From assembly GCA_016177405.1 (NCBI GenBank), contig JACOVG010000033.1, forward strand, positions 1 to 41,485: a DNA stretch of 41,485 bases, read 5' to 3'. Within the stretch, counting starts at the first letter, position 1. The number at the start of each line of letters is the position of its first letter. The notes under the pieces were generated by a model, which had not been told where the DNA came from, searched no databases, and saw only the letters and a program-made list of their open reading frames with translations. Shown piece after piece: positions 1-41,485 of this stretch. Source of the DNA: Candidatus Omnitrophota bacterium. GTDB taxonomy: Bacteria > Omnitrophota > Gorgyraeia > 1-14-0-20-64-10. Both the position numbers and the translations under genes were made by a program.

Positions 1-1
1 C

Positions 2-2227
2 AACACCTCCGGCATCAAGATTCTGAAGTTCCAGCTCACCTCCACCGAGCCCGTCCTCCCCAACATCTCCGCCACCCTCTACACCTCGGCCTGGTCCCGG
101 GTTGACGCCATCCCCAAACCTGCCCTCAACTTCAACACCGGCATCCCCTACGCCACCATCCAAGCTGCCATCGAGGCCGCCTCCCCCGACGATGAGATCC
201 GGGTCCAAGGCGCCATTCCTGGCTTCTCCGGTCTTTTCACCGAAAACCTCACCATCAACAAATCCCTTACCTTAAAAGGCAGCTACGACGCCGATTTCAC
301 CACCCAGGACTACGCCACTACCCCCACGACCATTGATGGGCAGGGACAAGATGCCGTGACCTTGTCCAACGGCACTGCTTTTATCATAAACATCACCCTG
401 GATGGACTGGTCATCAGAAACAGCGCAAATGGGATTCTCTCTGACTCGGCTCTTCTCGCGCTGTCCCTCCAAGATTGCACCACTGAACTAAATGTCAAAG
501 CAATCTATCTTCCCGGAATCGATGTCAGCGGTTACTTTTCCATGACAAGGTGTGTTGTGAGAAACAATACCGGCTCCCGTTTCACCCGCGCGATCATTCA
601 CATTGACGGGGAGGCCGCAGGGCCCATTACCATAAGCGATAGCGAAATAAGAGGCAACGTTTCTATCGGACACTTCGTGGGATCTTATGCTTGGGGTCTC
701 GTAGGGACTCTGTTAGTAGAAGGCACCGCCGACGCTGTCGTGATACAGAATAGTCTGATTACCGGAAACGAGGTAAGGGGGGGCCACGCAGGAGGCGTGA
801 TACAGACGGCCTCGGTCTCGACCTTGACGATTGCGGGTACGCGCATAGAGACTAACTCGGTACTGGCTCCCAACAGAGGAGAGCTTGGTGGCAGCAGAGG
901 GATTGTCAACATCAGAGGCTCTGCACCTGCCATCACCATTACGAACAGCCAGTTTTCTTCTAACAGCGTCACGGGGCGGGCGAACGCGGCCATTATTTTT
1001 CAAGGCATAAATTCCGCAGGCACGGTCACCTTTTCTAACAATCTCCTGGATGGCAATACTGTCCAACCCCACGTTGGTTGGACGGCAACACTCAAACACT
1101 TTGCCATTGTGGCGTTCCAGGAAGGGGTAACAAGCTCATTGGGTATCCTTAACAGCAGGTTCTCTAATAATTCCATAGGAGGTGGAGAGGGAATAGCTGT
1201 TGGGGTCCAATCATCAACCATTATCCGGGTTGCGGACCACATTGACAACGCGGGAGGATCCCTCTCTTTCCAAAACAGCGAATTCAACAACAACAGCATT
1301 TCTGGAGGTACCTCGTCTGAATCTTCGGGATGCGGTATTATCTTTGCCTTACCCGATTCCTTTTCTATGACCAATTGTCGCCTCGTTGAAAACACCTTAA
1401 AGCGAGTAAGGGGCGGTTTTGGGCTAATCGTTACCGCCAGTGACTCTATCTCCATTGTCCAATGTGAGGTGAAAGGCAACAAGCTTAGCAGCGATGGTTC
1501 ATCCCGCTTGAGAGTTTTGGAGTTAGGTGGCCCTACGAGTCAGGTAGCCAACAGCGAGATATCTGGAAATGAAATTGGATACTGCGCCTCGTTTTCAGGA
1601 ATCGTCTATATCAATACCATCACCTTCTCTATGACCAACAGCGACGTTACCAAGAATCTTTTCGTTACTTTTAGTAGCCCTCCCTCGCCAGCGATTGGTG
1701 GAATCTTTCGCGGCAGCGGAAACACGGACCACACCTACACCTTTACCAACTGTACCTTTGCGCTGAACTCTATTACTGCTCCGCTCGGTGATCCTCCCCC
1801 CGGAATCTACTTTTCTATTGTAAACGTTTTTGGTCCCATTGGAATCTACACGCTAACCAACTCCATTCTTTACGGAAACTCCTTTTCTCCTCCGGTATCA
1901 CTGCTTAGGCCAGCGGCCTTCCCCCTTACGCACACCGACCGGCAGGATACCGGCTCCTGCACCGCCGATCCTGACGGCAACATCAACTGCGATCCCCTCT
2001 TTGTGGATTCAGCCAACGGAGATTTTCACCTTCAAGCTGCCTCGCCCTGCGTGGATGCCGGAGACCCTGCCGCGGACTCCAACGACCCGGATGGCACCCG
2101 CAACGACATGGGGGCCTTTGGCGGCCCCGGAGCATCTAACGGCATGGGTACATTTACCCCGATTGATGACCCCGCAACCCCGGATATCCGGGAGGACATC
2201 ATCGGCACCTTCGGCCCCCAGCCATGA
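2..2227 (+). CDS. Right-handed beta-helix repeat protein, choice-of-anchor Q type (5' truncated by window)
   Basis: The frame is open from base 2, so the true start lies to the left of the window; about 741 residues are visible. An early stretch (YATIQAAIEAAS, then ENLTINKSLTLKG) is the usual entry of pectate-lyase-like beta-helices. It is followed by many imperfect rungs of the form 'TITNSQFSSNSV' or 'NSEFNNNSISGG'. The C-terminus has DPDGNINCDPLFVD...FHLQAASPCVDAGDP, the choice-of-anchor Q signature of large secreted or surface proteins. The ligand or substrate is unknown and I see no catalytic motif. GC content is clearly lower from about 500 to 1900 than in the neighbouring genes, which may reflect transfer or the Asn/Thr/Ser-rich repeats. 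The family call is firm; the function is not. Confidence 0.85.
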   Translation, partial: NTSGIKILKFQLTSTEPVLPNISATLYTSAWSRVDAIPKPALNFNTGIPYATIQAAIEAASPDDEIRVQGAIPGFSGLFTENLTINKSLTLKGSYDADFTTQDYATTPTTIDGQGQDAVTLSNGTAFIINITLDGLVIRNSANGILSDSALLALSLQDCTTELNVKAIYLPGIDVSGYFSMTRCVVRNNTGSRFTRAIIHIDGEAAGPITISDSEIRGNVSIGHFVGSYAWGLVGTLLVEGTADAVVIQNSLITGNEVRGGHAGGVIQTASVSTLTIAGTRIETNSVLAPNRGELGGSRGIVNIRGSAPAITITNSQFSSNSVTGRANAAIIFQGINSAGTVTFSNNLLDGNTVQPHVGWTATLKHFAIVAFQEGVTSSLGILNSRFSNNSIGGGEGIAVGVQSSTIIRVADHIDNAGGSLSFQNSEFNNNSISGGTSSESSGCGIIFALPDSFSMTNCRLVENTLKRVRGGFGLIVTASDSISIVQCEVKGNKLSSDGSSRLRVLELGGPTSQVANSEISGNEIGYCASFSGIVYINTITFSMTNSDVTKNLFVTFSSPPSPAIGGIFRGSGNTDHTYTFTNCTFALNSITAPLGDPPPGIYFSIVNVFGPIGIYTLTNSILYGNSFSPPVSLLRPAAFPLTHTDRQDTGSCTADPDGNINCDPLFVDSANGDFHLQAASPCVDAGDPAADSNDPDGTRNDMGAFGGPGASNGMGTFTPIDDPATPDIREDIIGTFGPQP

Positions 2228-2254
2228 AGGGCTCTCCTGATTGACATCTTAGTC

Positions 2255-2276
2255 GTCATATGGCATGTTATATGAC
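2255..2276. promoter_or_regulatory. Inverted repeat at the 5' end of the DUF4143 ATPase gene
   Basis: GTCATAT (2255-2261) and its exact complement ATATGAC (2270-2276) flank 8 bases. A TTGACA lies just upstream at 2241-2246, but no well-spaced -10 accompanies it. The repeat could be an operator. It also covers the upstream ATG at 2265, which is one reason to prefer ATG 2283 for the ATPase. Its role is inferred only. Confidence 0.35.
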
Positions 2277-2282
2277 GTGACG

Positions 2283-3431
2283 ATGGACAAACAAACAGCG
2301 TACATTGAACGAGTCCTCCATCTACCCTCGTTGCTCACGAAAAAATCCCATTTTCTTTTCGGGCCCCGGCAGACGGGGAAAAGCTCTCTGGTCTCCCACG
2401 CGCTGAAGGGCGCGCGGGTGTACGACCTGCTCGACAACTCGGTCTATCTCGCCCTAAGCCGGGATTTGGGGCGCATCGGGCAGGAGTTGAAGCCCCAGGA
2501 CCGCCTGGTGGTGATTGACGAGGTTCAGCGCCTCCCCCAGCTGCTTCACGAGGTTCACCGCCTCATCGAAACCCAAGGGATCCATTTCCTGCTTACCGGC
2601 TCCAGCGCCCGCAAGCTGCGCCGGGGAGGTGTTGACCTGCTGGGCGGACGGGCCAGGACGAAATTTCTGCACCCCCTCACCTGGCGGGAGCTGGGAAATC
2701 GGTTTGAGCTTGCGCGGGTGGCCGAGCGGGGGCTTCTGCCCTCCATCTATTTTTCCGATGACCCCAAGGCCGATCTGAAGGCCTACGCGGGCGCGTACCT
2801 CAAGGAGGAGATCGTGGCGGAGGGGGCCACGAGGAATGTTCCGGCCTTCAGCCGCTTCCTTCGGGTGGCGGCGCTGTGCAACGGGACCATCGTCAACTTC
2901 ACCAACGTCGCCAACGACGCGCAGGTGGCCCGCACCACGGTCTATGAATACTTCGAGATCCTGAAGGATACGCTGATCCTCCAGGAGCTTCCGGCGTGGC
3001 GAAAATCCAAGAAGCGGAAGCCGTTGTGCTCCTCCAAATACTACTTCTTCGATGTGGGTGTGGCGGCGGCGCTTCAAGGAAGGGAGTTTCGCCTGGGCAC
3101 CCCAGAGTTCGGGGAGGCCTTTGAGACGTACCTCATGCATGAGCTGGCCAGCTACAGAGACTACCAGGTGGAAGAACCACTGTCCTTCTGGCGTTCTGCC
3201 TCGGGTTTTGAGGTTGATTTTGTGATCGGAGATCACACCGCGGTGGAGGTCAAGGCCAAGCGGAACGTCTCGGCCAACGACGTCAAGTCCCTGCGGGCTC
3301 TTGCCGAAGAAAAGAAGCTGAAACGCCATCTGTGCGTGAGCCTTGAGACGAGACCGCGCAAGATGGGCGAGGTGACGATTTTGCCCTTCCAGGAATTCTT
3401 AGAGGCGCTCTGGGGCGGAGCCTACCGATGA
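2283..3431 (+). CDS. ATP-binding protein, AAA_14 / DUF4143 family
   Basis: A predicted ATPase of about 382 residues. Walker A is GPRQTGKSS (residues 27-35), Walker B is LVVIDEVQ, and LLTGSSARKLRRGG is the typical sensor segment. The C-terminal DUF4143 part contains EVDFVIGDHTAVEVKAKR, which resembles a PD-(D/E)XK nuclease core (D, E-x-K). Members are widespread, often mobile, and of unknown cellular role. ATG 2265 is an alternative start adding six residues; it lies inside an inverted repeat, and neither start has a clear Shine-Dalgarno. The gene stands alone next to a toxin-antitoxin pair, which fits an accessory patch. Confidence 0.9.
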   Translation: MDKQTAYIERVLHLPSLLTKKSHFLFGPRQTGKSSLVSHALKGARVYDLLDNSVYLALSRDLGRIGQELKPQDRLVVIDEVQRLPQLLHEVHRLIETQGIHFLLTGSSARKLRRGGVDLLGGRARTKFLHPLTWRELGNRFELARVAERGLLPSIYFSDDPKADLKAYAGAYLKEEIVAEGATRNVPAFSRFLRVAALCNGTIVNFTNVANDAQVARTTVYEYFEILKDTLILQELPAWRKSKKRKPLCSSKYYFFDVGVAAALQGREFRLGTPEFGEAFETYLMHELASYRDYQVEEPLSFWRSASGFEVDFVIGDHTAVEVKAKRNVSANDVKSLRALAEEKKLKRHLCVSLETRPRKMGEVTILPFQEFLEALWGGAYR

Positions 3432-3472
3432 GAGTGAGAGGGGACGCTCCATTTGGGGACACACCTATACTC

Positions 3473-3499
3473 GGGTGCCAGGATAAATCCTGGCGTCCC
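3473..3499. repeat. Dispersed palindrome, copy 1 (imperfect)
   Basis: GCCAGGAT (3477-3484), spacer AA, ATCCTGGC (3487-3494), with partly matching GGGT/GTCCC ends. The same 26-bp design recurs, with perfect arms, at 6827-6852 and 26407-26432. Here it is intergenic, preceded by a GGGGACACACC-type string and followed by TTTT, so it could also act as a transcription terminator after the ATPase gene. Confidence 0.7.
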
Positions 3500-3522
3500 T
3501 TTTATGAGGAAAGACTGGACAT

Positions 3523-3552
3523 TTGAGAAGTAATGTGGTATTATTATAATGT
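3523..3552 (+). promoter_or_regulatory. Sigma-70-type promoter of the toxin-antitoxin operon
   Basis: TTGAGA (3523-3528), a 16-base spacer, then consensus TATAAT (3545-3550). A direct repeat TAATGT at 3531 and 3547 overlaps it and could be where the AbrB-type antitoxin binds for autoregulation. The start codon at 3576 lies about 20 bases past the expected transcript start. Confidence 0.65.
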
Positions 3553-3575
3553 AGGATTAGATTGGAGGTGTGGGG

Positions 3576-3839
3576 ATGATCACACAGGAAGTCAAGCTTA
3601 CGACGCAGCATCAGATCACCATCCCTAAGCGCGTCTGCGAACGTCTGCGCTTACGAGGGGGCGACCGGTTGGAGATCGCGATTCTGCCAAACCGCAATCT
3701 TATGCTCAAGCCCAAAAGGCTCATCGACGCGGATGACCCTGCGTACCTCCTCGGCAAGGAGATTCTGGAAGCGGAACGCCAGATCAAGCGCGGCGAGGTG
3801 GTCTCCTGGTCCGAGGTCAAGCAGCGCCACGGTTTATGA
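3576..3839 (+). CDS. AbrB/MazE-family antitoxin
   Basis: A short protein of 87 residues with an N-terminal swapped-hairpin AbrB domain: KLTTQHQITIPKRVCERL, then GGDRLEI and LMLKPK. This is the DNA-binding half of AbrB-type antitoxins. The C-terminal tail is charged and helical (EILEAERQIKRGEVVSW) and probably binds the toxin. GGAGG at 3564-3568 sits 7 bases before ATG 3576, so this start is preferred over the GTG at 3570, which is too close to the ribosome site. The stop overlaps the toxin start by ATGA. The likely role is neutralising the RelE-like toxin and repressing the operon. Confidence 0.85.
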   Translation: MITQEVKLTTQHQITIPKRVCERLRLRGGDRLEIAILPNRNLMLKPKRLIDADDPAYLLGKEILEAERQIKRGEVVSWSEVKQRHGL

Positions 3840-4105
3840 CGGCGCGTTACGCGGTTGTCCTCTCGAAGCTCGCCCAGGAGAAGTTTGACAGCTTTGTCAG
3901 CGCCAGCCGCAAGCTGGGCGGGCAAATCGCCAAGGCTATTGATCGGCTGGCCGAACATCCTGAACTTGGAGAATTCTTAAGCGGAAAATGGAAGGGGTAC
4001 CGAAAATACCGAACCGGAAGGTATCGAATCATCTACCGCATCGAACATTCCCGCCTGGTTGTTTACATCATTACGATCAATGACCGCAAAGATGTCTATC
4101 GATAA
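3836..4105 (+). CDS. RelE/ParE-superfamily toxin
   Basis: An 89-residue protein with the RelE/ParE fold pattern. It begins YAVVLSKLAQEKFDSF, followed by helices and PELGEFLSGKWKGYRKYRTG, then RYRIIYRIEHSRLVVYIITI and the terminal NDRKDVYR. The basic residues in GYRKYRTGRYRIIYR and the last DVYR are typical of ribosome-dependent mRNA interferases of the RelE branch, although ParE-like gyrase poisons share the fold. It overlaps the AbrB-type antitoxin by four bases, the usual arrangement of a type II module. Target and activity are inferred from family only. Confidence 0.85.
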   Translation: MTARYAVVLSKLAQEKFDSFVSASRKLGGQIAKAIDRLAEHPELGEFLSGKWKGYRKYRTGRYRIIYRIEHSRLVVYIITINDRKDVYR

Positions 4106-4547
4106 GAAGGCCTGCGCGCGGGGGATAAAGTCAAGCAGCGGGATGACGATGCTGGAGATCGTGCTGGCGGCTCTGGTGTTGAGCCTGGCGGCCGGCGGCA
4201 TCGGGATGGCGGTTTCCTTCACGCAGACCCACATGCTGCGGGGCCTTCTTTTGAATGATGCGGTCACTTTTTCCGGCGGGCGGGTGGAGGAGCTCGCCGG
4301 CCTGCCGTATGACGATCCAGCCTTGGCCGCCGGCGTGGACCCCGTCGCGGTGGACCTGCCGGATGCCAGCCTCCTAAAAAGCCAATTCAGCGGGGCGGCC
4401 AGCTACACGGTGACGGAGCAGGTCTGGGGCGCGAGCAGCCCGGATGACTACAAACAGATCAACCTCACTCTTACCTGGAACGACGGCGCCGCCCGAACCC
4501 TCACGGTGACGGCCGTCAAAAAGAAGCCGTTCCCTCCCCCTCCATGA
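4092..4547 (+). CDS. Type IV prepilin-like protein (PilV / minor pseudopilin type)
   Basis: An N-terminal prepilin signal is clear: a short basic leader ending in SSG, then MTMLEIVLAALVLSLAAGG. Cleavage would fall after Gly17, leaving Met1 and the conserved Glu5 of the mature pilin. The remaining roughly 110 residues form a small globular domain ending in YTVTEQVWG...LTLTWNDGAARTLTVTAVKK, as in PilV/GspI-like minor pilins. ATG 4092 lies within the last codons of the toxin gene in another frame; a longer frame opens at 4059. It overlaps the next gene by ATGA. No assembly ATPase or secretin gene is nearby, so this may be a scattered minor-pilin pair. Confidence 0.7.
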   Translation: MSIDKKACARGIKSSSGMTMLEIVLAALVLSLAAGGIGMAVSFTQTHMLRGLLLNDAVTFSGGRVEELAGLPYDDPALAAGVDPVAVDLPDASLLKSQFSGAASYTVTEQVWGASSPDDYKQINLTLTWNDGAARTLTVTAVKKKPFPPPP

Positions 4548-4987
4548 AACCCTTTTCAGGCTGGGTGGGCAACTCAAGAGGAGCGGCCATGGCCGGCGTT
4601 TTCGCCCTGCTGGTGGTGGTGCAGATTGTTCTTCTGGCGGCCCTGCGCGTGCCGTTTGGGAATTATCAGGTTGCCAAGGCCAACGAGCGTTCCCAGGCGG
4701 CTTACCAGGCGGCCCTGGCGGGCGTGGAGTACGGAAGCTACCTGATGGAGCTTAGCTCGCGCGCCCCCGCCTTTGACCCCACCGTTTCCGCCAACTGGCC
4801 GGAGCTGGACGGAAACGCGGCCACAACAGGAGATCTCCCGGCCTTTGATTTTGGAGCCGTAACCAGTCTCACCATCGCGGTCGACGGCGCCAACTACCGT
4901 GTTACCGCCGCCGGGACGGCCTCCGGAGTCTCCCGGAGCGCGAAGGCCACCGTCAGCCAGACCGGAGCTGTTCTGAACTTCGATTAG
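4544..4987 (+). CDS. PilX-like pilus assembly protein
   Basis: A protein of 147 residues with one N-terminal membrane segment (about residues 13-36, GAAMAGVFALLVVVQIVLLA). It is followed by NYQVAKANERSQAAYQAALAG, which resembles the PilX N-terminal helix of type IV pilus minor pilins. It lacks the standard Gly-Phe/Met-x4-Glu prepilin cut site, as PilX-like proteins often do in distant groups. The small beta-rich C-terminus ends NYRVTAAGTASGVSRSAKATV. Translation is probably coupled to the preceding pilin gene through the ATGA overlap. The assignment rests on topology, the helix pattern and the neighbour. Confidence 0.55.
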   Translation: MKPFSGWVGNSRGAAMAGVFALLVVVQIVLLAALRVPFGNYQVAKANERSQAAYQAALAGVEYGSYLMELSSRAPAFDPTVSANWPELDGNAATTGDLPAFDFGAVTSLTIAVDGANYRVTAAGTASGVSRSAKATVSQTGAVLNFD

Positions 4988-5002
4988 CCCCCCCGAAATC
5001 GT

Positions 5003-5031
5003 GTAAACTTTCCGATGGATTCAGCGTCTAA
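5003..5031 (+). promoter_or_regulatory. Sigma-E-like (ECF) promoter of the 5057-6809 operon
   Basis: AAACTT (5005-5010), 16 bases, then TCTAA (5027-5031). This matches the layout of classic RpoE-type promoters (AACTT, N16, TCTRA). The transcript would start near 5037, just before a strong ribosome site at 5042-5048. Because an ECF sigma gene lies downstream in the same unit, autoregulation is the simple reading. Confidence 0.6.
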
Positions 5032-5056
5032 TCCTGTAGATAAGGAGGGATGCGCG

Positions 5057-5773
5057 ATGAAGAGGATGATTGCACTTATGGTGGGAGCGGCCCTTGTGCT
5101 CTTTACCCCTTTTGCACAGGCCCAAGAGGAGGAGAAGGTTCAGGCCAAGGGAAAGCTCCATGAGCGCCTGACGGAATTAAAAGAAAAGGATCCGGAGAAG
5201 TACCAGAAGGTGACGGCCGAGCGCCGGGAGAAGCTGGAGAAGCGCCTGGACCAGCTGAAGGAGAAGCACCCGAAGCGCTACGAGGAGATCATGGAGCGCC
5301 GGCAGGCCTGGCGGGCGCAGGCCCTGGAACGGATGAAGGAGAAACACCCCGAGGCCTATCAGCGCTTTCTTGAGAGGCATCCCAACTGGGAGAAGCGCCG
5401 GGAGCACCTCAAGGAGAAAATCCAGGAGCGGCGGGAACACCGATTGGACCGGAGGGAGAACATCCGGGACCGGAAAGAGGATCGTTGGGACCGCAGGGAG
5501 GATGTGCGGGACCGCAGAGAAGATGTCCGGGACCGCAGGGAGGATGTCCGGGATCGCCGGGAGGATCGGCGCGACCGCCGGCATGAACCCGGGGATCGCC
5601 CCCAGCTTCGTCGGGAGCACGGCGGCCAGCACGATCACGGCGTCCGGGACCACGGCCGGGGTGAAGGCCGGGGCGGTGTGGGGCAGGGCGGCCAGCATCG
5701 AAGCCCTCGGTCGAAGGGGGGTGCCGGCGGCGGCCATAGAGGCGGCGGCGGGCCCCGAGGCGGGGGCCGGTAA
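5057..5773 (+). CDS. Exported, highly charged heptad-repeat protein of unknown function
   Basis: A signal peptide (MKRMIALMVGAALVLF..AQA) is followed by a very charged helical region with repeated 'LKEKHPKRYEEIMERR' style units, each carrying a K/H-P-E-x-Y knot. A run of 7-residue D-R-R-E-D-V-R units follows (about residues 131-172). The tail is rich in Gly, Arg and His. AAGGAGG at 5042-5048 selects ATG 5057. The helical part recalls CpxP/Spy-like or DUF3106-like periplasmic proteins, but I cannot assign it. It lies behind a sigma-E-like promoter and directly before the sigma gene, so it is a plausible target or sensor partner of that stress system. Confidence 0.7.
   Translation: MKRMIALMVGAALVLFTPFAQAQEEEKVQAKGKLHERLTELKEKDPEKYQKVTAERREKLEKRLDQLKEKHPKRYEEIMERRQAWRAQALERMKEKHPEAYQRFLERHPNWEKRREHLKEKIQERREHRLDRRENIRDRKEDRWDRREDVRDRREDVRDRREDVRDRREDRRDRRHEPGDRPQLRREHGGQHDHGVRDHGRGEGRGGVGQGGQHRSPRSKGGAGGGHRGGGGPRGGGR
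5447..5572 (+). repeat. Six tandem 21-bp coding repeats
   Basis: Six consecutive 21-base units start at 5447, 5468, 5489, 5510, 5531 and 5552, each beginning GAYCG. They encode variations of D-R-R-E-D-V-R. The central three are nearly identical, so recent expansion or copy-number change by slippage is likely. Confidence 0.85.
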
Positions 5774-5800
5774 GATGTCTGTGGTAGACTCGAGAGAGCC

Positions 5801-6397
5801 ATGCCCACAGACCTGGAAATCATCGAGGCGGTCCTCCGGGGCCAAGTTGACCGGTTCGCCGAGCTGGTCGACCGCTACCAGAGGGCCGCTTGGCAGGCGG
5901 CCTTCGGCTTCCTGGGGAACTTCGAGGATGCCAAGGAGGCCTCACAGAACGGCTTCGTCAAGGCGTACCGGCACCTCAAGGGATTCCAGGGCCGTTCCAA
6001 GTTTTCCACCTGGCTTTACCGGATTGTGGCCAACGAGTGCAAGGATTTCTTAAGGAAGAAGGCGCGGCAGCCCGGGTTTGTTTCGCTGGTTTTAGGGGGC
6101 GATGAGGAGGGCGAGGAGATGGAGCTCTTGGAGACGGCGGATCCCAAGGGGGGTCCCCGCGAGCGTCTGGAGGAAGCGGAGCTCAACCGCGTTTTAAGCC
6201 GGGCCATCGGCAGGCTGCCGGGCAAGCAGAAAGAGGCCTTTCTCCTCCTGCATCTCACGGGTTTGCCTTACGAGGAGGTTTCCCAGGTGATGGGCTGCCG
6301 GGTGGGGACGGTCAAGTCCCATGTGAGCCGCGCCGTGGAAACCCTTCGGGTGATGATGGAACCGTACCTGAAAGAAGGAGCCGCCAGCCATGCCTGA
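5801..6397 (+). CDS. ECF-family RNA polymerase sigma factor
   Basis: A 198-residue sigma factor. Region 2 (about residues 10-85) includes RFAELVDRYQRAAW, FEDAKEASQNGFVKAY and FSTWLYRIVANECKDFLR. An acidic linker with DEEGEEMELLE follows, then region 4 (about 130-185) with IGRLPGKQKEAFLLLHLTGL and the helix-turn-helix YEEVSQVMGCRVGTVKSHVS. No C-terminal extension is present. It overlaps the next gene by 8 bases. The gene before it has a sigma-E-like promoter, suggesting the three genes form one autoregulated unit sensing envelope stress. Confidence 0.93.
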   Translation: MPTDLEIIEAVLRGQVDRFAELVDRYQRAAWQAAFGFLGNFEDAKEASQNGFVKAYRHLKGFQGRSKFSTWLYRIVANECKDFLRKKARQPGFVSLVLGGDEEGEEMELLETADPKGGPRERLEEAELNRVLSRAIGRLPGKQKEAFLLLHLTGLPYEEVSQVMGCRVGTVKSHVSRAVETLRVMMEPYLKEGAASHA

Positions 6398-6809
6398 CGA
6401 ATCCTGGCCCAACTGGTTGAACCGCTGGCTTAAGGCGCATCCGGTGAAGGAGCCGCCGGCTCATCTGGGCGCCGACTACTCCAAAGAGGTGATGCGCCGG
6501 ATCCGCTCCGCGCCCAGACCGGTCCCTGGCTTGGGCTGGCTCACCTTCCCCCGGCCTTCTTTCGCCCTGGGCGCCGCGCTGGCCTGCCTCCTTGCGGCGC
6601 TGTTGATCTGGCGGGGCCCCGAGCTGGCACAGCTCAATTTGGAGCGGGAGCTTCAAGAGAGCGACCGGATTGTTCTGGCCGAGGCCGTGACCGCGGAACC
6701 GGCGGACGAACAGCCGGATGAGACCGATGAGCTTGCGGAAGAAGAGGTTCCGGATGAAGAGGTCCTGGAAGAGCTTCAAGCCCTCGACGAATTGGAGTTG
6801 ATCGGTTAG
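6390..6809 (+). CDS. Single-pass membrane protein, putative anti-sigma factor
   Basis: A 139-residue protein with a cytoplasmic N-terminal segment of about 55 residues, one membrane helix (about residues 57-74, FALGAALACLLAALLIW), and a strongly acidic outer tail full of Glu and Asp. There are no zinc-finger cysteines, so it is not a ZAS-type anti-sigma. Position right after an ECF sigma gene, the 8-base overlap and the single-span topology are what suggest an anti-sigma role. GAAGGAG lies before ATG 6390. The acidic tail might pair with the basic exported repeat protein at 5057; that is a guess. Confidence 0.5.
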   Translation: MPDESWPNWLNRWLKAHPVKEPPAHLGADYSKEVMRRIRSAPRPVPGLGWLTFPRPSFALGAALACLLAALLIWRGPELAQLNLERELQESDRIVLAEAVTAEPADEQPDETDELAEEEVPDEEVLEELQALDELELIG

Positions 6810-6812
6810 AGG

Positions 6813-7913
6813 ATGAGTCTGAAAGAGGGTGCCAGGTTAAAACCTGGCACCCGATGGTCTGAACTTCTTGCCTGGTACCGCAGGAACCCCCGGCAGAATC
6901 TTCCGTGGCGTAAACGAAAAAGCCCCTACCGGACCCTGGTCTCGGAGCTGATGCTCCAGCAGACCCAGGTGGAGCAGGTCATCCCCTATTACCACCGGTT
7001 CCTGAAGCGGTTTCCAACGCTCGAGGCCCTGGCGCGGGCGCCCCTTTCGGAGGTTTTGGACCTCTGGGCGGGCCTGGGCTACTATTCCAGGGCGAGAAAC
7101 CTTCATGCCTGCGCCCGCCAGGTGATGGCCCGGCATGGGGGGGCTCTGCCCGAGGCTCCCAAGGAGCTTCTGCGGCTTCCCGGCATCGGCCGGTACACCG
7201 CCGGGGCGATCGGCAGCATCGCTTTTTCCAAGCCGGTGCCGCTGGTGGACGGCAATGTGACGCGGGTGTTGTGCCGCGTCTTTGGGATCCGGGAGGACCC
7301 CCGCGGTCCGGCGGTTGCCAAGAGGCTCTGGAGTGTGGCCGCAGGGCTGGTTCCCAAGAGAAACCCCGGAGATTTCAACCAGGCCCTGATGGACCTGGGG
7401 GCCCTGGTTTGCGCCCCGAAGTCGCCCCAGTGCGGCCGCTGTCCGTTAAGATCCGATTGCTTGGCCTATCGGAAGGGCTGGCAAGAGGCCATTCCGCCGC
7501 CCAAGAAAGCGATCCCGCGCAAGAAGATCCGCTATGTCTGCGGCATCCTGACGAAAAACGGCTCTGTCCTGGTGGCCCGCCGGCCCTTCACGGGCCTCTT
7601 GGGCGGTTTGTGGGAATTCCCCGGCGGAGAGGAGTTTCCGGAATTATCCAAGACAGAAAGCTTAAGGCGTCTTCTCAAAGAGAAGCTGGGGCTTGAGGCC
7701 GAACCCCGGAAGATGACCTGCCGCTTGAAACAGCTTTTGACCCACCGGGAACTTCAGATTGCCGGGTTTGCCTGCGCCTGGTCCGGAAGGTTGAAGCCTC
7801 GCTGGTACGATGAGATCCGCTGGGTCAAGAAGACCGGTCTGCCAAGGGTGGGTTTGACCGCCGGCATGCGCCGGCTGGCAGCGGTTATGGCCGGGCGAGG
7901 CCCAGATTCTTGA
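6813..7913 (+). CDS. mutY: A/G-specific adenine DNA glycosylase
   Basis: Removes adenine mispaired with 8-oxoguanine in base-excision repair. The catalytic Glu45 lies in SELMLQQTQVEQV, the helix-hairpin-helix is LPGIGRYTAGAI (122-133), and Asp146 is in PLVDGNVTRVLCR. The 4Fe-4S loop is C-x6-C-x2-C-x5-C (CAPKSPQCGRCPLRSDC). A NUDIX-like domain that recognises oxoguanine follows (YVCGILTKNGSVLVARR...GGLWEFPGG). The length of 366 is normal. The only plausible start is ATG 6813, four bases after the previous stop, so a 26-bp palindrome (6827-6852) lies within codons 5-14. The 3' end overlaps the convergent metF by 29 bases. Confidence 0.95.
   Translation: MSLKEGARLKPGTRWSELLAWYRRNPRQNLPWRKRKSPYRTLVSELMLQQTQVEQVIPYYHRFLKRFPTLEALARAPLSEVLDLWAGLGYYSRARNLHACARQVMARHGGALPEAPKELLRLPGIGRYTAGAIGSIAFSKPVPLVDGNVTRVLCRVFGIREDPRGPAVAKRLWSVAAGLVPKRNPGDFNQALMDLGALVCAPKSPQCGRCPLRSDCLAYRKGWQEAIPPPKKAIPRKKIRYVCGILTKNGSVLVARRPFTGLLGGLWEFPGGEEFPELSKTESLRRLLKEKLGLEAEPRKMTCRLKQLLTHRELQIAGFACAWSGRLKPRWYDEIRWVKKTGLPRVGLTAGMRRLAAVMAGRGPDS
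6827..6852. repeat. Dispersed palindrome, copy 2, inside the mutY coding sequence
   Basis: GGGTGCCAGGTT (6827-6838), spacer AA, AACCTGGCACCC (6841-6852): perfect 12-base arms. It encodes part of GARLKPGTR near the MutY N-terminus, upstream of the conserved domain. In mRNA it would form a strong hairpin about 12 bases after the start codon. Confidence 0.85.
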
Positions 7914-8760
7914 GGATTGCCTCGGTGGAGGCGGCGCGGTTTAAGGCGTAGAAGTGCAGTCCCCGCGCGCCTGATTTGAGCAAGGCCTGGCAGATCCGGG
8001 TGGCCAGCTCGATCCCATACTGGGCGGCCCCGGCCTCGTCGTTCTCGTACTTGGAAAGCTCCTTCTCCACCGCCGGCGGGATGGTGGAGCCGCAGAGCGC
8101 GGCGAAGCGCCTGATCTGGGCGGCCGATAAAATCGGCAGGATACCAGGGATGACCGGCACGGTAATCCCGGCCTTCCGGACGTGACCCATGAACTCCAAG
8201 AAATAGGCCTCATCCAGGAAAAGCTGGGTGATCACCACCGAGCCGCCCGCCTCGACCTTCCGCTTCAGGTACGCGATGTCCGAGGCCCGGTCCTTGGCGG
8301 CCGGGTGAACCTCGGGGAAGCCGGTCACCGCGATGGAAAACCAAGGGTCCTTGCCCGCTTCCTCAATGAGCTCCACGGAGGAATGGAATCCGTCCGGGTG
8401 CGGCTTGAAATCCGGCTCATCGCGCGGCGGATCGCCCCGCAGGGCCAGGAGGTTGTAGAGGCCGGCCGCCTTAATCCGCCGCAGGTTCTCCCGCGTCTCC
8501 TCTTTCGATTGCCCGACGATGTTCAGGTGGCAGGTCGTCTCGACCCCGGCCCGGTTCTTCAGCCGGTCGCACAGGTCGATCGTGAGATTCCGGGTGGAGC
8601 CGCCGGCCCCGAAGGTCATCGAGAAGAAGGCCGGTTGAAACTTCTTGAGGCGCTCGACCGTCTCCGTGAAGAGCCGCTCGATGGCCTCTGGCGTTTTGGG
8701 CGGGAAGAACTCCACGGAAATTTCAGGGCGCCCCTGGCGGTACAGCTCGTCCAGCCGCAT
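7885..8760 (-). CDS. metF: Methylenetetrahydrofolate reductase
   Basis: A 291-residue FAD enzyme reducing 5,10-methylene-THF to 5-methyl-THF for methionine synthesis. Family motifs in order are ISVEFFPPKTPEA, SMTFGAGGSTRN, TTCHLNIVGQS, LLALRGDPP, SIAVTGFPEVHP, KVEAGGSVVITQLFLD, VPVIPGILPI and GLHFYALNRA. The length fits the bacterial catalytic-domain-only form. It begins 9 bases after the small CxxC protein at the end of the oxidase operon, so it is probably co-transcribed with it. Its 3' end overlaps mutY on the opposite strand by 29 bases. Confidence 0.95.
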   Translation of the reverse strand: MRLDELYRQGRPEISVEFFPPKTPEAIERLFTETVERLKKFQPAFFSMTFGAGGSTRNLTIDLCDRLKNRAGVETTCHLNIVGQSKEETRENLRRIKAAGLYNLLALRGDPPRDEPDFKPHPDGFHSSVELIEEAGKDPWFSIAVTGFPEVHPAAKDRASDIAYLKRKVEAGGSVVITQLFLDEAYFLEFMGHVRKAGITVPVIPGILPILSAAQIRRFAALCGSTIPPAVEKELSKYENDEAGAAQYGIELATRICQALLKSGARGLHFYALNRAASTEAILKNLGLARP

Positions 8761-8769
8761 CCTAAGTTT

Positions 8770-9000
8770 TCAGCCCCTTTTCAAGGGAAGGCGCCGTTTC
8801 CTTCGAATGATCCCCAAGGTGATGAGGGCGAAAAGAAGGTAAGGGGCCGCCATCATCAGGGCCACCGACCAGGCATACCCCCTAAGCAGGCGGACGGCCG
8901 CCGGATCGGTCTGCGAGGCGATGGCCTCCATACAGCTGGGGCAGGCATAGAGGCCGCCGGCGGGGACAAGGACAAGAAGGGCGAGAATCCATTTCTTCAT
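8770..9000 (-). CDS. Small CxxC membrane protein in the oxidase operon
   Basis: A 76-residue protein. It has a signal-like N-terminus (MKKWILALLVLVPAGGLYA), then CPSCMEAI directly after the probable cut site, a short linker, and a membrane helix (about residues 44-66) ending in a basic tail (RRKRRLPLKR). The start overlaps the DUF420 stop by ATGA, so it belongs to the oxidase operon. A periplasmic CxxC beside a membrane anchor could bind copper or act as a thiol in Cu-site assembly; this is inference. I do not recognise the family. Confidence 0.7.
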   Translation of the reverse strand: MKKWILALLVLVPAGGLYACPSCMEAIASQTDPAAVRLLRGYAWSVALMMAAPYLLFALITLGIIRRKRRLPLKRG

Positions 9001-9410
9001 GGCCACCTCATTCGGTACAGCATCCAGTAGACTACCACGCCCGTCACCGAGACGTAAAGCCACACCGGGAAGGCCCACCGGGCGATTTGGCGATGCGCCG
9101 GAACCCGGTCTTTGAACCCCAGGTAGAGGGTTCGGATGCTCAAGGGTACGACCAGGATGGCAAGGATCGTGTGGGAGATGAGGATGGCGAGGTAGATCGT
9201 CCGGGGCCATCCGGCTGCCGGAAAGCGGGTCGCGCCGTGGCGGGCGTGGTAATAGAGATAGGAGACCAGAAACAGGCACGAGACGGCGAAGGCGCAGGTC
9301 ATGACCACCGCGTGGGCCCGGAGCCTCTTTTTCACGATGAGGCCCAGGCCCGCCAGAAGCAAAACGGCGCAGGCCGCGTTGAGGCTCGCGTTTACAGTGG
9401 GCAGGAAGAT
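8997..9410 (-). CDS. DUF420 (CtaM-like) membrane protein, probable ATC start
   Basis: Four predicted membrane helices of the DUF420 family, which accompanies heme-copper oxidase genes; the related Bacillus CtaM is needed for oxidase maturation. The first ATG/GTG/TTG in frame is a TTG at 9362, but the family's conserved N-terminal helix begins earlier, at FLPTVNASLNA. Between the previous stop (9429-9431, same frame) and that motif only ATC 9408-9410 or CTG 9402-9404 could start. AAGGGGG at 9418-9424 lies 7 bases before the ATC, the ideal distance, so I chose ATC, giving 137 residues. The C-terminus overlaps the next gene by ATGA. Product identity is firm; the start codon is inferred. Confidence 0.8.
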   Translation of the reverse strand: MFLPTVNASLNAACAVLLLAGLGLIVKKRLRAHAVVMTCAFAVSCLFLVSYLYYHARHGATRFPAAGWPRTIYLAILISHTILAILVVPLSIRTLYLGFKDRVPAHRQIARWAFPVWLYVSVTGVVVYWMLYRMRWP

Positions 9411-9424
9411 GGAGCTTCCCCCTT
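9408..9424 (-). promoter_or_regulatory. Ribosome site pointing to a non-canonical ATC start
   Basis: On the minus strand AAGGGGG (9424-9418), a 7-base spacer AAGCTCC, then ATC (9410-9408). The alternative CTG would be 13 bases away, and the TTG at 9362 has no Shine-Dalgarno at useful distance and would cut off the first helix. Confidence 0.5.
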
Positions 9425-9428
9425 GGGC

Positions 9429-9713
9429 CTAGCGGAAGACGCTTCCGAGAAGGAGGACGAGGATTGCGAGCGTGATCAGGAAGAAGGGAAAGACCGCCAC
9501 CACCCACAGCGGGACGATCTTCTCGAACTTGAGGTGCATGTAGAAGAGGCTCACCAGCGCCGCCTTGACGAGCGCGATCAGCAGGATAAAAAGGATCACA
9601 CCCCGCCTGGAGAAGGGCAGAAGGGGAGACAGGGTCCCGGCCACCAGGAGAGCCACCAGCCACCCCCAGATGGCGAAATATTTCAAATAGGAAGGTTGCT
9701 GGGCGGGGGTCAT
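9429..9713 (-). CDS. ctaF: Cytochrome c oxidase subunit IV (CtaF/CoxD type)
   Basis: A 94-residue protein with three membrane helices. Family landmarks are YFAIWGWLVALL near the start, GVILFILLIALVKAALVSLFYMHLKFE in the middle and a hydrophobic last helix. The 'KAxLVxxFYMHL+xE' segment is the best mark of small subunit IV proteins of prokaryotic heme-copper oxidases. It starts in an ATGA overlap with ctaE. Its TAG stop is in the same frame as the following DUF420 gene, with only six codons between that stop and the proposed DUF420 start. Confidence 0.85.
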   Translation of the reverse strand: MTPAQQPSYLKYFAIWGWLVALLVAGTLSPLLPFSRRGVILFILLIALVKAALVSLFYMHLKFEKIVPLWVVAVFPFFLITLAILVLLLGSVFR

Positions 9714-10291
9714 ATGAGGTAGAGAAGCGGAAAGAGGAAGATCCAGACCAGGTCCACGAAATGCCAGTAAAGACCCGAGATCTCCACGAGGTGCCCCCGC
9801 CTTTCGGAGAAATCCTGCCCGAGGGTGAGCCGGAGGATCCAGAGGTTGGCGATGACCCCGCCCAAGACGTGCAGGCCGTGGAAGCCGGTCAGCATGAAGT
9901 AGCAATCCCAGAAGATCGCGGTTCCGGGGAAATGGCCGTGCGCGAACTTGACCGAGTACTCCCACCCCTTGACCCCCAGGAACGCGCTTCCCAGGAGAAT
10001 CGTGAGCGCGAGAAACAGCCGCAGTTTCTTCACGTCGGCCCGGTGCACCGCCGCCACCCCCATCGCCATGGTCATGGAGCTGGTCAGCAGGAGGAAGGTG
10101 TTGATGGCGGCCGCCGGAATGGAGAGCTCTTCCCCCAGATGGGGCCAGGAGCTCATCCCGGCCCTTAAGACGATGTAAGCCCCGATGAGGCCCGTGAAGA
10201 ACATCACCTCCGAGGCCAGGAAGAGCCACATCCCGAGCTTGGCGGAGGGAATGCCGGTCGTGGTGTCTTGGGCCTGCGCCAGGGTTGTCAT
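9710..10291 (-). CDS. ctaE: Cytochrome c oxidase subunit III
   Basis: A 193-residue membrane protein with about five helices. Landmarks are KLGMWLFLASEVMFFTGLI, INTFLLLTSSMTMAMGV, the short charged KKLRLFL, YFMLTGFHGLHVLGGV and a terminal SGLYWHFVDLVWIFLFPLLYL. Length and helix number match the shorter prokaryotic subunit III. It stabilises subunit I and proton uptake. ATGA overlaps join it to the ctaA-ctaB fusion before it and to subunit IV after it. Confidence 0.93.
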   Translation of the reverse strand: MTTLAQAQDTTTGIPSAKLGMWLFLASEVMFFTGLIGAYIVLRAGMSSWPHLGEELSIPAAAINTFLLLTSSMTMAMGVAAVHRADVKKLRLFLALTILLGSAFLGVKGWEYSVKFAHGHFPGTAIFWDCYFMLTGFHGLHVLGGVIANLWILRLTLGQDFSERRGHLVEISGLYWHFVDLVWIFLFPLLYLI

Positions 10292-11934
10292 CCGATGAGC
10301 CGATCGAGCGTCATCGCGGTCAGCAAAAACGGCAGATAGATGAGAGATCCCACGAAAAGCCGCCGGGCCGACGCCAAGGAGCGCAGGCAGGCGGTCGACA
10401 CCCCCAGGGAGAAGAAGAATCCCCCCGCCGCGAGCGCCGCGAAGAAATAGAGGATTCCAAAGGAGCCCACCGCGGCGTGAAGCAGGGAAACCGGAATCAG
10501 GGCCAGCGTGTAAAGGGTGATCTGCCGGCCGGTCATCCAGCCCTCGGGGTCCAGGACCGGAAGCATCTTGAAGCCGGCCCTCCGGTAATCCTCCCGGTGG
10601 GTCCAGGCGATGGCCAAAAAGTGCGGCAGCTGCCACAAAAAGAGGATGCCGAACAAAAGCCATGCCTCCGTATTCAAAGAACCGCCGGAGGCGGCCCAGC
10701 CGATCAAGGGAGGCAAGGCCCCGGGGACGGCCCCCGCCAGGGTGCAGAGGGCCGACCTCGCCTTCAGCGGGGTGTAGAGGAAGAGGTAGGCCGCCAGGGT
10801 CGCCGCGGCCAGCCACCCGGCCAGCGGAAAGGTCCAGCGCCAGAGGATCAGGATTCCCGCGGCCGACGTGAGCACGCCGGCCCCCAGCGCCTCCGGCGGC
10901 GAGAGCCTTCCGGAAGGCAGGGGCCGGTTCTTCGTCCGGTTCATCAGGGCGTCCGGTCCCCTCTCCAAATATTGGTTGAGCGCCCCGGCCCCGGCCCCCA
11001 CCAGCGTGACCCCCAAGAGCTCCGCGAGCAGTCTCAAGGGATCCAGCGCGCCGTGGGAAGATCCGAAGAGAAATCCCACCAGGCTCACGGCGACCGCCAA
11101 TAAGGTTAGGCGCGGCTTGGCGAGCTCCCCATAAGCCGAGAGCCGGGCCAGGCAGGCCGGCCGCGAAGAGAAGAGGCGAACCGTCCAGACGGATGAAGCG
11201 GCCAGAAGGATTGCTCCCGCCGCCACATGCGCCGTTGCCAGGGGGACGGCGTTTCGGGTGAGAAGGGTCAAGGCCCCCAGGGCCAACTGCAAAAAAAGAA
11301 CTGCCGGCAGGAAGAGTGAAACCGTTCCGGTCCTCAAAAGCTTTCTGGTCAGGGCGAAGATCCCCGCCGACACCAAGGCGCCGCCCAGGAGATGGTAGGC
11401 GAGGCCCGTTCCGGTGTGGCGAAGAAAGGCGCCCAGGAAAAGCTGCAGCACCAGGGCCAGGGTCGTGAGTGTTGAAAGGAGCAAGGCCGAAGGCTCCCCC
11501 TGACGGCGAAGATCTCTCCAGCGGGGGCTTACGACCATCGCCAGGACGCACAGGAGGGCAAAGAAGAGCTGTCCCAGGCAAGCGTGGGCCACCGAGACCG
11601 GCTTGGGCAGCCGCCACAAAACCGTCAAACCCCCCAGGATCCCCTGAAACACCACCAGGCCCAGCGCCGCCAGGGCGAGCCGCCGCACCTTGAGCCGGCT
11701 CTCCTTCAGGAGGATGGTCAAGGTCAGGATGAGGGTGAGCGCCCCCACGGCCGAGGCGATGACCCGGTGGGTGTGCTCAAAACGGATGCCGCCCACCATC
11801 GGGGGAAACAGGGTTCCGTAAGAGAGCGGCCAGTCGGGCACGGCCAGCCCCGAGTCGGTGGAAGTGACGAGCCCCCCGGCGATGACCAGGAGAAACCCCG
11901 CGAGCGCGGTGAATCGCGCCAGCCGGTAGATCAT
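10288..11934 (-). CDS. ctaA-ctaB: Fused heme A synthase (CtaA) and protoheme IX farnesyltransferase (CtaB)
   Basis: A single frame of 548 residues carries both heme-A biosynthesis steps. The CtaA half (about 1-270) has DSGLAVPDWPLSYG, the heme-ligand motif FEHTHRVIAS, SVAHACLGQLFF, LRHTGTGLAYHLLGG and ATAHVAAGA. The CtaB half (about 275-548) starts at LAKPRLTLLAVAVS. It carries the prenyl-diphosphate/Mg motif NQYLERGPDALMNRTKNRPL, YTPLKARSALCTLAGAVPG and FLWQLPHFLAIAWTHREDY. CtaB makes heme O by farnesylating heme B, and CtaA oxidises heme O to heme A, so the domains are in reverse reaction order. No stop or start separates them. ATGA overlaps link it to ctaD and ctaE. Fusions of these two enzymes are, as I recall, known in Thermus/Deinococcus. 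Confidence 0.93.
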   Translation of the reverse strand: MIYRLARFTALAGFLLVIAGGLVTSTDSGLAVPDWPLSYGTLFPPMVGGIRFEHTHRVIASAVGALTLILTLTILLKESRLKVRRLALAALGLVVFQGILGGLTVLWRLPKPVSVAHACLGQLFFALLCVLAMVVSPRWRDLRRQGEPSALLLSTLTTLALVLQLFLGAFLRHTGTGLAYHLLGGALVSAGIFALTRKLLRTGTVSLFLPAVLFLQLALGALTLLTRNAVPLATAHVAAGAILLAASSVWTVRLFSSRPACLARLSAYGELAKPRLTLLAVAVSLVGFLFGSSHGALDPLRLLAELLGVTLVGAGAGALNQYLERGPDALMNRTKNRPLPSGRLSPPEALGAGVLTSAAGILILWRWTFPLAGWLAAATLAAYLFLYTPLKARSALCTLAGAVPGALPPLIGWAASGGSLNTEAWLLFGILFLWQLPHFLAIAWTHREDYRRAGFKMLPVLDPEGWMTGRQITLYTLALIPVSLLHAAVGSFGILYFFAALAAGGFFFSLGVSTACLRSLASARRLFVGSLIYLPFLLTAMTLDRLIG

Positions 11935-13640
11935 CCCTGCCCCCGGGGCGGCTCCTCGGTCTGCGGGGTCCAATCCCGGGCGGCCCCGGGAACCGAGTAT
12001 TCGTAAGGCCCGCGATGAACCACCGGCGTTTGAGCGAAATTCCCATGGGGCGGGGGCGAGGAGGTGGTCCATTCGAGCGTCGTTGCCTGCCAGGGGTTTT
12101 GGCCGGCCGGCTTGCCCTTCGCCAGCGACCAGAGGAAATTGAAGGCGAACAGGATCTGGCTTGCCGCCAGGCAAAAAGCGGCGATCGACATCAGCCGGTT
12201 GATGTCGGTCAGATGGGCGAGGGCCGGGTACTGCGTGTAGTCGTAGATCCTGCGGGGCATCCCGGACATCCCGAGGGCGAACATCGGAAACATCACCGAG
12301 TTGAAGAAGACAAAGGTCAGCCAGAAATGAATCCGGCCCAGCCGGTCGTTCATCTGCCGCCCGAACATCTTGGGATACCAGAAGGTGATCCCGGCAAAGG
12401 CCCCGAAGAGGGAGCCGCCGAACAGGACGTAGTGCAAGTGCCCCACCACGAAGTAGGTGTCGTGCAGGTACATGTTGACCGGGGTGGAGCCGAGGAAGAT
12501 CCCGGTCAAGCCCCCGATCACGAACATCGAGATGAAGCCCAGGGCGTGGAGCATCGGGGTGGCCAGGCGGATGTCTCCGCGCCAGAGGGTCCCCAGCCAC
12601 GAGAAGACCTTCACGCCGGTCGGGACGGCCACGACCATCGTGGCGATCATGAAGCTGGTCCCCAGAGCGGGGTTCATCCCGGATTGGAACATGTGGTGGG
12701 CCCAAACCAAGAAGCCCACCGCCCCGATGGCCACCGCCGCGTAGGCGATCGCCTTGTAGCCGAAGAGCGGCTTGCGGGCGAAGGTGGGCAGGATGTCCGA
12801 CACAAAGCCCATGGCCGGCAGGATCATGATGTAGACCGCCGGATGGGAGTAGAACCAGAAGAGGTGCTGCCACAGGAGGGGCTGGCCGCCGGCGTGGGCG
12901 AGGGCGCTGCCGTCCACGATCATGCCGGCGGGCAGGAAGAAGCTGGTCCCCACCGCGCGGTCCAGCAGGAGCAGGATCATGGCCGCGGCCAGAACCGGCG
13001 TGGCCAAGAGGGTGAGGATCGCTGTGGTGAAGAGGGCCCAGATGGAGATCGGCATCCGATGAAAGGTCATGCCGGGGGCCCGGTGGTTGACGATGGTGGC
13101 GATGTAATTGATGGCGCCCAGGATGGAGGAGAACCCCAGCACGATCACCCCGGCGGCCCAGAAGGTCTGGCCGGCCCCCATGGTGGCCTGGGTTCCGCTT
13201 AAGGGGGGGTAGGCGGTCCAGCCGGCCGCGGCCGCGCCCCCCTCCGCCAGGAAACCGGTCAGCACGGTGGCGGCCGACACCGGAAGCAGCCAGAAGGAGA
13301 GCATGTTCAGCCGGGGGAAGGCCATGTCCGGGGCTCCGATCTTCAGGGGGATCAGGTAATTGCCGAAGGCCCCCACCAACAGCGGGATCACCCCGAAGAA
13401 GATCATGATGCTGCCGTGCATGGTGAAGAGCATGTTGTAATACTCGGGCAGCATGATCCCCCCGGGCATCCCCTGGGGGGCCATCCGCTCCATCCAGGGC
13501 AGGGCCGACCCCGGCCAGCCGAGCTGCCAGCGCATCAGCATGGCGAGCAGGCCCCCCAGCCCCATGAAGATGAGCGAGCTCACCAGGAATTGGATGCCGA
13601 TCGTCTTGTGGTCGGTGGAAAAGATTTTATTTCTACTCAT
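11931..13640 (-). CDS. ctaD: Cytochrome c oxidase subunit I, A2-type
   Basis: A 569-residue catalytic subunit that reduces O2 and pumps protons. Low-spin heme and loop region: FTMHGSIMIFFGVIP and GAPDMAFPRLNMLSFWL, the D-channel Asp and Asn. CuB ligands are in LFWFYSHPAVYI and WAHHMFQSGM, the K-channel Lys in PTGVKVFSW, and heme ligands in VVGHLHYVLFGG. YSHP in place of GHPE means the A1-type glutamate is absent and a Tyr-Ser pair takes its place, which defines subfamily A2. ATG 13640 (MSRNKIFSTDHKTIG) matches family N-termini better than the longer frame. It overlaps ctaC by 8 bases and the fusion gene by ATGA. Confidence 0.95.
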   Translation of the reverse strand: MSRNKIFSTDHKTIGIQFLVSSLIFMGLGGLLAMLMRWQLGWPGSALPWMERMAPQGMPGGIMLPEYYNMLFTMHGSIMIFFGVIPLLVGAFGNYLIPLKIGAPDMAFPRLNMLSFWLLPVSAATVLTGFLAEGGAAAAGWTAYPPLSGTQATMGAGQTFWAAGVIVLGFSSILGAINYIATIVNHRAPGMTFHRMPISIWALFTTAILTLLATPVLAAAMILLLLDRAVGTSFFLPAGMIVDGSALAHAGGQPLLWQHLFWFYSHPAVYIMILPAMGFVSDILPTFARKPLFGYKAIAYAAVAIGAVGFLVWAHHMFQSGMNPALGTSFMIATMVVAVPTGVKVFSWLGTLWRGDIRLATPMLHALGFISMFVIGGLTGIFLGSTPVNMYLHDTYFVVGHLHYVLFGGSLFGAFAGITFWYPKMFGRQMNDRLGRIHFWLTFVFFNSVMFPMFALGMSGMPRRIYDYTQYPALAHLTDINRLMSIAAFCLAASQILFAFNFLWSLAKGKPAGQNPWQATTLEWTTSSPPPHGNFAQTPVVHRGPYEYSVPGAARDWTPQTEEPPRGQG

Positions 13641-14295
13641 TGGCTTTGGTTTCCACAAGCCATGCCTCAAAATCGCGCCGTGGTTGAACCGTCACCTGGC
13701 CCCGCATCCGGTAGTGCCCCAGACCGCACAGCTCGGCGCAGCGAATCTCGTACTGGCCCAGCTTGGTCGGGGTAAACCAAACCTGGGTGGTGAGCCCCGG
13801 CACGGCGTCCTGCTTGACGCGGAAATCGGCCACGAAGAAGGAATGGATCACATCCTTCGATTTGAGGCTCACCAGGGCCGGCCGGTTCACCGGCAGGTGA
13901 AGCTCGTTGATCGTCGTGATGTCGTCGGGCGTCTCCATCCGCTGATCCGGGCCGGGGTAGCGGATGTTCCAGGCGAACTGCTCGGCCAATACCTCCACAT
14001 GGAGGGCGTCCTTGGGCATCCGCCGGGGGGATCGGATCTCGCTCCAGACCTTTTGCGAGGCGATGGTGAGCACCAGCAGGATCAGGGCGGGGACGACCGT
14101 CCAGATCACCTCCAGGCCGGTGTGACCGTGGACGTAAGAGGCCTTTCTCCCCGCCCGGCTGCGGTACTTGAGGACGAAGAACAGCAGTCCCGCCTGGACC
14201 AGGAGGAAGAAGAAGCCGGTGATCCAGAAGATCGCCCAGAAGAGGCGGTCGATCTCCCCGCCGAAGCTGGAGGCGCTTTCCGGAAAGAAACCCAT
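13633..14295 (-). CDS. ctaC: Cytochrome c oxidase subunit II (CuA, no cytochrome c domain)
   Basis: A 220-residue protein with two N-terminal membrane helices (about 17-42 and 62-82), then a periplasmic cupredoxin domain. CuA ligands are in DVIHSFFV and CAELCGLGHYRMRG (C-x3-C-x3-H-x2-M). EQFAWNIRYPG is the aromatic patch used for electron entry from cytochrome c. It lacks any CxxCH, so unlike caa3 enzymes it has no fused cytochrome c; the diheme cytochrome and cupredoxin genes upstream are candidate donors. The start ATG shares one base with the preceding stop (TGATG). Confidence 0.94.
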   Translation of the reverse strand: MGFFPESASSFGGEIDRLFWAIFWITGFFFLLVQAGLLFFVLKYRSRAGRKASYVHGHTGLEVIWTVVPALILLVLTIASQKVWSEIRSPRRMPKDALHVEVLAEQFAWNIRYPGPDQRMETPDDITTINELHLPVNRPALVSLKSKDVIHSFFVADFRVKQDAVPGLTTQVWFTPTKLGQYEIRCAELCGLGHYRMRGQVTVQPRRDFEAWLVETKANE

Positions 14296-15002
14296 CAAAA
14301 GGTGAAGGCGATCTCCTTGCTTTCACCATCCGCCACCGTGACCGACTGGCTTTTGGCGCCGAACTTCTCGTGCCAGGCCTCGAGGGTGTAGGTGCCGGCG
14401 GGCAAGCCCTTCAGCGCGAAGGAGCCGTTTTCGTCCGTGACCCCGAAGAAGGGGTGCTCCACCGCGTGCCCGAAGGCCGCCATCCAGGGGTGCACGTTGC
14501 ACTTAAAGGGAATGGCCATCTCCGGCTTGTCGAAGATCTTGACCGTCTTCATGCCCTTGACCGGCTGGGCGATGTTGAATTTCTTGTTCACCTTGGGCTG
14601 GGCGTTCACGTTGTGGAGGGTGGAGTCGCTGTTTTGGATTGAAAGCGGCTGGCCCACCTGGACGCCGAAGACGTGAGGAGTATACAGGCACCCTCCCTGG
14701 TCCAGGACGACGGCTTCCTTGGGGGCGGGGTAGGCGCCGGGCTGGACGCCATCCTTCACATAGACAAACACATGGCGCAAGGTCCCGTTCGGATTGACCA
14801 CGACCTCCTCGGAAGAGACCGCGCCGGTGTGCTGCTGCTGGCAGACCGGGTCGGCCGACATCTTGATCTTGGCGGCCGCGGGGGCCGCGGAGGAGAGCTT
14901 CACGCTTCCCTTGATAACTGCCGTGCCGCCGGCGTAGCCGCCGGACGCCGTTACCAAAAAGGTGAGGATACCCAGCGTGCTTGTTAAAACTTTGCGTCGC
15001 AT
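14295..15002 (-). CDS. Exported cupredoxin-like protein (methylamine-utilisation/plastocyanin-like)
   Basis: A 235-residue protein with a signal peptide (MRRKVLTSTLGILTFLVTASGGYAGG). The copper-site pattern is the His in STLHNVNA plus FKCNVHPWM, giving Cys, His and Met as in type I copper proteins. The C-terminal FGVTDENGSFALKGLPAGTYTLEAWH is a carboxypeptidase-regulatory-like beta-sandwich. AAGGAG precedes ATG 15002. Directly before ctaC, it may carry electrons to the oxidase or help deliver copper to CuA; both are inference. Confidence 0.8.
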   Translation of the reverse strand: MRRKVLTSTLGILTFLVTASGGYAGGTAVIKGSVKLSSAAPAAAKIKMSADPVCQQQHTGAVSSEEVVVNPNGTLRHVFVYVKDGVQPGAYPAPKEAVVLDQGGCLYTPHVFGVQVGQPLSIQNSDSTLHNVNAQPKVNKKFNIAQPVKGMKTVKIFDKPEMAIPFKCNVHPWMAAFGHAVEHPFFGVTDENGSFALKGLPAGTYTLEAWHEKFGAKSQSVTVADGESKEIAFTF

Positions 15003-15021
15003 CTTTTTCTCCTTCAGCTTG

Positions 15022-16341
15022 TCATTTTAAGACCAGATCCACCCAATTCGAATTGGCCCGGTGCCGGTCCGTCTCCCCATTCCCGCCATCCCAGACGGCA
15101 ATCCCAAGAAGAATGGGGCGGCCTTCCGGGGTCAAGCCGACGCCTCCGGCCGGGCTTAGGGGGCGGCTCACGACCAACTCCCATCGGCCATCGGCAAAGG
15201 CGGCCTTGCCAGAGGTGCCCTCGGCCGACCAAGCGAGCTGCTCCAGGGACGGCGCGTCAGAACTGGCCGGCCAGCTTCGAAGCGAACCGATTTGAAACTT
15301 CGCGCGCCGGTCAGGGATAAGGAAGAGGGACGCGCGGTCGGCGGGTTCGGTGTCGTTTCGGCTTGGGTCATGCCAAGCCAGCCGGAACGCGATCTCCTTA
15401 TCATTATACAGCGCCTTGACCATAACCGCGGTGACGGCGGCCGGCAAGACCTTGCCCTCCCGATAGAGGCCGCTGGCCAGCCTCAAGTCGGCGCGCGGGG
15501 CGCTGTCCCAGCGGGCATCGGAAGGATCACCCGGAAGCTCCCCTTCCACCCGGACCGCCTCGATTGCTCTGGCCCAGCGGGGTTTCTCCTGGATCGAGCG
15601 GACGTAATAAGCCATCTGCCAGGCATCTTCTTTTGAAACGGCATCCACGTAAGAGGGCATCGGCGTGCCGTCAATCCCGGCCAGCAGGCGAGCCACTACG
15701 TCGCCTGCCGAGGAGCCGGCCCGGTAGCTGTAGCCGTGCGTGAGATCGGCGGCCCGGATCGGCAAACCCCAATTGTCCACCAGGGTGGCAGCGGAAGGGC
15801 CGTCTCCACGGCCATGGGTTCCATGGCAGGCCACACAGCCCAGTTGGGCAAAGAGCTCCTTGCCCTTTTCAAGGTTGGCTCCCTTCGATCCAGGGTCGGT
15901 TCCCAGATGAATCGGCTCGGGCCGGGTCTCTTCGAAGACCTTGGAGAGGGATTTCACGTGGTAGACCAACTGCCAGCGGGTCTCCTCGGGCAGGCGCTGA
16001 AAGTCCGGCATCCGGCTGCCGGGCAGGCCGGTGGAGAGCGTCCGAAAGAGGTCTTCGTCGGTCGGGGGAGTGCCGCTGGCCGTCGTTCGGAACTTGAAGA
16101 TCCCCTCGGCCAGGTTGCGGGGCTTGGGCTCCATCCGTTTGGCGTCGGGCCCATCGCCTGCCCCGGCGGGCCCATGACAGCGGGCGCACGACTCCTGGTA
16201 GACCACCTCGCCCAGCTTCGGGTCGGGGGCGGGCCTTGGGGAAACGTCGGGTTTGGCCAGGGCAAGGGTCAAGCCCCAGCAGAGGAAAAGGGCTGCCGCG
16301 CAAGTCCCCGCGAGCGTTTTTAAGGAAGGCTGGGAAATCAT
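15022..16341 (-). CDS. Diheme cytochrome c with ethylbenzene-dehydrogenase-type heme b domain
   Basis: A 439-residue protein. The signal peptide covers about residues 1-29. A first cytochrome c domain (about 40-135) has CARCH and the likely ligand Met in GSRMPDF. A second (about 155-255) has CVACH and the Met in GTPMPSY. The C-terminal 180 residues resemble the EB_dh/gamma-subunit domain that binds heme b by Met and Lys (WDSAPRADLRLASG...KALYNDKEIAFRLAWHD). It opens the oxidase operon with its own promoter, and is a likely periplasmic electron donor to CuA. No molybdopterin dehydrogenase gene is adjacent, so the EB_dh part may serve another partner. Confidence 0.85.
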   Translation of the reverse strand: MISQPSLKTLAGTCAAALFLCWGLTLALAKPDVSPRPAPDPKLGEVVYQESCARCHGPAGAGDGPDAKRMEPKPRNLAEGIFKFRTTASGTPPTDEDLFRTLSTGLPGSRMPDFQRLPEETRWQLVYHVKSLSKVFEETRPEPIHLGTDPGSKGANLEKGKELFAQLGCVACHGTHGRGDGPSAATLVDNWGLPIRAADLTHGYSYRAGSSAGDVVARLLAGIDGTPMPSYVDAVSKEDAWQMAYYVRSIQEKPRWARAIEAVRVEGELPGDPSDARWDSAPRADLRLASGLYREGKVLPAAVTAVMVKALYNDKEIAFRLAWHDPSRNDTEPADRASLFLIPDRRAKFQIGSLRSWPASSDAPSLEQLAWSAEGTSGKAAFADGRWELVVSRPLSPAGGVGLTPEGRPILLGIAVWDGGNGETDRHRANSNWVDLVLK

Positions 16342-16353
16342 GGAAAGAAGGAC

Positions 16354-16382
16354 ATTCTAGCGAAAGGGGCAGCCACTTTCAA
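16354..16382 (-). promoter_or_regulatory. Promoter of the cytochrome oxidase operon
   Basis: On the minus strand TTGAAA (16382-16377), a 17-base spacer, TAGAAT (16359-16354). Transcription should begin around 16347, only about six bases before the ATG at 16341, and there is no Shine-Dalgarno, so the mRNA would be nearly leaderless. Confidence 0.6.
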
Positions 16383-16392
16383 GCGAAGCGGG

Positions 16393-16920
16393 TTAGGGGG
16401 CGATCTTACCCTCGAGAGAGCTGATCGGGATCGGACCGAAGGTGCGGGAGTCGAAGCTCTCTTCCCGGTTGTCCCCCAGCACAAAACAGGTTCCCTTCTC
16501 CATCCGGCTGGGGCTCGTGGGCGGGTAGGTGAGGCCTTTGGCGTACGGTTCCGGGAGAGGCCGGCCGTTGATGATGACCTGATTCCTGACAATCTCCAGG
16601 GTGTCGCCGGGCAGGGCGATCACCCTCTTGACGTACAGATCCCTGGGCTCGTCAGGGCCCCGGAAGATCACGATGTCTCCCCGCTGGGGGAGGCTCCACC
16701 GGTAATGGTATTTGTGGATGAGGTACGAGCTTCCGACCGGAAGGGTGGGAAGCATGCTGCGTTCGGAGACGACCCCCAAGCCGATCACGTATTGATGGAG
16801 AAAAATCGCCAGGGCGGCCGACCCAAAGGCCACCAGCGCCCAGTTGTTAAACCGCCGGCGTTCCGGGTGGACCCAGCGGCGGTCAAAGAAAGATCTCTTC
16901 TGCCTGCGCTCCTGTTTCAC
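16393..16920 (-). CDS. lepB: Signal peptidase I
   Basis: A 175-residue serine protease that removes signal peptides at the outer face of the inner membrane. One membrane helix (about 28-45) precedes box B SERSMLPTLPVGS with the nucleophile Ser. RGDIVIFRGP follows, then box D YVKRVIALPGDTLEI with the general-base Lys, and box E FVLGDNREESFDSRTFGPI. The start is taken at GTG 16920, after which MKQERRQKRSFFDRR gives a positive cytoplasmic end; a longer frame reaches 16983 but would cross the divergent promoter region. A TATAAT on its strand ends 6 bases before the GTG. Confidence 0.92.
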   Translation of the reverse strand: MKQERRQKRSFFDRRWVHPERRRFNNWALVAFGSAALAIFLHQYVIGLGVVSERSMLPTLPVGSSYLIHKYHYRWSLPQRGDIVIFRGPDEPRDLYVKRVIALPGDTLEIVRNQVIINGRPLPEPYAKGLTYPPTSPSRMEKGTCFVLGDNREESFDSRTFGPIPISSLEGKIAP

Positions 16921-16926
16921 CCCACC

Positions 16927-16954
16927 ATTATAGACCACCTGCCCGGGGTATAAT
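16927..16954. promoter_or_regulatory. Divergent -10-like elements between lepB and the CYTH gene
   Basis: TATAAT occurs on the minus strand at 16932-16927 and on the plus strand at 16949-16954. Neither has a good -35 at 16-18 bases. If the plus-strand element is real, the CYTH gene must start downstream of the ATG at 16953, at GTG 16965 or 16974. Confidence 0.35.
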
Positions 16955-17612
16955 GCCTCTTGCCGTGCGCCGAGTGGGGTCAAATCAAGAGGTGGAGGCC
17001 AAGTTCCTGGTTCGGGAGGCCGGTCTCCTTCGCCGGGCGGCCGCCCTGCGGTCGCTGGACGGTTTTCGGGTGACCGCCCGAAGCCGCGAGCGCCAGGCCA
17101 ACAGCTATTGGGACACGCCCACCTTTGATTTGAGGCGGGCGAAGGCGGTTCTCAAGCTCCGGCGGGTCGGTCGAAGATTTGAGCTCTCCTTCAAAAAGGA
17201 GATTTCCCATGCCGGAGGGGTTTCCCGGCGGCTGGAGGTGTCGGCCCGGCTCACGAAAGAAAAAGTCCGCCGGCTTGGGCGCGGCAAGCTAAAGGCAAAA
17301 CCGATCCATGAGACCTGCCGGATAACCCGAAAACCGCTCGTCAAGCTGTTCACCCTTTACACCGACCGGCAGAAACTCCTTCTGGTTTCTGGGGATCATC
17401 GGGTAGAATTGGCCCTGGACCGGGTGACTTTCCGGCGAGGCGGGCGGATCCTCGGCAGGCGCTTCGAGGTGGAGGTGGAGAATCTCACGGCCTCCGACCG
17501 GCTGTTTCGGACGGCGATCCGCGCCTTAAGGCGCTGTTTTCCGGGAAGACTTGAAAGCTCCAGGGTCTGGAAGGGAGAGTACGGATTCCGATTATGGAAG
17601 CGAAGTCATTAA
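16953..17612 (+). CDS. CYTH-domain protein
   Basis: A member of the CYTH superfamily, which acts on triphosphates or polyphosphate with divalent metals. The signature N-terminus is EVEAKFLVRE (residues 13-22), followed by basic strands: SYWDTPTFDLRRAKAVLKLRR, FELSFKKE, DRVTFRRGGRIL and FEVEVENL. The conserved E-x-E-x-K and Arg/Lys-lined tunnel residues are present. The length of about 219 is usual. ATG 16953 overlaps a TATAAT; GTG 16965 or 16974 are alternatives that keep the EVEAKF motif. The substrate (thiamine triphosphate, tripolyphosphate, other) cannot be told from sequence. It is divergent from lepB. Confidence 0.82.
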   Translation: MPLAVRRVGSNQEVEAKFLVREAGLLRRAAALRSLDGFRVTARSRERQANSYWDTPTFDLRRAKAVLKLRRVGRRFELSFKKEISHAGGVSRRLEVSARLTKEKVRRLGRGKLKAKPIHETCRITRKPLVKLFTLYTDRQKLLLVSGDHRVELALDRVTFRRGGRILGRRFEVEVENLTASDRLFRTAIRALRRCFPGRLESSRVWKGEYGFRLWKRSH

Positions 17613-17625
17613 AGGAGGTGGCGGG

Positions 17626-17874
17626 ATGATCAAGACCTTGGGTTTTGTCGCGGCGATCGTCCTGCCCTTCATGAACATTCCGCTCATCCTCACGATCCAG
17701 CGGCGGCGCTCCTCGAAAGACATTTCTCTTATCTGGACGATCGGGGTTTGGCTGTGCCTGGCCGGGATGCTGCCCTCGGCCCTGATCTCGTCCGATCCGA
17801 TCTTCAGGATTTTCGCGGTGATCAATCTCACCATGTTCAGCCTGGTGGTGGCGCAGGTTCTCCGCTTCCGGTGA
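17626..17874 (+). CDS. Small PQ-loop-like (SemiSWEET-type) membrane protein
   Basis: An 82-residue protein with three predicted membrane helices. The loop ILTIQRRRSSKDISLIWT recalls the PQ-loop segment (usually PQ-x-xx-+-k-S-x-d-i-S) of SemiSWEET/MtN3 half-transporters, though the Pro-Gln pair itself is replaced by Ile-Gln. A strong AAAGGAGG at 17611-17618 selects ATG 17626. If a SemiSWEET, it would dimerise to carry a small solute. Similarity is by pattern only. Confidence 0.55.
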   Translation: MIKTLGFVAAIVLPFMNIPLILTIQRRRSSKDISLIWTIGVWLCLAGMLPSALISSDPIFRIFAVINLTMFSLVVAQVLRFR

Positions 17875-17897
17875 GTTAGCGCAAGGAGGAATCCGAT

Positions 17898-18455
17898 ATG
17901 GCCTTGACCCCTTCCACCATGCTGGCCCTGGGAACGCCGGCGCCCGATTTCAAACTGCCCGATGTGGTTTCCGGGAAAACGATCGGCCGGGACGAGTTCG
18001 CCTCGAGGAAGGCGCTCCTGGTCATGTTCATCTGCCGGCACTGCCCCTACGTGGTGCATGTCCGCGAGGAGCTGGCCCGGCTGGGGCGCGATTATGCCGC
18101 CAAGGACGCGGGGATCGTCGCGATAAGCGCCAACGACGCCGCCAACTACCCCGACGACGCCCCGGCCAAGCTCAAGGAGATGGCGCTGGAGCTTAAACTC
18201 ACCTTTCCCCTCTGTTACGACGAGACCCAGGCGGCGGCCAAGGCCTACGCCGCGGCCTGCACGCCGGACTTCTTCCTCTTTGATGAGGCAAGGAAGCTGG
18301 TCTACCGCGGCCAGCTGGACGACGCCCGGCCCGGCAACGGCAAGCCCGTGAACGGCAAAGATCTCCGGGCGGCCTTAGAGGAGGTTCTGGCCGGCCGGCC
18401 GGTTTCGCCTGTTCAGAAGCCCTCCATGGGCTGCAACATCAAGTGGAAAAAATGA
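17898..18455 (+). CDS. Thioredoxin-fold peroxiredoxin-like protein
   Basis: A 185-residue AhpC/TSA-type protein of the PRX-like group. It begins LGTPAPDFKLPDVVSG and has ALLVMFICRHCPYVVHVREEL with CRHC in the thioredoxin CxxC position. IVAISANDAANYPDD and TPDFFLFDEARKLVYRGQLDD follow, and the C-terminal PSMGCNIKWK is a hallmark of the group. No signal peptide is seen, so it is probably cytosolic. AAGGAGG precedes ATG 17898. It overlaps the AsmA-like gene by ATGA. The reaction (peroxide or disulfide reduction) is from family. Confidence 0.88.
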   Translation: MALTPSTMLALGTPAPDFKLPDVVSGKTIGRDEFASRKALLVMFICRHCPYVVHVREELARLGRDYAAKDAGIVAISANDAANYPDDAPAKLKEMALELKLTFPLCYDETQAAAKAYAAACTPDFFLFDEARKLVYRGQLDDARPGNGKPVNGKDLRAALEEVLAGRPVSPVQKPSMGCNIKWKK

Positions 18456-19789
18456 AGCGGTGGCTTTTGGTCTTTCTCGTTCTGGTGCTGGCGGGGCTGG
18501 CCGCCGCCTCTTTTCTTTTAACCTGGGGGATCCAGCATTACCGGAAGAATCTGATCCAGGGGCTTGAGCAGTCCCTGGGCCATCCGGTCAAGCTGGAGCA
18601 GGTGGGGGTCAATCTCTTGGGAGGGGTGAACGTGAGCCTTCGGGGCTTCGCGGTCTATTCCAGCCGGGAGGCCCTTGACCGGCCGGCCGTGGAGGTGGGC
18701 AGCCTCGACCTTTCCCTGCGGTTGGCCCCGCTCTTGCGCCGAAGGATAGAGATCGGAGCCATTCGAATCGTCCATCCGAAGATGGCCTTGGTGAAGGACT
18801 CCAAGGGAAGCGTCGCCATCGAGGGTTTTCCGCCGGCCGCCTCCGGGCCGGCCCCCGCGGCCGCCTCCGCCCACGGCATGCCGAGCCTCCCCTTTTCGAT
18901 CGGCTCGCTGGAGATCCGGCAGGCTGAAATCACTTTAAAAGATCCGTCCGCCCGTCCGCCCCTTTCCCTGGCGATCGATCAAATCGATGTGACGGTGGCC
19001 AACCTCTCCCTTACCCAGCCGATCGATTTCAAGGCCCAGGCGGCCTTCTTGGGCCCCAGGCAGAACCTGTTCCTCCGGGGCAAGCTTCGCCTGCCGGCGT
19101 TCGGAAACCCGGGTTCCTTGGAGGGGCTTGAGATGGAGGCCAAGGCCCTGGACCTGGCGCTCCTTTATCCGGCGGCCGGTCCCAACGACACGGCCCTGCG
19201 GGGGATGCTTTGGTTTGAGCTTGCCGGGCGCGCGCCAACCCTGGCCGGAGCGGAATTCTCCAAGGCCCTTTCGGGTTCCGGAAAGCTTCGCCTGGAGGGG
19301 TTGACCCTGGTGAACCTGAATCTTCTTCGGGAGGTCTTAAGGCAGATCACCGTGATCCCGGGGATTGTGGGGGTCCTGGAGGGGGGCCTGCCTTCTTCCT
19401 ATAAAGAGAAACTCTCCAAGCGGGATACCCTCTTTGAGCCGATTGACATCCAGGCTTCCCTTAAGGATGGGGCTATTTCCTTTGACGATTTCCGGCTGGC
19501 CACGGACACCCTTGAGCTGACCGGCAGGGGGACGCTCGGATTGGACGGAAGACTGAACAGCTCCACGACGCTTCATGTCGAGCCGGAGCTTTCCGAGGCG
19601 ATCGTCGGATCGGTCCGGGAGCTCTCGGCCCTGCTGGAGGGAGGAAGGTTCACCCTGCCGGTGCTGATCTCCGGCACCCTGCCCGCCGTCACGGTTTTAC
19701 CCGATCTTTCTTACATCGCCTCCCGGGTCTTCACCCAGAAGGCCGGTGACGTCCTGGGCGATCTGCTCGACAAGGTCCTCAAACCATAG
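18452..19789 (+). CDS. AsmA-family protein
   Basis: A 445-residue protein anchored by one N-terminal helix (MKRWLLVFLVLVLAGLAAASF). The AsmA start motif LEQSLGHPVKLEQVGVNLLGG follows, then VEVGSLDLSLRLAPLLRRRIEIGAIRI, the repeating beta-groove pattern of AsmA/TamB/VPS13-like bridge proteins. The C-terminal LEGLTLVNLNLLREVLRQI and GAISFDDFRLATDTLELTGRGTL also fit. Such proteins are linked to lipid movement to, or biogenesis of, the outer membrane, which supports a diderm host. ATG 18452 overlaps the previous stop. Its 3' end overlaps the convergent DUF819 gene by 11 bases. Confidence 0.88.
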   Translation: MKRWLLVFLVLVLAGLAAASFLLTWGIQHYRKNLIQGLEQSLGHPVKLEQVGVNLLGGVNVSLRGFAVYSSREALDRPAVEVGSLDLSLRLAPLLRRRIEIGAIRIVHPKMALVKDSKGSVAIEGFPPAASGPAPAAASAHGMPSLPFSIGSLEIRQAEITLKDPSARPPLSLAIDQIDVTVANLSLTQPIDFKAQAAFLGPRQNLFLRGKLRLPAFGNPGSLEGLEMEAKALDLALLYPAAGPNDTALRGMLWFELAGRAPTLAGAEFSKALSGSGKLRLEGLTLVNLNLLREVLRQITVIPGIVGVLEGGLPSSYKEKLSKRDTLFEPIDIQASLKDGAISFDDFRLATDTLELTGRGTLGLDGRLNSSTTLHVEPELSEAIVGSVRELSALLEGGRFTLPVLISGTLPAVTVLPDLSYIASRVFTQKAGDVLGDLLDKVLKP

Positions 19790-20885
19790 CTTTTGCCAGA
19801 AAGGCCGCCGCGAGCCCCAGGTAAGTTCCAAGGAGATTCCCCAGGACCGCCATGAGCAGGCCCACCCCGGCCAGCTTGGCGTCGTAAGTGGCCCCGACAA
19901 TCGGGGCCGAGATGGGCCCGCCGATCGCGGCTTGGCTCGCGGTGGCGATGAGGCCCAGCGGCGCCTTGAGGAGAAACCCCGCCAGAAGAAGAACCGCTCC
20001 ATGGATCGCGATCCACGTCAGGCCCAGCGCCAGGAAGATCGGCGTTTCAATGAGAGCGGTAAACTGGGCCCGCGCGCCGATCGTGGCCAGGAGTATATAG
20101 AGGAAGAAGGTTCCCACCCGGGAGATCCCCGCCTTCTCCAAGCGCCTCGCCGGCGTCAGCGACAATCCCACCGCCGCCGTGGTTACCAGCAAAATGGTCC
20201 AGGTCTCCCAGCTCACCACCCTTCCCATCTCCGGCAGCCACCGCGCTACCCCTTGCGCCGCCAGCGACAGCCCAATGGCCAGCGCCAATCCCCCCAGCCA
20301 TGTCATTGCGACCCCGAGCGCGAAGCGCGAAGGGGGAAGCAATCCCGTTCTTAAGCTCGGGTCGTGCCGTTCGGGACACCCCGAGAGGGGGTTTCCTGCA
20401 CCCTCGATAAGGCGATCCCAGCGGCCCTGCAGCGCGGCGGCGGCCAGCAGCAGCCCCATCCAGGAGTAGGCGACGAGCGCGTCCACCACGATGATCGGAG
20501 CGATGAGCGGATCGGGCACATGGAGCGCCTCCTTGACGGCCAGAAGATTGGCCGAGCCGCCGGTCCAGCTGGCCGAAAGGGCTCCGATGGCGGCCCAGGA
20601 GCCTTCGGGCAGCCACCTCCCGTAAAGCTTAAAGCTCGCCAACCCTCCCAGCAGGGTTCCCGCGGAGCCGGCGAGCATCAAAAGCAAGGCCAGCCGGCCC
20701 AGCCGGGCGAGGGCCTTAAGGTCGGTGCCGACCAACAGGAGAACCAGGCACACCGGCAGGAGATGACGGGAGCAGAAGGTGTAAACAGGATGAGCGGCCG
20801 GAATCCACCCGGCGGTGCTGGCCGCCATCGGCACGAGGTAAAACCAAAGGGGGGTTGGAACTTTCTTAAGAAAGTTGAGTGCCAC
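19779..20885 (-). CDS. DUF819-family membrane protein with in-frame repeat insertion
   Basis: A 368-residue protein with about ten membrane helices and the DUF819 pattern: LLVGTDLKALARLG, SASWTGGSANLLAVKEAL, APIIVVDALVAYSWMGLLL, and near the end GLIATASQAAIGGPISAPIVGATYD with NLLGTYLGL. Members resemble gluconate/anion-transporter-like folds; the substrate is unknown. Residues about 167-194 (NPLSGCPERHDPSLRTGLL..) are not membrane-like and are encoded by a palindromic repeat element lying in the central loop. The start is GTG 20885, with a 20-base overlap with the epimerase gene; internal ATG starts also exist. The insertion keeps the frame, so the protein may still work. Confidence 0.83.
   Translation of the reverse strand: MALNFLKKVPTPLWFYLVPMAASTAGWIPAAHPVYTFCSRHLLPVCLVLLLVGTDLKALARLGRLALLLMLAGSAGTLLGGLASFKLYGRWLPEGSWAAIGALSASWTGGSANLLAVKEALHVPDPLIAPIIVVDALVAYSWMGLLLAAAALQGRWDRLIEGAGNPLSGCPERHDPSLRTGLLPPSRFALGVAMTWLGGLALAIGLSLAAQGVARWLPEMGRVVSWETWTILLVTTAAVGLSLTPARRLEKAGISRVGTFFLYILLATIGARAQFTALIETPIFLALGLTWIAIHGAVLLLAGFLLKAPLGLIATASQAAIGGPISAPIVGATYDAKLAGVGLLMAVLGNLLGTYLGLAAAFLAKAMV
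20304..20390. repeat. Palindromic repeat element inside the DUF819 gene
   Basis: Two nested hairpin-forming blocks. Block one pairs ATTGC (20305-20309) with GCAAT (20339-20343), CCCC with GGGG, and a central GCGC-GAA-GCGC. Block two pairs CTCGGG (about 20355) with CCCGAG (about 20380). The 'CATTGCGA...GAAGCAATCC' look matches the interspersed repeats often seen as scattered copies in uncultured bacterial genomes. The borders are approximate; only one copy occurs in the window. Confidence 0.6.
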
Positions 20886-21942
20886 AGCCGGGACTTGTCG
20901 GATGAACCAGGAGTTGGGCCCCGCGCGTCACAAAACCGCTCCGGCACGGGGGCGAAACCACCAGGAGATGGGAATCCAGGTCCACATAGCGGAAGGCCCC
21001 GGTCCCGCAGGCCAGGTGGACCGAGGGGGCCAGGCCGATCGCCGACTCGGCCATACAGCCGATCATGAGGCGCACCCCCGCCTTTTGGGCCAGGCCAACG
21101 ATCTTCAAGCTTCCCCAGAGGCCCGTCTTGGCGAGCTTGAGGTTGATCGCCGAGACGGCCCGCCTTTGGATCAGGGCCGTCACCTCCTTGACGGTGCGGG
21201 CCGACTCATCGGCGGCCACCGGGATCTTGCCTTCTTGCTGGACGCGCGCCAAGCCCTCCACGTCCCCCTTGAAGACCGGCTGTTCGAACAAGCCGACCGG
21301 CAGCCCCATTTTCTTAACGGCCAGGGCGAAACGGATGGCCTGCCGGGTTTGAAAACCCTGGTTGGCGTCCACCCAGAGACGCGCGCGAGGGGCCGCCCGG
21401 TGAACGGCGGCGACCCGGCGAATGTCTTCATCCAGGTCGCGGCCGGTCACCTTGACCTTCAATCTCCTGAAGCCGAGCCGGTAGGCGCGCCGCGCGGCCA
21501 GGGCCGCCCGCGCCGGCGGCCAGGCCGACAGGGTGAGACTGGTGGTGACGGAGCGTTTGCGCCCGCCCAGCATCCGCCAAAGGGGGACCCTCTGCGCCCG
21601 GGCATAGGCATCCCACAGGGCGCACTCCAGGGCGGCGGCCGCGGCGGGGTGCTGGGCGCAGATCTCCCAGGTGATTCCCACCAGGGATTTGAGGTTTCGG
21701 ATTTCATTTCCCAGCAGGCCGGCGGCGGCTTTTCGCAGCAGAGGGGTCATGGCCCGCGGGGTGTCTTTCGGCCAGGCCAAGGAGCTGGAGGCCTCCCCCA
21801 GACCGATCGCGCCGTTGTCCAGCTTCAAGGCGACGAGGAGATTCCGGCTTTCCCGTTTTTCGCCCAGCGACGTGACAAAGCTCTGGCGCATGGAAAGCTT
21901 CAAGGGAATGATGCCCGACCCCACGATGCGCGCGAATTTCAT
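20866..21942 (-). CDS. Dipeptide epimerase (enolase superfamily, L-Ala-D/L-Glu epimerase-like)
   Basis: A 358-residue enolase-superfamily enzyme. The N-terminal capping domain contains QSFVTSLGEKRESRNLLVALK. The barrel has the acid/base Lys pair in RRLKVKVTG, metal ligands in LWVDANQG, LFEQPV and VAADES, and the second catalytic Lys in INLKLAKTG. This K-x-K / D-E-D / K-x-K plan is that of dipeptide epimerases acting on L-Ala-D-Glu from peptidoglycan. The stop of the NlpC/P60 gene is one base before its ATG, and the two functions fit one murein-peptide recycling path. The exact dipeptide preference is unknown. Confidence 0.87.
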   Translation of the reverse strand: MKFARIVGSGIIPLKLSMRQSFVTSLGEKRESRNLLVALKLDNGAIGLGEASSSLAWPKDTPRAMTPLLRKAAAGLLGNEIRNLKSLVGITWEICAQHPAAAAALECALWDAYARAQRVPLWRMLGGRKRSVTTSLTLSAWPPARAALAARRAYRLGFRRLKVKVTGRDLDEDIRRVAAVHRAAPRARLWVDANQGFQTRQAIRFALAVKKMGLPVGLFEQPVFKGDVEGLARVQQEGKIPVAADESARTVKEVTALIQRRAVSAINLKLAKTGLWGSLKIVGLAQKAGVRLMIGCMAESAIGLAPSVHLACGTGAFRYVDLDSHLLVVSPPCRSGFVTRGAQLLVHPTSPGCGTQLS

Positions 21943-21943
21943 G

Positions 21944-22867
21944 TTAAGGGAGATAGCTTCCGAAAGAGGCCTGACGATCCGGCTCCAGCCGAAGGCGCTC
22001 CTTAAGCCCGATCTCCCGAACCGCCCTTCCCGTTCCCGGGCCTTCGATCAGCTGTCCCCCTCCCGCGTAGAGCATGACGTGGCTGACCCGTTCGATATCT
22101 TTCGGATCGTGGAGGAAGACCAGATCCCCCGCCTGAAGAGATTCCATCGCGATCGGGCGGGCCTTCATCCATTGTTCGTGGGCATCGCGGGGGACGGAAA
22201 GACCGTTGGCCTGATAGACCAACCCCGCAAGTCCGGAGCAGTCGACGGCGCGAGCCGAGCGCCCGCCCCAGAGGTACGGATCTCCGATGAAGAGCCGGGC
22301 GGTCCGGACCAATCGGGCCCGCAGGGCGGCAGGGTCGGCCGTTTCTTCCAGGGGGGCGGCCTCCCGCGCTTGAATCCAGCCGGTTGCGCCGGTGAGCAGC
22401 CGGAGTTTCCACCAGCCCCGAACGGCTTCAATTCCCATAAGGCGCGTGCCGATGGAAAGGGTCAGGAGCGCTGGGCCGCGGGGTTCCGGCCCGGCGCGCG
22501 CCGCCGCCCATTTCGCGGTCACGACCAGGTTGGGTTTCCAGGAGGGCGGGGGAGCCAGCTCAAGCGCCGACTCCTCGATCCATCCGGGGTAGCCTTCCCA
22601 CCGATGGCCGTGGGTCCACTCGAGCTGTTCGGCCGCGCTCACCCGCGCCCACCCATTTTTCCGCTCCAGCACCTCCACCCGATCCCCATAAAGGAGCTGG
22701 CTCTCTTCCAGCGGGTCGTGCGCCAGGGAGCCGGTGGAGGCGGCAGGCTCTTTTCGCAGGTCCGCCACAGGGACCGCGATCCGCGCGGTCGCGTTCTCCG
22801 CCGGAGCCGCCGAAGCGGGCGCCGCGCCCAGCGCCAGCACCAGACCAAATAAAAACAGGCGAGGCAT
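21944..22867 (-). CDS. NlpC/P60 (C40) cysteine peptidase with SH3 domains
   Basis: A 307-residue exported peptidoglycan hydrolase. A signal peptide (MPRLFLFGLVLALGAAPASA) is followed by two bacterial SH3-like domains (about 30-105 and 112-175: VADLRKEP...GWARVS, and WWKLRLLTGATGWIQA). The C40 domain follows (about 185-307), with catalytic Cys in VDCSGLAGLVYQANG, His in VSHVMLYAG and LIEGPG. It probably cuts the gamma-D-Glu to diamino-acid bond and frees L-Ala-D-Glu, the substrate of the adjacent epimerase. ATG 22867 is about 8 bases from a -10 element, with no Shine-Dalgarno. Confidence 0.9.
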   Translation of the reverse strand: MPRLFLFGLVLALGAAPASAAPAENATARIAVPVADLRKEPAASTGSLAHDPLEESQLLYGDRVEVLERKNGWARVSAAEQLEWTHGHRWEGYPGWIEESALELAPPPSWKPNLVVTAKWAAARAGPEPRGPALLTLSIGTRLMGIEAVRGWWKLRLLTGATGWIQAREAAPLEETADPAALRARLVRTARLFIGDPYLWGGRSARAVDCSGLAGLVYQANGLSVPRDAHEQWMKARPIAMESLQAGDLVFLHDPKDIERVSHVMLYAGGGQLIEGPGTGRAVREIGLKERLRLEPDRQASFGSYLP

Positions 22868-22872
22868 ATCCG

Positions 22873-22886
22873 TCCATTATAATGGA
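22873..22886. promoter_or_regulatory. Palindromic bidirectional -10 element
   Basis: TCCATTATAATGGA is a perfect 14-base palindrome lying between two divergent genes, so TATAAT is present on both strands (plus 22878-22883, minus 22881-22876). No consensus -35 is visible on either side. Both start codons (22867 minus, 22894 plus) lie within about 12 bases, giving near-leaderless transcripts. Confidence 0.5.
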
Positions 22887-22893
22887 TGGCGCG

Positions 22894-23634
22894 ATGAAAT
22901 CCGGTTTGGCGTTCCTTGTTGCGCCGCTGGCGTTTCTTGGCGTTGTGGCGGCCTGCCCGTTCGCCCTCGCCATCTCCGTTGACCGGTTAAACGACCAGGA
23001 GATCGCGCTGCTGACATCCACCGTGAAGGCCCTCGATCCGCTCGTCGCCCAGCGGAAGAAGGCCGGCACGGCGCCCCTGCTCACCTTTGAGGAGCTCTAT
23101 GCCCCGTTGACCGAGGGGCAGAGGGCTTTTCTCGGCCAGATCCGAGGCCTCGACCCGAGCTCGACGGGCGGCTCCAACAGAAAGCTCCCAGCTCCGGATC
23201 CGAAGACCGAGTTCATCCGGCTGGACACCCAATATCTGCCTCGCCAGGCGGCCGAGGCCTACCAGCGGATGATGACCGCCCTGGAGACCGATCTGGGAAA
23301 ACGCCTCCTGGTGGAGTCCGGCTACCGGTCGCCGGCCTACCAGCTGTACCTCTTCATCTTTTACATGCCTAAGCACGATTACTCCATCCGGGAAACGAAC
23401 CGCTTTGTGGCCCTGCCCGGTTTCTCCGAGCACGGCTCGCCCCAGCGCCAGGCGATCGACTTCATCACCCCGCAGGGGATAAGCGGCGAGGATCGTCCCG
23501 AGGAGTTCGAGGAGCTCCAGGAGTACGGCTGGCTTCTTGCGCGCGCCCACGAGTTCGGCTTTTATCTGTCGTATCCACGCGGCGGCCCATCGGCCTTCGA
23601 GCCCTGGCACTGGCACTACGAGGCGGTCGAATGA
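22894..23634 (+). CDS. D-alanyl-D-alanine carboxypeptidase, VanY/M15 family
   Basis: A 246-residue zinc peptidase with an N-terminal signal peptide (about residues 1-26, ending FALA). The M15 core contains VESGYRSPAYQLYLF, then FSEHGSPQRQAIDF with the first His and Asp zinc ligands, and ends FEPWHWHYEAVE with the catalytic region and last zinc His. A mid-protein acidic insert (SGEDRPEEFEELQEYGW) is typical of VanY-like enzymes. ATG 22894 is preferred to ATG 22882, which overlaps the -10. It overlaps the permease gene by ATGA and belongs with the neighbouring peptidoglycan genes. No glycopeptide-resistance genes are nearby, so resistance is not implied. Confidence 0.88.
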   Translation: MKSGLAFLVAPLAFLGVVAACPFALAISVDRLNDQEIALLTSTVKALDPLVAQRKKAGTAPLLTFEELYAPLTEGQRAFLGQIRGLDPSSTGGSNRKLPAPDPKTEFIRLDTQYLPRQAAEAYQRMMTALETDLGKRLLVESGYRSPAYQLYLFIFYMPKHDYSIRETNRFVALPGFSEHGSPQRQAIDFITPQGISGEDRPEEFEELQEYGWLLARAHEFGFYLSYPRGGPSAFEPWHWHYEAVE

Positions 23635-24956
23635 CCCAGCTTCGCCGCTCCCTGGGGGCGATGGACGCGACGGCGCTGGTGGTCGGCTGCGTCATCGGCG
23701 CCGGGATCTTCCGGACGGCCGCCTCCATCGCCGGATACCTTCATTCGCCGGGCCAGATCATGGCGGTGTGGCTGGCCGGCGGGATCATCTCCTTCTGCGG
23801 GGCCCTCTGCTACGCCGAGCTGGGGGCCGCCTACCCCAAGACCGGCGGCGACTTTGTGTATCTGGCGAAGGCCTACGGGCGGGGCGTGGGGTTTGTCTTC
23901 GGATGGACCAAGATCTTCACCGAGCGGGTCGGAACCATTGCCGTCCTGGGTTTTGTCTTTGCCGAGTATCTGGGCTTCCTCCTGCCCTATGGAGCGGCGG
24001 GAACGAAGTGGGCGGCCGCCGCGGCGATTGGCCTTCTCACCCTGGCCAACGCGGCCGGCATTCAGGTGGGCAAGGAGGTTCAGAACCTCTTCGCGGCGAT
24101 CAAGGTGCTGGCCCTGCTGGGCATCATCGCCGTGGGGGCGGCCACGGCCGGCGCCGTGAGCTCTTCCGACGTCCTTCGCGTGGAATCGATGGACCCAACG
24201 GCCTTAAGCTCCTTTGGCGTGGCCCTGGTTTTTGTCCTGTGGACCTACGGGGGCTGGACCGAGTCCTCTTACGTGGCCGAGGAGATCCGCGACCCCGAGC
24301 GCAACCTTCCCTTATCCATCCTGGCGGGGCTGGCCCTGGTGACGGCGCTCTACCTGGCGGTCAACTGGGTGTACCTGACGCACATCCCTTTAAGCGAGAT
24401 GCCCGGCCGTCCCCTGGTGGCGGCCGAGGTGATGCGCGCCGCCTTAGGATCGGTCGGAGGGGGCGTCACCGCCCTCATGGTGGCCTGCTCCGCCTTTGGG
24501 GCCTTAAACGGCTACATCCTGACCAGCGGCCGGATCCTCCTGGCGCTGGGGCGGGAGTATCCGCTGTATTCCCGCCTGGCCAAGATCCACCCGCGCTCCG
24601 CCGCCCCGGCGCGGGCCCTGTGGTTCAACGGCTTGCTGGCGGTGCTCCTTGTGGGGTGGGGCACCTTTGACCAGATCGTGACCTACTCCACCGTGGCGAT
24701 CTCCATCTTCTTCGCCATGGCCGCCTTCGCGGTGGTCGTGCTAAGAATCCGGGACCCCGGCACCCCGCGCCCCTACCGGGTCTGGGGCTATCCCGTGACC
24801 CCGCTCCTCTTTGTGGCGGCGATGCTGGCCTTCATCGTCAACATCGTCCTGATGCAGCCCAAGGAGACGCTGGTCGGCTTGGGGCTGGCGGCGCTGGGGA
24901 TCCCGCTTTATTTCTGGCCGCGCCGTCCATTGATTCGCGAATCGGCCAGGGTATAA
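23631..24956 (+). CDS. APC-family amino acid permease
   Basis: A 441-residue transporter with 12 predicted membrane helices. The APC substrate-binding start is GCVIGAGIFRTAASIAG, followed by CYAELGAAYPKTGGDFVYLAKAYG and FVLWTYGGWTESSYVAEEIRDPERNLP. Near the end, RIRDPGTPRPYRVWGYPVTPLLF is typical of the LAT/L-type branch. The substrate is probably an amino acid or small peptide-derived compound; its place after the VanY peptidase suggests uptake of freed cell-wall amino acids. Its TAA stop lies inside the next gene's -10 box. Confidence 0.88.
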   Translation: MTQLRRSLGAMDATALVVGCVIGAGIFRTAASIAGYLHSPGQIMAVWLAGGIISFCGALCYAELGAAYPKTGGDFVYLAKAYGRGVGFVFGWTKIFTERVGTIAVLGFVFAEYLGFLLPYGAAGTKWAAAAAIGLLTLANAAGIQVGKEVQNLFAAIKVLALLGIIAVGAATAGAVSSSDVLRVESMDPTALSSFGVALVFVLWTYGGWTESSYVAEEIRDPERNLPLSILAGLALVTALYLAVNWVYLTHIPLSEMPGRPLVAAEVMRAALGSVGGGVTALMVACSAFGALNGYILTSGRILLALGREYPLYSRLAKIHPRSAAPARALWFNGLLAVLLVGWGTFDQIVTYSTVAISIFFAMAAFAVVVLRIRDPGTPRPYRVWGYPVTPLLFVAAMLAFIVNIVLMQPKETLVGLGLAALGIPLYFWPRRPLIRESARV

Positions 24957-24957
24957 T
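24930..24957 (+). promoter_or_regulatory. Sigma-70-type promoter of the transglutaminase-like gene
   Basis: TTGATT (24930-24935), 16 bases, TATAAT (24952-24957). The expected transcript start near 24964 excludes the ATG at 24956 and supports ATG 24983, which has AAGAGG at 24973-24978. Confidence 0.6.
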
Positions 24958-24982
24958 GGGCTCGCGTACCCCAAGAGGTCCC

Positions 24983-25987
24983 ATGAAGAAACTTCCTGTC
25001 TTTTTATTCCTTGCCGCGGCCGCAGCCCTTGCCCCCGCCCCAAGCTCCTGCACCGATTCGATCCGCGCCTTCGAGGTCCGGTACGAGGTTCGTCTTCCCG
25101 AAATCCCCCCGCGGGCCAAGGAGCTCAAGATCTGGATTCCCTTGGCGGTTTCAGACGAGGCGCAAAAAATCCGCCGCCGGGTCATCGAGACCGCTTATCC
25201 CTACCAGGTGACCCAGGACCCGGAGTACGGCAACGACATCCTCTTCCTTTTCCTCCAGAAACCCCTTCCGGCCAGTCTCGAGCTTTCGGTGGAGTATGAA
25301 GCGGAAACCCAGGAGATCCGAGCCCCATGGGAGAAGGCGGCCTCCCCCCTCCCCGAAAGGGTGGCCCGGGAGCTCGGCCTTTACCTGGATTCCAATCGGC
25401 TGATGGTGGTGAACGACCAGGTCCGCGAATTGGCCGGGGCCGTCACGGCCGGGGCCCGGACTCCGGCCGAGCGCGCCCACGCGATCTACCGCTACGTGAT
25501 TGAAACGATGCGGTACGACAAGGAGACCCCCGGATGGGGTGAGGGGGATACCTTAAGGGCCTGCGACGTGGGGGCCGGCAACTGCACCGACTTCCACTCC
25601 CTCTTCATCTCGCTGGCCCGGGCCTCCGGGATCCCGGCCCGCTTCCAGATCGGGATTCCGGTGCCGGCCGAGCCGGCGGGAGAAATCCCCGGCTACCATT
25701 GCTGGGCGGAATTTTATCTGGAGGGGCCCGGATGGATCCCGGTGGACGCCTCCGAGGCCTGGAAACACCAGGAGAGAAAAGAGTATTACTTCGGCACGCA
25801 CGATCCGAACCGCCTGGCGGTCAGCCGCGGCCGGGACATCCGGCTGAACCCCAAGCCCTCCGCCGGCGGCTTGGTGAACATCTTTTTCTTCCCGTACGTG
25901 GAGGTGGATGGGAAGTCTGTCGAGAAGGAGAAGGTCGAGACACGATTTAAATTTCGCGATCTAGCCAAAAAGGAGCCTGCCGCATGA
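24983..25987 (+). CDS. Exported transglutaminase-like domain protein
   Basis: A 334-residue protein. The signal peptide is MKKLPVFLFLAAAAALAPAPSSC, with a possible lipobox at SSC. An N-terminal beta domain precedes the papain-like transglutaminase core. The catalytic triad is visible as Cys201 (GAGNCTDFHSLF), His239 (IPGYHCWAEFY) and Asp255 (WIPVDASEA). Members act as periplasmic peptidases or amidases rather than true crosslinkers. It has its own promoter and overlaps the following lipoprotein gene by ATGA. The substrate is unknown. Confidence 0.88.
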   Translation: MKKLPVFLFLAAAAALAPAPSSCTDSIRAFEVRYEVRLPEIPPRAKELKIWIPLAVSDEAQKIRRRVIETAYPYQVTQDPEYGNDILFLFLQKPLPASLELSVEYEAETQEIRAPWEKAASPLPERVARELGLYLDSNRLMVVNDQVRELAGAVTAGARTPAERAHAIYRYVIETMRYDKETPGWGEGDTLRACDVGAGNCTDFHSLFISLARASGIPARFQIGIPVPAEPAGEIPGYHCWAEFYLEGPGWIPVDASEAWKHQERKEYYFGTHDPNRLAVSRGRDIRLNPKPSAGGLVNIFFFPYVEVDGKSVEKEKVETRFKFRDLAKKEPAA

Positions 25988-26400
25988 AACGCAAAGAAAT
26001 GGTCATCGCGGGTTTGGGCCTGTTTTTACTTGCCGCTTGCAGCTCGCCGCTTGCCTGGGCCGAGCCCACGGCCGACGAGCTTCGCCAAACGATCCGCGAC
26101 TACATCGCGAGGCAGGAGCAGGCCCTGGGAACCTTCACGGTCCCGGACCCCAGGGACGGCAAGGGGATGTTGAGGACCTTGACCCTCGTCCGGGTCCACG
26201 AGCGGGTGGGTAAGACCGGCAACTATTACTACTCCTGCACCGACATGAAGGACGCGGCAAGCGGCGACGAGCTGGATCTGGACTTCGACGTCTCCGATAC
26301 CGATGGGAAGCTTCAGGTGGTGGCGGTGCGCATCCACAAGGACAACGGCAAGCCGCGCTACACCTACGACGCCAACGATAACCTGGTTCCATTGTCATAA
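25984..26400 (+). CDS. Small lipoprotein of unknown function
   Basis: A 138-residue protein whose signal has a clear lipobox LLAAC (Cys19), so it is probably lipid-anchored in the envelope. The mature part starts helical (TADELRQTIRDYIARQEQALG). A compact beta domain follows, with TLTLVRVHERVGKTGNYYYSCTDMKD, LDLDFDVSDTDGKLQVVAVRIHKDNGKPRYTYD. I do not recognise the family. It overlaps the transglutaminase-like gene by four bases and is probably co-expressed with it. A palindrome that could stop transcription follows immediately. Confidence 0.8.
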   Translation: MKRKEMVIAGLGLFLLAACSSPLAWAEPTADELRQTIRDYIARQEQALGTFTVPDPRDGKGMLRTLTLVRVHERVGKTGNYYYSCTDMKDAASGDELDLDFDVSDTDGKLQVVAVRIHKDNGKPRYTYDANDNLVPLS

Positions 26401-26406
26401 ACGTTA

Positions 26407-26432
26407 GGGTGCCAGGATTTATCCTGGCACCC
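26407..26432. repeat. Dispersed palindrome, copy 3
   Basis: GGGTGCCAGGAT (26407-26418), spacer TT, ATCCTGGCACCC (26421-26432): perfect 12-base arms, differing from copy 2 at one arm position and in the spacer. It sits 6 bases after the lipoprotein stop and just before the ribosome site of the next gene, so it may attenuate read-through. Confidence 0.85.
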
Positions 26433-26447
26433 CCAAGGGGAGGAATC

Positions 26448-26639
26448 ATGGCCAAACTCAAAAAGAATCAGCTTGTCACCCTGGTCATCGTCGTGGGCCT
26501 GGCCCTTCTTTTCGCCTACTGGGTCAGGCAAGGCCAACAGAAGGCGGCCAAGGAGCACGGCGGCGTCGCGGTCCAGGAGCACGGCGGCAAGGAGCCTGGG
26601 GGTAAAGAGCACGGGGGCAAGGAGCACGCCGGACACTAG
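26448..26639 (+). CDS. Small membrane-anchored EHGGKE-repeat protein
   Basis: A 63-residue protein. A short basic start (MAKLKKNQ) leads into one membrane helix (about 9-26, LVTLVIVVGLALLFAYWV). The tail repeats E-H-G-G: KEHGGVAVQEHGGKEPGG and so on, ending in H. AAGGGGAGG at 26435-26443 selects ATG 26448. The His/Glu-rich repeat could bind metal ions. The same EHGGKEHGG string appears in the small exported protein at 33188-33454, seven kilobases away. Function unknown. Confidence 0.72.
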   Translation: MAKLKKNQLVTLVIVVGLALLFAYWVRQGQQKAAKEHGGVAVQEHGGKEPGGKEHGGKEHAGH

Positions 26640-26652
26640 GGCCAGCTTCTAG

Positions 26653-27267
26653 TTGAAGGACACCCCCGGTGCTTACAACCGCCTGGCCGATCGCTACAAC
26701 CGGCGTTGGGATAGCTACCTCGAGGAAAGTCTGGGAAGGGCCCTGCGGCTCATAGAAGCGCGGGGCCCTTTTTCTCTGCTGGATGTGGGCTGCGGCACCG
26801 GCCTCTTCCTGGAAAGGCTGCTTCTTAAGTTTCCCGAGGCTTCGTTCAACGGCATTGATCCCTCCCCTGGCATGCTGGGAAAAGCCCAAGAGAAGCTTTC
26901 CGGGCAGCCCCGCGTGAGACTCAAGCTGGCCTTTGCCGAGGCCCTCCCCTTCGAGGGGGCTGTCTTCGACTGGGTGGTGTGCGTGAATGACCTCCACGCC
27001 TTTCGCAGTCCCAAGAAGGCGGCGCACGAGATGTTCCGGGTCCTCAAGCCAGGCGGGCGTATTCTTTTGCTCGACTGGTGCCGCGACTCCTGGATGGGGA
27101 AGATTGTAAACTGCTTCTTCGCCTGGCTTGACCCCGCCCACGTTTGGATGTACACCACGGCCGAGATGAAGAATTTCCTCGCCGCCCAGGGGTTTGAAAT
27201 CGCGCGCCTGGAGCGATTCCGCTTGAGGCTGTGGGAGATGGCTGCCTTGGTGGGCGTGAAGGCTTAG
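26653..27267 (+). CDS. Class I SAM-dependent methyltransferase
   Basis: A 204-residue methyltransferase of the Methyltransf_11 type. Motif I is FSLLDVGCGTGLFLERLL, then FNGIDPSPGMLGKAQEKL, AEALPFEGAVFDWVVCVNDLHAF and FRVLKPGGRILLLDWCRDSW. The C-terminal half has VWMYTTAEMKNFLAAQGFEI. The start appears to be TTG 26653, as no ATG or GTG lies before the conserved N-terminus, and it has no good Shine-Dalgarno. The substrate is not apparent; MenG/UbiE-like and small-molecule enzymes share this layout. The next gene starts directly after the stop. Confidence 0.85.
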   Translation: MKDTPGAYNRLADRYNRRWDSYLEESLGRALRLIEARGPFSLLDVGCGTGLFLERLLLKFPEASFNGIDPSPGMLGKAQEKLSGQPRVRLKLAFAEALPFEGAVFDWVVCVNDLHAFRSPKKAAHEMFRVLKPGGRILLLDWCRDSWMGKIVNCFFAWLDPAHVWMYTTAEMKNFLAAQGFEIARLERFRLRLWEMAALVGVKA

Positions 27268-29415
27268 GTGACGGCTTTAACCAGGGGCTTCCTTGGCCTG
27301 GTCCTTCTCGTTGCGGTAGTCTGGAGGGCGCAAGAGGTTTACGCCGTGAAGACGAATCGTCTGGCCCAAGAGAAGAGCCCTTATCTTCTGCAGCACGCCC
27401 ACAATCCGGTGGACTGGTATCCCTGGGGGGAGGAGGCCTGGGCCAAGGCCAAAAAGGAGGACAAGCCGATCTTTCTGTCGATCGGCTACTCCACCTGCCA
27501 CTGGTGCCACGTGATGGAGCGGGAATCCTTCTCCGATCCGGCGACGGCCGCGATCCTGAACGAGCACTTTGTTCCGATCAAGGTGGACCGGGAGGAGCGG
27601 CCGGACGTGGACGCTCTGTACATGCAGGCGGTGATCCAAATGACCGGCCAGGGCGGCTGGCCGCTGACCGTTATCCTTACCCCCGAGCTCAAGCCCTTCT
27701 ACGGGGGCACCTACTTTCCGCCCGACGACCGGTGGGGCAGGCCGGGCTTGAAATCCCTCTTGAATGGGATCGCCGCCGCCTGGCGCGAGCGCCGGGGAGA
27801 GCTGATTCACACCGGAGAATCTTTGACCCAGGCCCTTCAGGCGGCGGAGCTGGCGCGCGGCGCGGGCTCCCTTCCGATCGATGAATCCCTGCTGGCCCAG
27901 GCCTTCGAGCTCTCCCGCGCCAGCTTCGATGAAACTTACGGCGGCTTTGGCTCGGCCCCGAAATTTCCCCAGGCCCACTCCCTCTCCTTTCTGCTTCGCT
28001 TCTGGAAGAGAAGCAAAGATCCGCGGGCTCTTGAGATGGTGGAGAAGACCTTGATCGAGATGCGCCGAGGAGGGATGTACGACCATCTGGGAGGCGGCTT
28101 CCACCGCTACTCCACCGACCGCCAGTGGCGCGTCCCCCACTTTGAGAAGATGCTTTACGACCAGGCGATCCTGGCCCGTGCCTACTTAGAGGCCTATCAG
28201 GCAACCGGCCGCTCGGCCTATGCCCAGATTGCCCGGGAGATCTTTGAGTACGTCCTTCGGGATCTCACCTCGCCCGAGGGGAGCTTCTACTGCGCCGAGG
28301 ATGCCGACAGCGCGGAAGAAGGTGAGGGGGAGAAGAAAGAGGGGGCCTTCTATCTCTGGACCAAGGCCGAGATCGAGAAGCTCCTGACGCCCGAACAGGC
28401 CAAACTCTTTTGTGCCGTCTATGGGATAGAAGCGCGGGGCAACGCCATCAACGATCCGACAGGTGAGCTCCAAGGGAAAAACGTTCTTTTTCAAGTCAAG
28501 CCGCAAGAGGCGCCGGCCCAGCTTGACCAGGCCAAGGCGATCCTCCTTTCCGCGCGAGCCCAAAGGCCAAGGCCCCACCTGGACGACAAGGTCTTGACCG
28601 ACTGGAACGGCCTGATGATCTCGGCGCTGGCCTTGGGCTCCCGCGTGCTCGAGGAACCCCACTACGCCCAGGCCGCGCGCAAGGCCGCCGATTTCATCCT
28701 GAAGCGGATGGTCCGGAAGGATGGGCGGCTGTTGCATGCCTTCCGGCAGGGGCCCTCCGGCGTTCCGGGTACCCTGGAGGATTACGCCTTCTTTGTCACG
28801 GGGCTGGTGGATCTTTACGAGGCCACCTTCGAGCCAAGGTATCTGACCGAGGCGAAACGGTTGACCGGCGAGATGGTTCGCCTCTTCTGGGATGAGGCCA
28901 AGGGGGGCTTTTTCATGACCGGCTCGGATGCCGAACAACTCCTTGTTCGCCAGAAGGAGCTTTACGATGGAGCAATTCCCTCGGGCAACTCGGTAGCGGC
29001 CCTCGCCCTCCTGCGCGTGGGGCGCCTCACACAGGATTCCGGCTTTGAAGCGAAGGCCAAACAGCTTTTTGAGACCTTCTCGGCCGAGCTTCGCCAGAAT
29101 CCCTCGGCCTACACGCAGTCCCTGATCGCGCTGGATTTCGCCCTGGGGCCTTCCAAGGAGATTGTGATCGCGGGCAAAGAAGCAGATCCTGCCACCCAGG
29201 AGATGGTTCGGGCTCTCTATTCCACCTTTCTGCCAAACAAGGTGGTTGCTCTTCACCCTTCAGGCCCAGCCGGACAAGCGATCGAGGCGCTGGTTCCCTT
29301 CTTAAAGGAGCAGGTGGCGCTTGCGGGCAAGCCCACCGCCTACGTCTGCCAGAACTACACCTGCGATCTTCCTGTCACGACTGCGGATGATCTCCGCGGC
29401 CTCCTGGCCCAGTGA
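27268..29415 (+). CDS. Thioredoxin-domain DUF255 protein (YyaL/SSP411 family), possibly exported
   Basis: A 715-residue protein. The DUF255 thioredoxin-like domain begins [21 protein letters not shown], with [16 protein letters not shown] at the CxxC. It is followed by a six-hairpin (alpha/alpha)6 glycosidase-like barrel containing [36 protein letters not shown] and [15 protein letters not shown]. It ends [14 protein letters not shown]. Relatives usually start at the NRL segment and are cytosolic. Here GTG 27268 adds a signal-like helix ([19 protein letters not shown]). An inner GTG at 27346 with AGAGG upstream would give the usual cytosolic form. Its biochemical role is not established. Confidence 0.88.
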
Positions 29416-29425
29416 GCATCCGGCC

Positions 29426-29893
29426 TTAGCGGCCCAGCGCTTTTTGCACCGCCCGCGCCACATTCCCCAAACAGCAGGAGCCCTGGGGGTTGGTCACCTC
29501 GCAGGAGCAGTTTCCGGCCTTGACCTGGGCCTTGATCTGTTCGATGACGGTGCTCTTGCCGGTCGCCTGAATCTCCGCGCGGATCTTCTCCGGCGTCCAG
29601 CCAAAGCAGTAGCAGGCCGGCACGGCGGGATTGTTCGGCTCTTTGGCTGTGACGGGAACGCTTAAGTCCGCCTTCCGAAAAAGTGCCTCGTTCGGCCGAA
29701 AGTAGACCACGTCACAGCTCGGAGTTCGGCAGAAACAAAACTCCTTGCCCGGGGGAATCCGATGACGCTGGTCCGGCTTGATGAGCGACCCCAGCGTGAT
29801 TCGCGCAACCGGCTTGCCCAGGGCCGCGCAGGTCGGACATTTTGCCGGTCCGCAGGTGACAGGCGGGTGCAGCTCGCAGCAGGCCTCGCTCAT
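29426..29893 (-). CDS. CopZ-like iron-sulfur cluster-binding metallochaperone
   Basis: A 155-residue, Cys-rich protein. The N-terminal zinc/FeS domain (about 1-95) has CCELH, CGPAKCPTCAALGKPV and FCFCRTPSCDVVYF, as in the extra domain of Archaeoglobus CopZ. The C-terminal BFD-like [2Fe-2S] domain (about 105-155) has ACYCFGWTPEKIRAEI, NCSCEV and GSCCLGNV. Such proteins are thought to couple redox to metal delivery. It is the last gene of a mer-like operon and overlaps merT by ATGA, so it probably handles the same metal in the cytosol. Mercury versus copper cannot be settled from sequence. Confidence 0.85.
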   Translation of the reverse strand: MSEACCELHPPVTCGPAKCPTCAALGKPVARITLGSLIKPDQRHRIPPGKEFCFCRTPSCDVVYFRPNEALFRKADLSVPVTAKEPNNPAVPACYCFGWTPEKIRAEIQATGKSTVIEQIKAQVKAGNCSCEVTNPQGSCCLGNVARAVQKALGR

Positions 29894-30240
29894 GGCGGCC
29901 TCTGGCAGGAGACGGCGCAGGCGGCCTTAGCCGCCAGCGGCCCCAGGTGCATGAGGGCAAAGCCAGCCACGACGACCGAGGCGACCGAAAGGATCACCAG
30001 AGCGCCCGCCCCGCCAGGCATCCGGCATTGCGTTGCCTGGCAGCGTTTGGCCTGGGCGAGATACTGCCGCCACCCCAGCCCCAGCAGTACGGCGGCCGCG
30101 GCCACCAGGAGCCACGAGAAGCGGGCGAAGAAAACTCCCGCCCCAAGCCCGCCTAAGCCCGCGGCCGCGAGGGCCGCGGGCCCCAGGCAGCAGGCCGAAG
30201 CGGCGAGGGCCGAACCGATCCCCAACTTCACCGCGTTCAT
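29890..30240 (-). CDS. merT: MerT-like metal-ion transporter
   Basis: A 116-residue protein with about three or four membrane helices. The first helix has the vicinal pair in SALAASACCLGPAALAA, the hallmark of MerT, which passes Hg(II) across the inner membrane. The loop KRCQATQCRM supplies a second Cys pair. A C-terminal helix is followed by CAVSCQRPP. There is no periplasmic MerP gene; the small CPECGACPEV protein lies in its place. It overlaps the metallochaperone gene by four bases. Confidence 0.83.
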   Translation of the reverse strand: MNAVKLGIGSALAASACCLGPAALAAAGLGGLGAGVFFARFSWLLVAAAAVLLGLGWRQYLAQAKRCQATQCRMPGGAGALVILSVASVVVAGFALMHLGPLAAKAACAVSCQRPP

Positions 30241-30246
30241 GGCGGC

Positions 30247-30432
30247 CTAGATCTTCTTCAGTTCGCCGGTCTGGATCTTCTCGACCAGGGTGTTCCAGGC
30301 CTCCCGGTTCAGCTTGACCAGGTTGCCCGCCTCGCCGATCGCCACCTCTGCCTTGGCGGCCTCGACCACAACCTCCGGACAGGCCCCGCATTCCGGGCAG
30401 AGGTTTACCCTCTGAATGGCACTTTCTTTCAT
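30247..30432 (-). CDS. Small CPxCGxCP protein of the mer-like operon
   Basis: A 61-residue soluble protein. Its only cysteines are in NLCPECGACPEVVVEAA (residues about 12-18), a C-x2-C-x2-C cluster that could bind a soft metal. The rest is a compact helix/strand domain (EVAIGEAGNLVKLNREAWNTLVEKIQTGE). AGGAGG lies before ATG 30432, which overlaps the MerR stop by ATGA. A role as metal carrier between regulator, transporter and metallochaperone is inferred from the operon only. I do not know a named family. Confidence 0.7.
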   Translation of the reverse strand: MKESAIQRVNLCPECGACPEVVVEAAKAEVAIGEAGNLVKLNREAWNTLVEKIQTGELKKI

Positions 30433-30878
30433 CGTTTGGCCCTCCTATTTGTTTTTGGCGCCTTAACCGACTCGATCTGTGGGCAGATGGCATAGCTGCC
30501 CTGTCTTGCCGCCTTTGGACTCACCCATTGGCGCAGCCGTTCCTTCAGCCGGTCCCGGGTGGCGGTGAGCTCCGCGATTTTTCCCTCGAACTCCGCGATC
30601 TTCCTGTTGAAAAGCCGCCGGACATGATCGCAGCAGGGCGTAAGGCCCTGGCGGCCTTGGCGCATGATGCCCCGGATCTCCTTTAAGGTCAGGCCAAATC
30701 GCTTGGCCTGCTGGATGAAGCGAAGCCTCTCCACGTCCCGCCCCGAGTAGACCCGGTAGCCGGAGGGCCGCCGGCCAGAGGGGGAAAGCAGCCCCTCCAG
30801 CTCGTAGTACCGGATGGTCCGGATGGAAACCCCGGTCTGCCGGCTCACCTCACCGATCAACAAGTCATCCTTGGCCAT
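30429..30878 (-). CDS. MerR-family heavy-metal-responsive regulator
   Basis: A 149-residue regulator. The winged helix-turn-helix is IGEVSRQTGVSIRTIRYYELEGLL, followed by RPSGYRVYSGRDVERLRFI. A long dimerisation helix follows (about 84-118). Metal-binding candidates are Cys82, Cys83 (LTPCCDHV) and Cys132 (AICPQIE); MerR itself uses three cysteines in comparable places. ATG 30878 with GGAGGG just upstream is chosen over a TTG at 30890. It is the first gene of the operon it probably controls, through the promoter at 30896-30927. Confidence 0.88.
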   Translation of the reverse strand: MAKDDLLIGEVSRQTGVSIRTIRYYELEGLLSPSGRRPSGYRVYSGRDVERLRFIQQAKRFGLTLKEIRGIMRQGRQGLTPCCDHVRRLFNRKIAEFEGKIAELTATRDRLKERLRQWVSPKAARQGSYAICPQIESVKAPKTNRRAKR

Positions 30879-30895
30879 AGGTCCCTCCAAATGAA

Positions 30896-30927
30896 AGCAT
30901 ACACCCTCTAGTCTACTGGAGAGTCAA
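30896..30927 (-). promoter_or_regulatory. MerR-type promoter/operator with 20-bp spacer
   Basis: On the minus strand TTGACT (30927-30922), a 20-base spacer, TATGCT (30901-30896). The overlong spacer holds a dyad, CTCTAGT / ACTGGAG on the plus strand (6 of 7 matching), as at MerR/CueR/ZntR-activated promoters. Transcription would start near 30888. Confidence 0.7.
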
Positions 30928-30978
30928 GGGGAATCTTGAAGGCCTTTTGGCCGGTGGTATGATGAGGCAAGAGAGCGC

Positions 30979-31007
30979 GAATCCTTTAACCATGCCGACG
31001 CATCTTA
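30979..31007 (+). promoter_or_regulatory. ECF-type promoter, copy 1 (sigma gene itself)
   Basis: GAATCCTTT (30979-30987) and GCATCTTA (31000-31007), with 22 bases between the G of the first and the C of CATCTTA. The same pair occurs at 32857-32885 and 33539-33568. The sigma gene's ATG at 31012 falls close to the expected transcript start. Confidence 0.6.
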
Positions 31008-31011
31008 TCTC

Positions 31012-31614
31012 ATGGAGATAACCAGCTTGCAGGGGGCCTCGGACGCCGATCTCCTGCGGCAGATCTGCAGGCAGGATGAATCTGCCCTGGAGGAGATTCT
31101 TCGCCGCTACCAGGGAAAGATCTACGGCCTAAGTCTCCGGATGCTGCGGAATTCTCACGATGCCGAAGAGGTGCTGCAGGAGGTGGCCCTGGTAATCTTT
31201 CAAAAGGCGGGGACCTTCCGGGGCGAGGCGAAGGTCGGCAGTTGGATCTATCGGGTGACGGCCAACGCGTGTTTCATGCGGCTGCGGCGGCGGCCCAAGG
31301 TGAAGGAGATCCCGCTTACGGAGGAGCTGGGGCCGGCCATGAATGAAGAGGGGATGGTTACCGAGCCCGTGGCGGACTGGTCCAGCATCCCTCGCGACGA
31401 GCTGGAGCGTAAGGAGCTGGCGGATCGGATTAACGCGGCGCTGGGGGAGCTGCCGCCGGAGTATCGAACCGTGGTTGTGCTGCGGGACGTGGAGGGGCTT
31501 TCCGCGGAGGAAACCCGGGAGATCCTGAACCTCTCCCTTCCGGCGCTCAAATCCAGGCTCCACCGGGCCCGGCTGTTCTTAAGAAAGAGGCTTGCAGATG
31601 TTCAGATGCCGTGA
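31012..31614 (+). CDS. ECF-family RNA polymerase sigma factor (second system)
   Basis: A 200-residue sigma factor. Region 2 (about 15-90) has [40 protein letters not shown] and [21 protein letters not shown]. Region 4 (about 140-195) has [20 protein letters not shown] and the helix-turn-helix [23 protein letters not shown]. No Shine-Dalgarno precedes ATG 31012, which lies right after a promoter-like motif, so the transcript may be leaderless and self-activated. It overlaps the zinc-finger anti-sigma gene. Its likely targets are the DUF1059 gene and the patatin operon downstream. Confidence 0.93.
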
Positions 31615-31828
31615 CGTAGGAAGGCTCCTGTACGAGTACGTCGAGGGGCTGCTCGATCCCGCCGATCGGCAGGCCATCGAGGAGCATCTCAAGGACTGCC
31701 CTTCCTGCCTGGCATTCCTGAAGACCTACCGGGAAACGATCCGCTTGGCCGGAGGGTTGCGCGAGGAAGAGATCCCGCTGGAGATAACGCGGCGCTTAAA
31801 AACCTTCCTGGGGAGGCGCCATGTCTGA
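31598..31828 (+). CDS. Zinc-finger (ZAS-type) anti-sigma factor
   Basis: A 76-residue protein beginning [17 protein letters not shown] and carrying the anti-sigma zinc motif H-x3-C-x2-C ([10 protein letters not shown]) within [20 protein letters not shown]. Residues up to about 60 form the anti-sigma fold; there is no membrane helix, so it is a soluble redox- or zinc-sensing type. AGAAAGAGG at 31582-31590 selects ATG 31598, inside the sigma gene. Its own 3' end overlaps galT by 8 bases. It probably holds the upstream ECF factor inactive. Confidence 0.85.
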
Positions 31829-32843
31829 ACTTAGGCAGAACCTGGCCACCCGGGAGTGGGTCATCATCGCCACCGAACGGGCCTCCAAGCCGATGGATTT
31901 TGCCAACCCCGCGGCAAAGGCGCCTGTCGCCGAACGGGAGGCCAACTGCCCCTTTTGTCCGGTCCATGAGGCGATCACCGGGCCAGAGCTCTTTGCCGTT
32001 CGGCCCGAGGGGGGCAGGCCAGATACTCCAAGCTGGCGGCTGCGGGTGGTACCCAATAAATTCCCGGCGTTGACGCCCTCTCCCACCTGCGCCATCCTGC
32101 CGCAGCGGCTCAAGGAGGGTCCCTACCTGCGGATGGACGGCTGCGGGCACCACGAGGTGATCGTGGAGCACCCCCGCCACGACCAGACGCTGGCCGGCAT
32201 GACGGTGGAGGAGGTCCGGCTGATCTTGGAGTCCTACTGGCACAGGCACCATCAGCTGGCGTCCGACTGCAACAATCACCTGATGACGATCTTTAGAAAT
32301 TATGGGGAGAAGGCAGGCGCCTCCCTGCGGCATCCCCATTCCCAACTGATCACCACCGGGATCGTTCCGCTTCATATCCGCACACGGCTCTACGAGGCCC
32401 AGCGCTATTTCGACGATGTGGGAACCTGCGCCTACTGCGATATCCTCCGGCACGAGATGAAGAGCAAGGAACGGCTTATTCTGGAAAACGACGGCTACGC
32501 GGTTTTCGCCCCTTACGCCTCCGGAACTCCCTACGAAATGTGGGTGATGCCCAAAAGACACCGGGCCTCGTTTGGCGATCTTCCCCAAGAGGAGCTTGGG
32601 GCCTGGGCCGAAGCGCTCCAGGGGGCGCTCGCGCGGCTGGCCAAGCTTTTGAATGACCCCGATTACAATTACGTCCTCCAGACCTCCCCCTATCCCCTGG
32701 CGGCGGTCCCCTTCTACCACTGGCACCTGGTGATCATCCCGCACTTGAAGACCAAGCGGGCCGGTTTTGAGATCGGCTCCGGGATCAGCATCAACATCGT
32801 CTCTCCCGAGGCCGCCGCCCGCGCCCTGCGGGAGACCCTCTAA
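31821..32843 (+). CDS. galT: Galactose-1-phosphate uridylyltransferase family (HIT superfamily)
   Basis: A 340-residue GalT-like enzyme. Zinc ligands are CPFC near residue 40 and CAYC near 210. The active-site histidine lies in LRHPHSQLI (His171, His173), where the usual HPHGQ Gly is Ser. [11 protein letters not shown] closes the second HIT repeat. It transfers UMP between UDP-glucose and hexose-1-phosphate. The length fits bacterial GalT. It is translationally coupled to the anti-sigma gene, which places a sugar-nucleotide step in the ECF regulon; a different nucleotidyl substrate (DUF4921-like relatives, ADP-sugar enzymes) is possible. Confidence 0.85.
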
Positions 32844-32856
32844 TCTCCGCCCTCGC

Positions 32857-32885
32857 GAATCCTTTTTGCCCTCCCGGCATCTTAA
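32857..32885 (+). promoter_or_regulatory. ECF-type promoter, copy 2 (DUF1059 gene)
   Basis: GAATCCTTT (32857-32865) and CCGGCATCTTAA (32874-32885), 21 bases between the G and the C of CATCTTA. It shares the 12-base block CCGGCATCTTAA exactly with copy 3. AGGAGG precedes the ATG at 32909. Confidence 0.6.
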
Positions 32886-32908
32886 CCATTGAAGAGGAGG
32901 AATAGACC

Positions 32909-33127
32909 ATGAGCAAGGTGTTGAGATGCCGCGATGTTGGGACCGACTGCGGGTTTGAAGCGCGCGGGGAGACGGCCGAAGAGATCCTCAAGAAGGTTTC
33001 AGAGCATGCGCGCAAAGCGCACGGGTTCGCCAGTTTTCCTCCGGATCTGATTGCCAGATTTCAAGCGGCTATCCGGGAGGAGGAAAAAGGTTCGTGTGGG
33101 ACGGCGCCCTCTTGCGGGTGCCGCTAG
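32909..33127 (+). CDS. DUF1059 small protein
   Basis: A 72-residue protein. The DUF1059 core is LRCRDVGTDCGFEARGETAEEILKKVSEHARKAHG, with Cys7 and Cys14 placed as in the family and a following His. The tail GSCGTAPSCGCR adds three more cysteines, unusual for the short family and suggestive of metal or redox binding. AGAGGAGG selects ATG 32909. It has its own ECF-type promoter and probably shares its transcript with the small protein at 33188. Family function is unknown. Confidence 0.85.
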   Translation: MSKVLRCRDVGTDCGFEARGETAEEILKKVSEHARKAHGFASFPPDLIARFQAAIREEEKGSCGTAPSCGCR

Positions 33128-33187
33128 GCAAGAGGGTTGATTTTTTCAGGCAGAGGTGAATCGTCGTTGAAAACCGTGGAGGAAGCG

Positions 33188-33454
33188 ATGCAGAAGATGC
33201 GACAAGCGTTGGTTTTGGCGTTGGCGATCGGATGGGGGATTGTCCAACCTTCGATTCTCTTAGCGGCAGAGCATGGGGGCAAGGAACATGGCGGGACAGC
33301 TTCGACAGCGGCTAGCCATGAAGGAAGTCATGGGATGGAAATGAATGAGGCAGCCCTCCTGAAGGAAGCCGCCGCGGCTTTGCGCAAGGGGCAGAGCCGG
33401 CCGGATCTGGCGGAGAAACTGGAGAAATTGGCGAAAAGCCACGCCTCTCGTTAA
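33188..33454 (+). CDS. Small exported His-rich protein
   Basis: An 88-residue protein. The signal peptide covers about residues 1-27 (MRQALVLALAIGWG..ILLAA). EHGGKEHGGTASTAASHEG and SHGMEMN follow, then a helical tail (ALLKEAAAALRKGQSRPDLAEKLEKLAKSH). GGAGG at 33178-33182 selects ATG 33188 rather than earlier in-frame starts. The EHGGKEHGG string is shared with the small membrane protein at 26448-26639. The His/Met/Glu-rich stretch suggests a periplasmic metal-binding protein. Function unknown. Confidence 0.72.
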   Translation: MQKMRQALVLALAIGWGIVQPSILLAAEHGGKEHGGTASTAASHEGSHGMEMNEAALLKEAAAALRKGQSRPDLAEKLEKLAKSHASR

Positions 33455-33480
33455 AAGCGGCGGTTTTCATGTGTACGGGC

Positions 33481-33515
33481 GGTCCCCCCGGACCGCAGAC
33501 GCGTCCGGGGGGACC
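33481..33515. terminator. Strong GC hairpin, possible terminator
   Basis: GGTCCCCCCGGAC (33481-33493) pairs perfectly with GTCCGGGGGGACC (33503-33515) around a 9-base loop. No T-run follows, so factor-independent termination is not assured; it lies between the small exported gene and the third ECF-type promoter. Confidence 0.5.
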
Positions 33516-33538
33516 CTCACTTCCGTTGTGTCTACGGG

Positions 33539-33568
33539 GAATCTTTCCTGAGGCTGCCGGCATCTTAA
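33539..33568 (+). promoter_or_regulatory. ECF-type promoter, copy 3 (patatin operon)
   Basis: GAATCTTT (33539-33546) and CCGGCATCTTAA (33557-33568), 22 bases between the G and the C of CATCTTA. Placed after a hairpin and about 30 bases before the patatin ATG at 33600, which has GGGAGGGGG upstream. Confidence 0.6.
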
Positions 33569-33599
33569 TAGATGGAAAGATGCGGAAGGGAGGGGGAAG

Positions 33600-34421
33600 A
33601 TGAGGAATGCGCTGTTACTGGGTGGGGGCGGAAGCCGAGGAGCCATTGAGGCCGGCTTCTATAAAGCCCTCTTTGAGATGGGCGCTCCCGTGGACATGAT
33701 CTTCGGGACATCGGTCGGGGCCTTAAACGGCGCCTTCATCGCGGCCGGCTTCGCGCCGGAACAGCTCGAAGCGATCTGGAACCAGTTGGAGGAAGAGCGA
33801 TTGTTCCGTCGCGATTGGAGCTTCTTGTGGAAGTGGGGGAGGGCCGATGGTCTCTATCAAGCGGATGGGCTGATCGACTTTTTGAAATCCACCCTTCCGG
33901 TCAAGAGGTTTGAACAGCTCAAAGTCCCCTTGGTTGTCACTGCCACGGACCTCACGACCTCCGAGCCAGTTTATCTGGACTCGGGGGAGTTGTTGCCCGC
34001 TCTGTTGGCCAGCGCCGCCATGCCGCCGTACCTGCCGCCTGTAGCGCATCAGGGCCGCCATCTCGTGGATGGGGGGTTTGTGGCGAACGTCCCGATTGGA
34101 GAGGCGATTGCCCGCGGAGCCCAGTGCGTTCTGGCGATGCTCTGCCATTGCGCCGGGGAGCTGATTCAGGTACCCCGGGGCTTTTTGGAAGTCCAGGGGC
34201 GCGCTCTGCGGATCGCCCTGGAGCAGAAATTCCGCCATGATCTGGAGCATTACAAAGACAAAGCCCGAATGATCGTGCTGGAACCCTGCTTTGATTTCCC
34301 CCTGGCCATGCTGAAGATCCAGCAGACCTCATTGCTGATCGAGCAGGGGTATCAATTCGCCAAAACCGAACTTTTACGCCGCATGCCTGACCACTTCCAA
34401 GATCATCCGGGGGGTGAGTGA
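33600..34421 (+). CDS. Patatin-like phospholipase / acyl hydrolase
   Basis: A 273-residue single-domain patatin. The oxyanion loop is GGGGSRGA (8-15), the nucleophile elbow GTSVG (Ser38), and the catalytic Asp157 is in LVDGGF, completing the Ser-Asp dyad. SAAMPPYLPPV is the usual substrate-pocket segment. There is no signal peptide, so it probably acts on inner-leaflet phospholipids or acyl chains. It is the first gene after the third ECF-type promoter. Its stop overlaps the next small ORF (TGATG). Confidence 0.9.
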   Translation: MRNALLLGGGGSRGAIEAGFYKALFEMGAPVDMIFGTSVGALNGAFIAAGFAPEQLEAIWNQLEEERLFRRDWSFLWKWGRADGLYQADGLIDFLKSTLPVKRFEQLKVPLVVTATDLTTSEPVYLDSGELLPALLASAAMPPYLPPVAHQGRHLVDGGFVANVPIGEAIARGAQCVLAMLCHCAGELIQVPRGFLEVQGRALRIALEQKFRHDLEHYKDKARMIVLEPCFDFPLAMLKIQQTSLLIEQGYQFAKTELLRRMPDHFQDHPGGE

Positions 34422-34594
34422 TGCGAGTAGAATGGTTGACGCTGTTGGTCCCGATTCTGGCGGCGGGATTGATCTGGGTACTGATGAGGAACCCAGGCCG
34501 CCGGGCTTGCGGAGGATGGAACTTGAGCGATGGACTTCGGTGTTGGCGGGAATGGCTCCGGTGTCGGTTCCGCGGTGGCGGGGATCGGTGTTGA
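34421..34594 (+). CDS. Small membrane protein (57 aa), putative
   Basis: An ORF starting in a TGATG overlap with the patatin stop. It has one predicted membrane helix (WLTLLVPILAAGLIWVLM, about residues 5-22) and a basic, Trp- and Cys-rich tail (RRACGGW, RCWREWLRCRF, RC). GGGGTGAG lies just upstream. It fills a gap that otherwise would need an odd, non-family N-terminal extension on the DUF547 gene. Whether it is really translated is open. The four cysteines and the radical SAM gene downstream make it tempting as a modified peptide; nothing in the sequence proves this. Confidence 0.45.
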   Translation: MRVEWLTLLVPILAAGLIWVLMRNPGRRACGGWNLSDGLRCWREWLRCRFRGGGDRC

Positions 34595-35418
34595 AGGGGC
34601 CTGGGACTCTTCTCGGGACCGCTGGGCTGATCCTGTCGGCTTTGGCCGCCGGCTGGGCGGCTCCTCTGGGATTCAGCCATGACCTCTACGATCGCGTCCT
34701 GAAAGAGCATGTTGTTGACGGACGGGTGGATTACGCCCGGCTTCAGGCGAATCGCGAGGGCCTGGATCGTTACGTCGCCTCGCTCGCCGAGCTTCAGCCC
34801 CGCGTCTACGGGACGTGGAATGAGCCGACCAAGATTGCTTTCTGGATCAACGCCTACAACGCCATCACCCTGAAGGTGGTCCTGGACCATTACCCGATCC
34901 GGAGGGGCCTTTCTCCGGCAGGCCTGGCTTTCCCGGCTAACAGCATCCGGCAGATCCCGGGGGTTTGGGACCGAATCACCCATCCGGTGATGGGCAGGCC
35001 GACGACTCTCGATGCGATCGAGCATGAGATCCTTCGCGGGCAGTTCCGGGAGCCCCGGATCCACATGGCCCTGGTCTGCGCGGCCAAGGGGTGCCCCCCG
35101 CTTCGTGCCGAGGCCTACGAGGGGAAGCACCTGAACGCGCAGCTTGACGATCAGACGAGCCGGTTCCTGGCCAGCCCCGCGAAATTCCGGATGGACCGGA
35201 AGCAGGGAGTGGTCTGGCTGTCGCCCATCTTCCAGTGGTTTGGCGATGATTTTCTGAAGGCCTTCGGCGTTCCTGAAGGATTCGAGGACCACGCCGGGTC
35301 CGAACGGGCGATTCTGGCGTTCGTCAGCCGATACGTGAAATCGGAAGATCAATCTTTTCTGAAAACGGAGAATTACCGGGTGGCCTACTTGGGATACGAC
35401 TGGAGTCTCAACGAATGA
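34588..35418 (+). CDS. DUF547-family exported protein
   Basis: A 276-residue protein with a signal peptide (KGPGTLLGTAGLILSALAAGWA). The DUF547 hallmarks are NEPTKIAFWINAYNAITLK, THPVMGRPTTLDAIEHEILR, HMALVCAAKGCPPLRAEAY, VWLSPIFQWFGDDF and a C-terminal YLGYDWSLNE. GTG 34588 is chosen because it leaves a normal signal peptide and a 7-base overlap with the small ORF; the frame stays open back to 34414 (ATG 34516 and 34552 are alternatives). DUF547 proteins recur near thioredoxin-like and radical SAM genes; their activity is unknown. It overlaps the next gene by ATGA. Confidence 0.85.
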   Translation: MLKGPGTLLGTAGLILSALAAGWAAPLGFSHDLYDRVLKEHVVDGRVDYARLQANREGLDRYVASLAELQPRVYGTWNEPTKIAFWINAYNAITLKVVLDHYPIRRGLSPAGLAFPANSIRQIPGVWDRITHPVMGRPTTLDAIEHEILRGQFREPRIHMALVCAAKGCPPLRAEAYEGKHLNAQLDDQTSRFLASPAKFRMDRKQGVVWLSPIFQWFGDDFLKAFGVPEGFEDHAGSERAILAFVSRYVKSEDQSFLKTENYRVAYLGYDWSLNE

Positions 35419-36872
35419 CTTGGCCCCTTGCGATTGGCGGGTTAGCCATTTTGGCGGTCTCCGTGGGGTTTTCTTTCTTAAGCCGTTTCTTTATCTTTGG
35501 AGCGGGATACCTTGAGCGGCCTCTCCTTCCATTCGTCGCGTTGTTCGGGACGGGTTCCGCGGCGCTTCTGTGGGTTTTTCGGAGCGTCTCATCCCGAAGG
35601 CCTCAATTCAAAGGTGTCCACTGGAGACTGGCATGGATTCTCACCGTTTCTTTCCTGGCGAGGGGAGTTCTGTTTTCTTCCAACCCCATTCAGGAAACCG
35701 ATCCGTACCGGTACCTCTGGGACGGCAACGCGGTCCTTCATGGGGCCAACCCGTACCTTCATCCACCGGATGAAGCATACTCGGCGCCTGCGGCTTCTCC
35801 ATCCCTTGAGAGATGGCAGGCCTCGATCAGAACCGATGCCGCCCGGCAAGTCCACAGGCGCGTCAACCACCCCGGGATCCGAACGGTGTATCCTCCCCTG
35901 GCTCAAGGTCTGTTCGCCCTGGCGCAGGGGTTGACCCCGTGGTCTCTGGGGGGGTGGAGATTCCTGGTCTTTTTGGCGGACCTGGCCAATCTGGCGCTGA
36001 TCCTCGCGATCCTTTCCAGAGCACGCCTTCCTCTGGAGTGGGCCCTCCTGTATGGCTGGTCCCCGCTGATCCTGAAGGAGTTCGGCAACTCGCTCCACGT
36101 GGACGCGTTTGTGGTGCTGGGACTCCTGCTGATGATCCTGGCTCTCCAGTCCGGGCGGATCCGGTTGTCATTCCTGGCTCTCGCGTCGGCAGGATTGATG
36201 AAGCTGGCGCCGCTTCTTTTGATGGCGCCCCTGGCGGGTTGGGCCTTTAAGCGGTCTCGGAGACAAACCATCCAGGGACTGGCTGTCGCCGGCGCTTTGA
36301 TGGCGATGGCCTACCTGCCGTTTTTCTCCGCGGGGCCGGTTCTTTGGGATGGATTGGGCCACTTTGCGGGACGGTGGCGGGTTAACGAGGGACTCTATGG
36401 GGGGCTGGCCTGGATCATTTCCCAGCTTGGATTTGAAGCGGCTTGGACAGAGTGGGTGGCGCGAGGGACGGCAGGGGCGATTTTGCTGTTGGTTACTCTG
36501 GGGATTGTCCGGTGGGTCCGGCAGGATTCGGGAGATCTCCATCGGTTATGGGCAGCCATGCTGGCTCTGCTGGTTTGCTTCTTCCTGCTCCTTCCGATGG
36601 CCAACCCCTGGTACTTCACCTGGGTTATTCCTTTTCTTGTGTTGGTTCCGGTCCGGGCGCTGATCTGGCTTTCCGGGGTCTTGGGGTTATACTACCTGGA
36701 TTTTTACTTCATGTATCGGGGCAACCCTGAAGGATTTGGCTGGGTTCGCCTGGCGGAGTATGGATCTGTGGCAATGGCGGCGGCTTGGGAGTTCTGGCAA
36801 TGGCGAAAATCTCGATCATCCTGCCGGTTTTCAACGAGCGCGATCTCATTGAGCGTGCCCTCACGCATCTGA
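35415..36872 (+). CDS. GT-C-fold membrane glycosyltransferase (GT87/DUF2029-like)
   Basis: A 485-residue protein with about twelve membrane helices. The first large outer loop has IQETDPYRYLWDGNAVLHGANPY, the Asp-containing motif of polyprenol-phosphate-sugar-dependent GT-C enzymes, then IRTVYPPLAQGLFALA and LLYGWSPLILKEFGNSLHVD, all typical of GT87-like mannosyltransferases. It would move a sugar from a lipid carrier to an envelope acceptor. Its 3' end runs 73 bases into the GT2 gene. The last 20 residues (RSSCRFSTSAISLSVPSRI) look like out-of-frame reading of that gene rather than conserved protein. Confidence 0.82.
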   Translation: MTWPLAIGGLAILAVSVGFSFLSRFFIFGAGYLERPLLPFVALFGTGSAALLWVFRSVSSRRPQFKGVHWRLAWILTVSFLARGVLFSSNPIQETDPYRYLWDGNAVLHGANPYLHPPDEAYSAPAASPSLERWQASIRTDAARQVHRRVNHPGIRTVYPPLAQGLFALAQGLTPWSLGGWRFLVFLADLANLALILAILSRARLPLEWALLYGWSPLILKEFGNSLHVDAFVVLGLLLMILALQSGRIRLSFLALASAGLMKLAPLLLMAPLAGWAFKRSRRQTIQGLAVAGALMAMAYLPFFSAGPVLWDGLGHFAGRWRVNEGLYGGLAWIISQLGFEAAWTEWVARGTAGAILLLVTLGIVRWVRQDSGDLHRLWAAMLALLVCFFLLLPMANPWYFTWVIPFLVLVPVRALIWLSGVLGLYYLDFYFMYRGNPEGFGWVRLAEYGSVAMAAAWEFWQWRKSRSSCRFSTSAISLSVPSRI

Positions 36873-37636
36873 CCGGTCTCGTGCCGAACGAGTTGCTGGT
36901 GGTCGACGGCGGCTCGCGGGATGGGACCGATCGGGTGGCTCGGGCGTATCCCGGCGTGTCGCTCCTCCGGGCGGCGCGTGGCCGGGCCCATCAGATAAAC
37001 GCTGGCGCCCACGCCTCCGCGGGAGAGATACTGTTGTTTGCTCATGCCGACATGGCGTTTCCCCGCGATGCGATCGAGAGGATCCAAAGCGTCATTGGAA
37101 ATGGATCTGTGGGCGGCTGTTTCTTCAAACGGTACGAACCTGACAGCCCGCTCTTGCGATGGTACGCGTGGGGGCTGAATCATCTGTTCCTGGCCGGGAT
37201 GCGCCGGATGGTGGGAACCAACGGCCTCTTCGTCCGCCGGGATTGCTTCCTGACACTGGGAGGATTCCCGGAAGTGCCGATTCTGGAGGACCTGATCTTT
37301 GCCGACCGGCTGTGCCTCTGCGGGCGGCTGGGGGTCGTTCGGGAGCCGGTGATCGTTTCCGCGCGCCGGTACAGGAAGGCCGGCACGTTAAAGCAAGTTC
37401 TGATCAACGGCCGGATCCTTTTTGCTTACGATTTCCTGCATCAGTCGCCGGACCAATTGCAAAGCCTTTATGGACAACGCGCGTCAAAAGGAAAGGGGAA
37501 AGATGATGAAACGGTGGATTGGGCTGATGGTTGTTGTGGCAGCTCTTCTGGGTTTTTCGGGAGTCGGGCCTTACGCGCAGACTCCGAAAGCCGGGAAGTA
37601 CCTGGTCATCTTGCAGGCCGGCAAGGAAACCCATGA
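36800..37636 (+). CDS. Family 2 glycosyltransferase (TIGR04283-like)
   Basis: A GT-A-fold transferase beginning MAKISIILPVFNERDLIERAL. The nucleotide-sugar region is ELLVVDGGSRDGTDRVA, then RGRAHQINAGAHASAGEILLFAHADM with the metal DxD-like end. GTNGLFVRRDCFLTLGGFPEVPILEDLIF follows. These fit the TIGR04283 group often named for arsenosugar clusters; no arsenic methyltransferase is seen here, so the name should not be taken as function. The conserved protein ends near residue 228, but no stop occurs until 37636, giving a 134-base overlap with the next gene and a non-conserved tail (GKGKDDETVDWADGCCG...). ATG 36800 lies inside the GT-C gene. Confidence 0.83.
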   Translation: MAKISIILPVFNERDLIERALTHLTGLVPNELLVVDGGSRDGTDRVARAYPGVSLLRAARGRAHQINAGAHASAGEILLFAHADMAFPRDAIERIQSVIGNGSVGGCFFKRYEPDSPLLRWYAWGLNHLFLAGMRRMVGTNGLFVRRDCFLTLGGFPEVPILEDLIFADRLCLCGRLGVVREPVIVSARRYRKAGTLKQVLINGRILFAYDFLHQSPDQLQSLYGQRASKGKGKDDETVDWADGCCGSSSGFFGSRALRADSESREVPGHLAGRQGNP

Positions 37637-37958
37637 GGGGATGGCGCGGGCCGTTCACGCCTTTCTGTACGCGCGGGAGCTCAAGGAGCACGGCCATGAG
37701 GTTCGGCTCGTCTTCGACGGGGCAGGCACCGAGTGGGCGGAGGAGTTAAGTAATCCGGCATCCGAGTCGAAGATCAAGCCGATGTACGACGAGTTCAAAA
37801 GGCAGGGAATCTCGGAGGTCATCTGCGACTTCTGCGCTGGGGCCTTTGGGGTGAAGGAGGAACTCGAGGGCCGTCAGTTGCCGTTGACGGCCGGCTATGA
37901 AGGGCATCCGAGCATCGCCCAGTGGGCCGACCAGGGTTACCAGATTGTGATTCTATGA
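37503..37958 (+). CDS. Exported DsrE/DsrF-like protein
   Basis: A 151-residue protein with a signal peptide (KRWIGLMVVVAALLGFSGVGPYAQ) and a DsrE-like domain. It has YLVILQAGKETHEGMARAVHAFLYARELKEHGHEVRLVFDG, then EVICDFCAGAFGVKEEL with the Cys pair near the usual sulfur-carrying position, and ends GHPSIAQWADQGYQIVIL. Most DsrE proteins are cytosolic sulfur carriers; an exported one is less common. AAAGGGGAAAG selects ATG 37503 (or 37506). It overlaps the preceding GT2 frame and, by ATGA, the following FAD oxidoreductase. Confidence 0.8.
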   Translation: MMKRWIGLMVVVAALLGFSGVGPYAQTPKAGKYLVILQAGKETHEGMARAVHAFLYARELKEHGHEVRLVFDGAGTEWAEELSNPASESKIKPMYDEFKRQGISEVICDFCAGAFGVKEELEGRQLPLTAGYEGHPSIAQWADQGYQIVIL

Positions 37959-39475
37959 GGATTACCGTACCGCCCATGGACGAGCACAACCAGGCCTTGG
38001 CGGCCAACGTTCATCCCTCCGATTGGGTGAATCCCAAGCCGGAGGGCCGGTACAACCTCGTCGTGGTGGGGGCAGGCCCGGCCGGATTGGTTGCGGCTGC
38101 CGGAGCGGCTGGCCTGGGGGCCAAGGTCGCCCTGGTGGAGAAGCACCTGCTGGGCGGGGATTGCCTGAACGTCGGCTGCGTTCCCTCCAAGACGCTGATC
38201 CGCTCCTCGCGGGCGGCGGCCGAGGTCCTGCAGGCGAGCCGGTTCGGCGTCCATATCCCCGCAGGGGCAGAGGTTGATTTCCCGGCTGTGATGGAGCGGT
38301 TGCGCCGGCTCCGAGCCCGCATCAGCGCGCACGATTCGGCCAAACACCTCGCGGCCCAGGGGATAGACCTCTTTTTTGGGGAGCCCCGATTTACAGGATC
38401 GGATCGGCTCGAGGTCGCCGGGGCGAGTTTGCGGTTCGCGCGCGCCGTCATTGCCACCGGGGCCCGCGCCGTCTCGCTGCCGATCCCTGGATTGAAGGAG
38501 GCCGGGTATCTCACGAACGAAACGGTGTTTGAGCTCACCGAAAGGCCCAAGCGGTTGGCCTGCATTGGGGCAGGGCCGATCGGCTGTGAGCTGTCCCAGG
38601 CCTTCCGGCGGCTGGGGAGCGAGGTGTTTCTGTTCGACGCCGCGCCGCATGTCCTGATCCGGGAGGACGCGGATGCCGCCCAGATTCTCCAAAAGGTTTT
38701 TCTTGAAGAAGGAATCCATCTCGTTTTGGAGGGCCAAATCCAGCGCGTCGAAAACCAAGGTTTGGAGAAGATCATTCATTATTCCGCGAGGGGGAAGGAA
38801 GACGCTGTCGCGGTCGATCAGATCCTGGTGGGGGTGGGGCGGGCGCCCAACGTGGAGGGGCTGAATCTCGAAGCGGCCGGTGTGGCGTACGACACCAAGC
38901 TCGGCGTCCGCGTGAACGATCGCCTTCAAACGACCAACTCCAAAATTTACGCCGCCGGCGACGTCTGCATGGCGTATAAGTTCACCCACGCCGCCGACGC
39001 GGCCGCCAGGATCGTGATCGAAAACGCCCTCTTTGGCGGCCGAAAGAGGGCGAGCGCTCTGGTCATCCCCTGGTGCACCTACACCGACCCGGAGATCGCC
39101 CATGTGGGGATGTATGAGAAGGACGCGGCAAAGGCGGGAATCCCCGTGGCGACCTTGGTGAAGCGGTTAAGCGACGTGGACCGGGCGGTGGCCGATGGCG
39201 AGGAGGAGGGATTCGTCAAGATCCACGTCCGTCGGGGAACCGATCAGATTCTTGGAGCGACGATCGTGGCCCGCCACGCCGGAGAGATGATAGGCGAAAT
39301 CATCCTGGCGATCACGCATAAGGTTGGGCTTGGGAAGATCGCAAGCGCCATTCATCCCTACCCGACGCAGGCCGAGGCGATCCGGCAACTGGGGGATGCC
39401 TGCAACGCCGCGCGGCTGACCCCTGGCTTAAAGAGATTACTGACCTGGTGGCTGGCGTGGCGGCGCCGCGCATGA
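37955..39475 (+). CDS. FAD-dependent pyridine nucleotide-disulfide oxidoreductase (mercuric reductase-like)
   Basis: A 506-residue flavoprotein. An N-terminal extension of about 32 residues precedes the FAD motif NLVVVGAGPAGLVAAAGAAG. The redox-active disulfide is GGDCLNVGCVPSK (Cys70, Cys75), the NAD(P) site CIGAGPIGCELSQAFRRLG, the second FAD site IYAAGDVCMAYKFTHAADAAA, and the dimerisation/base His is in AIHPYPTQAEAIRQL. It lacks the heavy-metal domain and the C-terminal Cys pair of MerA, so true mercury reduction is doubtful. It may recycle a dithiol of the DsrE-like or DUF547 partners. It overlaps both neighbours by ATGA. Confidence 0.9.
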   Translation: MRITVPPMDEHNQALAANVHPSDWVNPKPEGRYNLVVVGAGPAGLVAAAGAAGLGAKVALVEKHLLGGDCLNVGCVPSKTLIRSSRAAAEVLQASRFGVHIPAGAEVDFPAVMERLRRLRARISAHDSAKHLAAQGIDLFFGEPRFTGSDRLEVAGASLRFARAVIATGARAVSLPIPGLKEAGYLTNETVFELTERPKRLACIGAGPIGCELSQAFRRLGSEVFLFDAAPHVLIREDADAAQILQKVFLEEGIHLVLEGQIQRVENQGLEKIIHYSARGKEDAVAVDQILVGVGRAPNVEGLNLEAAGVAYDTKLGVRVNDRLQTTNSKIYAAGDVCMAYKFTHAADAAARIVIENALFGGRKRASALVIPWCTYTDPEIAHVGMYEKDAAKAGIPVATLVKRLSDVDRAVADGEEEGFVKIHVRRGTDQILGATIVARHAGEMIGEIILAITHKVGLGKIASAIHPYPTQAEAIRQLGDACNAARLTPGLKRLLTWWLAWRRRA

Positions 39476-40050
39476 CCCTCCCCACGCCGGATACCCTTCG
39501 CCTTTGGATAAGCCAATTTGGAGTGATGGCCCCCTTCCTCTATGTGGCCCTCTATGCGGCCAACACCGTCACCCTGCTGCCTCCCATTGGAATCCTGTCC
39601 CTTAGCGCGGGGCTTGCCTTTGGGCCGGCGATCGGATTTCTCGCCATCATGGCAGGGGCGATGATTGGGACGTCACTGACGTTTCTGCTTGGCCGCCGGC
39701 TGGGACGGGGGTTCGTTGAGCGCCGGTTGAAGGGAAGATTCAAATCGCTGGATGAGGCGCTTGAGCGAAACGGCTTTGCCACCGTTTTATTCTTCCGGAT
39801 CGTTCCAATCGTTCCCTATGAGGTTCTCAACTACGGCTCCGGGTTGTCCAAGATCCCCTTTAGGGACTATGGACTGGCCACCTTCTTGGGGCTCATCCCT
39901 GGGGCGGCGGTGGCCGCTTTTTTCGGGGATTCGCTCACCCAGCCGTTTTCTCCGAAGTTTATCGCTGCCATAGCAGCCATGGCGATGATGATCGCCATCC
40001 CCACCCTCTACTTGAGAGTGAGAAGGAAAACAGGCCATGGAACTGACTGA
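39472..40050 (+). CDS. TVP38/TMEM64 (VTT-domain) membrane protein
   Basis: A 192-residue membrane protein with about five helices. VTT signatures are LLPPIGILSLSAGLAFGPAIGF, GAMIGTSLTFLLGRRLGRGFVE and the conserved FFRIVPIVPYEVLNYGSGLSKI, followed by LGLIPGAAVAAFFGDSL. The wider family is linked to lipid scrambling or transport. ATG 39472 overlaps the oxidoreductase stop by ATGA, and its end overlaps the radical SAM gene by 14 bases. Pairing of a VTT protein with a mercuric-reductase-like flavoprotein is common; the reason is unknown. Confidence 0.9.
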   Translation: MTLPTPDTLRLWISQFGVMAPFLYVALYAANTVTLLPPIGILSLSAGLAFGPAIGFLAIMAGAMIGTSLTFLLGRRLGRGFVERRLKGRFKSLDEALERNGFATVLFFRIVPIVPYEVLNYGSGLSKIPFRDYGLATFLGLIPGAAVAAFFGDSLTQPFSPKFIAAIAAMAMMIAIPTLYLRVRRKTGHGTD

Positions 40051-41485
40051 ACGGCAAAAAATCTTCGTGCCAAAGACCCTTCACGAAGAACAAAAGGATC
40101 TGCATCTGTTCCTCGATCCGGAGTCGCCCCACTGGGTTGCTGTGGATGCCCGTGGAGCGCAGATCATGGACTGGATGAAGGAGGGATTGTCGTTCGGGCA
40201 GTTCATTCAACGGTACTCATCTGTTCACGGCGCAGGCCCTGCCAAGGCGTGGCTTCATGTCCATGATTTCATCCAGTCGTTGCTGCGGGTCGGTTTCGCG
40301 CGCCTTACGCCGATCGTTCCGACCCCGTACCTGGGGCGCGCCGCCTACGCCCGTCCGACCGGCTTGAAGGAGCTGTGGTTCCACACCAACAACATCTGCA
40401 ACCTGGCCTGCACCCACTGCCTGGTCAATTCAGCGCCCTGGGTGCAGGACTGGGGGTTGCCCGCGCAGGAGGTGATGCGCCTCATTGATGAAGCGGCAGC
40501 TCTTGGCGTGGACCGTTTCTACTTTACCGGCGGCGAACCGTTCATGCGAAAAGACATGATCGACCTCATCCGCTTTATCACCGAGATGAAGCGCTGTGAA
40601 CTGATCCTCCTGACGAACGCCACCCTGTTCAAGGGAGAACGGGCCGAGGCGCTTAAAACCCTGAGTCGTGAGCGCTTAAGGTTCCAGGTCAGCATCGATG
40701 GCGCATCGCCGGCTACGAATGACCCGATTCGCGGGGCCGGCGCTTTCGAGGCAGCCGTGGAGGGCCTGCGCTTCCTGGCCGAACTGGATTTCCAAACCTC
40801 GATCACCACCGCCGTGACGGCGAGTAACCTTAAGGATCTGCCAGCGATCACCGAGCTGGCGCACCGGCTGGGTGTGGGCACCCAGCACCTGATGTGGCTG
40901 CACCGCCGCGGCCGGATGGTCTCGCGCGAGATGGATCCGCGGCCACGCCAGAATGGGAATGGGGCGCGCGAACCGGTTGATCCGGGATTCCCGGAGGTCC
41001 GTCAGCTTCTTGAGGCGATTCGCGAGGTCAAGCGCACGGCCGATCGTCTGGGGATTTCCGTAGACAACCATGAATCGATCAAACGCCGGGTCAATGGCCG
41101 GCCGGGGGTCAAATATGATCTCGGCAACGCCTGCTGGGATTCCCTGTGCATCTACTCGGACGGGACGGTCTACCCCTCGGCGGCGATGGTGAACGTCAAG
41201 CCGCTGGCATTGGGTTCTGTCAAAGGCGGTGGACTTCAGAAGCTCTGGGAAGGGTCGCCGGTGGCCGGGGCCTTCCGACAGGCCACAGTGGCGGCCAAGG
41301 CGGATCTTCGCGACGATCCGTTCCGTTACCTGACAGGCGGCGGTGATCTGGAACACAGTTTCTGGTTTAACCTCAACGGAGAGTCCTCTGCCGCGGCCAT
41401 TGCCCCCGAGCGGATGACGGCGCTCTTGACCGGCCCTGATCCGTACTATCCCCTCTACACGGCGATGATTCAGGATGCGATGTGG
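40037..41485 (+). CDS. Radical SAM enzyme with PqqD-like N-terminus and SPASM domain (3' truncated by window)
   Basis: 483 codons are visible and the frame is open at the window edge. Residues about 10-95 look like a PqqD/RRE-type peptide-binding domain (DPESPHWVAVDARGAQIMDWM). The radical SAM cluster is Cys121, Cys125, Cys128 (NICNLACTHC), with GGEPF at 165-169 for SAM, then ILLTNATLF and FQVSIDGASP. A SPASM-like region has NACWDSLCIYSDGTVYPSAAM (Cys366, Cys371). Such enzymes usually modify a peptide or protein. No precursor is annotated nearby except possibly the 57-residue ORF at 34421. It overlaps the VTT gene by 14 bases and closes the ECF-driven operon as far as visible. Confidence 0.9.
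   Translation, partial: MELTERQKIFVPKTLHEEQKDLHLFLDPESPHWVAVDARGAQIMDWMKEGLSFGQFIQRYSSVHGAGPAKAWLHVHDFIQSLLRVGFARLTPIVPTPYLGRAAYARPTGLKELWFHTNNICNLACTHCLVNSAPWVQDWGLPAQEVMRLIDEAAALGVDRFYFTGGEPFMRKDMIDLIRFITEMKRCELILLTNATLFKGERAEALKTLSRERLRFQVSIDGASPATNDPIRGAGAFEAAVEGLRFLAELDFQTSITTAVTASNLKDLPAITELAHRLGVGTQHLMWLHRRGRMVSREMDPRPRQNGNGAREPVDPGFPEVRQLLEAIREVKRTADRLGISVDNHESIKRRVNGRPGVKYDLGNACWDSLCIYSDGTVYPSAAMVNVKPLALGSVKGGGLQKLWEGSPVAGAFRQATVAAKADLRDDPFRYLTGGGDLEHSFWFNLNGESSAAAIAPERMTALLTGPDPYYPLYTAMIQDAMW

Follow-up and report, generated by a model that had tools for sequence, protein, structure and literature searches.

Which regulator reads three near-identical two-box sequences that lie ahead of a sigma factor gene and of two neighboring transcription units in a member of the Candidatus Omnitrophota? 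The Omnitrophota are a phylum virtually without cultured members, and its gene regulation is poorly known; neither promoters nor regulons are mentioned in a survey that covered 421 of its genomes (PMC10066038). A defined promoter motif, together with a sigma/anti-sigma pair and a short list of targets, can be tested in vitro or in a laboratory host without growing the organism. The window, meaning the whole stretch of 41,485 nucleotides that was analyzed, is part of a draft metagenome-assembled genome of a groundwater bacterium, and its features are on the forward (+) strand unless indicated otherwise. We propose, with a probability of nearly nine in ten, that the three sites act as promoters that are recognized by an autoregulated extracytoplasmic function (ECF) sigma factor (31012-31614), which is paired with a zinc-binding anti-sigma factor and serves a small, mainly local regulon; direct recognition of the promoters by this sigma factor is what we infer from sequence comparison.

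Three promoter-like sites beside an ECF sigma factor gene

All three sites listed in a preliminary description of this DNA were recovered in the same places and on the + strand: P1 (30979-31007; GAATCCTTTAACCATGCCGACGCATCTTA), P2 (32857-32884; GAATCCTTTTTGCCCTCCCGGCATCTTA) and P3 (33539-33567; GAATCTTTCCTGAGGCTGCCGGCATCTTA), the putative ECF promoters of the sigma gene, the DUF1059 unit and the patatin operon, respectively. The -35 box of P1 is GAATCCTT (30979-30986) and its -10 box GCATCTTA (31000-31007). P2 has the same pair of boxes, and P3 combines the -35 box GAATCTTT with GCATCTTA, the copy as a whole being composed of GAATCTTTC-CTGAGGCTGCCG-GCATCTTA. The -35 motif GAATCYTTT given previously describes copies 1 and 2 but not copy 3, where GAATCTTTC breaks the rule at its last base, and the -35 core common to all copies is GAATCYTT. 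Similarly, the 12-mer reported for copies 2 and 3, CCGGCATCTTAA, is indeed common to both, but the spacing of 21-22 bases has to be revised: counted from one G to the other, GAATC and GCATC are 21, 20 and 21 bases apart. The sites are separated from their start codons (ATGs at 31012, 32909 and 33600) by 4, 24 and 32 bases, which alters the lower end of the earlier range of 5-32 bases and leaves the upper end as it was. The pattern GAATCYTTT-N10..15-GCATCTTA was observed twice, against an expectation of 0.00 from dinucleotide shuffles of the window.

The gene following P1 encodes a protein of 200 aa with the features of an ECF sigma factor: it comprises sigma-70 regions 2 and 4 only (Pfam Sigma70_r2 and Sigma70_r4_2, above cut-off; TIGR02937, 92.0 bits vs 42.9), its gene is overlapped by that of a zf-HC2 anti-sigma factor (31598-31828) in an arrangement conserved in all orthologous loci, and a conserved two-box promoter stands ahead of its own operon, here and in six relatives named below. 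The anti-sigma factor, a soluble protein of 76 aa with a weak match to RsiW (5wuq), carries a C-x26-H-x3-C-x2-C motif (C4, H31, C35 and C38 in the 76-aa numbering), which is invariant across 12 orthologues when the L039 row of the alignment, which is out of frame, is ignored. By eye, its hydrophobic stretches are all too short for a membrane helix, and an H-x3-C-x2-C motif without a transmembrane helix is the signature of class I soluble zinc-binding anti-sigma factors (RsrA/ChrR-like). The anti-sigma gene is in turn overlapped by a gene of the same operon for a galactose-1-phosphate uridylyltransferase-like (GalT-like) protein (31821-32843), the L046 orthologue of which is located immediately upstream of the sigma gene, with a motif-like site. 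Upstream of P1, a sigma-70-like promoter (TTGAAG-N16-TATGAT, with TG before the -10; 30936-30963) is probably the basal promoter of the sigma operon, and a TATGAT-like element is found upstream of the ECF site in L040, too.

Divergent from the sigma gene, a MerR-type regulator heads an operon on the - strand (29426-30890) that also encodes a 61-aa protein, a MerT-like protein and a CopZ N-terminal-type iron-sulfur metallochaperone. A MerR-like dyad, ACCCTCTAGT-CT-ACTGGAGAGT, is located at 30903-30924, within the MerR gene's own promoter.

Distribution of the motif in the genome and among relatives

The whole genome (1,703,254 bases; 93% complete, so that distant sites could be missing) was scanned by pattern searches with reversed-pattern controls. 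GAATC-N13..20-CATCTTA has four matches and its reversed control none; three of the four are P1-P3, and the fourth (C17:48825) has a longer spacer. The wider pattern GAAYCNTT-N11..15-GCATCNNA adds a single match, C3:43520, within long open frames, and these scans found no site near any other ECF gene of the genome. Under the test proposed in the preliminary description, genomic matches ought to precede genes instead of falling at random, and this holds across the whole genome: the motif is rare and concentrated at the locus, a pattern that chance does not give.

The motif is present at the orthologous sigma/anti-sigma loci of all ten other Omnitrophota genomes that were compared (51-78% identity; mostly from groundwater), always on the sigma strand and in the form GAATCCTTTT-N~10-GCATCNTA. 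It precedes the sigma gene in G002, G003 and G010, the counterparts of P1, and in L045, L047 and L052, and it lies directly 3' of the anti-sigma gene in L043-L048 and L052. L043, L044, L046 and L048 lack a recognizable site directly before the sigma gene, two of these being contig ends. A near-identical counterpart of P3 stands ahead of the patatin orthologue of G003 (L041:16240), the counterpart of P2 in G002 ahead of a DUF1059-like remnant followed by patatin, and further copies precede DsrE in G003 and DsbD in L043 (G164). In G152, a site ahead of genes for a CDGSH iron-sulfur protein and a VTT-domain protein (C7:11084-11111; L146) is on a contig other than that of the sigma gene and is a possible trans target of the regulon. 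Moreover, in G028, whose sigma factor shares 43% identity, the same motif occurs before DUF302, TolC-like and RND efflux genes (L039:4288-6276), which could mean that the motif predates the Omnitrophota lineage under study. A variant, GTAACCTT-N12-GCATCCTA, follows the anti-sigma gene of L049 (binned as Rokubacteria); the 11 tested sequences of the sigma lineage, L049 included, form one clade (98/98). No convincing site was found at the homologues L050, L051 and L053 (39-44% identity).

An unsupervised k-mer count returned GAATCCTT as the commonest 8-mer, present in 12 of the 23 sigma/anti-sigma flanks (maximum in 200 shuffles, 4). An exact relaxed pattern matches 18 times within the orthologous loci (175 kb) and never in the 1.07 Mb that surround other ECF genes (70 control ECF loci). 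In a set of 384 genomes from the class, six of nine sigma carriers vs four of 375 others have the strict pattern, one of the four being G028 (Fisher p 4e-9, with no correction for relatedness; since the carriers share ancestry, Fisher p-values overstate independence). With a relaxed, wider pattern, all nine carriers and the distant G028 have a site, and the reversed control has none. The link between motif and sigma factor does not rest on p-values alone. The consensus of 24 sites is GAATCCTTTT, about 10 bases and GCATCNTA, and was refined on sites chosen with it, so that its invariance is partly due to selection. Scoring sites loosely (14 of 16 positions) gave an enrichment of only about 3.6 times, and the exact patterns were used instead. 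Of the matches inspected in genomes without the sigma factor, L133 lies within very long open frames and the others have no clear gene start behind them; such matches were taken as background because of these positions and their number.

Control of the sites by the 31012 sigma factor, which the preliminary description had deduced from proximity, gains support from these data: the motif follows sigma orthologues through Omnitrophota families, takes the same types of place (before sigma, after anti-sigma, before patatin, DsrE or DsbD) and does not occur near other ECF genes. We regard it as improbable that the sites are instead bound by another regulator, for example the divergent MerR-type protein (30429-30890), whose gene shares its divergent region with the sigma gene, or that they are promoters of another ECF factor, although the genome encodes at least one that is related (G000:C11:124, 38% identity). 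MerR-family operators are dyads between promoter elements, but the motif is no palindrome, and a MerR-like dyad separate from it is present upstream of the MerR gene; furthermore, the MerR family is found in few of the 12 loci (three members), whereas the motif is found in all Omnitrophota ones. Neither the other ECF genes of the genome nor the 70 control ECF loci have a site of this kind nearby. Coincidence, or duplication of a DNA segment as the 12-mer common to P2 and P3 might suggest, can be dismissed almost entirely, as the letters between and around the boxes differ among the copies and ten other genomes have such sites with spacers that are unrelated, so that the comparative data already contradict it.

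The predicted circuit and its target genes

In the autoregulated circuit that we propose, the product of the next gene downstream, the cytoplasmic zinc-binding anti-sigma factor, would keep the sigma factor inactive, the basal supply of which would come from the sigma-70-like promoter immediately upstream. A signal that inactivates the anti-sigma factor would allow the sigma factor to bind GAATCYTT as its -35 and GCATCNTA as its -10 element, to amplify its own operon (sigma, anti-sigma, GalT-like) via P1 and to switch on the DUF1059 unit via P2 and the seven-gene patatin-to-VTT operon via P3.

The putative target of P2 is a gene for a DUF1059 protein (32909-33127; PF06348, E 2.8e-20), preceded by a ribosome-binding-site-like GAGGAGG. 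Downstream of it follows a small His-rich protein with a signal-peptide-like N-terminus (33188-33454), which is also present in L040 and L041 and for which no Pfam family was found. A strong hairpin (33482-33514; -37.2 kcal/mol, z -3.9) without a U-tract occupies the interval between the DUF1059 unit and P3. It is conserved in G003 with a compensatory change (L041 homologue, -29.2) and is possibly a terminator or insulator; nothing in the window matched an RNA family of Rfam. The P3 operon consists of seven closely packed, mostly overlapping genes, beginning with a patatin-like phospholipase (33600-34421; PF01734). This is followed by a DUF547 protein (34414-35418; PF04784), whose gene overlaps both neighbors, and by a polytopic membrane protein without a Pfam match (35415-36872), which has homologues in L041, L045 and L047 and is probably a GT-C type glycosyltransferase. 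Next are a family 2 glycosyltransferase of the TIGR04283 type (36803-37636; 179.3 bits, cut-off 182), a DsrE-family protein (37470-37958), the G003 orthologue of which has its own copy of the motif, a MerA-like FAD/NAD(P)-disulfide oxidoreductase (37955-39475; NF004991, above cut-off) and, as the last gene, a VTT-domain membrane protein of the TVP38 type (39472-40050). The regulon would tie genes of unknown role (DUF1059, DUF547, DUF302 and the small His-rich protein) to one stress circuit. Text searches that paired arsenosugar with either DUF547 or TVP38 had no matches in the literature searched.

The position of P1 also bears on the sigma mRNA. Only 3-4 bases separate the -10 box from the annotated sigma ATG in the window, G002 and G003, which should place the start of transcription at or beside that codon; with P1 ending 4 bases short of it, the induced sigma mRNA of this clade is probably leaderless; the mRNA from the basal promoter would carry a leader. 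An alternative sigma start is TTG 31027. In five loci of the other clade (L043, L044, L045, L046 and L048), TAnnAT is followed after exactly 6 bases by the sigma ATG, which looks like a leaderless gene under a housekeeping promoter. Our more general suggestion is tentative and may well be wrong, namely that the sigma lineage of oxygen-respiring Omnitrophota relies on leaderless mRNAs, made from a housekeeping promoter at the start codon in one clade and from an ECF promoter in that of the window, where self-induction would switch from leadered to leaderless transcripts. Such a leader switch would, if true, couple the feedback loop to translation initiation.

Candidate signals and related systems

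Autoregulated ECF factors with local regulons are of a well-known kind. The present system adds a member with a well-supported target motif, and its protein does not reach the cut-offs for the named subfamilies SigW, RpoE and RsrA; the motif string had no occurrence in the literature searched. In having a two-domain ECF sigma factor, an adjacent soluble anti-sigma factor with H-x3-C-x2-C and, as predicted here, autoregulation, the system resembles SigR-RsrA of Streptomyces and RpoE-ChrR of Rhodobacter. It differs in its target genes, in a promoter core, GAATC/GCATCNTA, that departs from the familiar GGAAC-type -35, and in sequences below the family cut-offs, the anti-sigma factor scoring 28.3 bits against the 62.5 of the RsrA equivalog TIGR03988. 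SigW-RsiW of Bacillus provides the closest solved structures of both sigma (5wuq, E 9.8e-33) and anti-sigma (E 0.0024). RsiW, however, is membrane-bound and cleaved by proteases, whereas the anti-sigma factor of the window is soluble and has 76 residues, and the sigma factor stays below the SigW equivalogs (122.9 vs 209 for NF007223; 115 vs 243.1 for TIGR02948). The rpoE gene of Escherichia coli has both promoters dependent on other sigma factors and self-dependent ones (PMC8103513), as predicted here for the sigma gene; in contrast, RseA is a membrane protein and the E. coli RpoE regulon is large and acts in trans, whereas the three sites here are all local.

The signal is most likely, at somewhat better than even odds, thiol oxidation or a thiophilic metal(loid), and the regulon is best read as one of thiol-redox and metal(loid)-type genes. 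Recurrent targets and neighbors include DsbD, TlpA-like proteins, a DUF255 thioredoxin, a MerA-like reductase, DsrE, CDGSH and SCO1/CusF. Haem-copper oxidase subunit I (COX1) was found in only 67 of the 384 genomes of the class, yet in nine of nine sigma carriers vs 58 of 375 others (p 9e-8 by genome, 0.002 by family). The sigma factor goes with oxygen respiration, a minority state in the class, and the presence of COX1 in all nine carriers makes a redox or metal signal likely, if inferred. The functions of the targets are mixed (patatin, DUF547, glycosyltransferases), which renders this reading of the signal less certain. A serious competitor, to which we give a probability of roughly one in three, is that the sites belong to the 31012 sigma factor but report envelope stress or nutrient state: patatin, the glycosyltransferases and the VTT protein act on lipids and the envelope, the closest solved relatives are RsiW and SigW, and zinc is structural in some anti-sigma factors, e.g. 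RsiW (PMC7406223). Against this, the anti-sigma factor is short, soluble and devoid of a membrane segment, the recurrent neighbors and targets are thiol-redox or metal proteins, and the carriers are oxygen respirers.

Two further features of these loci were observed. The window encodes cytochrome c oxidase subunits I and III and a cytochrome c on the - strand (9710-16341), the mark of an oxygen-respiring member of the class. In two relatives, the sigma gene is immediately preceded by tyrosine-integrase-like and excisionase-like genes, named from their sequence by eye (L041:7712-9196, L040:222-431), which suggests that mobile elements have integrated beside the sigma locus there.

Follow-up and report, generated by a model that had tools for sequence, protein, structure and literature searches.

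Radical SAM chemistry joining carbon to arsenic can be considered established, since reactions have been reported for ArsS, which adenosylates arsenic, and for ArsL, which transfers an aminocarboxypropyl group (PMC12159101, PMC8552651). In the arsenosugar system of Synechocystis, the enzymes are SsArsS and SsArsM (Xue et al., 2019, cited in PMC8552651). In the arsinothricin system, the radical SAM enzyme ArsL and ArsM cooperate on arsenic, as proposed below for the fusion protein of this study, but they are separate proteins encoded by a three-gene arsQML cluster devoid of glycosyltransferases (PMC8552651). An "ArsSM" fusion has also been published from a sulfate reducer (Yang et al., 2024, cited in PMC12124457). 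Its radical half may be either of the ArsS type or of the type found here; in the latter case, the enzyme would already be partly known.

The stretch of DNA analysed (hereafter, the window) corresponds to the first 41,485 of the 117,303 bases of contig C26, from an Omnitrophota genome of 1.70 Mb that is 93% complete. A row of 12 co-directional, mostly overlapping genes extends over C26:33600-47036, past the end of the window, and eight of them lie on the forward strand at 33600-41485 (Table 1). These eight genes and their overlaps had been correctly named from the letters alone: patatin, DUF547, two glycosyltransferase-type proteins (GT-C-like and GT2), DsrE, an FAD oxidoreductase, VTT and a radical SAM protein. 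Their junctions measure, in gene order, -8, -4, -73, -131, about +17, -4 and -14 bases, the value of about +17 assuming that the FAD gene starts at ATG 37976. Extending the contig rightwards, as that sequence-only reading had proposed, showed that the row continues to C26:47036 and that the radical SAM gene gains an ArsM half. It is followed by genes for a PHO4/Pit carrier, a GH1 beta-glucosidase-like protein, a TIGR04283-TIGR04282 fusion and an alpha/beta hydrolase (ending at 47036), with junctions of +1, +11, -4 and -4 bases from the radical SAM-ArsM gene onward. The arsenic link was invisible to the earlier reading because the window ends before the ArsM half and before the two downstream arsenosugar-family domains. 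Instead of the single promoter placed at the front of the row, the sole sigma-70-like site was located at 33673-33700, with 1.9 such sites expected by chance. A front promoter is thus not shown, because this only site lies within the patatin gene and the number of sites is no higher than chance.

Table 1. Genes of the row and its upstream neighbour (window positions; the prefix C26 marks contig positions beyond the window).
Feature	Position	Strand	Support
GalT-like hexose-1-phosphate uridylyltransferase, upstream of row	31821..32843	+	homologues in ArsS loci L105, L107, L211
Patatin-like phospholipase, first gene of row	33600..34421	+	PF01734 130.8 bits
DUF547 protein, conserved cassette member	34414..35418	+	PF04784 91.7 bits; 15/30 ArsS loci
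GT-C-like multi-spanning membrane protein (polyprenol-dependent glycosyltransferase-like)	35415..36872	+	no Pfam/NCBIfam match
GT2 glycosyltransferase, TIGR04283 (arsenosugar biosynthesis) type, first copy	36800..37636	+	179.2 bits vs cut-off 182
DsrE-like, signal-peptide-like N-terminus, CDFC motif	37506..37958	+	PF02635 37.6 bits
FAD/NAD(P)-disulphide oxidoreductase (NF004991), redox CxxxxC (GGDCLNVGC)	37976..39475	+	824 bits vs 620
VTT/TVP38-type membrane protein	39472..40050	+	PF09335 99.3 bits
Radical SAM/degenerate SPASM half (residues 1-483) of 870-aa radical SAM-ArsM fusion	40037..41485	+	gene end C26:42649, outside window
TIGR04283-TIGR04282 fusion	C26:45070-46326		TIGR04283 225.7/182, TIGR04282 183.2/134 bits

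Both named arsenosugar biosynthesis glycosyltransferase families, TIGR04282 and TIGR04283, are above cut-off in a single downstream protein, of which a close homologue occurs in another fusion locus (L021). The orthologue of the in-window GT2 in a second genome (G003) reaches 182 bits on TIGR04283, and in a further genome (G308) a TIGR04282-like gene was found on a second contig. The names of these two families are themselves based on co-occurrence, which was counted against the arsenosugar reading developed below. The multi-spanning membrane protein can be read as a putative GT-C enzyme and has homologues in two ArsS loci, L105 (283 bits) and L112 (312 bits), while DsrE-like homologues are present in L105 and L107. 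The flavoprotein had been described as MerA-like. It is indeed a pyridine-nucleotide disulphide oxidoreductase, but it is not a mercuric reductase: it scores 388 against 454.45 bits on TIGR02053, and its C-terminus reads LAWRRRA in place of the vicinal cysteines of MerA. Patatin was detected in 3/11 fusion loci and 0/30 ArsS loci, and it is probably peripheral to the pathway because it is confined to the family of the window's genome. The GalT-like gene is possibly associated with the operon, its membership being uncertain.

The sequence-only reading knew no named pathway with this gene content. A counterpart exists in the genes that accompany ArsS and ArsM at arsenosugar loci. Using the operon's own proteins as queries and hand-set score thresholds, we compared 30 ArsS loci and 11 Omnitrophota fusion loci with 21 control regions of 20 kb. 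The MerA-like enzyme was found in 18, 7 and 0 of these, respectively, VTT in 20, 8 and 0, PHO4 in 11, 6 and 0, and TIGR04282 in 22, 9 and 0, with Fisher P values versus controls from 5e-4 to 2e-7 for these four. The corresponding counts were 15, 5 and 1 for DUF547, 5, 7 and 0 for GT-C, and 20, 4 and 0 for TIGR04283. This is illustrated by the ArsS locus L105, which groups DUF547, GT-C, TIGR04283, TIGR04282, ArsM, PHO4, ArsS, GalT, the MerA-like enzyme, VTT and a DsrE/DsbD protein; L107, L108, L109, L112 and L113 resemble it in gene content. GH1 also belongs to the shared set. Taken across these ArsS + ArsM loci of other Omnitrophota (L105, L107-L109, L112), the window operon has in common with them DUF547, GT-C, TIGR04283, TIGR04282, PHO4, the MerA-like FAD enzyme, VTT, DsrE, GH1 and an ArsM. 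It differs in lacking ArsS and in having an ArsM from another clade, attached C-terminally to an unrelated radical SAM protein. Hence, the grouping of the accessory genes is not due to chance, since relatives retain the set and it is all but missing from the control regions. The check proposed with the earlier reading, conservation in relatives, leaves the grouping standing; so does its view of one joint pathway combining glycosyltransferases with thiol/disulphide chemistry, the gene set being conserved across genomes, and its idea of dithiol redox is plausible.

Because the same accessory set surrounds genuine ArsS and ArsM and is almost missing from controls, the operon would make an arsenosugar-type organoarsenical, and an unrelated radical SAM/degenerate-SPASM-ArsM fusion would stand in for ArsS and ArsM. 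To this reading we assign a probability of about 0.62. The arsenic chemistry attributed to these proteins is a prediction throughout, a point weighed against it.

The radical SAM gene encodes 870 residues, of which the window holds the first 483. Its radical SAM domain covers residues 119-273 (PF04055, 85.4 bits, over cut-off) and carries a CxxxCxxC motif at C121/C125/C128; these three cysteines are invariant, and both CxxxCxxC and GGEP are kept in all homologues compared. The assignment as PqqD-like/radical SAM/SPASM made from the letters therefore held for the radical SAM part. The SPASM-like stretch (residues about 366-414) is below its gathering score (18.9 vs 21.5 bits) and has lost almost all the auxiliary-cluster cysteines, with YPS for the usual YPC and GGGD for the C-terminal cysteine motif, C371 alone being retained in the Omnitrophota and Nitrospinota fusions. 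PqqD (PF05402) is a weak match (13.9 vs 23.4 bits), although the predicted N-terminal topology, strand-strand-strand-helix-helix-helix, is compatible with it. Named radical SAM families (Rv1681, AhbD, mycofactocin, NirJ2, ScmE/F, ArsS and others) were all rejected, being far below cut-off, and none of the NCBIfam radical SAM models scores high enough on this half to pass. On the ArsS model (TIGR04167), the score is 54.6 against 300 bits, the radical SAM core alone being matched. That the radical half is not ArsS and resembles peptide-maturase/anSME types was held against the arsenosugar reading.

The second half (residues about 540-840) corresponds to an ArsM-type arsenite methyltransferase (PRK11873, E 1.5e-68). 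The whole fusion scores 231 bits on PRK11873/NF008823, under the cut-off of 263, which also entered on the debit side; the genuine cassette ArsM of L105 is below it too (184.9). On the arsinothricin-type ArsM model NF040538, the fusion scores 212.9 against 500 bits. In an alignment that also included human AS3MT, C680 (SNC) and C730 (GEC) match the conserved arsenic-binding cysteines of CmArsM and CrArsM, whose structures are solved, and C564-565 lies near the N-terminal cysteine of CrArsM. The complete proteins from Omnitrophota and Nitrospinota additionally all carry C515, C535, CC564-565, C588, C614, C784, C817 and a terminal CC. An AlphaFold2 model of the full fusion, built from six sequences with moderate confidence (mean pLDDT 65), gave ArsM as top fold match in the PDB (E 1e-16), together with the SPASM-type SkfB, SuiB and anSME. 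A search with the radical SAM protein recovered Candidatus Omnitrophota as the closest named relatives. In the plasmid search, coverage stayed below 80% of the query for every record, and the 15 best hits were confined to the ArsM half.

The first ~430 residues thus share their predicted fold, including a PqqD-like N-terminal domain, with RRE/SPASM maturases and their relatives (SkfB, SuiB, anSME, PqqE). Together with the weak PqqD match, this likeness would suit a RiPP-like modification, with or without arsenic, in which the PqqD-like domain binds a precursor peptide and the radical half modifies it. We consider this improbable: unlike in the maturases, the SPASM cluster ligands are nearly all missing, an ArsM is fused in all relatives with a full-length match, the accessory genes are those of ArsS loci, and no recognisable precursor peptide was noticed in the operon, without a dedicated search. 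The enzyme had been called peptide-type from its first half. In view of its ArsM half, the lost SPASM cysteines and its arsenosugar-cassette context, arsenic rather than a peptide is most likely its substrate.

The distribution of the fusion was then compared with that of ArsS. Among 384 Omnitrophota genomes, ArsS was over cut-off in 32, the fusion was present in 9 and no genome had both, a non-overlap that is not significant by itself (0.75 expected). Among 345 Desulfobacterota genomes, 105 had ArsS and 29 a full-length fusion, with an overlap of 0 against 8.8 expected (P 1.5e-5, ignoring kinship). The genome of the window contains no ArsS over cut-off and no second strong ArsM match, the next best (44 bits) being at the level of a generic methyltransferase. 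Within its family, six of nine genomes have TIGR04283 over cut-off and four of these six have the fusion, the other three having neither. The Desulfobacterota fusions are mostly 1030-1130 aa long, the extra part in the one examined (L018) resembling MbdU. TIGR04282/04283-like neighbours stand within 1.5 kb of 8/28 of them. In L173, the row reads TIGR04283-like, TIGR04282, fusion, VTT and MerA-like, and L180 is a further Desulfobacterota fusion with TIGR04282/04283-like neighbours. Part of the Desulfobacterota fusions sit outside any cassette, and no cassette gene was found near the four Nitrospinota fusions, some of whose contigs are short; these cases were also counted against the arsenosugar reading.

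Such orphan fusions, like the loss of the SPASM cysteines, would fit a protein that only methylates arsenic, its radical half being a redox or regulatory appendage or acting on another substrate, and its neighbours being general envelope genes that share the transcript by chance. This appears the least probable of the explanations considered, very far from likely, as CxxxCxxC and GGEP are invariant throughout the homologues compared and the accessory genes recur in ArsS loci with almost none in controls. The cassette-free Nitrospinota fusions also speak for a third possibility, in which the operon would serve organoarsenical synthesis but its radical half would form another C-As bond, for example by ArsL-type 3-amino-3-carboxypropyl transfer or with another radical, giving a new arsenical decorated by the glycosyltransferases. 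Indeed, the radical half is unrelated to ArsS and its SPASM is degenerate, the example of ArsL demonstrates that arsenic is accessible to other SAM-derived radicals (PMC8552651), and in family f10 the fusion occurs with TIGR04282 and an AglJ/PpgS-like polyprenyl-phosphate glycosyltransferase in place of TIGR04283. However, the identical accessory set around ArsS and the mutual exclusion with ArsS favour the same product, so that we hold a different bond to be unlikely.

To address the origin of the fusion, 47 ArsM domains were placed in a tree. In it, the ArsM halves of the fusions from both Omnitrophota families and from Nitrospinota group together (98/97), and 100/100 branches separate this clade from ArsS-cassette ArsM as well as from the main clade of ArsS-ArsM fusions. 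Because the fusion ArsM has its own clade, the whole protein appears to have joined existing cassettes, or travelled with them, in one piece, and we infer a non-orthologous replacement in which ArsS and ArsM were swapped together. This tree lends no support to a scenario in which only ArsS was exchanged and the resident ArsM stayed in place. True ArsS-ArsM fusions of 605-738 aa occur in L103, L104, L106 and L111 and, like the window fusion, join radical SAM and ArsM halves in one chain within the same kind of cluster. Their radical half is TIGR04167 (399 bits in L111), unlike that of the window fusion, and their ArsM halves belong to different clades, with the exception of L111, which is near the SPASM-type ArsM. 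Judging from the existence of these proteins, a radical SAM-ArsM fusion arose more than once. In its broadest form, our proposal is that radical SAM formation of C-As bonds evolved independently a second time, through a PqqD-like/radical SAM/cluster-poor-SPASM-ArsM enzyme that would methylate arsenic and then add a SAM-derived radical on the same polypeptide. This enzyme would be spread over Omnitrophota, Nitrospinota and Desulfobacterota and able to replace ArsS and ArsM in otherwise similar arsenosugar operons; we give this proposal an even chance.

In the arsenosugar-type reading, arsenate would enter along with phosphate through the PHO4 carrier. The ArsM half would methylate arsenite, probably to the dimethyl stage, with Cys680, Cys730 and Cys565 or a neighbour as candidate As(III) ligands. 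The half bearing the CxxxCxxC [4Fe-4S] site would cleave a second SAM and attach the carbon radical derived from it to the same arsenic; as with ArsS, this radical would most likely be 5'-deoxyadenosyl. As a speculation, C515, C535 or C564-565 might bind the arsenical in the room left by the degenerate SPASM. The FAD disulphide reductase, and perhaps the exported DsrE, would hold thiols or As(III) reduced. Nucleoside trimming could be performed by GH1 or the alpha/beta hydrolase, sugar or polyprenyl-linked groups would be attached by TIGR04283, TIGR04282 and the GT-C protein, and VTT might move a lipid-linked product.

Taken together, the outline of the pathway is known, and a different type of enzyme takes the place of the pair that opens it. 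No description of such a radical SAM-ArsM protein was found in the open literature, which leaves many subscription papers outside. For arsenosugar synthesis, the literature searched identifies enzymes for the first steps only (ArsM and ArsS), the later glycosyltransferases being named by model annotation. The set shared around two unrelated radical SAM enzymes therefore marks likely pathway genes, namely TIGR04282, TIGR04283, DUF547, GT-C, the FAD reductase, VTT and PHO4, and perhaps not patatin. The operon further suggests that Omnitrophota synthesise organoarsenicals, for which our literature searches returned no report in this phylum, and the fusion could allow methylation and radical C-As bond formation to be examined side by side within one protein.

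The operon of 12 co-directional genes, read as an arsenosugar-type biosynthesis operon, is preceded shortly 5' of its first gene, patatin, by a perfect inverted repeat, which may serve as a terminator for the preceding gene or have a regulatory role. The interval that separates the GalT-like gene from the operon codes for two proteins, one with DUF1059 and the other small (105 aa) and apparently secreted. Within the operon, the GT2 and DsrE genes share 131 bases, which each reads in its own frame; in the relative G003 (locus L014) these two genes likewise overlap over a long stretch.

A dispersed repeat of about 50 bases, partly palindromic, was observed in frame in the gene of the 870-aa radical SAM/degenerate SPASM-ArsM fusion, and 19 more matches to it, whole or partial, were found elsewhere in the genome. 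When the fusion proteins of relatives were compared, a stretch resembling this one was present in the G002 protein and absent from those of G003 and G007.

Coordinates of features in and around the operon
Feature	Position	Description
DUF1059 and small-protein genes	32909-33454	
Inverted repeat GGTCCCCCCGGAC/GTCCGGGGGGACC	33481-33515	arms 13 bases, loop 9 bases
GT2/DsrE overlap	37506-37636	
In-frame repeat copy	C26:42561-42612 (beyond the window; about L020:2562-2613)	C-terminal linker of the radical SAM-ArsM fusion

Most of the Desulfobacterota fusions (L018, L019, L173-L180) have an extra domain C-terminal to ArsM and a total length of 1030-1130 aa; in L018 this domain matches NF045648 (metal-binding double selenoprotein MbdU). 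Besides, among Desulfobacterota matches to ArsS, the radical SAM enzyme of known arsenosugar loci, many frames contain one in-frame TGA; this fits selenocysteine, as expected for the ArsS family.

The radical SAM-ArsM fusion was not found in G001 or G008, two members of the window's family, each genome being only about 80% complete; both retain the TIGR04283-TIGR04282 glycosyltransferase fusion (L101 and L102, respectively), adjoining ferredoxin and GreA genes. Locus L183 (G457:C119) encodes a relative of the fusion's radical half as a separate 516-aa radical SAM/SPASM protein, whose gene overlaps a TIGR04283-like gene. This arrangement could represent a split form of the radical SAM-ArsM fusion system.
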